Positions 1 to 44,710 of a stretch of 44,710 nt of DNA are shown piece after piece. Location of the stretch: assembly GCA_030837505.1 (NCBI GenBank), contig JAUPKJ010000041.1, forward strand, positions 1 through 44,710. The letters are read 5' to 3'. The stretch is from Actinomycetota bacterium (GTDB lineage: Bacteria > Actinomycetota > Actinomycetes > Actinomycetales > Kineosporiaceae). How positions within the stretch are numbered: the first letter of the stretch is position 1; every line of letters begins with the position of its first letter. A model generated the notes under the pieces. The model ran no database searches. It was not told the DNA's origin and saw only the letters and a program-made list of their open reading frames with translations. The position numbers and the translations under genes were made by a program.

Positions 1-4
1 GGTC

Positions 5-1057
5 GTGGTGCGGTTCATCGAGGCGGTGAGGGAGCAGTTCGGGGTCGAGCCGGTCTGCCACGTGCTCTCGCAGTTCGTGTGCAAGATCGCCCCGAGTACG
101 TACTACGCGGCCAAGGCCCGCCCGCCCAGCGCCCGCCAGTTGCGGGACGAGAAGATCAAGGAGGTGCTCCTGCAGGTCTGGCACGACCCGGACGCCGGCC
201 GGGAGCTGGCCGGGGCCCGGAAAATGTGGCGGCTGATGCACAAGCTGCACGTCACCGTTGACGGGCGACCGGTCGCCCGGTGCACCATCGAGCGGCTGAT
301 GCGCGACCTGGGCCTTTTCGGCGTGCGCCGCGGGCAGTCGTTCTACAGGACCACCTGCGCCGACCCGGCCGCGGTACGGCCCCCGGACCTGGTCGGGCGC
401 GACTTCACCGCGACCGCACCGAACCGGCTGTGGGTGGTCGACTTCACCTCCCTGGACACCGACGCCGGCCGCGCGTTCGCCGCGTTCGTGCTCGACGTGT
501 TCTCCCGCCGCCTCGTGGGGTGGGCGGTCGCCGACACCCACGAGACCGAGCTGCCGCTGGCCGCCCTGGAGATGGCCCTGCACACCCGCGCCCGGGCCGG
601 CCAGGACCCCACCGGCCAGGTCCCACGGCTGGTCCACCACTCCGACGCCGGCAGCGAGGACACCTCCATCACCTACCAGAAAGCCCTGGAGAAGTTCAGT
701 GCTCTCGCGTCGATCGGCACCGTCGGCGATTCCTACGACAAGGCGATGGCAGAATCGCTGAACGGACTCTACAAGGCCGAATGCTCTTGGCGGCAGGATT
801 CCTGGGCCGACGCCGGTGAAATCGAGCTCGCGACAAGTTCTTGGGTGCACTGGTACAACACCCACAGATTGCACTCAAGTCTGGGCTACCGCACACCGAC
901 AGAATATGAGAACGCGTACTACAACGGCGAACTCCCCGAACTCGAGGACCCGTCCCCCGAACCCGACGACCACGCCGAGGACCTGACGGACGAGGCAACC
1001 GACACACGGGACATCAACCGGAACATCAACCCCCGCAGCTACCAGACCGCGGGATAA
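5..1057 (+). CDS. IS3-family transposase OrfB (DDE integrase)
   Basis: This is the catalytic half of an IS3-family transposase, which cuts and joins the IS ends through a circular intermediate. The N-terminus has the helix-turn-helix-like region with APSTYYAA, then VARCTIERLMRDLGL. The rve-type catalytic core starts near residue 135. The acidic triad is visible as D in WVVDFTSL, D in HHSDAGSE and E in MAESLNGLYKAE, and HWYNTHRLHSSLGYRTP follows. Length (350 aa) is somewhat above the usual 280-300 because of an acidic C-terminal tail. The GTG at 5 may not be the true start. In IS3 elements OrfB is normally made by -1 frameshifting from OrfA, which would lie upstream of the window. The SDAGSE motif departs from the commoner SDRGSQ, so activity is not assured. 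Confidence 0.9.
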   Translation: MVRFIEAVREQFGVEPVCHVLSQFVCKIAPSTYYAAKARPPSARQLRDEKIKEVLLQVWHDPDAGRELAGARKMWRLMHKLHVTVDGRPVARCTIERLMRDLGLFGVRRGQSFYRTTCADPAAVRPPDLVGRDFTATAPNRLWVVDFTSLDTDAGRAFAAFVLDVFSRRLVGWAVADTHETELPLAALEMALHTRARAGQDPTGQVPRLVHHSDAGSEDTSITYQKALEKFSALASIGTVGDSYDKAMAESLNGLYKAECSWRQDSWADAGEIELATSSWVHWYNTHRLHSSLGYRTPTEYENAYYNGELPELEDPSPEPDDHAEDLTDEATDTRDINRNINPRSYQTAG

Positions 1058-1059
1058 AC

Positions 1060-1087
1060 CAGCCTCCACGAAACCCGGGACCCCTCA
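1060..1087 (-). repeat. Right terminal inverted repeat of the IS3-family element
   Basis: The last bases before the RHS sequence resumes read TGAGGGGTCCCGGGTTTCG from 1087 inward on the minus strand. This resembles IS3-family ends (TGA followed by a G/C-rich stretch). The left partner is not in the window, so the length of the repeat is an estimate. Confidence 0.6.
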
Positions 1088-4000
1088 GTGGTGAGCCGCC
1101 CGGCGGCGTCGTAGGTGTAGGTGGTGGTGTCGGGGTCGTGGCCGAGGGGGGTTGTCGTGGTGGTGGTGCGTTGCCCGAGGGTGTTGTAGGTGTGCGTGGT
1201 GGGGGTGGTCAGGGTTCCGCTGTGGGTGAGTTGCCCGGCGGCGTCGAACAGTTGGGTCGTTGTGGGGGTGTTGGTGAGGTGGCCGGCATTGTCGAAGGTG
1301 TAGGCGCCGGGGGCGTCGCCGCCGGTGACGGTGTTGATCCGGGCCAGTGGGTCGTAGGCGTAGGTCCGGGTGACCGGGTCGCTCTGGTTGGTCTGGTCGG
1401 TTTCCTGGGTGAGCAGGCCGGCGTCGTCGTAGCCGTAGGTCAGGTCCAGGACGGTGGTGCTGGTGGTGGCCGCGGTGGTGGCGGTGAGGTCTTTGGTGGC
1501 GTTGTAGGTGTTGGTGGTGGTGACGCCGTTGGGGTAGGCCAGGGTGGTGAGGGTGTTGTCCGCGGCCCAGGTGTGGGTGAGGGTGCGGTCGGCCCAGTCG
1601 GTGACGGTGGTGAGCCGGTCGGCGTTGTCGTAGTTGCGGGTCAGGGTGTGGCCGTCGGGGTAGGTGATGGCGGTCAGGCGGCCGGCGTGGTCGTAGGTGT
1701 AGCTGGTGGTGGTGCCGTCGGGCCCGGTGGTGGCGGCGGTGCGACCGTCGGGGTCGTAACCGGTGGTGGTGGTACGGGCGAGCGGGTCGGTGGTGGCGGT
1801 GAGGCGGCCGGCGTCCTCGTAGGTGTAGGTGGTGGTGTGGCCGGTGCCGTCGGTGTCGGTGAGGAGGTTCCCGGCCAGGTCGTAGGTCCAGGTGCCGGTG
1901 GTGGTCAGGGGGCTGGTGGTGCCCTGGTCCTGGCGGGTGCGGCGGCCGAGGGAATCGTGGACGGTGAGGGTCCGGTGGCCGTCGGGGTCGGTGACGGTGG
2001 TGGGTCGGCCGAGGTCGTCGTAGACGGTGGTGGTGGTCTTCCCGCGGGCGTCGGTGACCGTGGTGGCCTGCTCGGCCGGGTCGTACCCGGTGGTGGTGGT
2101 GTGCCCGGCCGGATCGGTGACCGTAGCCCGGTGTCCGGCGTCGTCGTAGCCGTAGTGGGTGGTGTGGCCGAGGGGGTCCGTGGTGGTGGTGAGCCGGTCG
2201 GCGGCGTCGTAGCCGTAGGTGGTGGTGTGGCCGAGGGCGTCGGTGACGGTGGCCGGGCGGCCGTTGTCGTCGTAGGTGCTGGCCGTGGTGGTGGTGTCGG
2301 GGCGGGTGACGACGGTGGGGTTGTTCTCGGGGTCGTGGTCGGTGTGGGTGTGGCGGTTGTTGGCATCGGTGACGTCGGTGAGGTTCCCGGCGGCGTCATA
2401 GCCGTAGCGGGTGGTGTGGCCCAGGGCGTCGGTGACGGTCTCGGGTTGCCCGTGACCGGTGAAGTCGGCGTAGGTGGTGGTGTGGTCGGCGGGGTTGCCG
2501 TCGTGGGTGTTCCCCGCGGGGGTGACGGTGGTGGTGGCCCAGCCGATCGCGTTGTGGCTGGTGGTGGTCTTGCGGCCGGTGGGGTCGGTGACCGAGGCCG
2601 CCGCACCGTTGGCGTCGTAGGTGTAGGTGGTGGTCTTCCCCCGCGGGTCGGTCACGGAGGTGACGTCCCCGGGGTGGCTGGTGTCGGCGTAGGTGTAGGT
2701 GGTGGTGGCCGTTGACGAGGTGCCGGTCAGGGGCCGGGAGACGGTCAGGGGTTGCCGCTGGCGTCGTAGGTGTCGGTGGTGGTGATCCCGGCCGGGTCGG
2801 TGACGGTCAGCGGCTCGTTGAGGTTGTTGTAGGTCGTGGTGGTGGTCCGGCCTAGGGCGTCGGTGGTGGTGAGTTGGTTCCCGCCGGCGTCGTAGGTGGC
2901 CCGGGTGGTGTGGCCCAGGCCGTCGGTGACGCTGGTCCGGCCGGCGGTGACCGGGTCGTAGGTGTAGGTGCGGGAGGTGGCCGCGGGGGTGCCGGCGCCC
3001 TGGACCTCCCGGGTGAGCAGGGCGTTGAGGAAGGTGTAGGTGTCGGTGTTGCCGGCCGGGTGGGTGACGGTCGTGGTGTTCGTGCCGGTGGACGCGTTCG
3101 TGGTGTAGGCGAAGGCGATGGTCTTGCCCCGCCGGTCGGTCTGCGAGGTGACCTGGCCGGTGGTGGGGCTGTAGACGGTGGTGACGGTGTTGCCGCGCGG
3201 ATCGGTCATCGAGGTCAGGCGGTGCGCACTGTCGTAGCCGAAGCCGGACGTGCCGGAGCCGGCGTCGACGACGCCGGCCAGGTTCCCGGAGGCGTCGTAG
3301 GAATACGTGACGGTCCGCGGCAGCGGGTCGGTGACTGTCTTGATGCGGTCGCTGGCGTCGTAGGTGAACGTCAGCGCGCGCCCGGACGGGTCGGTGACGG
3401 TGCTCATCCGGCCGCTGCTGTAGGCCAGGGTCGTGGTGTAGCCGTTGCGGTCCCGGATCGCGGTGAGTTGCCCCGAGGAGTTGAACGTGTAGGCCAGGCC
3501 GCGGCGGACGACGTAGGTCCAGGCGCCGTCCCCGCCGCGGGTCAGGGTGGCCAGCGTGGTGGAGCCGGTGAGGTAGCCGCCGGCCCGATCGGGGTAGAAC
3601 ACGGTCTCGGCCCCGTTGGCCTGCCGGATGGTCACCTTCCCCGAGGCCGGCTGCCCCGTGGTGGTGTCCACGGTCAGGTGCCAGTCGTAGGAATCGGTCC
3701 ACCCGTACCCCAACCGCCCCGCGATCGTGGACCGGCGGGTGTCGTAGGTCCGGGTGAACTCCAACGGGACCCCGCGGCCGGCCACGGTCAGGTCGGTCGC
3801 AGACTCGAACAGGTCACCGGTCGACAGATCGACCGGGTCACCGGCGGTCGGGGTGCAACCGGTGACCTGCGCACAGTTGTACCCTCCTGCCCCTTGCATT
3901 CCCGTCGCCCCGATCGGCAGGGCCTCGCTGAGGCGGAACAACTTCAACCGGGACGAGTCCATCAGGTACAGGGCGTTGTCATACACCCCGATCCCGGTGA

Positions 4001-6005
4001 TGTTGGTGGTGACGGTCCCGGCCATCGGACCGGCGCCGGCCAGGCGCACGTCCCGGACCGCGTGCGTGGTCTTGGCGAACCGGATCACGCCGCCGTCGTT
4101 GGACCCGGCGTACAAGTAGTCACCCGCGGAGACCAACGGAGCCTCGTACTGCAGGGGTGCTGGGGTGGTGTTGCGTGAGGTGGTCTGCGTGGCCACAGCC
4201 GTCGCGGTCCCCGCGGCGGGGTCGATCCGGAACAGCGCCGAACAGCCCGATTGGCTGTTCGGGCAACTGGCCCGCGCGGTGGCCCACAGCGATTGGGAAT
4301 CCGCTGCCAGCGCGTTGACCCGAGGGTACTGCTCCGGGTAGCTCGAGGGCAGGGTGACCACATCAACCTGCGCACCGGTGACGGAGTCAATACTCACCAC
4401 CCGGTTACCGATCGCAGCGTAGAGCCTTCCGCCCGGCCCGACGGTCAGGTCACCGAACTCCTTGCCCAGGGCGGTGGTGGACAGGGTCGAGATGGCGCCG
4501 GTGGCCAGGGACATCCGCCGCAGCGCCACCGCGTACCCGTAGTAGTAGGAATCCGACCAGTACAGGAAGGTGCCGTCGCTGGCCAGGTGATCTCGGGGGC
4601 TCAGCGACGCCGCCAGCGGGTTCTGGTTGTCGGTGGCACCCGACACCCCGGTACCGGCCACGGTGGTGACAGCGCCGGTGTCCAGGTCCACCCGCCGCAG
4701 GTACCCCCCGTCCGCCACGTACCCGTAGTGGCCGACCACGGTCAGACCTGAACCGGAAGCGAACGAGGCTGCTGTGCCCGTGCCGTCGGTCCGCTCGGAC
4801 GATCCCGAACCGGCCACCACCGACACCGCCACGGACGGGAGATCGAGGGTCTGCGACCAGGCGGCATTCTGCGCCTTCGGCAACGGGGTACCCGCCGCGA
4901 GCTTGCGGATCCGGTAGTTGTACTGGGCGACGACGTACAGGTCGGTGCCGTCGGTGTCCATACCGGTGGCACCGGCGAACCAGGCCTGGCTACCGGTCCC
5001 GTCCAGATTCCCGCCGCCGTTAGTCCCGGCCACCAGGTCCCAGGACCCGTCGCTCTTACGGATCCGCATCATCGGCTGGGCTCCGGCGTACAGGTAATCC
5101 CCGGCGGACACCAGCGGCGACCGCGGCTGGGCAGGGCGCGGCGCGACCATGACCCCAGCACTGGCGGTCAGCACCGTGGTCGCGGCCCCCGTGGACGGAT
5201 CCACCTTCACGATCACCGAACAGTTGCCGCCGGTATCACCGCCGACGCAGTTGGTGCCCGCCACCACCCACAGAAAATCGGCGTCCGCGGCCAGGGCAAC
5301 CGGCACCGGCCCCTGCCCCGCGTACGTCGTCGGTAGGGAGGTCCGCAGGGTGGTGGTGGCTCCGGTGCCCGGGTCCAGCCGCACGATCGCCGCGCCGACA
5401 CCGGTGTACAGGCCACCGTCCGGGCCGATGGTCAACCCGAGCGGGGAATCCGGCCCGGTCGGGGTCCACAACGTCGACACCGCCCCCGTGGCCAACGACA
5501 TCCGCCGCACCGGGCCCGCACCCGAACACGAGTCCAGCCAGTACAGGTAACTCCCGTCATTGACCATGCCCTGAGCAGTGCTGCCCAACCCCGCCCGCGA
5601 CGCATCGACATTGTCGTAACAGCCGGTCCAACCCGACCCCGCGACCGTCGTCACCACCCCGGACGCCAGACCCACCCTGCGAATACGCCCGGCCTCGAAC
5701 ACATACCCCCACCCGCCGGCCACACTGACCGCCGACGGAAAGTTGAACGACGCCCCCGACCCCGTACCGTCCACCCACGACCCCGAACCGTTCCCCGCCA
5801 ACGTCGACACCACCGCCGGCGCCAACCCCACCGTCGTGGACCACCCCGACGGCTGAGCGCCACCCAACACCGCTGCCTGGGCCGTCGGAGCAGCCGACAC
5901 GCCAGCCAACGACACGATCACGGTCAGAACAGCCCCGACAGCAGAAACCCTCCGCCCCCAGCGAAAAGCCCCGAACGCCCCAACAGTCCGACTCCTGACG
6001 GCCAC
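1088..6005 (-). pseudogene. Secreted RHS/YD-repeat protein with tandem beta-propellers, IS-truncated and frameshifted
   Basis: This is the N-terminal and repeat part of a large secreted RHS-type (polymorphic-toxin-like) protein. The chosen start is GTG 6005, with AGGGGAG five bases upstream, giving a signal peptide of about 44 residues that ends near APTAQA. Two homologous NHL-type propeller halves follow at about residues 60-380 and 395-715. Each begins with a GxxDGTGxxASF motif and contains PLVSAGDYLYAG. A DUF6531 segment with GDPVDLSTGDLFESATDL lies near residue 722. RHS/YD repeats (YDASGN, YTYDAAGRLT) run from about residue 850 to the break. The frame shifts once at 2748-2751, and the coding sequence is cut at 1088 by the IS. 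The conserved end of the RHS cage and any toxin tip would lie beyond the IS, outside the window. As it stands it should not make a full-length product. Confidence 0.85.
2745..2751 (-). other. One-base frameshift in the RHS gene
   Basis: The upstream frame ends in DTYDASGNP followed by TGA at 2747-2745. RHS homology continues at once in the -1 frame as LTVSRPLTGTSS. The break sits in a run of four C on the coding strand (GGGG at 2748-2751). A fifth C would restore GNPLTVSRP. This is either a true deletion in a homopolymer or a sequencing error. Confidence 0.8.
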
Positions 6006-6873
6006 AGCCGCTCCCCTCACAGGTCCACAGTCCGCCCACCCCCGGATGAGCCCACCAGAGCATGAACACAGGAATTCCGATGGGAAGTCCAACTCGAGGG
6101 CCACACAAAGGGCTGAACAACTACTGAAGGCGTGAACTACCCGCGAAAACCGATCCCCAAGGACACACCCATCCGGGTGAATAAGTGGCTGAGCGTCCCC
6201 GAACTCGCCTTTCATGGCTGACGGGAAAGAATCTAGGGCGGACCGACTCCGACGACAACGCTCGATCTCCATCATGACCTGGAAAACACCTGACCGATGG
6301 ATATGAACCACCCACGCGGCCCATCGACTGCCATAACAGCTGTCTCAATCGATGAGGGCATCAGATGCCACCATCAGCGCTTGATCCAAAATCAACCAGA
6401 ATCAGCAGATATATCCATCAATAATGCCGAGGAGCCGGGCGGAGTCCCACCCCCGGCTACTCGGCACATGGTCCGCGTACTCTTCGCCCTCCTGGACGAC
6501 GGACCCGCCGTCAACATCGTCATCCCCACCGAACTCGTGTGCCTGGTCGTGCCTGACCGGTAGTGGAGAGCACGGATGACTTGACTGCCCTGTCCAGCCC
6601 AGTCCGCCCACACAACGTGACCGCTCGGCTCCGGCTCACTCGAAGAGACTTGCACCCGGTCAATGTTGATGGCATCCCCCTGGGGAACCGTGCGCATGAT
6701 GACATGGTCGCTGAAACTCGCATACGCTCACTAGACCGTATGGTCGACCTCCACGACGACCGATCTGTCACGCATCGGGCTCTCCCCGCCCTGCCACTGA
6801 CTCCACGACGGGCCGCCCACAACCGTCCCGCTCGGGGACTCTCGTACCGGTGGCGCCGTCGCCGGCCGGCGGG
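6006..6873. other. Intergenic spacer between RHS gene and aroE, no gene recognised
   Basis: This stretch of about 870 bp has visibly lower GC content than its surroundings, especially 6060-6440. It must hold the RHS promoter, but I could not place one. Short open frames exist. One on the plus strand from about ATG 6468 to 6563, whose stop overlaps the next GTG as TAGTG, has strong G/C third positions but matches nothing I recognise. Another, on the minus strand from 6611 to 6402, has an acidic C-terminus. A 12-bp palindrome, CGCCGGCCGGCG at 6860-6871, sits just past the aroE stop and could be part of a terminator. Confidence 0.5.
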
Positions 6874-7938
6874 TCAGGGGGAAGGGGTGGATCTGCGGGC
6901 CAGTTCGTGTTCGCCGGCGGCTCGCATGCCCTCCAGGGGGGCCGGCCGGCCGGTCATGAGTTCCACCTGGCCGGCGGCCTGGTGCAGAAGCATCTCGAAA
7001 CCGCCCACAACGGTCCAGCCCCCGGCCAGCCAGGAGCGGGCCAGGGCCGTGGGCCAGGGGGCGTACACGACGTCGAGCAGGACCGGCGCTCCGGCTGCGG
7101 GGTCTGCGGCTGTGGGCTGCGCCGTGGGCGGGGAGCAGCCCGGGCAGCTCACGGCCCGCACCAGCCCGGATGCGAGCCGGTCGGCGGCACCGGGTGGGAG
7201 CGTCGAGACGACCACCTCAGGTCCGCCCAGCTCCGCCCGGCCGTCCACGACGTCCTGCAGGTCCATCAGTTCCGGGGAGATGTCCAGGCGCTCGCAGGCC
7301 ACCAGCAGGTCCGCGGCCCTGGCGCGGGAACGCACGAGCACGCGCGGGCGGTCGCAGCCCATCTCCCGCAACGCTGCGAGCGCGGAGGCCGCCGTGGCGC
7401 CACCGCCCAGGACGACGCCCCCGCCGGAGGGCAGGCGGTCGATCCCGGCCTCCCGCAGGGCTCCGACGATTCCCGGCACGTCGGTGTTGTGGCCCACGGC
7501 ACCGTCCGGCCCCAGGACCACGGTGTTCACAGCTCCCACCCGACGGGCCAGGGAGCTCTCTGCCGCCAGGAGGGGGCGGACGGTCCTCTTGAGGGGCATC
7601 GTCAGGGAGAGCCCGGCCCACCGCGGTCCCAGTCCGCGCACGAACCCCGGCAGGTCGTCCTCGGTGACGTCGATGGCGGTGTATTCCCAACCCGTCAGCC
7701 CCAGCGCGGCGTAGGCAGCCCGGTGCAGCGCCGGGGAGAGCGAGTGGGCGATCGGGTGGCCCAGGACGGCGGCCCGGCGGCCTTCCCGTGCCACCGAGCC
7801 ACTGCCCGCCGCCGAGCCACTGCCCGCCACCGAGCCGCCGTCTGTCACCGAGCCACTGCCTGTCGCAGGGCCACTGCCTGTCGCAGGGCCACTGCCTGTC
7901 GCAGGGCCGCTGTCGCCGTCAGCTGTTGGGGTGGGCAC
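6874..7938 (-). CDS. aroE: Shikimate dehydrogenase
   Basis: Shikimate dehydrogenase reduces 3-dehydroshikimate to shikimate with NADPH in aromatic amino-acid biosynthesis. Substrate-binding residues are visible: SLS in HSLSPALH, the catalytic lysine in SLTMPLKRTV, N in AVNTVV, N and D in GHNTDVPG, and Q in MLLHQAAGQ. The cofactor loop reads VVLGGGATAASA. The start GTG overlaps the mltG stop by 20 bases, which suggests coupling. The protein is 354 aa against a usual 270-290. The surplus is an N-terminal linker of about 50 residues rich in G, S, A and T, containing three identical PATGSG units encoded by an 18-bp DNA repeat. A later GTG giving MAREGRRAAVLGHP would yield a normal-sized enzyme, so the true start is uncertain. 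No other aro genes follow within the window. Confidence 0.92.
   Translation of the reverse strand: MPTPTADGDSGPATGSGPATGSGPATGSGSVTDGGSVAGSGSAAGSGSVAREGRRAAVLGHPIAHSLSPALHRAAYAALGLTGWEYTAIDVTEDDLPGFVRGLGPRWAGLSLTMPLKRTVRPLLAAESSLARRVGAVNTVVLGPDGAVGHNTDVPGIVGALREAGIDRLPSGGGVVLGGGATAASALAALREMGCDRPRVLVRSRARAADLLVACERLDISPELMDLQDVVDGRAELGGPEVVVSTLPPGAADRLASGLVRAVSCPGCSPPTAQPTAADPAAGAPVLLDVVYAPWPTALARSWLAGGWTVVGGFEMLLHQAAGQVELMTGRPAPLEGMRAAGEHELARRSTPSP
7853..7906. repeat. 18-bp tandem repeat, three perfect copies, in the aroE 5' region
   Basis: The unit CCACTGCCTGTCGCAGGG is repeated at 7853-7870, 7871-7888 and 7889-7906. On the minus strand it encodes PATGSG in the N-terminal linker of AroE. 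Further diverged units extend toward 7795. Confidence 0.95.
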
Positions 7939-9049
7939 TTTGCCAGGCTCGCAGTTCCTGGTCCATCGTGGCCTTCTCCGCGGCCGTGGTCGCGTACTTG
8001 GTGAGCCCCGTGTCCGGGTTCACGGTCGTGAAGTAGACCCACGGGCCTGCGACGGGGTGCAGCGCGGCGTGGATGGCCTCCTGCCCCGGGTTGCAGATCG
8101 GGCCGGTGGGCAGACCGCCCACCTGGTAGGTGTTGTACGGCGATTTGGTCCTGGTCTCGGCGTAGGTTGTCTTGATCTTGAAGTTGCCCGTGGCGTAGTG
8201 GACCGTGGTGTCCAGTTCGAGCTTCATGCCCTTGTCGAGGCGATTGCGGAGCACTCGGGAGATCTTCGCGAAGTCCTCGACCTTGCCGCCCTCGGCCTGC
8301 ACGAGGCTCGCGTAGGTCAAGGTCTTGTGCCCTTCCTCGGCCGAAAGGCCCTCGGCCTCCAGGACGGCAGCGGTCCGCTCGACCATCATCCGCAGGGCCT
8401 CGACAGCGGTGATCTTGGGTTGGAAGTCGTAGGTGGCCGGGAAGAGGTAGCCCTCCGGCTTGTTCTTGGCCGAGGTGGGCAGACCGATCCCCTCGGGGTT
8501 CTTCAGGGCCGCGTCGAAGTCGGCCCGGGGCAGGTCCAGCGACTTGGCCAGCAGGTCGAAGACCTGGGAGGCCCGTTTGCCCTCCGCGATGGTGACCCTG
8601 TGCACCTGGCGGGACTCCGGGTCCAGCAGGAGCCCCAGGGCCGAGGCCGCGGACATGTGTTGGCGCAGGGCGTACGTGCCCGGCTGGATGGAGGCTGCCC
8701 TCGTGTCCTTGTCCGCAGCGTCCACGAAGGCGCGCGCGGTCTTCACCACACCGGCCGCCTGGAGCTCCTGGCCGATGAGGACCCCCGAGGACCCCGGCTT
8801 GACCTCGATGATCACAGATCCGGTGCCCTCCCCCTCCCAGTCCTTCGGCGCCGTGATGGCCGCGATCATGGGTTTGAGGCCGAACCAGGCCCCTGCCACG
8901 GAGCCACCCACGACCAGCAGCAGGATGACCATCGTGACGCCGGTACGGCGTTTGCGACGTTTCTTCCGGCGCTCGACAGCCCGGTTCGTTCGACGCCGCT
9001 GGTGTTCACCGGCGCTGCGGACGACATCGTCCAACGACATGTCGCTCAT
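7919..9049 (-). CDS. mltG: Endolytic murein transglycosylase MltG (YceG family)
   Basis: MltG is a membrane-anchored lytic transglycosylase that cleaves nascent glycan strands and is thought to end peptidoglycan polymerisation. A cytoplasmic tail rich in R and K (residues 1-36) precedes one transmembrane helix (about 38-58). A LysM-like region and the YceG catalytic domain follow. Family landmarks are [21 protein letters not shown] (with the likely catalytic glutamate near residue 254), LELDTTVHY, and SPYNTY followed by [11 protein letters not shown]. The start codon overlaps the ruvX stop as ATGA (9046-9049), and the 3' end overlaps aroE by 20 bases, so ruvX-mltG-aroE look translationally coupled. 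Length (376 aa) is normal for the family. Confidence 0.95.
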
Positions 9050-9696
9050 CGTGGATCGACCTCCAGGGCAACGTCTCCCGACAGTGGGCAGTCCGTTACA
9101 GGATTCTCCGATACAGGGTTCTCCGGTACGGCGTTCTCCGGTACAGGGTTCTCCGGTACGGAGTCCGTCAGGGCCGTGCCGGGGGCCCGACCAGAGGCCC
9201 TCTCGGCGTCCAGGGCCGACTGCAGGATCACGACGGCGGCCGCCTGGTCGACGACCGGACGGTGCTTGCGCGTGGAGACCCCGGCCTCGCGCAGCGAACG
9301 CTGGGCGCTGACCGTGCTCAACCGCTCGTCGACGAACCTCACCGGCACGGGCCTGATCCTGTTCTCGATCTCCTGGGCGTACGACCGAGCGGCCTTCGCC
9401 GCCGCGCCCTCGTTCCCGGAAAGGCCCCGGGGCAGTCCCACGATCACTTCTATGACGTCGTGCTCCACCACGAGGGCCGCGATCTCGTCCAGGTCGGGCC
9501 GGGGCCCGTCAACCGGAGGACTCGAGACCTTCGGGGCCTTCGCTACCTTCGCTACCTTCCCGTTCCGACGCACCGTTCGTACGGGGGTCGCCAACATTCC
9601 CGCTGGGTCACTGCGGGCAACTCCCACCCGCACCGATCCGACGTCGATGCCCAGTCGAACCCCCGAACGCACAGTGGTCGCCTCCTCGTTGCTCAT
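9046..9696 (-). CDS. ruvX: Putative pre-16S rRNA nuclease / Holliday junction resolvase-like RuvX (YqgF)
   Basis: RuvX/YqgF is an RNase H-fold nuclease linked to 16S rRNA 5'-end processing. Conserved motifs are [13 protein letters not shown] (first metal-binding aspartate), [24 protein letters not shown] and [17 protein letters not shown] chose ATG 9696 (MSNEEATT). A GTG at 9672 with GAGGAG nine bases upstream is a credible alternative. An even longer frame from 9786 overlaps the alaS stop as GTGA, but it adds an unconvincing Pro/Arg-rich stretch. The C-terminus carries an extra tail of about 50 residues with repeated VPENP-type pentapeptides (15-bp DNA units, about 9101-9165). It lies between alaS and mltG in the usual actinobacterial order. 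Confidence 0.93.
9101..9165. repeat. 15-bp imperfect tandem repeat in the ruvX 3' end
   Basis: Four units close to TTCTCCGGTACAGGG occur in a row on the plus strand. They encode [15 protein letters not shown] and VSENP on the minus strand, in a tail that typical RuvX proteins lack. Confidence 0.85.
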
Positions 9697-9782
9697 CCGA
9701 TGTACTTGACAGTGACCGGGCGGAACGGACCCGCCCGGTCGACTCGATCCCCTATTGTCCGGTATCGCCCGGCCGGGAGGTC

Positions 9783-12461
9783 TCACCCGGCGTCATCGGC
9801 CCGTTCGGCCACGGCGTCCCCGATCCGTCGCAGCGCCTCGGGCACACCCTCGGCACGGGTGCCACCGCCCTGGGCCACGTCGGGTTTGCCTCCTCCGTTG
9901 CCGCCCAGTACCCGAGCACCTTCCCTCACGAGGTCCCCCGCTGACAACCTGCGGTGACGCGCCTGCGCGTTCGTGGCGACCACGAGTAACGGCCGACCTT
10001 TGGCCACGCCGGCGACCGCGACGACGGCCGGGCTCTCCGACGACAGGCGCTCGCGCACGTCCAGGGCCAGGGTGCGCAGGTCGTCGGCCTGGGCCTGACC
10101 CGCGTCGTGGGTGACGAGGTTGATCTCGCCGATCCGCACGGGGGACTGCGCGAGCCGCGGCGCCGCCGCGAGCACCTGGGCGGCCCTGGCCCGGTCCAGC
10201 TCGCGCTGGGCCGCCTTGAGCTGGGTCAGGAGCGCGCCGACCCTCTCGGGCAGTTCCTCCGGGCGGACCTTGAGCGCCTCGGTGAGCTGGTCGACCAGGA
10301 GATGCTCGCGGGCCGACCAGGCGTAGGCGTCCGCCCCGACGAGGGCCTCCACGCGGCGGACGCCCGACCCGATGGACCCCTCACCGACCAGTTTGACCAG
10401 TCCCAGCTGTCCCGAGCTGCGCGCGTGGGTGCCACCGCACAGTTCCTTGGACCAGTCCCCCACCGAGATCACCCGGACCTGCGCGCCGTACTTCTCCCCG
10501 AAGAGGGCCAGGGCGCCGTACTGCTGCGCCTCCTGCGGCGTCATGACCTCGGCGTGTACCTGCAGGTCCTCGATGAGCAGGGCATTGACCCGGGCCTCGA
10601 CGTCGCGCAGCGCCTGGGGGGGAAGGGCCGCCGTGGAGTGGAAGTCGAACCGCAGCCGCCCGGGGGAGTTCTCCGACCCCGCCTGCGTGGCCGTCTCGCC
10701 CAGGGCCTCCCGGATCGCCTTGTGGACCATGTGGGTCGCCGTGTGGGCGCGGCTGATCGCCTTGCGCCGTTCGACGTCGACCGCGGCCCGGGCCGCCTGC
10801 CCCGGACGGATCTCGCCGCTGCGCACCCTGGCGCGGTGGACGACGAGCCCCGTGATCGGGGATTGCACGTCCAGGACCTCGATCTCGGCGCCGTCCAGGA
10901 CGATCAGTCCGGTGTCCGCCAGCTGACCGCCGCTCTCGGCGTAGAACGGTGTGCGGTCCAGGACCAGCTCGATCTCCTGGCCCTCCCCGGCCGCCGGGAC
11001 CACCTCGCCGGCCACCACGAGGCCCTGCACGGTCGCCTCGCTCGTGACCTCGTCGTAGCCCGTGAACTCCACGGCCCGACCCAGGCCGTCGGCGATGTCC
11101 CGGTAGCCCGCGGTGCCGGTGTGCCCCGACCGTTTGGCGGCGGCGTCGGCCTTCGCCCGGTTGCGCTGTTCGCCCATGAGACGGCGGAACTCGGTCTCGT
11201 CGACCTTGAGCCCCTGCTCCGCGGCCATCTCCAGGGTCAGGTCGAGGGGGAACCCGTAGGTGTCGTGCAACCGGAAGGCGTTATCGCCCGAGAGGGTGCT
11301 GCTGCCGGACCGGCGGGCCTTGCGCACCGCGGTGTCCAGGATCGTGGTTCCCGAGGCCAGGGTCCGACCGAAGGACTCCTCCTCGGCCGCGACGATCTGC
11401 TGGATCCGGTCGAAACCGGACTCCAGTTCGGGGTAGGAGGCCCGCATCCGGTCCTGGGAGACGCCCATGAGATCGACGAGCACGGGCTCGGCGACCCCGA
11501 GCAGGCGCACCGAGCGCACGGCCCGGCGCAGCAGCCGCCGCAGGACGTACCCGCGGGACTCGTTGCCCGGGGTCACGCCGTCGCCGATGAGCATGAGGGC
11601 GCTGCGCACGTGGTCGGCCACGACCCGCAGGCGGACGTCGTCGACGGGGTCGGCGCCGTACCGGCGGCCCGACAGCTCCTGGGTCCGGGTGATGACGGGG
11701 AAGACCTCGTCGATCTCGTAGAGGTTCTCCACGCCCTGCAGGAGGAAGGCCAGGCGTTCGAGGCCCAGGCCGGTGTCGATGCTCTTGGCGGGCAGGTCAC
11801 CGAGGACCTCGAAACCGTCCTTGCCCTGGCCCGGACCCCGCTCGTGCTGCATGAAGACGAGGTTCCAGATCTCCAGGAAGCGTTCCTCGTCGACCGCGGG
11901 GCCGCCGTCCGGGCCGTGGGCCGGTCCCCGGTCGAGGTAGATCTCGCTGCAGGGTCCGCACGGGCCGGGGACACCCATGGACCAGAAGTTGTCCTTCATG
12001 CCCCGGCGCACGATCCGCTCGGAGGGCAGGCCGGCGATCTTCTTCCACAGGCCAAGGCTCTCGTCGTCGTCCTGGTACACGGTGACCCACAGCCGGCTCT
12101 CGTCCAGGCCGTAACCGCCGTCGGCCACGGGACGGGTCAGCAGTTCCCAGGCGAACTCGATCGCGCCGGCCTTGAAGTAGTCGCCGAACGAGAAGTTCCC
12201 GCTCATCTGGAAGAAGGTGCCGTGGCGGGTCGTGCGCCCGACCTCCTCGATGTCCAGGGTCCGCACACACTTCTGCACGCTGGTGGCCCGGGCGTACGGC
12301 GGGGTCTGGTGGCCGAGGAAGTAGGGCTTGAAGGGCACCATGCCGGCGTTGACGAACAACAGGTTGGGGTCGTCGTACACCAGCGGTGCGCTCGGGACGG
12401 CCGTGTGGCCACGCTCCTGGAAGAAGCTGAGCCAACGACGGCGGATCTCGGCCGTCTCCAT
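9783..12461 (-). CDS. alaS: Alanyl-tRNA synthetase
   Basis: AlaS charges tRNA-Ala and edits mischarged Ser- and Gly-tRNA. The 892 aa length is normal. The class II catalytic core is N-terminal, with the motif 2 region [15 protein letters not shown] and YEIDEVFPV. The editing domain carries the zinc-binding HTATHMVH (about residue 570) and CGGTHAR (about residue 673). A C-terminal DHHA1-type segment ends with [18 protein letters not shown] 12461 is preceded by GGAGGT nine bases upstream. It sits in the conserved block with two small membrane-protein genes upstream and ruvX downstream. Confidence 0.98.
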
Positions 12462-12655
12462 CGGTACCCGACCTCCGGTCTGGTTTCGAGCCGACCTGGG
12501 GGCAGGTCGGCGGGTTGTCAGTGTGGACTCGTCCGTGTGGGCTCACCGGCGCCGGGGCGCCCCGCGTGCCCATCGTCCCCGACCCCGGGCACGGGGACGA
12601 GTCGTTTCCGTTCTGCCGGGTCCGTCCGACGTTCCCGGCGGGGCGGGACGGTCCG

Positions 12656-12892
12656 TCATCCTCGCGCAGCGACCGTACCGGGTCCTTCCTCGGGAGACGG
12701 GCTCTCGTCCATCCCGAACTCCTGTCGCAGCTCCCGCTCGCGGGCAGCCATGTCCCGTCTGACGGACGCGACGAGGTCCACCGCGGTCCGGGCCACGCCC
12801 GTGGGGGTGCACTCGCGGGCCGCCCGGGTGATCCGACCGGCGATCACGACGCCGGCCACGGCCCCGAGGGCCACCCAGAACAGACGGCGCAT
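12656..12892 (-). CDS. Small membrane protein, DUF6167-like
   Basis: This protein of 78 residues has one N-terminal transmembrane segment (about 4-19, FWVALGAVAGVVIAG) and a charged, probably helical, cytoplasmic part. Genes of this size and shape lie between alaS and the DUF948 gene in many actinobacteria, hence the DUF6167 assignment. The function is unknown. The start is preceded by GGAAGGA that overlaps the end of the upstream gene, and the stop of that gene is only 3 bases away, so the two are coupled. A gap of 194 bp separates it from alaS. Confidence 0.8.
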   Translation of the reverse strand: MRRLFWVALGAVAGVVIAGRITRAARECTPTGVARTAVDLVASVRRDMAARERELRQEFGMDESPSPEEGPGTVAARG

Positions 12893-12895
12893 CGG

Positions 12896-13264
12896 TCAGT
12901 CCTTCCCTCGTCCGCGGCGGGCGTGCCCGCTCGTGGCCCTGCGCAGACCGTGCCCGAAAGCCGCCACCTTGATCAAAGGGGATCCCACCGTCGCGGTGAA
13001 CAGGGCTGCCAGGGAGGAGACGTTCGCACTGACGGACTCGACGTGCTCCGTAATGGTGTCCACGCGTGCCATTTGCTGATTGGCGGTGGAGACGGTCGTG
13101 GTGACCTCCTCCAGCAGCGGAAGGGTCCCGTCCGACAGGCCGCGCACCGCCCGGCGTGTCTCCTCCAGAACCTTGCCGAGCTTGACCAACGGGTACGCGA
13201 TGAAACCCACGAGCAGGACGAAGGCCAGGGCGGAGATGAGCCCTGCGACGTCAGAGACCGACAT
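12896..13264 (-). CDS. DUF948 membrane protein
   Basis: This protein of 122 residues has an N-terminal transmembrane helix (about 8-27) followed by an extended helical region (LEETRRAVRGLSDGTLPLLEEVTTTVSTANQQMARVDT, described here only by its ends at residues 34 and 71). That region is typical of DUF948 proteins, which resemble chemotaxis-receptor-like coiled coils. The C-terminus is basic. Start ATG 13264 has AAGGAG seven bases upstream. It is the first gene of the short run DUF948-DUF6167-alaS. The molecular role is unknown; the conserved location beside alaS is the main clue. Confidence 0.85.
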   Translation of the reverse strand: MSVSDVAGLISALAFVLLVGFIAYPLVKLGKVLEETRRAVRGLSDGTLPLLEEVTTTVSTANQQMARVDTITEHVESVSANVSSLAALFTATVGSPLIKVAAFGHGLRRATSGHARRGRGKD

Positions 13265-13535
13265 CTACAGCTCCTTCGTTGTCCGGTTCGGGCCGTGACG
13301 CCTCCGGGCCGACGTACGGATCCGGCGGGCGGTGCGGTCGTGGGGTCTTGGTGAAGGTCCGGGCCTCGGTCCGGGTCTTCGGCCCGGTCCGGGTCTCCCT
13401 CCGGTCCGGGGGACGTCCCCCGGCCGGAACGATGCGCGGTGGAGGTCCTGCGAAGAACGACGATACCGTGCGCCCCTCCGGGTCTTCGGCGCAGATCCTC
13501 CCGGTTGGCGTGGCGGGTCCGGGAGGTCCGCCGGC
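13265..13535. other. GC-rich spacer between rarA and the DUF948 gene
   Basis: This 271 bp is very G/C rich with repeated GTCCGGG/CCCGGAC blocks around 13350-13420 that can fold on either strand and may end the rarA transcript. Frames through it look like shadows. In many actinobacteria rpsD lies at this place; no ribosomal S4 sequence is seen here. Confidence 0.5.
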
Positions 13536-15011
13536 TCACCGTTCACCGGACGCACCGCCCCGCCCGCCGCGCAGCAGCGTCCGCAAACGGGTCAGACGCC
13601 CGGCCAGCTCCCGTTCGAAGCCCCGGGAGGTGGGGCGGTAGTAGTCCCTGCCGACCAGGTCGTCCGGCGAGTACTGCTGTGCGACCACGCCCGCGGGGTC
13701 GTCGTGGGTGTACCGGTACCCCTTGCCGTGGCCCAGGGCACCGGCCCCCGAGTAGTGGGCGTCCCGCAGAGGCGGTGGGACGGGGCCGATCGCCCCGGCC
13801 CTCACGTCGGCGACCGCCTCGGCGATCCCCGTGCAGCAGGCGTTCGACTTGGGTGCCAGGGACAGGTGCACCACGGCCTGCGACAGGATGATCCTGGCCT
13901 CGGGCATCCCGACGAGCTGCACGGCCTGGGCTGCGGCCACGGCCGTGGCGAGGGCCGTGGGATCGGCCATACCGACGTCCTCGCTCGCGCAGATCATGAT
14001 TCGGCGGGCGACGAACCGCGGGTCCTCCCCCGCCTCGAGCATCCGGGCGAGATAGTGCAGGGCCGCGTCGACGTCCGAGCCCCGCATCGACTTGATCAGT
14101 GCGCTGGAGACGTCGTAGTGCTGGTCCCCCGAACGGTCGTAGCGCACGGCCGCCCGGTCGACGGCCCGCTCGACGAGTTCGAGGGTCACCGTCGGCGGTG
14201 GGACCGGGTCCGCTGCCCGGTCGGCAGGCTCCGGCGGTGTCCCGGCAGGCTCCGTGGGTTCCGTGGGTCCGGCGGAGGACAACGCGGCCCCGGCGGCGGC
14301 CTCCAGGGCCGTGAGGGCCCGCCGGGCGTCCCCGCCCGCGAGCCTCACGAGATGTTCGCGGGCCTCAGGAGCCAGCCGGACGGTGTTCCCCAGGCCCCGG
14401 GGATCGGCGACGGCCCGTTCCAACAGCCGTTCCAGATCGGCCGGTTCCAACGGCCGCAAGGTCAGCAGCAGGGACCGGGACAACAACGGCGCCACGACGC
14501 TGAACGAGGGGTTCTCGGTGGTCGCGGCGATCAGGACCACCCAACGGTTCTCGACCCCCGGCAGCAGGGCGTCCTGTTGGGCCCGGGTGAAACGGTGGAT
14601 CTCGTCGAGGAACAGCACGGTCGTGCGCCCCTGCAGGTCACGCAGGCGTCGGGCCTCCTCCATCGCCCTGCGCACGTCCTTGACCCCTGCCGTCACCGCG
14701 GACAGTTCCACGAACCGGCGTCCGGTGGCCGCGGAGACGACGTGCGCGAGAGTGGTCTTGCCCGTTCCCGGGGGTCCCCAGAGAATCGCCGACGTCGGGC
14801 CCGCGACCCCCCCGCCGCCCTCGGCCAGACGCCGCAGGGGCGATCCGGGGGTGAGCAAATGGTCCTGCCCCACGAGTTCTTCCAGGAGACCGGGCCGCAT
14901 CCTCACCGCCAGCGGCAGGTCGCCGCGGGAAGGGGAGGCGCAGGGGGACCGGGAGGGCAGGTCCTCGCCGGAGTCGCCGTCCTGCGACGACGGCGAGAAG
15001 AGCGTGTCCAC
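13536..15011 (-). CDS. rarA: Replication-associated recombination protein A (RarA/MgsA)
   Basis: RarA is a clamp-loader-related AAA+ ATPase that acts at stalled replication forks. Visible features are the N-terminal [16 protein letters not shown], Walker [13 protein letters not shown] (about residue 80), Walker [11 protein letters not shown], sensor 1 ATTENPSF, and the arginine-finger region [13 protein letters not shown]. The MgsA C-terminal domain follows, with [35 protein letters not shown] and [19 protein letters not shown] variable Pro/Glu-rich insert (about residues 245-270) separates the lid domain from the tetramerisation domain. The GTG start lies six bases after a TAGCGT hexamer and has no separated Shine-Dalgarno sequence, which suggests a leaderless mRNA. 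It diverges from the sugar-transport region. Confidence 0.95.
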
Positions 15012-15017
15012 TCCCCC

Positions 15018-15023
15018 ACGCTA
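15018..15023 (-). promoter_or_regulatory. Candidate -10 element for leaderless rarA
   Basis: TAGCGT on the minus strand fits the actinobacterial TANNNT consensus and ends six bases before the GTG start of rarA, the spacing typical of leaderless genes. No convincing -35 was found. Confidence 0.35.
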
Positions 15024-15144
15024 GTACCGGTGGTCTACTCTCCCATTCGTCAGGCTGCCTCCCGTCAGGCTGTGTGAGAGTCGCAGGCAGGCCGGGTTCG
15101 GCGCAGGCCGGAGGCGCCCGCCCTCGGCGACCCCGGCCGACCCC

Positions 15145-15219
15145 CAGCATGATCGAGGTTTGGCCGACGAAACGACCCGGCGGGGTGGTCGTGGGGGTGG
15201 AGGGTTCTCGATCATGCTG
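15145..15219. repeat. Nested palindromic element (REP-like)
   Basis: Outer arms of 13 bases are perfect complements: CAGCATGATCGAG at 15145-15157 and CTCGATCATGCTG at 15207-15219. Inside lies a second pair, ACGACC at 15172-15177 and GGTCGT at 15187-15192. The sequence resembles extragenic palindromes of some actinobacteria, but whether it recurs in this genome cannot be seen here. Confidence 0.75.
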
Positions 15220-15280
15220 AAGGCGGAGGGTGGTCCGACGCACGTGATGTTCATCGCATTTCATGACTTGCCAGGCCCTC

Positions 15281-15296
15281 TGTGACCGATCTCACA
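15281..15296 (+). promoter_or_regulatory. CRP/GlxR-type operator
   Basis: TGTGACCGATCTCACA is a perfect match to the TGTGA-N6-TCACA consensus of cAMP-receptor-family regulators (CRP, GlxR). It lies upstream of the ABC sugar importer. If transcription starts seven bases after the TATATT at 15317-15322, the site is centred about 41 bases upstream, the class II activator position. Confidence 0.7.
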
Positions 15297-15316
15297 ACAC
15301 AGGACCTTCCGGTCTG

Positions 15317-15322
15317 TATATT
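15317..15322 (+). promoter_or_regulatory. Candidate -10 box of the importer operon
   Basis: TATATT, preceded by TG, lies downstream of the CRP-type site. The -35 position has no good match, which suits an activator-dependent promoter. The start site is inferred, not seen. Confidence 0.45.
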
Positions 15323-15659
15323 GTGATGCGGCCTGTATCGGATCGCTCAGGACACATCAGGGGATCCGTCGACGGCATGGCCTCGACGCCGTTTCCCCCG
15401 CCCCACGACCGGGGCGCGGGGAGGGCCGGGCGACCGCGGGCTGCACCATGGTTTCCCCTCGCGTCGCCCATCGCACGGTCCCGGACGGGCAGCGCCTCCC
15501 GGGAAACGCAGGCCGGCAACACGCGAAATCACCTGCCGAACCGCAGCGGTCCCGGCGTCCTCACAGCTCCTCCCGGCCTCGGCGAAAAGCCGGTGGCGAA
15601 GCACGGTGCCCTTCCCTGAACTGCCCGGGCAAGGACGAGGGAAAGGCCGGGGAAGGGTG

Positions 15660-15673
15660 CCGGCAAATGCCGG
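15660..15673. promoter_or_regulatory. Palindrome just upstream of the possible leader ORF
   Basis: CCGGCAAATGCCGG has six-base arms around a two-base centre and sits 10 bases before the GTG of the short leader frame. It could be an operator or a small RNA hairpin. No specific regulator family is assigned. Confidence 0.4.
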
Positions 15674-15683
15674 GGAGGACAAC

Positions 15684-15752
15684 GTGAAATTTTCAGCGAC
15701 ACACGCCTCCGACCTCGCAGAACAGCAGTCCCTCCCCCCACGGCAACTATAA
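15684..15752 (+). CDS. Possible 22-residue leader peptide
   Basis: A GTG with GGGGAGG five bases upstream opens a 22-codon frame (VKFSATHASDLAEQQSLPPR, then QL and TAA). The ribosome binding site is as good as that of any gene here. The codon choice is less G/C biased than the genome, and there is no run of one amino acid that would indicate classic attenuation. It ends 95 bases before the substrate-binding-protein start. It may be a translated leader or chance. Confidence 0.25.
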   Translation: MKFSATHASDLAEQQSLPPRQL

Positions 15753-15847
15753 ACGGATATCTTCCGGACCCCTTGACCGGAGGGCCTGTCGGGGTGAGGC
15801 TGATCCGAGCTCGTTCAGGGATCGAAGGTGTCACCGGAAGGATATCG

Positions 15848-17131
15848 ATGCGCATCACGCGAAGGATGCCGACAGCCCTCGTGGGAACCCTCGCCGTCGC
15901 CGCGCTCTCGCTGTGCGCATGTGGTTCGGACAGCGACGACGGCGGCGGGAATGTCACGCTGAACGTTCAGCTGTTCGGTAGCTTCGGCTACAAGGAGAGC
16001 GGTCTGTTCGACGAGTACCAGAAGCTGCACCCGAACATCTCCATCAAGTTCACCAGCGTCCAGCAGGAATCGACCTACTGGCCCAAGATCCAGTCCCAGT
16101 TGAACGCGCCGACCGGGGTCGGGGACGTCTATGCCGCCGAGGTGAGCCGGATCGCCCAGGTCACCCAGAACCAGGCAGACCGGTGGGTCGACCTGAAGAC
16201 CTTCGGCGCGGGAGACCTCGAGGCCGACTACTACGACTGGAAGTGGAAGGCCGGCACGACCGCCGACGGCAAGATCCTGGGGCTGGGCACGGACATCGGG
16301 CCCCTGGCGATCTGTTACCGCAAGGATCTGTTCGCCAAGGCCGGGCTGCCCACGGACCGGCAGGAACTGGCCAAGTCCTGGACCAGTTGGCAGGCCTTCC
16401 TCGACCTGGGCAAGCAGTACAAGGCCAAGGCCCCGCGCGGCTCCGCCTTCGTCGATACCGCCGGTGGTCTGTACAACGCGATCCTCGGCAGTTCCATCAA
16501 GCAGTACTACGACGAGAGCGGCAAACCCATCCACGAGACCAACCCGGCGATCCGCGATGCCTGGAACCTCGGGGTGCAGGCCGCGCAGACCGGGTTGACC
16601 GCTCGGCTCAAGCAGTTCGACGAAGCCTGGAACAAGGCTTTCTCCAGCGGCAGCTTCGCCTCGATCGCCTGCCCCTCCTGGATGATCAGTTACATCAAGG
16701 GACAGGACAAGAACGGAAGCGGCAAGTGGGACGTCGCCCCCGGACCGGGCGTGGGGAACTGGGGCGGGTCGTACCTGGGGATCCCCAAGAACAGCCGGCA
16801 CCAGAAAGAGTCGTACGACCTCATCAGGTGGCTCACAGCGCCGGACCAGCAGGTGCGCCTGTTCCAGGACTCCGGGATCTTCCCCGCCTCCAAGGTCGCC
16901 GCGAGCCGGCCAGAGGTCGCGGACGCGAAGGATCCCTATTTCGGTGACGCCCCGGTCGGGAAGATCTTCGGTGACGTCGCGCAGAACCTGCCCGTCGCCG
17001 TCCACGGCCCGCGGGACGGCTCCATCCTGGACGCCTTCAACAACGGTCTGCTGTCCATCGAGACCCAGAAAACCGACCCGGACAAGGCTTGGAAGGACAC
17101 CATGAAGAACGTCGAGAATCTTCTGGGTTGA
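15848..17131 (+). CDS. ABC transporter sugar-binding lipoprotein
   Basis: This is an extracytoplasmic solute-binding protein of family 1, which delivers a sugar or oligosaccharide to the two permeases encoded next. Start ATG 15848 follows GGAAGGA. The signal peptide ends in a lipobox with Cys25 (SLCACGSDS), so the mature protein would be lipid-anchored. Family features include the VTLNVQLFGSFGYKES opening strand, SKIPKN-like GIPKNSRHQKESYDLIRWL, and a C-terminal region around KTDPDKAW. Tryptophans and aromatic residues are frequent, as in carbohydrate binders. The substrate cannot be read from the sequence. No glycosidase or LacI regulator is nearby. Confidence 0.9.
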   Translation: MRITRRMPTALVGTLAVAALSLCACGSDSDDGGGNVTLNVQLFGSFGYKESGLFDEYQKLHPNISIKFTSVQQESTYWPKIQSQLNAPTGVGDVYAAEVSRIAQVTQNQADRWVDLKTFGAGDLEADYYDWKWKAGTTADGKILGLGTDIGPLAICYRKDLFAKAGLPTDRQELAKSWTSWQAFLDLGKQYKAKAPRGSAFVDTAGGLYNAILGSSIKQYYDESGKPIHETNPAIRDAWNLGVQAAQTGLTARLKQFDEAWNKAFSSGSFASIACPSWMISYIKGQDKNGSGKWDVAPGPGVGNWGGSYLGIPKNSRHQKESYDLIRWLTAPDQQVRLFQDSGIFPASKVAASRPEVADAKDPYFGDAPVGKIFGDVAQNLPVAVHGPRDGSILDAFNNGLLSIETQKTDPDKAWKDTMKNVENLLG

Positions 17132-17193
17132 GCCGGACCGACCCGTACCGCACCGACGCCGTGAGGCGGCGAGAACAGGAAAGGACAGCCTCG

Positions 17194-18102
17194 ATGTTCA
17201 AGGCCCGCCGACGAGCAGGACAGGGCAGTGCTCCCTATTTGTTCGTGGCACCGTTCTTCCTCGTCTTCGCCGCCTTCGGCCTCTTCCCCATTCTCTACAC
17301 CGCGTGGGTCTCGCTGCACGCGGTGGACCTGCAGAACCCGAACGAGAGCACGTGGGTGGGGCTCGAGAACTACAGGAAGCTCTTCAGCAGCGACTTCTTC
17401 TGGAACGCCCTCGAGAACACCTTCACGATCGGTGTCATCTCGACCGTCCCCCAGTTGTGCATCGCTCTGGGAATAGCGCACCTGCTCAATTACCGATTGC
17501 GGGGCAGGACCTTCTTCCGGGTCGCCATGCTCATGCCCTACGCCACGAGCGTCGCGGCCGCGACGCTCGTCTTCTCGGGCCTCTTCGGCCGCGACTTCGG
17601 AATGATCAACTGGCTGCTCGGACAGGTCGGGGTGAACCCGGTCGATTGGGATAGCGGGAGATGGACCTCGCAGAACGCCCTCTCGACGATCATCACCTGG
17701 CGCTGGGTGGGTTACAACGCGCTGATCTACCTCGCGGGCATGCAGTCCGTCCCGGCGGACCTGTACGAGTCCGCAGCGATCGACGGCGCCAGCCGATGGC
17801 AGCAGTTCCGGTACGTCACCATCCCCTCGCTGCGCCCCACGATCCTGTTCACCATCGTCGTCTCCACCATCGGTGCCATTCAGGTCTTCGGTGAACCGCT
17901 GCTGTTCGGCGGGGTCTCCGGGCACCTCGGCGGAGCCGGCAGGCAGTACCAGACCCTCGGGGTCCTGCTCTACGACGAGGGCTGGTTCAACTACAAGCTC
18001 GGCTACGCCGCGGCCGTCGCCTGGACGATGTTCGTGATCATCGTGGTGGCGGTGCTGGTCAACACGACCCTGGCCCGCCGTCGTTGGAGGAATGCCGCAT
18101 GA
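17194..18102 (+). CDS. ABC sugar transporter permease, MalF/UgpA type
   Basis: This inner-membrane permease of 302 aa has six predicted transmembrane segments, starting with PYLFVAPFFLVFAAFGLFPI. The conserved EAA loop, which contacts the ATPase, is YESAAIDGASRWQQFRYVTI near residue 190. Start ATG 17194 is supported by GGAAAGGA upstream; the open frame extends further 5' but overlaps the preceding gene. It is 62 bases downstream of the binding-protein gene, and its stop overlaps the next start as ATGA, so the operon is translationally coupled. Confidence 0.93.
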   Translation: MFKARRRAGQGSAPYLFVAPFFLVFAAFGLFPILYTAWVSLHAVDLQNPNESTWVGLENYRKLFSSDFFWNALENTFTIGVISTVPQLCIALGIAHLLNYRLRGRTFFRVAMLMPYATSVAAATLVFSGLFGRDFGMINWLLGQVGVNPVDWDSGRWTSQNALSTIITWRWVGYNALIYLAGMQSVPADLYESAAIDGASRWQQFRYVTIPSLRPTILFTIVVSTIGAIQVFGEPLLFGGVSGHLGGAGRQYQTLGVLLYDEGWFNYKLGYAAAVAWTMFVIIVVAVLVNTTLARRRWRNAA

Positions 18103-18998
18103 CCGGCCCCGACAGACCTCACAGCCCGAGCGGCGACGGGACTCCAGCCCCCCGCCGGAGCCCGTGGCGCCCCCGGTCCCGGCAGGGGCGGGCGGGACCG
18201 CTGACCTATCTCGTGCTGATCGGCGTCACGGTGGTCTCGGTGTTCCCCCTCTATTGGACCCTCGTGGCGGCCACACGGACCAACGCGGAGATCAACTCGG
18301 TTCCTCCCCCGATGTTGCCCGGCGGGAACCTCATGAAGAACATCGACCTGGCCTACGACCAGATCGACCTCACCAAGGCGATCCTCAACTCCCTGATCGT
18401 GTCCGGGAGCATCGCCGTGGGAACCGTCATGTTCTGCACCCTGGCCGGTTTCGCCTTCGCCAAGCTCAGGTTCCGTTTCAACAACCTGCTCTTCGGGCTC
18501 ACCCTCGGGACCATGATGATCCCGCCGAGCCTCGGCGCCATCCCCCTTTACATGATGATGGTCGAGCTCGGGTGGATCGATCACTTGCAGGCCGTCGTCC
18601 TGCCCACCCTCGTGAGCGCTTTCGGGGTCTTCTTCATGCGGCAGTACCTCGTGGAGGCCCTGCCGAACGAACTGTTGGAGGCCGGCTGGGTGGACGGCGC
18701 CTCGACCTTCAGGGTGTTCCGGTCCATCGTCCTGCCCATCGCGCGCCCAGCGATGGCGGTTCTGGGGATGCTGGTTTTCCTGCAGGCCTGGAACGACTTC
18801 TTCTGGCCGATCCTGGCCCTGACAGCCAACAACCCGACTGTCCAGGTCGCACTGAACAACCTCGGACAGGGATATGTCCCGGACCGGTCGGTGATCATGG
18901 CGGGGACCTTCCTGACGACGATCCCCGTGATCGCGGTCTTCATCCTGCTCGGTCGGCAGATCGTGGGAGGAATCATGCAGGGAGCGATCAAGGGGTGA
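18099..18998 (+). CDS. ABC sugar transporter permease, MalG/UgpE type
   Basis: This second permease of the importer has 299 aa and about six transmembrane helices. The first is LVLIGVTVVSVFPLYWTLVA after a basic, Pro/Arg-rich cytoplasmic tail of about 35 residues. The EAA loop reads EAGWVDGASTFRVFRSIVLP, and the C-terminus has GRQIVGGIMQGAIKG, typical of MalG-type subunits. The start ATG lies within the ATGA overlap at 18099-18102. No ATP-binding subunit follows. Many actinobacterial CUT1 systems share one remote ATPase (MsiK type), which is the likely partner here by inference. Confidence 0.93.
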   Translation: MTGPDRPHSPSGDGTPAPRRSPWRPRSRQGRAGPLTYLVLIGVTVVSVFPLYWTLVAATRTNAEINSVPPPMLPGGNLMKNIDLAYDQIDLTKAILNSLIVSGSIAVGTVMFCTLAGFAFAKLRFRFNNLLFGLTLGTMMIPPSLGAIPLYMMMVELGWIDHLQAVVLPTLVSAFGVFFMRQYLVEALPNELLEAGWVDGASTFRVFRSIVLPIARPAMAVLGMLVFLQAWNDFFWPILALTANNPTVQVALNNLGQGYVPDRSVIMAGTFLTTIPVIAVFILLGRQIVGGIMQGAIKG

Positions 18999-19030
18999 CC
19001 GTACGGACCGGGAGGGACACGGTGGAGTCG

Positions 19031-19063
19031 GCCGGGAAGCCCGGCAGGAGGGGATCCGTCCCC
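19031..19063 (+). terminator. Tandem hairpins after the importer operon
   Basis: Two hairpins follow the last permease gene. GCCGGG-AAG-CCCGGC lies at 19031-19045 and GGGGA-TCCG-TCCCC at 19050-19063. Neither has a long T run, as is common in high-GC genomes. They are candidate terminators. Confidence 0.4.
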
Positions 19064-19276
19064 ACGGCGGGAAGCCTTCGGATTATTCTAGGAAAGATCA
19101 CCGCCCCGGCCGCACCCGCCTCGACACGAAAATCTCTGTTCACCATCCGTGTCCGACGTGTTCGGAACTCACCGACGGCGGTGGGACGGGCACCGGCTCC
19201 GGGCGGTCGGGTCGGTCCTTGACAGGACGTCCGTGGTCCGGACTCCCCTCCCGCCCGGAGCAGGGAAGCGGAGAGG

Positions 19277-20941
19277 ATGTCCGAACGCAGCATCCCGACA
19301 GCGAACCGGGGCAACGAGATCGCGGTACTGCGCAAGCAGCTCCGGTCGGATTTCCTGGTTGCCGGTTCGATCCTGTCGGCCCTGGTCCTCCTGTGTGTCC
19401 TGGCAGATCCCTTCCGCCAGGTGGGGGACTGGTCCCAGCACCCGGGATGGGGCTGGGTGGACGAGGCCGTGGTCTTCGCCGCCCTCTCCCATGTGGTCAT
19501 GCTGTGTTTCGGTCGGCGACGTTCCCTGGATCTCAAACGGGAGTTCGCCGACCGACGAGCGGCTCAGCGGCTGCTCCTCCACCAGCTGCACCACGACGAC
19601 CTGACCGGACTGCCCAACCGCACCGCCATGAAGCGCCTGCCCCTGCCCGGGGCCGCCGGCCTGCCCGATGAGCCCGGGAGCCTGCCCACCGGTCCCCTGT
19701 CCGCAGCCCTGCTCATCGACCTCGACCGTTTCCAGGAGATCAATGGATCTCTCGGCCACGAGCTGGGCGACCGGTTGTTGCAAGCGGTCGCCCGGCGTCT
19801 GCAGGGCCTGCTCGCCGACGGACAGCACCTGTACCGCTGGGGCGGGGACGAGTTCGCGATCCTGATGGGCCCCCCGCGGCCCCCCGCGGAGACGGGCGGG
19901 ACCGCGCGCGAACGTGCGATCGAGCTGGCCGCGCAGGTGCGCAACGCACTGCAGGAGCCCCTGTCCGTCCAGAGTCTCGTCCTGCGGACGGACGCGACGA
20001 TCGGCCTGGCGCTGGCCCCGGAGCACGGAACCACGGTGGGGACCCTGACCCGCAGGGCCGACCTGGCCCTGAACGCCGCCAAGACCGGGCAGTCCGGGGT
20101 GGAGGTCTTCGACCAGGTCCTGGAGAAGCGCATGGACGCGCGGGTGGCGCTCTCCGCCGATCTGCGCCACGCGCTCGACCACGACGAGTTCACGCTGCAC
20201 TACCAGCCGCTCGTCGCCCGACCCGGCGTCCAGGTGTGCCGGGTCGAGGCCCTCGCCCGCTGGGAGCACCCCGACGAGGGGCTGCTCACCCCGGATTCCT
20301 TCCTCGACGTCGCGGAGAGCACCGGTCTGGTCCACGGGCTCACCCGCTGGGTCCTCGCCCGGGCCCTGGACGACGTCGTCAGGTGGCGGGGGCAGGGACT
20401 CGATATGACCGTCGCGGTCAATCTTTCGGCCAGGAACCTGTTGGAGGCCGATCTGCCCGAGAGGATCGGGGTGATGCTCGCGGAACGGGCCCTTCTTCCG
20501 GCCGCCCTGGAACTGGAGATCACCGAGAGCACGATGATGCTGGATCCCGTGCGTTCCCTGGCGGTCCTCCGCCGGCTGCGGTCCCTCGGGATCGCGCTGT
20601 CCGTCGACGACTTCGGCACCGGGCACTCCTCCCTGGCCTACCTGTGCCATCTGCCCGTGAGCACAGTGAAGATCGATCGCTCCTTCATCCAGGGCCTGTG
20701 CTCCAGCGAGGCTCACCGCACGATCGTCCGCTCCACCGTGGACCTGGCCAGGAACCTGCGGCTGCTGGTCGTCGCCGAAGGAGTGGACTCCCCGGAGACC
20801 TGGGCCCTTTTGTCGGAGTACGGATGCACGTACGCCCAGGGGCACTGGCTCTCCCCGCCCGTCCCGGCCGAGCAGGTCCCCGAACACCTCGAACAGGCCC
20901 GACGCAGGATCCTGGACTCGGCCGTCCTGACCACCGGCTGA
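19277..20941 (+). CDS. Membrane-anchored GGDEF-EAL protein (c-di-GMP turnover)
   Basis: This bifunctional-looking enzyme could both make and break cyclic di-GMP. Two transmembrane helices (about residues 29-47 and 63-83) precede a short helical linker and the HHDDLTGLPNR lead-in of the GGDEF domain. The active-site signature RWGGDEF (about residue 189) is intact. In the EAL domain the key motifs are all present: RVEALARWEHP (about 322), NLSARNL, LELEITES, SVDDFGTGHSSLAYL (about 444), KIDRSFIQGL and VAEGVDS. The C-terminal YAQGHWLSPP replaces the usual QGYLFS-type loop. No RxxD inhibitory site stands out in the expected position. There is no sensory domain beyond the membrane segments. It is a single-gene unit, convergent with the next gene. 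Confidence 0.93.
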   Translation: MSERSIPTANRGNEIAVLRKQLRSDFLVAGSILSALVLLCVLADPFRQVGDWSQHPGWGWVDEAVVFAALSHVVMLCFGRRRSLDLKREFADRRAAQRLLLHQLHHDDLTGLPNRTAMKRLPLPGAAGLPDEPGSLPTGPLSAALLIDLDRFQEINGSLGHELGDRLLQAVARRLQGLLADGQHLYRWGGDEFAILMGPPRPPAETGGTARERAIELAAQVRNALQEPLSVQSLVLRTDATIGLALAPEHGTTVGTLTRRADLALNAAKTGQSGVEVFDQVLEKRMDARVALSADLRHALDHDEFTLHYQPLVARPGVQVCRVEALARWEHPDEGLLTPDSFLDVAESTGLVHGLTRWVLARALDDVVRWRGQGLDMTVAVNLSARNLLEADLPERIGVMLAERALLPAALELEITESTMMLDPVRSLAVLRRLRSLGIALSVDDFGTGHSSLAYLCHLPVSTVKIDRSFIQGLCSSEAHRTIVRSTVDLARNLRLLVVAEGVDSPETWALLSEYGCTYAQGHWLSPPVPAEQVPEHLEQARRRILDSAVLTTG

Positions 20942-20969
20942 GAGCGACCGGTCGGCGGGGCGCTCAGAG
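20938..20969. terminator. Possible bidirectional terminator between convergent genes
   Basis: The 22-bp gap between two convergent stops contains GAGCG (20942-20946) and CGCTC (20961-20965), with an alternative CTGAG/CTCAG pairing that includes the upstream stop codon. The stem is short. Confidence 0.3.
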
Positions 20970-21665
20970 TTCCGCGCCGGTCACGGCAGCCAGGACCAGT
21001 CCACGGCCTGCCGTCCACCGACCGGAGAAGCCGGCGACCGTACCCGCGCGGACCGTCGGCCCTGTCACGAGCAACCGGACCGACAGGGTCCCCGAGAGGT
21101 CCATCCGGATGTCCGCCTCATCGAACCCCAACCAACGTTCCGTCAACGGATACCACGCCTTGTAAACGGCCTCCTTGGCGCAGAAGAGCAGCCTGTCCCA
21201 GTGCGGCCCGGGCCCGCAGGGGGTTTCCCCCCTGCCCTCGGCCGCCCGAAGCTCCTCGATACGCTCCCGCTCGGCGGGCAGGGCGATCCGCTCCAGGATC
21301 CCCCGGGGGAGGGGCTCGTCCGGTTCGGCGTCCATCCCCAGGACGGGGGCGGCCCCCGGCAGCTCCGCCGCCCTGGCCACGACAGCTCCCCGATACCCCT
21401 GGCAATGGGTCATGCTCCCGACGACCCCGTCGGGCCACAGGGGCTCACCGCGGGGGCCGGACAGCAGCGGCACGTAGCCCACCCCCAGGTCCGACAGGGC
21501 CGCGCGCGCACAGCTGCGGACCGAGGCGAACTCTCTGCGCCGTTTGTCGACCGCTCTGGCCACGATCCGGTGTTCCTCGGGGAACAGCTGTTCCTCCGCC
21601 CGCGGATCCGGCTCCCCGAATTCCTCCGCCGCCTTGACCACCGTGGGCACGATCCGCTCGATCAC
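20964..21665 (-). CDS. 4'-phosphopantetheinyl transferase (EntD/Sfp superfamily)
   Basis: This enzyme transfers the phosphopantetheine arm from CoA to a carrier protein of a fatty-acid, polyketide or non-ribosomal peptide synthase. The EntD-type N-terminal region has EEHRIVARAVDKRRREFASVR. The catalytic core follows with GVVGSMTHCQGY, the metal-binding LGMDAEPDEPL and the signature LLFCAKEAVYKAWYPLT near residue 170. Start GTG 21665 has GGAGGA four bases upstream and gives 233 aa; the frame extends further upstream without support. No carrier-protein or synthase gene lies nearby, so it probably serves targets elsewhere. Confidence 0.92.
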   Translation of the reverse strand: MIERIVPTVVKAAEEFGEPDPRAEEQLFPEEHRIVARAVDKRRREFASVRSCARAALSDLGVGYVPLLSGPRGEPLWPDGVVGSMTHCQGYRGAVVARAAELPGAAPVLGMDAEPDEPLPRGILERIALPAERERIEELRAAEGRGETPCGPGPHWDRLLFCAKEAVYKAWYPLTERWLGFDEADIRMDLSGTLSVRLLVTGPTVRAGTVAGFSGRWTAGRGLVLAAVTGAEL

Positions 21666-22310
21666 CGTTCCTCCAGTTGTGTCCGGCGCCGGGACGGCGG
21701 AGCGTGACTCCCCGGGCCGGTCGGGAAGCGGGCCTTCACAACTGTTCTTCCCCCGTGACGGCTTCCCCGAACCTCTCAGAGGAAGTCGTCGGGGTCCGGG
21801 TTCGTCGCGCGACGGCTTCATCACGATGAGCTCAGGAACCATCACGGAAGCGTTCGAGGTGTTCCCTGCAGAGCTGAAGTGTTCCACTGCCGTCGCAGGG
21901 GACTCCGGTACCGTCCGACGGACTCAGATACTCGCCGACGGGTTCAGGCCCTCGCCGACGAACCCCGGTGTCCTCCCAGGGAACCCGGTGCCTTTCGAGA
22001 GACCCCGGTGCCTTTCGAGGGACCCCGTGGCCCTTCGAGGGGATCCGACAGAGCCACCGGGCCCTTCGTCCCCGCTGTGACTTTGTCCCCAGGAACTCCA
22101 CAGAGCACCTCCCCGTCCCGCTACCGCACTAGAGTCAGAGACACGGACGCCGCCCGGGCGGCACCACAGCCGGCGGGGCGACCGGCACCCGCACGACAGA
22201 CACGACCGGCACGACAGACACGACCCGCACGACAGACACCGGCACGACAGACACGACCGGGCAGAGGCGGACTGGCAGGGGACGGACGGGACAGGGGACG
22301 GACGGACACC
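21666..22310. other. Divergent spacer with tandem repeats, PPTase to HelD
   Basis: About 645 bp between divergent genes. Two repeat tracts are visible: three imperfect copies of a roughly 23-bp unit containing CGGTGCCTTTCGAGGGACCC at about 21985-22045, and a near-perfect 18-bp array at 22191-22259. The plus-strand frame of helD stays open from 21879, so the second array might be translated as an Arg/Pro/Gln-rich N-terminus. No promoter could be placed with confidence. Confidence 0.55.
22191..22259. repeat. 18-bp tandem repeat upstream of the helD-like gene
   Basis: Copies of GCACGACAGACACGACCG start at 22191, 22209 and 22242. A 15-base shortened copy at 22227-22241 lies between the second and the last. 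All lengths are multiples of three and the frame into helD stays open. Confidence 0.95.
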
Positions 22311-25300
22311 ATGGGCGCCGACAGCGCTGCGCTGGAAATGGACCAGCGCCACCTCGACCTCGCCTGGGAGGCCAGGGAGCGGCTTCGGCGTTCCCTGGCC
22401 GACGCCCCCCGTCAGGCCAGCGGCTGCGGGGCCGGTTCGCGGGGCGTCCGTCGCGGCGTCGACCGCTGGCTGGAAAAATTCGCAGACCCCGACGAGCCCG
22501 TGGCGATCGGCCGTTTCGACACCGAGGACGGCGAGCGCCGGTACATCGGGAAGCAGTCGATCCACGACGAGGCCGAGAACCTCCTGGTCGTGAGCTGGCA
22601 GTCGGCGGCGGCGCGGCCGTTCTACGAGGCGACGGTCGACGATCCGCGGGGGGTCCGGCTCGTCCGCCGGTTCGTCATGGAGAAGAACCGGATCGTCGAC
22701 GTCGAACAGATCCTGTTCGCAGACCTGGCCCAGCGGGTCGAGGAGTTGCTGGGGCGCTCGGGTGAGGGCCCCGGCCCCACGGAGCCGCAGGATCTGGACG
22801 ACGTGCTCCTGCGGGACCTCGAACGCGGGTGCACCGGGCAGATGCGGGACGTGGTCCAGACGATCCAGGCGACCCAGTACGGTCTGATCCGTTCTCCTCT
22901 CGACCGGTTGCTGCTCGTGGAGGCGGGACCGGGGACGGGCAAGACCGTCGTGGCCCTCCATCGGGTGTCGTGGCTGTTGTTCAATCACAGGGACCGGTTG
23001 AGCCCGGACCAGGTGCTGGTCGTCGGCCCCAATCCGACCTTCACCCGGTACATCCGGTCGGTGCTGCCGATGTTGGGCGACGCCGACGTCCAGCATGTCG
23101 ATCTGCGGGGCCTGGGCCCTCAACCGGCCGGTTCCCGCGAGGAGTCCGCCGATCTGGCCCGTGTGAAGGGCGAGTTGCGCATGGCGGGGCTGCTGGCCAG
23201 GGCCCTGCGCGCCAGGGTACGGGTTCCGGACGCCGCCGCTCCCCTGCGGGTCGGTCAGGCCGCCGGGGCTCCGGGGTTCTCCGCCGACGAGGTCGAGGCC
23301 GCTCTGGCACGTTTTCTCGCCGCGGGTCCCTACGCAACGGCCAGGGGGTCCTTCCGCGCCTGGTTCGTCGAGGAGACCCGGCGCCGCGTGCGGGCGGCGC
23401 AGCAGCATCGGCGGGCCGTCACCCCTCCGTCGAGTGCTGACATCGATTCCGCCGTGAACCGGGTGTGGCCGTCGCTGACGCCTCAGGCTTTCCTCCGGGA
23501 CCTGTTGGGGTCCCGGCAGCGTCTGCTGGCCGCCGCGGGGGACGATTTCTCCGCCGGTGACATCGGGCGGCTCCTGCGGGCCCCGTCCGACAAGCTCTCC
23601 GAGGAGCGGTGGACCCTGACCGACGTCGCTCTCCTCGACGAGGCCGAGGCCCTCATCGGAGGCAGCCGGCGCACGTACCGGCACATCGTGGTCGACGAGG
23701 CCCAGGACCTGTCCCCCATGCAGTTGAGGTCCCTGAGGCGCCGCTGCGCCACGGGCTCGTACACCGTCGTCGGGGACCTGGCCCAGTCGACGGGGCCGTG
23801 GCACAGGTCTTCCTGGGACGATCTGATCGAGGCGCTCTCGGTCGCGCACCCGGTGTCGCGTCGGGAGCTGCCCCACGGGTACCGCGTTCCCCGGCAGATC
23901 TTCGAGTTCGCCGCGAGGCTGTTGCCGCTGGCAGCCCCCGGGGCGGTCGGGCCGGTACCGGTGAGGGACGGCCCCGAGGAGCCCGTACTGTTGCACAGCG
24001 AGCCGGACGGCGTGGCGGAACGAGCCGTCGCCCAGGCCAGGGACTACGCGGGCCGGGGGCTCTTCGTCGGCATCATCTGCCCCGGGTGCCGACGCCGGGC
24101 CGTCATGGACCAACTCGCGCGCGCCGACGTACGGTGGAGCGATGTCAGCCGGGGGGACCTGGGGCTGTCGATCAATCTGGTCCGTCCGGAGGAGGCCAAG
24201 GGGCTGGAGTTCGACGCCGTGGTCGTCGTCGAACCCCATGAGATCGCGACCGGTGGACCGCAAGGACTGCGGCTGCTGTACGTCGCGTTGACGCGAACCA
24301 CTCAATTCTTGTCGGTGGTGCACTCCCGATCGCCCCTACCGATCCCAGGAGGCACCAGGACGACGTCAGACCATGACCGCGTACGAGCGAACCCGGAGAC
24401 ACAGGACCTCATGCCTTCCGAGCTCAGGCCTTCAGAGCTGCCCAACCCGGACCGATCCCCTCGCAAGGAGGCCCAGACGGACCAGTCCGGCGAGGGCCGC
24501 CGCCTGCCCACGACGCAGGAGCTTCCGCCCCTGCCCCCACCACTTCTGCCTCCCACGGACGAACCGCTCGGCGAGCGTCGGCCCCGTCCGGCCCCGGGCC
24601 GGTACCCGGAGGACGACGGCGCCGGGCGTTTCGCCTCCCCCTCGCCGGGCGACCCCTCCGGCGCCGGTGGCCTGCTCGGGTCGTTCGGGCGCCCGGACCA
24701 GGGCGCCCACACCGCCCGGCCGGAGCCACGGCCGGAGACCCGTTCCGAGGCCCGTTCCGAACTCCAGGAGAAGCCGGCCCCGGCCCGACGGCGCGCTGCT
24801 GTGCGCCGACCGAACTCGGTCCCGGTCGCCGACGGCCGACCCGACGGCGACCCGTCCGCCGGCCCGGGGCGGATGACGCCCCGGGGCGGGCAACGGCAGC
24901 GGGACATCACCGGGGTGCGGACCGCCTCGCCCCGACCGGCTCCGCAGGAGCCCGCCGTGGGCGCGGACGCCTGGCAGGGCGAGTCCGCCCCCGCGGCGCA
25001 GCGTCAGCGCCTGATGGACGCTCCCCGCCGCCCCACCGCGGACGGGCCGGACCCGCAGGAGGACGATCGGGGGTTCGCCGGGGCCGACTTCTCGCCGCAG
25101 GAAGCCGCGGAGCCCCCCGCGGGCGGAGCGGGGGGTCTGCCCGGCGGGCAGTTCTCCCAGATCGCCCAGGAGTCCGCCCTCGGTCGGGCGCAGGCCCCCC
25201 GGGGGAACGACCCCCTGGACACCCGGATGCCCTGGTACGCGCCGGACGAGGGTTTCGACCCGGGAGACTGGCACCACGAGTCCTCCGAGCCCGGCCCCCG

Positions 25301-26144
25301 GGACGAGCAACGGCCCCCCGCGGGTCCCGTCGGCCCCTCCGACCAGTACGAGGCACCTTCCGACCAGTACGAGCAGGCGGACGAGGACGGGGCCTTCTTC
25401 GAGCCCTTCTCCGACGCCTACCCCGGCAGTCCCACCGCGCAGGAGAGCCGCGAGTGGTTCGGCGAGGGGTTCTCCGGCGGTCAGCGGGCCGAGGAGGAGC
25501 CGATGCCCTCCCTCCCGCTCCCGATCAGGCAGAACCCTGCCGGGCAGACACCGACCGGGCCGGATCCCGCAGCCGGCCCGATCCCCGGCGGCCCGATCCC
25601 CGGCAGCCCGTTCCCCGGCGGTCGGCAGTCGGCCGGTCCGGGACAGGGCATGTTCTCCGCCGGGCGTCCCGGCCCCTTCCGGGGACCGGCCCCGGAAGCG
25701 CGCGTCGATGCTCTCGCGCACGATGCGGACCTCTCGCCCGACGCGGGCCTCGACCTTCCGCGCCCGACCGACGGCGGCCCGGCTGTTCCCGTCGTTCCCG
25801 TCGCTCCCGTCGGACGCGAGCAGCGCCCGGACGCCCGACGGATCGACGTCCGTCAGCTGGGCGACCGGAGGGGACCCGGCAGCTCCGACCCGGGCGAGGG
25901 CAGGGACTTCCACCGGCTCGGCGGCCCGGACGACGGGCTGTACCGGGACCGACCCGTCCCCGGCGCCGGGGACGAGGCCGCCACCATTTGTCTGGACGAT
26001 CTGCACGAGGCCGTCGCGGCCAGTATCGCCCGGCAGATCGCGCAGGCCCTGCGGACGGCGGCGGCCCCGGGGCTCTGGCCCACGGTCCTGGAACTGCTCG
26101 ACGAGGAACTGGGGGGGCACGGTTCGGCCGACGGGACGGCCTGA
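22311..26144 (+). CDS. HelD-like SF1 helicase / RNA polymerase recycling factor with long disordered tail
   Basis: HelD-family proteins are UvrD-like ATPases that pry RNA polymerase off DNA; some actinobacterial members (HelR) also displace rifampicin. The family-specific N-terminal segment is present, with IGRFDTEDGERRYIGKQSI and ARPFYEATVDDPRGV. The helicase motifs are Walker A LVEAGPGTGKTVVALHRVSW (about residue 206), VVDEAQDLSPMQ (about 460), VVGDLAQST, LPHGYRVP, AKGLEFDAVVVVEP and LYVALTRT (about 656). The N-terminal arm before the YIGK region is short, about 30 residues before the first conserved block. After about residue 680 comes an unusual tail of roughly 600 residues rich in P, G, D, E and R, ending in a helical segment (DDLHEAVAASIARQIAQALR). 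Total length is 1277 aa against about 700-780 for typical HelD. The ATG at 22311 is the most plausible start, but the ribosome binding site is weak. Confidence 0.85.
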   Translation: MGADSAALEMDQRHLDLAWEARERLRRSLADAPRQASGCGAGSRGVRRGVDRWLEKFADPDEPVAIGRFDTEDGERRYIGKQSIHDEAENLLVVSWQSAAARPFYEATVDDPRGVRLVRRFVMEKNRIVDVEQILFADLAQRVEELLGRSGEGPGPTEPQDLDDVLLRDLERGCTGQMRDVVQTIQATQYGLIRSPLDRLLLVEAGPGTGKTVVALHRVSWLLFNHRDRLSPDQVLVVGPNPTFTRYIRSVLPMLGDADVQHVDLRGLGPQPAGSREESADLARVKGELRMAGLLARALRARVRVPDAAAPLRVGQAAGAPGFSADEVEAALARFLAAGPYATARGSFRAWFVEETRRRVRAAQQHRRAVTPPSSADIDSAVNRVWPSLTPQAFLRDLLGSRQRLLAAAGDDFSAGDIGRLLRAPSDKLSEERWTLTDVALLDEAEALIGGSRRTYRHIVVDEAQDLSPMQLRSLRRRCATGSYTVVGDLAQSTGPWHRSSWDDLIEALSVAHPVSRRELPHGYRVPRQIFEFAARLLPLAAPGAVGPVPVRDGPEEPVLLHSEPDGVAERAVAQARDYAGRGLFVGIICPGCRRRAVMDQLARADVRWSDVSRGDLGLSINLVRPEEAKGLEFDAVVVVEPHEIATGGPQGLRLLYVALTRTTQFLSVVHSRSPLPIPGGTRTTSDHDRVRANPETQDLMPSELRPSELPNPDRSPRKEAQTDQSGEGRRLPTTQELPPLPPPLLPPTDEPLGERRPRPAPGRYPEDDGAGRFASPSPGDPSGAGGLLGSFGRPDQGAHTARPEPRPETRSEARSELQEKPAPARRRAAVRRPNSVPVADGRPDGDPSAGPGRMTPRGGQRQRDITGVRTASPRPAPQEPAVGADAWQGESAPAAQRQRLMDAPRRPTADGPDPQEDDRGFAGADFSPQEAAEPPAGGAGGLPGGQFSQIAQESALGRAQAPRGNDPLDTRMPWYAPDEGFDPGDWHHESSEPGPRDEQRPPAGPVGPSDQYEAPSDQYEQADEDGAFFEPFSDAYPGSPTAQESREWFGEGFSGGQRAEEEPMPSLPLPIRQNPAGQTPTGPDPAAGPIPGGPIPGSPFPGGRQSAGPGQGMFSAGRPGPFRGPAPEARVDALAHDADLSPDAGLDLPRPTDGGPAVPVVPVAPVGREQRPDARRIDVRQLGDRRGPGSSDPGEGRDFHRLGGPDDGLYRDRPVPGAGDEAATICLDDLHEAVAASIARQIAQALRTAAAPGLWPTVLELLDEELGGHGSADGTA

Positions 26145-26239
26145 GGAACCGGCACCCGCCGGGAGGCGTCTGCGCAGCGCCGGAACCCACGCAACACCGG
26201 AGCCCACACAGCGCCGGACGGAGTTCGACGGAACAGACC
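26145..26239. repeat. Imperfect repeats between convergent helD-like and TPR genes
   Basis: Three related blocks (CAGCGCCGGAACCCACGCA, ACACCGGAGCCCACA, CAGCGCCGGACGG) lie in the gap between two convergent stop codons. They may reflect local duplication. No strong hairpin with a T run was found. Confidence 0.4.
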
Positions 26240-28198
26240 TCAGAACTCCGGACGGGGCAGGGCTCTGCGTCGGCGGGGGAACCAGCGCCGCAGCACGCCC
26301 AGGCGGTCGATCGTCTCCGGGGCACCGGTCGGACGGCTCAGTCCCTGATCGGACGCTGTCGCCCCGCCCGGACCCTCGCCGCCCCCGGGCCGCTGCGGCG
26401 CCAGGGACAGGGCCACCCTGCGGACGCTCTCGTCGATCCCCGGGCACGCGAGCGCGATCTGGGCCAGGGAGGCCGCGATGGACACGGTCCTGCCCCCGCA
26501 GGTCCGCCGTGTCCGGACCAGCCGGTCGGTGAGGAGCGCCGCGACGTCCCCGCGGGAGGCCGGGTCGGCCCAGGCGTGCACGACCATCGCGAACGCTGCC
26601 GCTTCGCACACCCAGTCCTCCGGGCCGTTCATGAGGTCCGCGAGCACCTGGCGTCTGGTGGAGGAGCCCCACGGGCCGTCCTGCTGGTGGGCGATCCCGC
26701 AGCACGCCGTGACCTGGACGGCCCGGACCCACGCGTGGGGGGCGTGGCGCCGGAGAGCGGCTCCCAGGTCGCAGTCCGGTTCCGCCGGCGGGTGGGTCAG
26801 GACGGACAGGAGGTCGGGCAGGGGGACCTGCCCGAGCTGCGCCGTCTGTTCCCACAGCGACGGCAGGTGGTTCCAACGCACCTGGGTGCGTTCCCGGACG
26901 GCGCCGGTGCTCGTCACGCGCGCCGGTTCCCTGGTCGGCCACGGGTCGACGCCGTCGTAGCGCCACACCAGCCACCGCACGGGACGCACGGACTCGCGGG
27001 GGTCGTCCGGCCCGGGGACCCCCCGGACCCGGATCCGCGTCCGGGGGAACGCGCGCTGCAGGGTCATCCGGGCGCTGGGGACCTCGAGGTCCTCCAGGAC
27101 GAAGTCGCCGTCGAGGTCCTCCCCGGGCTCGTGCTCGGCCAGGGTCTGGTTGAGAAGAGTGATCGTCTTCTCGGAGGGCCAGACGATCCCCGACAGCCAG
27201 GGGACCTCCTCGCTGGCCCGCGCGAGGGTCCTGGACGCGAAGGCCCTGGCAGTACCGCTCAGACGGGTCAGGCTGTCCGCCAACTCGACCAGGGGCTCGG
27301 CCCTCCCGGTCAGGCGGAACTCGTAGTCCTGGGACAGGGTGGTCAGAGCCGGATCCCCGGGACGCGCCGACAGGCCCTCCCGGAGCACTGCGGCCGCCTG
27401 CCCGGTCTGGCCCATTTGCACGAGCAGTTCACTCAGGTCCGCCAGGATCCCGGAGTCCTCGGGGTTCTCCCGCCAGGCTGTCCTCAGGGTCTCCTGCGCC
27501 TCGTCCAGGCGCCCCAGCAGTCGCAGGGCCATTGCTGCCATCACCGAGGCGTTCGCGCTCGGGGCCAGGTCGTAGGACCTGCGGGCGAGCAGCAGGGCGT
27601 CCTGCGGGCGATCGAAACGGCGCAGCACCGCAGACAGCAGCCATAAAAGGTCCGGCCCGCAGTCGGAGCGGTCGCCCGCTGCCCGGGCCAGGGCGGCCAG
27701 GGGCTCCAGGGCCAGGCGGTGGGCGGTCGTCATGGGATCGGGCAGCCGGGGCAGGACCGTCAGCAGGGAACCGTGCAGGCGCTCGCAGGACAGCAGGCCG
27801 GCCAGGTCCGGGTCCCAGAACCACGGGACGTCCAGCCACGGACGGGCCGGTTCGTGCACGGCCACCTGCAGGAGCAGATCGACGGCCTCGTCCTTGGAAC
27901 CCAGGCAGGCCAGCAGGTGGGCCCTGGCAGCAACCGCCCCGATGTACCCGCCGAGGGAGGTGAAGAGGGGGACCCCTCCCTGCGGGGTGCGTCCCAGGAC
28001 GGCGAGGGCCTCGTGCGCTTCGGGGAAGGTGGGCAGGAAGGCCAGGGCCCGGGCAACGTGATCCGCGGCGTCCGGCAGGTCCCCGGTGGCCAGGGACAGC
28101 CGAGCGATCGCCGTCTCGCCCTCTGCCGCCAGCCGGGGGTCGTCCGCCGGGGCGCCTCTGCCCGAGGGGTTGTTGGAGCTGCCGCCGTCGACGTCCAT
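26240..28198 (-). CDS. TPR-repeat protein of unknown function
   Basis: This protein has 652 aa and is largely alpha-helical. Tetratricopeptide-like repeats are clear between about residues 20 and 320, with signature stretches such as LSLATGDLPDAADHVARAL, FDRPQDALLLARRSYDLAPS, LLGRLDEAQETLRTAWRENP and GQTGQAAAVLREGLSARPGD. The middle part (about 320-480) has W-rich segments, and the C-terminal third resembles HEAT-like helices. There is no signal peptide or membrane segment. The ATG at 28198 has GGAGG four bases upstream; a longer frame to 28285 lacks support. It is convergent with the helD-like gene. TPR proteins are scaffolds, but no partner is indicated. Confidence 0.75.
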   Translation of the reverse strand: MDVDGGSSNNPSGRGAPADDPRLAAEGETAIARLSLATGDLPDAADHVARALAFLPTFPEAHEALAVLGRTPQGGVPLFTSLGGYIGAVAARAHLLACLGSKDEAVDLLLQVAVHEPARPWLDVPWFWDPDLAGLLSCERLHGSLLTVLPRLPDPMTTAHRLALEPLAALARAAGDRSDCGPDLLWLLSAVLRRFDRPQDALLLARRSYDLAPSANASVMAAMALRLLGRLDEAQETLRTAWRENPEDSGILADLSELLVQMGQTGQAAAVLREGLSARPGDPALTTLSQDYEFRLTGRAEPLVELADSLTRLSGTARAFASRTLARASEEVPWLSGIVWPSEKTITLLNQTLAEHEPGEDLDGDFVLEDLEVPSARMTLQRAFPRTRIRVRGVPGPDDPRESVRPVRWLVWRYDGVDPWPTREPARVTSTGAVRERTQVRWNHLPSLWEQTAQLGQVPLPDLLSVLTHPPAEPDCDLGAALRRHAPHAWVRAVQVTACCGIAHQQDGPWGSSTRRQVLADLMNGPEDWVCEAAAFAMVVHAWADPASRGDVAALLTDRLVRTRRTCGGRTVSIAASLAQIALACPGIDESVRRVALSLAPQRPGGGEGPGGATASDQGLSRPTGAPETIDRLGVLRRWFPRRRRALPRPEF

Positions 28199-28343
28199 GG
28201 CCCTCCACCCGGTTCCCGCCGGTGGTCCTCCCCGCCAGGTGAACCACTTCACAGACCCTAGCCCACCGGGCGGGTCGCTTATCACCTGACCTGTCCCTAT
28301 ACGAGAACAAATCCCGGGCTGTTCTGCGGCCGGCCGGCCCGTT

Positions 28344-28544
28344 TCAGCGACCCGTTCGGCCGATGGTTTCCCCGCAGGGCTCTGCGAAGGTCCGCAATCG
28401 CAGCCGCAGGTTCGACAGGAGCACCGCCCCGAAGCAGAACAGAGCCGCCGCGGACAGGCCGTGGCCCAGTCCCCTCAGGAGGTACTCGGTCCCCCGGTCG
28501 TCGACCGCGTAGTACGCGATCTCCGGGGTCGACCAGTTGGGCAG
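28344..28544 (-). pseudogene. Orphan C-terminal fragment of a small membrane protein
   Basis: An open frame of 66 codons has almost perfect G/C third positions and encodes PNWSTPEIAYYAVDDRGTEY followed by a transmembrane segment (GLSAAALFCFGAVLLS) and a basic tail. No ATG, GTG or TTG opens it. The frame continues upstream through the hairpin into the end of the previous gene, and the first codon of this span is CTG (28544). It may start at that CTG, with GGAGGGG 11 bases upstream, or be the remnant of a longer gene. No function is recognised. Confidence 0.5.
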
Positions 28545-28548
28545 GAGC

Positions 28549-28595
28549 GCGCAGGCCCCTCCGGGCGGCTCTTCAGCGGCCGGAGGGGCCTGCGC
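28549..28595 (-). terminator. Strong hairpin terminator after the zinc-ribbon-like gene
   Basis: Perfect 16-base arms (GCGCAGGCCCCTCCGG at 28549-28564 and its complement at 28580-28595) flank a 15-base loop. The hairpin begins nine bases after the stop codon of the upstream minus-strand gene. It lacks a T run but is by far the most stable stem near any gene end here. Confidence 0.7.
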
Positions 28596-28603
28596 TCGTG
28601 GTT

Positions 28604-28972
28604 CTACAGTCCTTCGACGGAGCGCTCGGAGGACAGCAGGATCTCGAACTCCTCGGGGTGGGACTCCGCGAGGTGCTCCAGGGCCCGCAGGCGGGCGCGG
28701 CGGACCCGGACCTCCCGGTCGCCGTGTCCCCGGGCGCCCGGGATCCCCCGGGCCTCGACGCGTCGGACGGTGACGCCCGAGGAATCCTGATCGGGAACGG
28801 CCACCTTCCGGCGGGTCACGGGGGCCGGGGCCTTCTTGGCGGTCTTGGCCGCTTTGGCCTGCGCACGATCGGCCTTCTCACGACAGGCGACGCAGATGTC
28901 GTTGTTCTCCTCGAAATCCGTCACGGGGAGGATCCCTCGACACGACTGGCACCGGTGCCATTGGGCTGCCAT
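28604..28972 (-). CDS. Small four-cysteine zinc-ribbon-like protein
   Basis: This 122-residue protein begins with a zinc-ribbon-like module: HRCQSCRGILPVTDFE followed by DICVACREKADR. It supplies two CxxC pairs about 20 residues apart. A basic Ala/Lys-rich linker (KAAKTAKKAPAPVTRRK) and an Arg-rich helical C-terminus follow. The C-terminal part (LRALEHLAESHPEEFEILLSSE) resembles segments in phage and actinobacterial small proteins. Start ATG 28972 has GAAAGGA upstream; the frame extends 39 codons further without a ribosome binding site. Nucleic-acid binding is plausible but unproven. Confidence 0.7.
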   Translation of the reverse strand: MAAQWHRCQSCRGILPVTDFEENNDICVACREKADRAQAKAAKTAKKAPAPVTRRKVAVPDQDSSGVTVRRVEARGIPGARGHGDREVRVRRARLRALEHLAESHPEEFEILLSSERSVEGL

Positions 28973-29205
28973 CCCCGCACGTCCTTTCGATCGTTCTTCT
29001 CGGGTGACGCGACACGTCCTGATGCCCGTGTCGGCGGTTCCCGGTCTCAGGCCCAACTTAGGAGACGGCTCCGAGACGCGAGAAAGCACCCCCTGTTTCG
29101 ACGGCGGATCGGACAGAGACCCTCAAGGATCGGGTGATGCCCGGCAGGGTCCGGTCAGCGCCCAGAGGATGGGTACTTCGGCAGGTGAGAGGCCCCGAGC
29201 GGCGG

Positions 29206-29805
29206 TCAGCGTCCCTGCAGAGCATCCAGGGCCACGGCCATCGCGGCGGCCACCCGACCGTCCACGAGCCCGCCGGGAACCTTCACCTCGTAGCGGTCCC
29301 GCAGGGACCGCCGGCGCAGGGAACTCAGGACGACCCGCCCGGTTTCGTCGGTGAAGTCGAAGTGGAAGAGCACGGGGCACGGGATCGCCGAGATGAAGGG
29401 GATCAACTCCCACACCCTCCTCAGCAGAGCGGCCGGCAGGCTCCGTTCCTGACCGACGGCCTGGACGGTGGGGGTCGTCAGGTGCCAGGTCGAACGCAGC
29501 AACGACTTGCCGAAGTCCTTGCGGAAGGAGCCGATGGACCTTCCCTCCGCGTCGAGCACGTCGTAGGTGGCGCCCAGGTCGATCCTCTGGCGGGCCTTGA
29601 AGGAGAAGATCGGCACCGACCTGCTCTCATCGGTGTAGAAGGTGACCTCTTCCTTGAAAGCCATCCGCTTCTGCTGGGCGAAGGCCAGCAGGGGCCCTTC
29701 GCCGCCGGCCGGTCCCTCGGCCTGGACCTCGTACCGGTTGACCATCATGGTGATCTTCTGACGGACCTGGAAGGCCTCGGTCGCCGACAGTCCCTGCGTG
29801 CTCAT
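29206..29805 (-). CDS. LURP-one-related / Tubby-like C-terminal fold protein
   Basis: This 199-residue protein has the LURP-one-like pattern: FSFKARQRIDLGATYDVLDA, then GRSIGSFRKDFGKSLLRSTWHL, then a hydrophobic helix (LIPFISAIPCPVLFHFDF) and a C-terminal strand pair ending in RDRYEVKVPGG. Members resemble phospholipid scramblases and Tubby domains and are thought to bind membranes or lipids; bacterial roles are not established. ATG 29805 is preceded by GGGGA. It diverges from the acyl-CoA synthetase gene, with 254 bp between the two starts. Confidence 0.75.
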   Translation of the reverse strand: MSTQGLSATEAFQVRQKITMMVNRYEVQAEGPAGGEGPLLAFAQQKRMAFKEEVTFYTDESRSVPIFSFKARQRIDLGATYDVLDAEGRSIGSFRKDFGKSLLRSTWHLTTPTVQAVGQERSLPAALLRRVWELIPFISAIPCPVLFHFDFTDETGRVVLSSLRRRSLRDRYEVKVPGGLVDGRVAAAMAVALDALQGR

Positions 29806-30059
29806 GGTGTCCCCACGGTTCGGTCGATGCGCGCCTGGGCAGGGCCGGAGCACGGCCTGGCACGGCCCTGGCCCGGTGCCGGAGCTCCCGCCGAGTATCC
29901 TCTTGCGGTTCCACCTGGCGACGTGCACCCGGGTCCCGCACCGCGTGCAGGGCGCTCCCTGTGACGGCCCGGGGTGGTCTGTCACCATGCGGAAGAAGGG
30001 ATCGCCCCCGGCAGGATCCGGCAGGAGCAGGACGGAAAAGACCACCGAAGGGACTCATC

Positions 30060-31913
30060 ATGCCCGACCCGGCAACGCACGACACGGGGGACGTACCGGG
30101 ACCCGGTGCCTCGCAGGCGTCCGGTTCGTCCGGGACGGACCGGCAGAAGGTGCTCCCGGAGTCCGCCGGGACGAGTCCTTTCACCGGGCGTCCCTGGCTG
30201 TCCAGCTACGCCCCCGACGTCCCGGCCGAGGTCGACATCCCGGCGGAATCCCTCCCCCAGATGCTGGCCGGCAGCGCGGCGACCCACGGTTCCCGCACGG
30301 CCCTGGTCTTCCAGGGGGCCTGCACCAGTTACACCGAGCTGGCCGAACGGGTCGAGAAGGCCGCGCAGGCACTGTGGGACCTCGGGGTCCGGCCGGGGGA
30401 CCGGGTCGGGCTCGTTCTGCCGAACTGCCCGCAGCACGTGGTCGCCTTCTACGCCGTGCTGCGGTTGGGCGGCGTCGTCGTCGAACACAATCCCCTGTAC
30501 ACCGCCGGGGAGCTGCTCGAACAGTTCGCCGACCACGAGGCGCGCTTCGCGATCTGTTGGGACAAGGCGACGTGGACCCTGGAGGAGATCCGGGCCTCCA
30601 CCCAGCTGCAGACCATCCTGTCGGTCGACCTGACCCGGGCCCTGCCCTGGCCCCAACGGCTGGCGCTCAAACTGCCCCTCCCGCCCGTGCGCAAGCAGCG
30701 CGCCGAGATCACCGGCCCCGTGCCCGAGGGCGTGCGGGACTTCGACGGGCTCGTCGACGCCGCCGCCGGCCTCGACCCCGAGCACCCCGGTCCCACGCCG
30801 CAGGACGTCGCACTGTTGCAGTACACGGGTGGCACGACGGGGACCCCCAAGGGCGCCGTCCTGACCCACAGGAACCTGCGGGCCAACGCCGCCCAGGGTG
30901 CAGCGTGGCTGCCGGGTCTGAAGGACGGCGAGGAGACCTTCTACGGCGTGCTGCCCCTCTTCCACGCCTACGGCCTGACCCTGTGCCTGAGTTTCGCCAT
31001 GAGCGTCGGGGCGACCCTGGTCCTGTTCCCCCGGTTCGACCTGAAACAAATGCTCGCCACGATGCGGCGGAGGCCGGCGACCTTCCTGCCGGCGGTCCCG
31101 CCCGTGTACGAGCGGCTGGCGGCAGCGGCCCACGAGCAGCGGATCGACCTGACGTCCATCCGGTACGGCCTGTCGGGGGCCGTGGCCCTCCCTCCGGAGA
31201 TCGTGACCGAATGGGAGCGGGTCAGCGGAGGGCTGCTCGTCGAGGGGTACGGCATGACGGAGACCTCGCCGGTCTGCCTGGGCAATCCCGTGGCGCCGAC
31301 CCGCCGTCCGGGGACTGTCGGGGTCCCCTTCCCCTCCACGGACATCCGGATCGTCGACCCCGACCACCCCGAGGTGGATCTGCCCCTGGGCGAGGCCGGG
31401 GAGCTGCTCGTCCGAGGCCCCCAGGTCTTCTCCGGCTACTGGAACCAGCCGGCCGAAACGGCCAAGGTGTTCGTCGACGGCTGGCTGCGGACCGGGGACA
31501 TCGTCGTCGCCGACGCCGCCGGCTTCGTCAAGGTCGTCGACCGGATCAAGGAACTGGTGATCACCGGGGGTTTCAACGTGTACCCCACGGAGGTCGAGGA
31601 GGTCCTGAGGCACCTTCCGGAGGTCAAGGACGCCTGCGTCGTCGGCCTGCCCACGCAGGCGCTCAAGGCCCTCGGCGCGAGCAGACCCGGTTCGGGGAAG
31701 TCCGGGGAGTACGTGGTGGCGGTCGTCCTGCCCGCCCCCGGAGCGCAGATCGACATCGAGTCGATCCGCTCCCACGTGCGCACCCGGCTCGCGGCGTACA
31801 AGGTGCCCAGGCACGTGGTCGTCGCGGACGAGCTGCCCCGGTCGCAGGTCGGCAAGGTCCTGCGTCGCCAGGTCCGCGACCGGCTGCTGAGGGAGACCGG
31901 GACCGATCGGTGA
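30060..31913 (+). CDS. fadD: Long-chain fatty-acid-CoA ligase
   Basis: This adenylate-forming enzyme activates fatty acids with ATP and joins them to CoA for beta-oxidation or lipid synthesis. The N-terminal region includes RPWLSSYAPDVPAEVDIP. The adenylation signatures are the P-loop YTGGTTGTPKGAVLTH (about residue 260), LPLFHAYGLT, GYGMTETSPV (about 400) and GWLRTGDI (about 480). The C-terminal VVDRIKELVITGGFNVYP contains the hinge region, and the catalytic lysine lies in VGKVLRRQVRD. ATG 30060 has AGGGA seven bases upstream. The first 40 residues are low-complexity. Chain-length preference cannot be judged. Confidence 0.93.
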   Translation: MPDPATHDTGDVPGPGASQASGSSGTDRQKVLPESAGTSPFTGRPWLSSYAPDVPAEVDIPAESLPQMLAGSAATHGSRTALVFQGACTSYTELAERVEKAAQALWDLGVRPGDRVGLVLPNCPQHVVAFYAVLRLGGVVVEHNPLYTAGELLEQFADHEARFAICWDKATWTLEEIRASTQLQTILSVDLTRALPWPQRLALKLPLPPVRKQRAEITGPVPEGVRDFDGLVDAAAGLDPEHPGPTPQDVALLQYTGGTTGTPKGAVLTHRNLRANAAQGAAWLPGLKDGEETFYGVLPLFHAYGLTLCLSFAMSVGATLVLFPRFDLKQMLATMRRRPATFLPAVPPVYERLAAAAHEQRIDLTSIRYGLSGAVALPPEIVTEWERVSGGLLVEGYGMTETSPVCLGNPVAPTRRPGTVGVPFPSTDIRIVDPDHPEVDLPLGEAGELLVRGPQVFSGYWNQPAETAKVFVDGWLRTGDIVVADAAGFVKVVDRIKELVITGGFNVYPTEVEEVLRHLPEVKDACVVGLPTQALKALGASRPGSGKSGEYVVAVVLPAPGAQIDIESIRSHVRTRLAAYKVPRHVVVADELPRSQVGKVLRRQVRDRLLRETGTDR

Positions 31914-31962
31914 GCGGGCCGGGGTGCGCGGCGACGGGCGCATCGGGGACGATCGGACCACC

Positions 31963-34533
31963 ATGACCGAACCCGAGATCCAGATGACCGAGCCCGAACT
32001 CCAGCGCGTTTCCCGTCCCGTCCCCTCCCTCGTGGACCGGCTGCCCTCCGCCCCAGACCCGGACGACCTCTTCGACGTCTTCTCCACCTGGGCCGGCGAG
32101 CAGGGTCTGACGTTGTACCCGGCCCAGGAGGAGGCCCTCATCGAGGTGGCCTGCGGATCGAACGTGATCCTTGCCACCCCCACCGGATCGGGCAAGAGCC
32201 TGGTCGCCACGGGAGCGCACTTCACGGCGCTGGCCCGCCGGGAACGGACCTTCTACACCGCTCCCATCAAGGCTCTCGTCTCGGAGAAGTTCTTCGCCCT
32301 GTGCGAGGTCTTCGGGGCCGACGCCGTCGGGATGCTCACGGGCGACGCCGCTGTGAACGCCGACGCCCCCATCATCTGCTGCACTGCGGAGATCCTTGCG
32401 AACCTGGCGCTGCGTCAGGGGTCGGCCGCCGACATCGGCCAGGTCGTCATGGACGAGTTCCACTTCTACGCCGAACCGGACCGGGGCTGGGCCTGGCAGG
32501 TGCCGATCCTTGAACTCCCACGGGCACAGTTCCTGCTGATGTCGGCGACCCTGGGCGACGTCACCCGTTTCGAGAAGGACCTCACCCGCAGGACCGGGCG
32601 GCCCACGGCGAGCATCGTCTCGGCGCAGCGGCCGGTCCCCCTGTACTTCCACTACGCGATGACCCCTCCGCACGAGACCATCGAAGAACTCCTGTCCACG
32701 AACCAGGCTCCCGTCTACATCGTGCACTTCACGCAGGTCCAGGCCCTCGAACGGGCCCAGGCCCTCACGAGCCTCGCCATCTGCGACCGTCAGAACAAGA
32801 AATTGATCGTCGAGGCCATCGGCGACTTCCGTTTCTCCCCCGGGTTCGGCCGGACCCTCTCCCGGCTGCTGCGCCAGGGGATCGGCGTCCACCACGCGGG
32901 GATGCTCCCGCGCTACCGACGGCTCGTCGAACAGCTGGCCCAGGCCGGACTCCTCAAGGTGATCTGCGGCACGGACACCCTCGGGGTGGGGATCAACGTG
33001 CCGATCCGCACGGTGCTGCTGACGGCCCTGAGCAAGTACGACGGACGACGGGTGCGGCGCCTGAAGGCCAGGGAGTTCCACCAGATCGCCGGTCGCGCGG
33101 GCCGCGCGGGGTACGACACCTCGGGGACCGTCGTCGTCCAGGCCCCCGAGCACGAGATCGAGAACGCGCGGCTGATCGCGAAGGCCGGGGACGACCCGAA
33201 GAAACGCCGCAGGATCGTGCACCGCAAACCCGCCGAGGGCACGGTCTCCTGGAGCAGGGAGACCTTCGAACGCCTCGTCGCCGCCGATCCCGAGCCCCTG
33301 AACTCACGTTTCAGGGTCAGCCACGCGATGCTGCTCAACGTCCTGCAGCGCCCGGGGGACCCGGTCGCCGCCATGCGGCACCTGTTGGAGGACAACCACG
33401 AGGACCGGGCCGCCCAGCGCCGGCACATCCGCAGGGCGATCGCGATCCTGCGGGCGCTGCTGGCGGCGGGGGTCGTGGAACGCGTGGAGAACCCCGACGG
33501 CTCGCGCACCGTCCGGCTCCTGATGGACCTGCAGCTGGACTTCGCGCTCAACCAGCCGCTGTCCCCGTTCGCGCTGGCCGCGATCGAACTGCTGGACCGC
33601 GAGGACCCGAACTACGCCCTGGACGTGCTGTCCGTCGTGGAGTCCACCCTGGACGACCCGCGGCAGGTCCTGGCGGCCCAGCAGTTCAAGGCCAGGGGCG
33701 AGGCCGTGGCCGCGATGAAGGCCGAGGGCATCGAGTACGAGGAGCGCATGGAGCTCCTGGAGGAGGTCACCCACCCCCGGCCCCTGGCCGACCTCCTGGA
33801 GGGCGCCTTCGAGACGTACCGGACCGGCCACCCCTGGGTCGCCGACCACGAGCTGTCCTGCAAGTCCGTGGCCAGAGACCTGTACGAGCGGGCGGCGGGC
33901 TTCACCGACTACGTCGCCCTGTACGGGCTGGCCCGCAGCGAGGGGCTGGTCCTGCGCTACCTGGCGGACGCCTACGGGGCACTGCGCCGGACCGTTCCCG
34001 ACGAGGCCAAGACCGAGGAACTCATCGACCTGATCGAATGGCTCGGGGAACTCGTCCGGCAGGTGGACTCCAGCCTGTTGGAGGAATGGGAGCGGCTGCG
34101 GGCCGGTGCGGGAACGGGGGACGAACCGATCCGCCCGATCGGGCAGGCCGCCACCGGGGTGACCGCGAACCCCCGGGCCTTCCGCGTGATGGTCCGCAAC
34201 GCCCTGTTCCGCCGGGTGGACCTGGCGGCCCGCGAGCGCTGGGGCGATCTGGGGGCCCTGGACGCCGAGAGCGGGTGGGACGCCGATCGTTGGGCCGAGG
34301 CCCTGGACGACTACTTCGACGATCACGACGAGATCGGCACGGGCCCGAATGCCCGGGGCCCCGGCCTGCTGCTCATCGAGGAGGGCAGGGGGGCCTGGAC
34401 GGTCCGTCAGATCCTCGACGACCCGGACGGCGACCACGACTGGGGTATCAGCGCCGAGATCGATCTGGCCGCCAGCGACGAACTCGGCGAGCCCGTCGTG
34501 CGGATCACCGCCGTGGACCGTCTGGGCGGCTGA
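31963..34533 (+). CDS. DEAD/DEAH-box (Ski2-like) helicase with DUF3516
   Basis: This superfamily 2 helicase of 856 aa has a Ski2/HelY-like core. Motifs are LYPAQEEAL (Q-like), ILATPTGSGKSLVA, a DEFH Walker B in VVMDEFHFYAE, MSATLGD, YIVHFTQ, GVHHAGMLPRYRRLVE, CGTDTLGVGIN and HQIAGRAGRAGYDT. The C-terminal half (from about residue 430) is the DUF3516 region found fused to such helicases in actinobacteria; it ends in the acidic DYFDDHDEIGTGPNARGPGL stretch. It is probably an RNA helicase by family resemblance; the substrate is not known. The start ATG has only a weak ribosome binding site. It lies 49 bases after fadD and may be co-transcribed. Confidence 0.9.
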   Translation: MTEPEIQMTEPELQRVSRPVPSLVDRLPSAPDPDDLFDVFSTWAGEQGLTLYPAQEEALIEVACGSNVILATPTGSGKSLVATGAHFTALARRERTFYTAPIKALVSEKFFALCEVFGADAVGMLTGDAAVNADAPIICCTAEILANLALRQGSAADIGQVVMDEFHFYAEPDRGWAWQVPILELPRAQFLLMSATLGDVTRFEKDLTRRTGRPTASIVSAQRPVPLYFHYAMTPPHETIEELLSTNQAPVYIVHFTQVQALERAQALTSLAICDRQNKKLIVEAIGDFRFSPGFGRTLSRLLRQGIGVHHAGMLPRYRRLVEQLAQAGLLKVICGTDTLGVGINVPIRTVLLTALSKYDGRRVRRLKAREFHQIAGRAGRAGYDTSGTVVVQAPEHEIENARLIAKAGDDPKKRRRIVHRKPAEGTVSWSRETFERLVAADPEPLNSRFRVSHAMLLNVLQRPGDPVAAMRHLLEDNHEDRAAQRRHIRRAIAILRALLAAGVVERVENPDGSRTVRLLMDLQLDFALNQPLSPFALAAIELLDREDPNYALDVLSVVESTLDDPRQVLAAQQFKARGEAVAAMKAEGIEYEERMELLEEVTHPRPLADLLEGAFETYRTGHPWVADHELSCKSVARDLYERAAGFTDYVALYGLARSEGLVLRYLADAYGALRRTVPDEAKTEELIDLIEWLGELVRQVDSSLLEEWERLRAGAGTGDEPIRPIGQAATGVTANPRAFRVMVRNALFRRVDLAARERWGDLGALDAESGWDADRWAEALDDYFDDHDEIGTGPNARGPGLLLIEEGRGAWTVRQILDDPDGDHDWGISAEIDLAASDELGEPVVRITAVDRLGG

Positions 34534-34558
34534 CCGGTACCTCCTGGCCGGGCGAAGC

Positions 34559-34592
34559 ACCGGGCCGGTGGTCTCGTGGCCACCGGCCCGGT
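34559..34592. terminator. Bidirectional terminator hairpin
   Basis: Perfect 13-base arms, ACCGGGCCGGTGG at 34559-34571 and CCACCGGCCCGGT at 34580-34592, flank an 8-base loop in the gap between two convergent genes. It can end transcription in both directions. Confidence 0.75.
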
Positions 34593-34664
34593 CGATGCTC
34601 CGATCCGTACGGTTCCGGTCCGGGCTCCCGCAGGAGGCGACCGGCGGATGCTGCCGGCTGCGGA

Positions 34665-35612
34665 TCAGTACTGGCCGACGATGTCGATCACCAGGACGGT
34701 GGCCCCCATGGCCGACGAGCCGCTCTGCGCGGGGACGACGGACACGGCCCTGCTCCCGACCTTCTGGTCCTTCAGGGACGAGGCGATCGAGAGCACCTGC
34801 TCGGCCGCCACGAGTTCGAGCGAACTCCCCCAGGTCTGCTGGGTCTGTTTGCCGGTCGCGGCGTCCGTCTGGATGAGTTCCATCAACAGGCTCTTCTTGG
34901 AGTCGATGGTCTCGCCCTTGCCCGCCAGCAGCAGGGCGGAGGACGGCGTCGACCCCGTCTTGACCCCCTTGACCGAGGTGATCGTGGGCTTCTTCCCGGG
35001 CTCCGAGGAGATCTCGGGGAAGCCGGCGGGCAGGGCGGTGCCGGCCTTCTCGCCGTCGGCGGCCTTGTCCTTGTCCACGGAGTCGATGATGTCGACGACG
35101 AACACGAGGGCCTCACCCGCCAGCTCGTGCTCCTCCTGGCCGGCCTTGGCCTCGCCCTTCTTGCCGTAGGCGTCCTCGGGCGGCACGGACATCAGGACCC
35201 TGGAGCCGATCTTCTTGCCGACCAGGACCTTGTCCCATCCGACGATCACCTTGCCGGCGCCGATCAGGAAGCCGGCAGCTTGCCCGCGGTCGTAGGAGTT
35301 GTCGAAGACGTTCTCCTTGTCCTCCTTGGGTTTCCAGGTCTGTCCCAGGTAGTTCGCGATCAGGGTCTGCCCGGAGGCGACGGTCTTGCCGTCGCCCTCG
35401 CTGAGCACCTCGGACTTCAGCTCGGCCGGGGCCTCGCCGGACGGGACCGTCAGGTCGGGTTTCTCACCGAACTTGCCGGTGGCCTTCACTCCGAACGAGG
35501 TGCTGTCCTTGGACTCCTTGTCGTCGGACGAGGAACCGCCGCAGGCGGTCAGTGCGAGGGCGACGAGCGGCAGGCACAGGAGGGCGGCGTGGCGCCGCAG
35601 GTGGAGGTTCAC
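34665..35612 (-). CDS. FKBP-type peptidyl-prolyl isomerase lipoprotein, two FKBP-like domains
   Basis: This exported proline isomerase or chaperone has 315 aa. Start GTG 35612 (GAGGT upstream) gives a signal peptide ending in a lipobox with Cys24 (LTACGGSSS). The first FKBP domain (about residues 60-165) shows VANYLGQTW-type strands, GAGKVIVGWDKVLVGKKIGS, and SVPPEDAYG. A second, diverged FKBP-like domain (about 190-315) contains GSSLELVAAEQVLSIASSLKDQKVGS and ends VLVIDIVGQY. A helicase-nuclease gene ends 37 bases upstream on the same strand. Transcription may run through, but function does not link them. Confidence 0.9.
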   Translation of the reverse strand: MNLHLRRHAALLCLPLVALALTACGGSSSDDKESKDSTSFGVKATGKFGEKPDLTVPSGEAPAELKSEVLSEGDGKTVASGQTLIANYLGQTWKPKEDKENVFDNSYDRGQAAGFLIGAGKVIVGWDKVLVGKKIGSRVLMSVPPEDAYGKKGEAKAGQEEHELAGEALVFVVDIIDSVDKDKAADGEKAGTALPAGFPEISSEPGKKPTITSVKGVKTGSTPSSALLLAGKGETIDSKKSLLMELIQTDAATGKQTQQTWGSSLELVAAEQVLSIASSLKDQKVGSRAVSVVPAQSGSSAMGATVLVIDIVGQY

Positions 35613-35649
35613 GTCTACCTCACGGATCGGGAGCACGGAATCACCGACG

Positions 35650-38600
35650 CTAGTCCACCAACCTGATGATGTGCGCGGCCCCCCGTGAGGAGGGGCCGCC
35701 CAGCGGGTCCCCCCGGCCTGTCCGCGGTCCTGCTGCCGGGGTCGGATCAGGGGTCTGGCGGGCACCGTCCGAGGCCGGGAGCTGGTCGGTCGCGTTCTTG
35801 GGCGCGTCTGCCGGCGTGGGGCCGGGGTCCCGGGGGCAGGGGTGGATCCGCATCCGGGTCAGAAGCTTCCACAGCGGGGCCAGGGCGGCCTGCCGGTCGA
35901 AGGCGTACTCCGAGGCCCTCACGCGCCAGATCTCCCACCCGACGCGACGCAGTTGCCGTTCGCGCACCAGGTCCGATTCGAGCTGTTCGGGGGTCGAGTG
36001 CCAGGCGTCACCGTCGCACTCGACGGCCAGGCGGCCGCGCTCCCCGGTGATCACCAGGTCGATCCGGCGGCCGTTGCTCTCGACCTGGGGGGTCACGTGG
36101 TAGCCGCGGGCCAGCACGTCGAGGTAGACCCGCTGTTCGAAGAGGCTGTCGAAGGGCTCGCACGCGACGTCGGGCAGCACCAGAGGCCCCCGGGGACCGG
36201 GTCCGGCCGGCGGCCGGTTCACCAGGTGGGTGAGGTAGGAGTGCCGCAGGTCGGCGGGGCTGAGGGAGTCGGCCGTCACCGAGTGGAACAGCCACACCTG
36301 GTCCTGGGCCCGGGAGGCCGCCACGTTGAACCTGCGCCGGTACTCCAGTCGGGTCAGGGAGGTCGTCCGGGTCCCCGGGGCGATCACCATCGACAGGAAG
36401 ACCACGTGCCGTTCGTCCCCCTGGAAATCGGGGGGCGTGCCCACCAGGAGCCTGCGATGCTCCTGCTCGGTCCGGGGCAGGCGGCGCAGCAGGGCGTTGC
36501 GGATCAGGTCGGCCTGGGCCGTGCCCTGCAACACGATCACTCCGAAGGTCAGGCCCTCGTACGCCGGGTCCCGCGAACAGGCGAGCACCCGTTCCACGAG
36601 GGCCTCGGCCTCCACCTGGTTGCGCAGGGTCGTCCCGTGGCCCTCGGTGTACGCGCCGGGCACGTGCACGGCGCGCAGCGGGTCCAGGCGGGCCGTGCCG
36701 AAACAGCGCAGCGGGACGAGGGGCTCGTCCCGGTAGAACATGTGGCTGGACCATTCGATGATCTCCGGCATGCACCGGAAATGCTCCCGGAGGCGCACCA
36801 CCTGCCCGAACCGGGTCCGCAGGACGGAGAAGAGGCTGGACCGGGGGGTGAAGGCGACCCGCAGCCAGGCCGGAAGGTCCCCCAACAGTTCGTCGAGCCG
36901 GGAGAAGATCGGTCCGAGGGCCCCGAGGGCCGTCTCGGGCGGGGTGCACTGCCGGTCGTCCCCGACCACGATCACTTTCGGAGCCAGCCACAACAGGAAC
37001 AGGCTCTCCAGCCCGGCCTGGCTGGCCTCGTCCACGATCACGACGTCGAAGGACTCCCGGGCCGCCGGCACCGTCGACAGCACGTCCGACAGGGGCATGA
37101 TCCAGGCGGGGACGGCGTCGCGCGCGTCGAGCATCGCGTCCCTGGCCGCGGCAGCGAACCGGGCCGCGTGCTTGCCCTGGCCCTTGCCGCGGGCGTCGAG
37201 GGCGGCCTGGTAGGAGCGCAGGGCCGCGACCTGCCGGGCGGTCATGCGCTCCAGACAGTGCTGCCAGGCCCGTTCGCACGCCAGGTCGGCCGTCAGCCGT
37301 TCGACCTGGCGTTCGACGACGCCCAGTTCCCGTTCCAGGGACTCCTCCAGACCCTCCTCGCGCTGGGACTCGAAGAACTCCCGGGCCCTGGCCCATCCCC
37401 AGGCCCGGGGCAGCCGGGTCAGCCTGGCGCGCCACGCGGGATCGTCGGGGTCGCAGCTCAGGGCCCGGGCCAGCACCGGGTGAGCTGCGCGCAGCAGACC
37501 CAGCAGGTGGGCGCAGCGGTCCCGCCGCTCCCGCGCCCGGCGCAGATCCTCGCGGTCCCCGTGCAGACGGCGGTAGGCCACGGGGTCCCGGTCCCGGACG
37601 GCCCCGGCCGCCCGCGCCGCCGCCCGCGCAGCCTCCCGTGGTGTCCCCGGCGCGTCGGCCCGGTGTTCCAGTTCCTCCGCGAGGCGGTCGACGGCCTCGG
37701 TCGCGCGGTGGGCCGCGAGTCGGCGCCCCACGGCGATCTGCAGCTCCGCCAGGGGCCCGCGGCGGTCCGGGCCGGCGCCGAGCAGGAGGTCACCGATCTG
37801 GATCCCGCGGATCCGGCGGGCCACGAGCAGGTCGTCGAGCCGCAGCGCGGCCCGGCGCACCTGCTCGGTCCGTTCCAGTTGCGCCGCGAGGTCGGCCAGG
37901 AGCCCGACCCTGCGCGGCAGGGGCCACTCGGCGGGAACCTCTGCCCCGACCTGGGCCCACCGGTGGACCAGACCCGCTGCGACGATCTCGGCCCGCAGGT
38001 GCAGGCACAGGGCCCTCAGCTGCTCGGGGGCCGTGGCGCTCGCCCCGTCCACACGGCAGCGGCCGACGGCGCGGCGGGCCGCCCGGGTGGCGGCAGAGGG
38101 CAGGGCCCGCCGCACGGACCCCGTGCCGACCTGCACCAGGTGGGTGGCGTGACCGTGGAGGGTCAGGAGGTCCTCGTGCGCGCGGGGCGCGCCGGCGGGT
38201 CCCCCGCCCGCCCCACCGGTGTTCCCCGTCAGCTCGACGACGTGCAGTCCCACCCCGTCGAGGGCCTCGACGGCCTCGGTCACGCGGTGGGCCTGGCGGG
38301 CCAGCAGGTCCCACAGGGTGGTGTTGCGGCCCTCGGCGGCGTCGAGGACGGCGCGGGCCCGCCAGTCGGACGGGTCCTCGACGGGCGGGGTCCGGGCCGC
38401 GGCGTCGTCGAGGGCCTGCAGCGCGCTGAGCAGTTCCCGCAGGTCCGACGCGCTCAGCGCGCCCGACGGTCCCAGCGCGCCCGACGGTCCCAGCGCGCCC
38501 AGGCCCGTGGTGCCCGGGGGCTCGCAGGCGTCGGCGTCGGCCAGGCGCTGCCGTTCGACGGCCAGCAGGTCCTCCAGGTCCGCCGGTGGGGGCAGGTCCG

Positions 38601-40575
38601 CCATCGGGCGCAGGTCCGCCGGTGGGCGCAGGCCAGGGTCGGCAGCGCACGCCCCGTCCCCCGCCCCTGACCTGTTCCCCGTCCCGGGCCCGTCCCCCGT
38701 CCCGGACAGGGGCCCCTCCCCGTGCGGCCCCTCGCGCAGCAGGTCCAGCAGTTCCAGGGCCTCGTCCTCGGACAGCGGCGGGTGCTCGTCGGACGGGACC
38801 CTGTCCTGGGGGCGCGCCGACCGGGGCCCGAGCTCGTACAGCCATCCGTCCTCTGCGCGTCGCCGGGCGAGCCGCTCCGCGATCCGGGACAGCGTCCCGC
38901 CGTAGTCGTCGGCCACGCGGGGATGCTCGTAGCTCTGGGCCTCCCGCAGAGCCCTGAGCTGCTCGCCGAGGAGGGAACGCCGTTGCAGCGCCCGGTGCCG
39001 GGCCGCCTCGACCCGCCGGATCTGCGCGGCCCTGGTCGGGGCGTGGTGGATGGCCCGTTCCGCAGCGAGGGCCGCCACGCTCCCGCCCGGTTGCGCCGAA
39101 CCGTTCCGGGAGACGTCGGTGAGGCTCACGCACAGCCGACGCATCTGCGGCGGCAGCTTCTCGTGCAGAACGCGCAACGCCTGCGCCTTCTGACTCGTGA
39201 CCAGGACCCGTTGCCCCTGGGCGAGCAGGGCGCACACGAGGTTGGCGATGGTGTGGGTCTTGCCGGTCCCCGGGGGGCCCTCGACGACGACCCCGCTCTC
39301 GTGCCGCAGACAGTCCAGGATCCGGGCCTGCTCGGCGTTCGTCGGCAGACAGAACAGAGGCTCCGGCTCCGCCGGACGTCCGGGTCCGTTCCCGGGGCCG
39401 GCACCCGAGGCGTCCGGGTGCCCGTCGCGCGAACGGGCCCGGGGAGGTTCGGCGTCGGGGGACTCCACGAGCCTGGCCAGGCCCGAGGGCGGCCGCCCGG
39501 TGAGGGCCAGGGAACGCAGCATCGCGTCGTAGTGCTCCAGCAGGGCGCCGCGGCCGCGCCGCCGCAGCAGGACGACGGGCGCCAGGTCGATCCGGGGAGT
39601 GCCGGTGACCTGCCCGGCGGCCACCCACGACCCGTGGTACCCCCGGGGCGCGTCCAGGGCACCGCGCAGCCAGGAGGACAGCACCCGGCCGGTGCCGGGG
39701 CCCAACGGCTCGGTCCGCTGCGAGCGCAGCTGCTCGTGCAGGGTCCGGACCCCGTCGGCCCGGTAGCCCCGGCAGCCCTGGAGGAGGGCCGCGTCCTCCA
39801 GGCAGGTGAGGGCGTCCTCGGGCAGGCGCAGGTCGATCGTGCCGTCGGCCCGGTCGACCTCCAGGTGCACCCCGGTCGTGAGCAGGGGGTGCCGGATCCG
39901 TTCGCCCTCGGCGGTGCGCAGGCACAGCAGGCCCGTGGCCAGCACCAGTTCGAGGCAGTCCCCCTCCTGGGCGAGGCGCTGGTGCGCGGTGTGCAGGGCT
40001 TCGTAGCACCGGTGGTGGGCCGCGCGTTCCCGGTCCTCGACCGCCCACCGCTGCCAGGTGGGCAGCCAGTCCTCGTAGGCCCGCACGACCTGCGGCACCG
40101 TTTCCCGGGACACCTCCGGCAGGTCGCAGAGGTCGGCCTGTGCTTCCTCCACCTCCCCGGTTTCCTCCACCTCCCCGGCCCGGCGCGGTCCGCCCGGCGG
40201 GGCGGGGAGAGGTCCGCGCTCGCGCAGGGGCGGGGCTGTGAGCCGGGAGTCGTCCCGGTCGGCGAGGCTGACCCAGCCGGTCAGGACGGCCGGCAGACCC
40301 GGGGAGGGGTCGATCTGCGCAGGGGGCAGTCTCAGGACGAGGTCCCCCGGTCCGGCCCGGGTGTGGACCGGGATCTGCTCGGGCAGGTCGGTGAGCCACA
40401 GGGCGGTCGGGTAGCGCTCGACGTCCCGGACGCAGGGTGTGCGGGCCAGGGACAGTTCCCGCAGGAACCGCACGAGTCGACTGCACCGGTCGGCCAGGGC
40501 CCGGTCCTCGGGGCCGGCCGGCTTCCGCCGGTCCCCGGGTCCCGGACCGTCTCCGACCGACGACGTCGCACGCAT
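35650..40575 (-). CDS. Large SF1 helicase with C-terminal MTES_1575/DUF559-like nuclease domain
   Basis: This 1641-residue protein combines a DNA2/NAM7-type superfamily 1 helicase with a PD-(D/E)xK-like nuclease. Motif I is [18 protein letters not shown] (about residue 427). A long helical insert with low-complexity stretches follows. Motif II is VVIVDEASQAGLESLFLLWL (about 1177), then VVGDDRQCTPPE, GTPPDFQGDERHVVFLSMV, and motif VI RRFNVAASRAQDQVWLF (about 1415). The C-terminal domain (about 1480-1570) has GYHVTPQVESNGRRIDLVI, LAVECDGDAWHS and RQLRRVGWEIWRVRASEY, the pattern of very-short-patch/MTES_1575 nucleases. The first 420 residues match no domain I can name. ATG 40575 (a GTG lies just before it) has no clear ribosome binding site. 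Related helicase-nuclease fusions are linked to anti-phage or DNA-quality functions; the role here is inferred. Confidence 0.85.
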   Translation of the reverse strand: MRATSSVGDGPGPGDRRKPAGPEDRALADRCSRLVRFLRELSLARTPCVRDVERYPTALWLTDLPEQIPVHTRAGPGDLVLRLPPAQIDPSPGLPAVLTGWVSLADRDDSRLTAPPLRERGPLPAPPGGPRRAGEVEETGEVEEAQADLCDLPEVSRETVPQVVRAYEDWLPTWQRWAVEDRERAAHHRCYEALHTAHQRLAQEGDCLELVLATGLLCLRTAEGERIRHPLLTTGVHLEVDRADGTIDLRLPEDALTCLEDAALLQGCRGYRADGVRTLHEQLRSQRTEPLGPGTGRVLSSWLRGALDAPRGYHGSWVAAGQVTGTPRIDLAPVVLLRRRGRGALLEHYDAMLRSLALTGRPPSGLARLVESPDAEPPRARSRDGHPDASGAGPGNGPGRPAEPEPLFCLPTNAEQARILDCLRHESGVVVEGPPGTGKTHTIANLVCALLAQGQRVLVTSQKAQALRVLHEKLPPQMRRLCVSLTDVSRNGSAQPGGSVAALAAERAIHHAPTRAAQIRRVEAARHRALQRRSLLGEQLRALREAQSYEHPRVADDYGGTLSRIAERLARRRAEDGWLYELGPRSARPQDRVPSDEHPPLSEDEALELLDLLREGPHGEGPLSGTGDGPGTGNRSGAGDGACAADPGLRPPADLRPMADLPPPADLEDLLAVERQRLADADACEPPGTTGLGALGPSGALGPSGALSASDLRELLSALQALDDAAARTPPVEDPSDWRARAVLDAAEGRNTTLWDLLARQAHRVTEAVEALDGVGLHVVELTGNTGGAGGGPAGAPRAHEDLLTLHGHATHLVQVGTGSVRRALPSAATRAARRAVGRCRVDGASATAPEQLRALCLHLRAEIVAAGLVHRWAQVGAEVPAEWPLPRRVGLLADLAAQLERTEQVRRAALRLDDLLVARRIRGIQIGDLLLGAGPDRRGPLAELQIAVGRRLAAHRATEAVDRLAEELEHRADAPGTPREAARAAARAAGAVRDRDPVAYRRLHGDREDLRRARERRDRCAHLLGLLRAAHPVLARALSCDPDDPAWRARLTRLPRAWGWARAREFFESQREEGLEESLERELGVVERQVERLTADLACERAWQHCLERMTARQVAALRSYQAALDARGKGQGKHAARFAAAARDAMLDARDAVPAWIMPLSDVLSTVPAARESFDVVIVDEASQAGLESLFLLWLAPKVIVVGDDRQCTPPETALGALGPIFSRLDELLGDLPAWLRVAFTPRSSLFSVLRTRFGQVVRLREHFRCMPEIIEWSSHMFYRDEPLVPLRCFGTARLDPLRAVHVPGAYTEGHGTTLRNQVEAEALVERVLACSRDPAYEGLTFGVIVLQGTAQADLIRNALLRRLPRTEQEHRRLLVGTPPDFQGDERHVVFLSMVIAPGTRTTSLTRLEYRRRFNVAASRAQDQVWLFHSVTADSLSPADLRHSYLTHLVNRPPAGPGPRGPLVLPDVACEPFDSLFEQRVYLDVLARGYHVTPQVESNGRRIDLVITGERGRLAVECDGDAWHSTPEQLESDLVRERQLRRVGWEIWRVRASEYAFDRQAALAPLWKLLTRMRIHPCPRDPGPTPADAPKNATDQLPASDGARQTPDPTPAAGPRTGRGDPLGGPSSRGAAHIIRLVD
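38455..38500. repeat. 18-bp tandem repeat in the helicase-nuclease gene
   Basis: CAGCGCGCCCGACGGTCC occurs at 38455-38472 and 38473-38490, with a partial third copy. On the minus strand it encodes a GALGPS-type repeat in a linker within the long helical insert. Confidence 0.9.
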
Positions 40576-40651
40576 CACGCATGATGATCGCAGAGCCCAC
40601 CGACGGGCGCTGCCCGAGACGGGCGGGACGGGGGCCCGTCCGGGCGCGCGT

Positions 40652-41743
40652 TCAGCGGTCGTAGCAGGGATCGCGTTCGGCGGTGCGCAGGACCTCGACG
40701 GTGAAGCACCGGCGTCCGATCACCACGCGCGCGCCGTCGGGCACGACGTATCGCTGCCAGGGGGTGCATCGCAGGGCCAGCCCCCCGGGGCCGACGATGG
40801 CCGTGCCGTTGGTGGAGTTCTGGTCCTCGATCCACAGACCTTGGTGGTCGGTCCCGAAGACCAGGTGCGTCTTGGAGACCGACAGCTCGGGGTCCAGGAC
40901 TCTCAGCAGTTGGGGATCCGGGGGGCGGTCGGGGTCGGTCCGCGGGTCCGTGAAGGCGCGCGGGGCCCGGCCGATCAGTCCTCGGGGGCCGGCCTCCAGG
41001 GGGTTGCCCCAGTCCGGCCGGATGATCACACGGGGGGCGGTCTCGCAGAAGCGCAGGTCGAGTTCGTGGGGACGGTGATCGACGGGTTCCTGAGCTGGTC
41101 GGGCCCCGGGGGCGAAGGGGTCCGGGAGACAGGGGTCGGAGAGACAAGGATCAGGGAGGGAAGGATCCGGGAGGCAGGGATCCGGCGAGAAGGCCTCCGG
41201 GGTGAAGGGATCGGGCGCGAAGAGTTCCAGGGGGAAGGCCCCTTGGGCGAAGGGGTCCGGTTCGGCCGTGTCGGGGGCGGGGTTCGCCGGGGACGGGTGG
41301 CAGTCCCCGAGCAGGGAGTCCTCAGATACGCCGTCGCAGGGCTCCCGACGGTCGTCCGGTGGCCGGGGGCTCCGGCCCGCGAGCATGTCGGACCAGCTGC
41401 TCTCCCCGCCCAGTCCCATGGGCTCGGCGAGGATCGCGGGCCCCGGACCGTTCGCGAGCGCCGCGGCCAGGTCCGCCGGCAGGGGGCCGGAGATTCGCAC
41501 GACGATCCCCCGCAGGTCGTCGTCGACGAGGACGAGGGTGCGTTCGATCTCACGGGACCGCCGCAGTAGGCGCGACAGGGGGCTGCGGCCCGTGTCCACG
41601 GGGCGCAGGAAGGTCAGTGCTCTGCCCACCGGTTGTCCTTGACGGAAACCCGCTGCGGTGAACTGTTCGACACAGATCCGGACCGCTTCGGCGGCCGTGG
41701 GCAGACTGCAGGCCAGGACTTCCTCACCAGCGACCCAGGGCAT
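40652..41743 (-). CDS. FHA-domain protein with SseB-like N-terminal region and acidic repeat linker
   Basis: A C-terminal forkhead-associated domain (about residues 255-355), which reads phosphothreonine, shows GLIGRAPR, ELSVSKTHLVF (the S-x-x-H core), DQNSTNGT and VVIGRRCFTVE. The N-terminal 120 residues form a compact alpha/beta region with RTLVLVDDDLRGIVVRISG that I cannot name with certainty. Between them lies a Pro/Asp-rich linker made of PDPF/PDPC-type pentapeptides (LPDPSLPDPCLSDPCLPDPF). ATG 41743 is preceded by GGAGGAGACC. The helicase-nuclease gene starts 76 bases downstream, so the two are probably one transcript. No kinase gene is seen in the window. Confidence 0.8.
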   Translation of the reverse strand: MPWVAGEEVLACSLPTAAEAVRICVEQFTAAGFRQGQPVGRALTFLRPVDTGRSPLSRLLRRSREIERTLVLVDDDLRGIVVRISGPLPADLAAALANGPGPAILAEPMGLGGESSWSDMLAGRSPRPPDDRREPCDGVSEDSLLGDCHPSPANPAPDTAEPDPFAQGAFPLELFAPDPFTPEAFSPDPCLPDPSLPDPCLSDPCLPDPFAPGARPAQEPVDHRPHELDLRFCETAPRVIIRPDWGNPLEAGPRGLIGRAPRAFTDPRTDPDRPPDPQLLRVLDPELSVSKTHLVFGTDHQGLWIEDQNSTNGTAIVGPGGLALRCTPWQRYVVPDGARVVIGRRCFTVEVLRTAERDPCYDR

Positions 41744-41839
41744 CTCCCGGTCTCCTCCCACCGCCTCGCCCCCGCCGAACCTTGAATCCACATGCGGTAA
41801 TGGTGATGCTACTGAGCGTGAAGTATGGCTGCGAGAAGG

Positions 41840-41867
41840 CGTTTCGAAACGTCCGACACGCTGTCGG
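41840..41867. promoter_or_regulatory. Paired palindromes between the two FHA genes
   Basis: CGTTTCGAAACG (41840-41851) and CCGACA-CGC-TGTCGG (41853-41867) lie side by side in a lower-GC gap of 144 bp. They follow the stop of the upstream FHA gene and precede the start of the next, so they could act as a terminator or as an operator. A weak TTTCGA/CATACT pair on the minus strand (spacing 16) could be a promoter. Confidence 0.4.
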
Positions 41868-41887
41868 GTCCTTCCTCACCCTCCCGG

Positions 41888-42862
41888 TCATCCGTCCTGC
41901 CCGTCCCGGAGCCCGGGTTCCCTGTACACGAAGGACACCTCCGGGGACAGCGAGACCACGGCCCCCGACCGCAGAGGGAAGGGACGTTCGGGTTCCAGGG
42001 ACCGGGGCGTACAGCCGGGCAGCGCCACCACCGTGCCGTTGCGCGACCGCAGATCGACGGCGACCGTCTGCCCGTCCTGCCATCGGACCTCGACGTGGTT
42101 GCGAGAGATCACCGGGCTGTCCGCGCCGACCCGCAGGGGCAGCGGCAGCCTGTCCAGCGGGACCCGGTGCGCCGACGGCGCGCGGCCGATCCTCACGGTC
42201 CCGCACACGGGGACCGTCTGTCCCGTGGAGAACGTGAGGGTTCCCCGGGCCGTCCCCTGCCCCGCCGGCCGGCGGTGTTCCGATGACCGGTGGTGATCTG
42301 ATGACCGGTGGTGTTCGAGTGGACGGTGGAGTTCGAGTGGACGGTGGTGTTCCGGCGGCCGGTGGTGCGCGGGACCGGCCGATCCCATCCACCAGGTCAC
42401 GGCGTCGGCGAGGACCACGCCGCGCAGCAGGGGCAGCTCCGGGGTCGTGGCGCGGGGAGGATCGGGCGCGAAGCCGGGGGCCGGGGCCCGCGCGAGGACG
42501 ACGGCCAGGGGCGCCCCGACGGTCTCGTCGGCCCAGGTGCCGCTCCCGGGGGCGGCCAGCAGCCGTTCCCCGGCCGGGGTCATGACCCCGGCCGTCGTGC
42601 CCGGACGGGCGACGACCCTCACCCAGTCGTCCCCCCGGACGGCGACGGCGCAGGGGACCTCACCGTTCGGGCGCCCGCCGCCCATCGTCCGGTTCACGGC
42701 GTCCAGGAGTTGTTCGGGCGCGCCCCCGGCGCGAACCAGCGACCAGGCCCTGAACAGTCTGCGTTCGGAGCAGCCGTCCCCGACCAGAAGGACGGCTGTT
42801 CCCCCGGCGGCGACCCACCAGTTCCCGGGCCGGTACCGGACCTCTCCCGTTGTTCCAGGCAC
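41888..42862 (-). CDS. FHA-domain protein with His-rich repeat linker
   Basis: This protein has 324 aa. The N-terminal domain (about 1-150: VRYRPGNWWVAAGGTAVLLV, ending in a W-rich region) is of a type found in actinobacterial FHA proteins encoded beside PP2C genes. A His/Arg/Pro repeat linker (EHHRPLELHRPLEHHRSSDH) spans about residues 170-205. The C-terminal FHA domain has VRIGRAP, SPVISRNHVEV (phospho-binding core) and DLRSRNGTVV. The start GTG 42862 has GGGAGG eight bases upstream but lies within the open frame of the PP2C gene, giving a same-strand overlap of 169 bases. The His-rich linker could bind metal, but it may simply be a repeat expansion. Confidence 0.8.
   Translation of the reverse strand: MPGTTGEVRYRPGNWWVAAGGTAVLLVGDGCSERRLFRAWSLVRAGGAPEQLLDAVNRTMGGGRPNGEVPCAVAVRGDDWVRVVARPGTTAGVMTPAGERLLAAPGSGTWADETVGAPLAVVLARAPAPGFAPDPPRATTPELPLLRGVVLADAVTWWMGSAGPAHHRPPEHHRPLELHRPLEHHRSSDHHRSSEHRRPAGQGTARGTLTFSTGQTVPVCGTVRIGRAPSAHRVPLDRLPLPLRVGADSPVISRNHVEVRWQDGQTVAVDLRSRNGTVVALPGCTPRSLEPERPFPLRSGAVVSLSPEVSFVYREPGLRDGQDG
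42270..42370. repeat. Short tandem repeats encoding the His-rich linker
   Basis: Related units such as GTTCGAGTGGACGGTGGA and GATGACCGGTGGTGTTC follow one another on the plus strand. They encode the EHHRPL/DHHRSS-type units of the FHA protein on the minus strand. Boundaries are approximate. Confidence 0.75.
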
Positions 42863-43818
42863 TCGCGTTCCCTCCCGCCGTCCCGCCGCCGTCCTCCCCC
42901 GCGAACCGCCTGTCGTCCCCCGTCCGTGCTCCCCTGCCGTCCGTCGGCGCCGTCCGGGTCCCGCAGCGGGTCCGGCGCGAGCGGCGCCCCGTCGCCGTAC
43001 CACGGCGTCGGCCCGGGACCGATCTGCGGCAGGGCCCCCGTGTCCGGGTCCCACCGGACGGCCCCGCTGCGGGGATCGCTCAGGTCGAGCACGCTGTCCT
43101 CGGGATCGCCGACGCTCACGACCACGGCGGTCACGTTGTCCCGCCCCCCGGCCTCCAGAGCCGCCCGGACGAGCGCTCCCGCAGCCGCCTGGGGGTCGCT
43201 CTCCTCCCGCAGGATCCGGCCGATCCGGTCGTCGTCGATCTCGTCGGTCAGGCCGTCGGTGCACAGCAGGAACTTCTCGCCGGCCTCGGGCGGGAAGAGC
43301 CAGAAATCCGGCTCCGTGCTGTCCCTTCCCCCCAGGACCCGGGTGATGACGTGCCGTTCCGGATGCTGCCGAGCCTGTTGGGCGTCGAGGAAACCGGCCT
43401 CGACCATCTCCTGCACGAAGGAGTGGTCCACGGTGATCTGATGCAGCCGTCTCCGGTGGAACCGGTACAGGCGGGAGTCGCCCACGTTGAAGGCCAGCCA
43501 GTACTGCGCACCGGCCTGTTCCACGAGCACCAGCCCGACGGCGGTCGCGCCCAGTCCGCGGACCCGTTCGTCGCGCTCGGACGCGGCCCGGAGCGTCGTG
43601 TGGGCCCGTGCCAGGACGGACTGGACGTCGACGGGGACGGGGTGGGCCGTCAGCTCGTGGAAACTGTCGACGACCAGGTGCGAGGCCAGTTCACCGCCGG
43701 CGTGGCCCCCCATGCCGTCCGCGACCACGAACACCGGGAGTCCTGCCAGCAGGGCGTCCTCGTTGCAGTGCCGCACCCTGCCGGTGTCCGTGGCGCAACC
43801 CCACCTGACAGCGGCCAT
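42694..43818 (-). CDS. PP2C-family serine/threonine phosphatase
   Basis: This metal-dependent phosphatase removes phosphate from Ser/Thr residues and would counter a Hanks-type kinase. All PPM motifs are present in the first 240 residues: RHCNEDALL, VVADGMGGHAGGELAS, GATAVGLVLV, NVGDSRLYRF, DHSFVQEMVE, VITRVLGG, LLCTDGLTDEI and GGRDNVTAVVVSV. ATG 43818 is preceded by GGAGGTGAGG. No transmembrane helix is seen. The frame runs on about 130 residues past the catalytic domain as low-complexity Gly/Arg/Asp sequence and overlaps the next gene by 169 bases. The last part may be run-through caused by a lost stop codon rather than real protein. It starts a transcript with the following FHA gene. Confidence 0.88.
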   Translation of the reverse strand: MAAVRWGCATDTGRVRHCNEDALLAGLPVFVVADGMGGHAGGELASHLVVDSFHELTAHPVPVDVQSVLARAHTTLRAASERDERVRGLGATAVGLVLVEQAGAQYWLAFNVGDSRLYRFHRRRLHQITVDHSFVQEMVEAGFLDAQQARQHPERHVITRVLGGRDSTEPDFWLFPPEAGEKFLLCTDGLTDEIDDDRIGRILREESDPQAAAGALVRAALEAGGRDNVTAVVVSVGDPEDSVLDLSDPRSGAVRWDPDTGALPQIGPGPTPWYGDGAPLAPDPLRDPDGADGRQGSTDGGRQAVRGGGRRRDGGRERECLEQRERSGTGPGTGGSPPGEQPSFWSGTAAPNADCSGPGRWFAPGARPNNSWTP

Positions 43819-44175
43819 CCTCACCTCCGTCCTCACCGCCACGGAGCGGGACCGTGGTCATCGGGAGCGAGGCGGCAATCGAGAACTCCGGCTCGCGACG
43901 GGCAGGCCGAGGCCCCCACCCCGGATCCGCCGTGCGAAGACTCCGAACCCACTCCCGCAATTGTCACCTTGAGCTACATCTGATATCGGAGAGTATCCAC
44001 CCTGGTCGTCCTGCGAGGTCCGAACCAGCCACGGCGCGCCGCCGTCCGCCCGGATCCGCAGCCTCCGGCACCGGACGGACCTGCACCGTTGCCCCTTTCT
44101 GCCCCTGCGGTGCCACAACGGTCACCGACACGGGACAGAATGCTCACGACCCCACCGGGAAGGCGGAACAGGATC
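43819..44175. other. Divergent promoter region, PP2C gene to tex
   Basis: This 357-bp region between divergent starts has an AT-richer stretch around 43955-44000. TTGTCA at 43961-43966 with a 17-base gap to TATCGG at 43984 is a weak plus-strand promoter candidate. Short frames seen here look like shadows. Confidence 0.4.
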
Positions 44176-44710
44176 GTGAGCACGTCCATCAACCAGCGGA
44201 TCGCCGAGGAACTCGCAGTGCGCGAGCGGCAGGTCGACGCCGCCGTCACCCTCCTGGACGGCGGCGCCACCGTGCCGTTCATCGCGCGGTACCGCAAGGA
44301 GGTCACAGAGCTGCTGGACGACACGCAGCTGCGCACCCTGGAGGAAAGGCTGCGCTACCTGCGGGAACTGGAGGAACGGCGGACCGCCGTCCTGGAATCG
44401 ATCCGCTCGCAGGGCAAGCTCGACGACGCCCTCACCGCGCAGATCCTCGCCGCGGACTCCAAGGCCCGGTTGGAGGACATCTACCTCCCCTACAAACCCA
44501 AACGCCGGACCAAGGCCCAGATCGCCCGCGAGGCCGGCCTGGAACCCCTCGCCGACGCCCTGAGGTCCGACCCGTTCACCGTCCCCGAGCAGGCCGCCGC
44601 GGCCCACGTCGATCCCGAGCGCGGCGTGGCCGACGTCAAGGCCGCCCTCGACGGCGCCCGCGCGATCCTGGCCGAACGTCTCTGCGAGGACGCCGACCTC
44701 GTCGGCGAAC
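44176..44710 (+). CDS. tex: Tex-like RNA-binding transcription accessory protein, 5' part
   Basis: The open frame from GTG 44176 runs off the window end. It encodes the N-terminal Tex region, with [59 protein letters not shown] and [20 protein letters not shown]. These are hallmarks of Tex, a conserved nucleic-acid-binding protein with YqgF-like, helix-hairpin-helix and S1 domains, all of which would lie beyond the edge. GGAACAGGATC upstream is a modest ribosome binding site. It diverges from the PP2C gene. Confidence 0.92.

Follow-up and report, generated by a model that had tools for sequence, protein, structure and literature searches.

Four genes on the reverse strand of the window (the whole stretch of 44,710 nucleotides that was analysed) encode a PP2C phosphatase, two FHA proteins (FHA1 and FHA2) and an SF1 helicase-nuclease. 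Their adjacency is most likely coincidental and does not mark a new system. Very probably, the row consists of two adjacent but unrelated units: a PP2C–FHA1–FHA2 trio of the PFNA kind and a stand-alone helicase-nuclease. A striking four-gene row, which is not a conserved system, is thereby removed as a false lead. The features of the row are as follows.

42694–43818, reverse strand: PP2C Ser/Thr phosphatase of the signalling trio, 374 aa (Pfam PP2C_2, E 3.6e-13)
41888–42862, reverse strand: FHA1, with an N-terminal YRPGNWW domain of unassigned fold and a C-terminal FHA domain (Pfam FHA, E 8.7e-09)
40652–41791, reverse strand: FHA2, a protein with a C-terminal FHA domain (Pfam FHA, E 7.1e-05)
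40572–40660, reverse strand: G+C-rich hairpin without a T-run in the FHA2–helicase gap, a possible boundary (RNA fold −45.9 kcal/mol, z −1.94)
35650–40578, reverse strand: SF1 helicase-nuclease, 1642 aa from GTG or 1641 aa from ATG at 40575 (Pfam AAA_11 and AAA_12)
35863–36141, reverse strand: MTES_1575 (Vsr-type) nuclease domain, helicase aa 1480–1572 (Pfam E 2.7e-28; 98.3 bits against a cut-off of 38.2)

The four genes and the gaps between them

The four genes look intact in their open reading frames and Pfam profiles. Pfam and the translations confirmed the identities and the common strand that the preliminary description of this DNA had given, and its 1641-aa SF1 helicase agrees with the ATG start and with the AAA_11 and AAA_12 matches. 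The nuclease had been described as MTES_1575/DUF559-like; the MTES_1575 (PF18741) part is borne out, whereas DUF559 matched the helicase C-terminus at E 0.054 only. Genes were called with a simple in-house caller that uses G+C by codon position. Chance reading frames are excluded because of the curated profile matches and the conservation of motifs in 59 aligned helicases.

The PP2C translation contains NEDA, DGMGG, GDSR, DGL and GRDN, which we take, together with the FHA residues in the window translations, to be family signatures. The phosphatase is 42–50% identical over 230–285 aa to the PP2Cs of PFNA-type clusters. A PADLOC match of PP2C to PDC-M21C (40.9 bits) was rejected as a generic phosphatase match. 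FHA1 starts inside PP2C, with an overlap of ~169 bases. This early start is supported because relatives align from FHA1 residue 10 onward; the N-terminus was matched in two related loci (L185, E 0.003; L192, E 9.3e-06), and so was the FHA domain. The AlphaFold2 model of FHA1 (mean pLDDT 46.9, 8 sequences) gives no assignment of the N-terminal domain.

Since the genes lie on the same strand with small gaps, co-transcription of all four is possible. A possible break had been placed between the two FHA genes. The palindromes at 41840–41867 are indeed present there; however, this gap folded no better than shuffled sequence (z −0.73), which does not favour a break at this site. FHA2 and the helicase are spaced by 73 bases, and the fold in this gap was equalled by 9 of 200 shuffles. 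It is a hint only because it has no T-run and because the terminator scan called no terminator in the FHA1–FHA2 gap or the FHA2–helicase gap. Any break in the gene row sits more likely between FHA2 and the helicase. Thus, the suggestion that the row may be two units stands, but not its division into PP2C–FHA and FHA–helicase, because relatives keep PP2C, FHA1 and FHA2 together and the helicase apart. Two units divided between the FHA genes were rejected on the gap folding and the composition of the trio in relatives.

The surrounding synteny was also compared. A good FKBP match was obtained in five genomes (G002, G003, G004, G007 and G009), in all of which Tex was on a different contig; the comparison therefore does not show the block to be an insertion between formerly adjacent genes. 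G003 keeps FKBP next to an AMP-ligase relative, and the helicase is absent there.

Separate neighbourhoods of the helicase and the signalling genes

A scan of genome contigs yielded 78 related helicase loci, from which records very close to the window were possibly left out; 74 contained a helicase match at E 1e-10. Many loci are cut by contig ends, and the neighbour counts cover only the available sequence. In the available DNA of the 78 loci, including that of the closest relative, L005 (Candidatus Frankia meridionalis), tblastn with FHA1, FHA2 and PP2C of the window gave no match at E <= 1e-3, and an FHA pattern search found none. A PP2C pattern was matched in eight loci, three of them in frames of >1200 aa, and tblastn with the window PP2C confirmed none. 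The helicase was absent from all 20 FHA2-like loci of the same order. Two genomes of the window's family carry fragments of the trio and lack the helicase there, L103 with FHA2 and PP2C and L104 with FHA2 and FHA1. The 13 family genomes covered include no second one from the window's genus.

Against its own reading, the preliminary description had set an FHA–helicase adjacency limited to very close relatives, with unrelated neighbours elsewhere. This is the outcome here: the adjacency was not conserved outside the lineage (FHA/PP2C in 0/78 helicase loci, helicase in 0/20 FHA2 loci), and the suggested control of the helicase by phospho-signalling is unsupported, with no co-occurrence in either set. 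One four-gene operon conserved elsewhere was rejected, as the neighbourhoods of the helicase and FHA2 relatives are separate. A search of literature titles found none on an FHA–PP2C–helicase system.

A lineage-specific system, in which the FHA proteins and PP2C would control the helicase-nuclease through phosphothreonine binding and dephosphorylation with the kinase encoded elsewhere, is very improbable. The common strand, the short FHA2–helicase gap and the intact motifs in all four genes are in its favour, but the available DNA of the helicase loci holds no FHA1, FHA2 or PP2C match, none of the FHA2-like loci holds the helicase, and the fold in the FHA2–helicase gap is strong. It is likewise highly unlikely that a PFNA-type PP2C–FHA–FHA trio recruited the helicase-nuclease in this Frankiaceae lineage and holds it under direct phosphothreonine control by FHA and PP2C. 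If this were true, a DNA-cutting helicase controlled by the trio would be a combination met in no other locus examined.

The signalling trio and the PFNA-type cluster

Of 119 genomes in the order, 39 had a match to FHA2, the own genome included. The 20 FHA2-like loci fetched were compared with the ten proteins of L185, which is itself one of the 20. Besides FHA2 (20 loci), they contained genes for MoxR (15), FHA1 (14), FtsK (14), FN3/Ig (13), DUF58 (13), transglutaminase (13), PP2C (12), a 234-aa protein (11) and a Ser/Thr kinase (9). In seven loci (L178, L182, L185, L186, L188, L189 and L197), all ten genes share one strand and one order, FN3–MoxR–DUF58–transglutaminase–FHA2–PP2C–FHA1–kinase–234 aa–FtsK. 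At the other end, L180, L183 and L191 carry, besides FHA matches, FtsK alone. Pfam supported the domains of L185, where FHA1 scored 20.5 bits, just under the cut-off of 20.7, and the 234-aa protein had no match; the FN3/Ig protein of L182 was also supported. As for the loci in the window's family, the PP2C of L103 is 52% identical over 244 aa, FHA2 and FHA1 of L104 are on opposite strands, and L106 has an FHA1-like gene.

The PFNA cluster of bifidobacteria comprises pkb2, fn3, aaa-atp, duf58 and tgm, followed in some species by prpC, a hypothetical gene and fha (PMC8430577). The window contains counterparts of the accessory genes prpC (PP2C) and fha, and the relatives of the trio cluster with FN3/Ig, MoxR, DUF58, transglutaminase and kinase genes. 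From these shared genes we infer that the relatives' cluster is PFNA, although it additionally contains FtsK and the 234-aa protein. When the ten L185 queries were compared with the window, FHA2, FHA1 and PP2C matched and no core cluster gene did. The window has only PP2C–FHA1–FHA2, in that order, whereas the fullest relatives have FHA2–PP2C–FHA1. FHA2 of L185 carries an RDD domain and a zinc ribbon, and the window FHA2 is without both in Pfam; the probable equivalence of the two rests mostly on the FHA domain.

PP2C–FHA1–FHA2 is best read as belonging to a phospho-signalling cluster of the PFNA kind that is conserved in actinobacteria. The trio would be a detached piece of the actinobacterial FN3–MoxR–DUF58–transglutaminase–FHA–PP2C–FHA–kinase–FtsK cluster, and PFNA-type signalling genes occur apart from their cluster in some Frankiaceae. 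The suggestion of a remote Ser/Thr kinase is in line with the trio, as nine of the 20 loci of relatives include such a kinase in the cluster; its control over the helicase is unsupported. The putative kinase would phosphorylate threonines of partner proteins, the FHA proteins would bind the phosphorylated threonines and PP2C would reset the state.

The window was also compared with KKP, a kinase–kinase–phosphatase module (PMC11341870). Phospho-signalling by PP2C and FHA is common to both. In KKP, two kinases (with CSD and FHA) come after PP2C, an arrangement that the window does not fit: its order is PP2C, FHA, FHA, a kinase pattern searched for in the window was not found, and no cold-shock domain is among the Pfam matches. 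A KKP-like defence was rejected for the window, as there is no kinase pattern and the FHA domains are not fused to a kinase.

The helicase-nuclease family and its possible role

By its sequence, the helicase-nuclease is a member of a widespread family. The first alignment comprised the window protein and 58 relatives with ORFs of >= 1300 aa. Relatives with shorter or split frames (L014, L019, the second piece of L039, L061 and L066 among them) were left out of the first tree. Walker A, DE.SQ, GDD.Q, EH.R, FQG and NVA.SRA are nearly invariant in the 59 rows. Loss of the nuclease residues across homologues, against which the preliminary description had set its reading, was not seen: D1507, E1520 and D1522, presumably the catalytic residues, are retained in 58, 54 and 58 of the 59 rows, respectively. 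To these rows the second tree adds five from plasmids and L090. The two trees were quick ones with SH-aLRT as their only support, and the second gave a long-branch warning, with L090 and L146 among the branches concerned. The window helicase pairs with L005 (SH-aLRT 98 in the first tree and 91 in the second), and in both trees this pair is sister to a 15-row Frankiaceae group. The upstream neighbour in L005 is a SocA/Panacea-like gene, and the downstream one is what we take, from its sequence, to be an acetolactate-synthase-like gene.

The AlphaFold2 model of helicase aa 20–640 had a mean pLDDT of 80.1, with values >90 over much of the N-terminal part. A Foldseek search with this N-terminal model gave no match in the PDB at E <= 0.001. 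In the VIA structural comparison, the top row was a helicase with Z 5.8 over 89 residues, and the UPF1 rows were weak (Z 4.1–4.8, 157–161 aligned, rmsd 5.7–6.1; another at Z 3.7), the best of them at Z 4.7–4.8 having an rmsd of 5.7. With regard to the stalk helices and the 1B barrel around the first RecA domain of Upf1-like enzymes, the UPF1 matches were too weak to assign the protein. The weak rows are in keeping with the sequence matches of the helicase to SMUBP-2 and SEN1.

The stand-alone SF1 helicase-nuclease would use ATP both to move on nucleic acid and to unwind it, and the Vsr-type domain at its C-terminus would cut DNA, either in defence or in DNA repair. Considered on its own, the helicase has about an even chance of being an anti-phage protein of the same kind as PDC-S37, Hhe and ProA, inserted beside the signalling genes; this is compatible with the explanation by two units and not exclusive of it. 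The best PADLOC match was PDC-S37, a phage-defence candidate (183.9 bits in two stretches, the best at aa 1159–1584), and Hhe scored 79.7 bits. However, the best stretch covers 430 of the 1550 model positions, PDC-S37 is only a candidate, and the term was not met in the literature searched. In NCBIfam, ProA (NF058533) scored 174.5 bits and Hhe (NF042953) 113 bits, with matches spanning the second helicase half and the nuclease, but these scores are far below the equivalog cut-offs of 1500 and 2000 bits, respectively, and no DUF4011 is among the Pfam matches of the window.

The occurrence of relatives on plasmids also favours an anti-phage role; the helicase matched 395 plasmid records, none of which covers 80% of the query in one place. 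Two phage records matched it weakly. One viral match was observed (A0A8S5P0T8, E 1.1e-08). Enrichment near defence genes is unclear: PADLOC families numbered 119 in 126 genes near relatives and 93 in 109 genes of the distal control, as family counts, and the near set is thus not clearly above the control. For the near set, genes were taken from loci that are not in the Frankiaceae set, with the own paralogues L089 and L090 included and one L090 stretch left out (126/127), and the distal set was without L089 and L090. Among the matches listed, mad2 and mad3 had four members each near and two each distal, AriA had three and two, and LmuB had three near and is not among the 25 rows listed for the distal set. 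Thus, the anti-phage link of the preliminary description is plausible from the distant PDC-S37, Hhe and ProA matches, but enrichment near defence genes is not evident against the distal control.

In Frankiaceae, a related copy keeps a constant place in the chromosome, which speaks against the anti-phage role and for a different one. Much of the 15-row group shares this place. Of the 14 loci of this set with sequence upstream of the helicase, 13 have a divergent PHP-UvrD gene there (~1300 aa in L066; L004, L006, L007, L010, L012, L015, L019, L021, L022, L024, L062, L066 and L070; the exception is L013). As these relatives beside the PHP-UvrD gene may be, the window helicase is possibly, with somewhat less than an even chance, a resident DNA-repair enzyme. 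However, the window copy and L005 belong neither to the Frankiaceae group nor to its place, and PHP-UvrD has a match (229.8 bits) to the defence family GajB in its own helicase part. Since it does so, the PHP-UvrD neighbour is no proof of repair, and PHP-UvrD and the helicase-nuclease are possibly a repair pair or a defence pair.

A HEPN-like partner in related loci is a further point for defence. The own genome contains two paralogues, L089, which is full-length (1538 aa), and L090, a C-terminal piece (469 aa). At L090:8092–10391, a gene for a 297-aa HEPN-like protein comes directly after the helicase piece. The same arrangement, with a HEPN-like gene of 270–300 aa, was found in all three Streptomyces plasmids opened (L146, L147 and L148), where the partners are 39–45% identical and the helicases group with L090 (SH-aLRT 97, with the long-branch warning). 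At E <= 1, the partner model matched only these four loci; the Tsukamurella and Variovorax plasmid loci had no HEPN-like partner, nor did the window have such a gene downstream of the helicase. Two of the four partners match DUF4145 at scores under the cut-off (E 0.0095 and 0.0011); the HEPN reading is based on these matches and on an RN...H motif, which we take to be a HEPN mark. Possibly the helicase-nuclease and the HEPN-like gene form a defence unit of two genes. Near the pair on the plasmid of Streptomyces chartreusis (L146:15582–22485), a TIGR02678/TIGR02679/TIGR02680/DUF2397 set was observed.

The helicase-nuclease family thus has at least two other recurrent neighbours, the divergent PHP-UvrD gene and the downstream HEPN-like gene. 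The shared Frankiaceae place is marked by two further genes: across 70 helicase loci, the ten nearest genes include one of the acetamidase family in 17 (in 16 of them at +1) and one that is presumably kgd, judging from its sequence, in 14. Both roles of the helicase are retained: the profiles, the plasmids and the HEPN-like partner point to defence, whereas the Frankiaceae place, like the PHP-UvrD gene beside it, points to a resident role, possibly in repair.

Elsewhere in the window, a 1421-aa frame at 21879–26144 on the forward strand, in a stretch of ~70–76% G+C, has separate UvrD-like helicase matches and adjoins a phosphopantetheinyl transferase gene. An RHS-repeat/DUF6531 protein (2745–6311, reverse strand) is encoded near an integrase-core (rve) gene (2–1057, forward strand) at the window edge.
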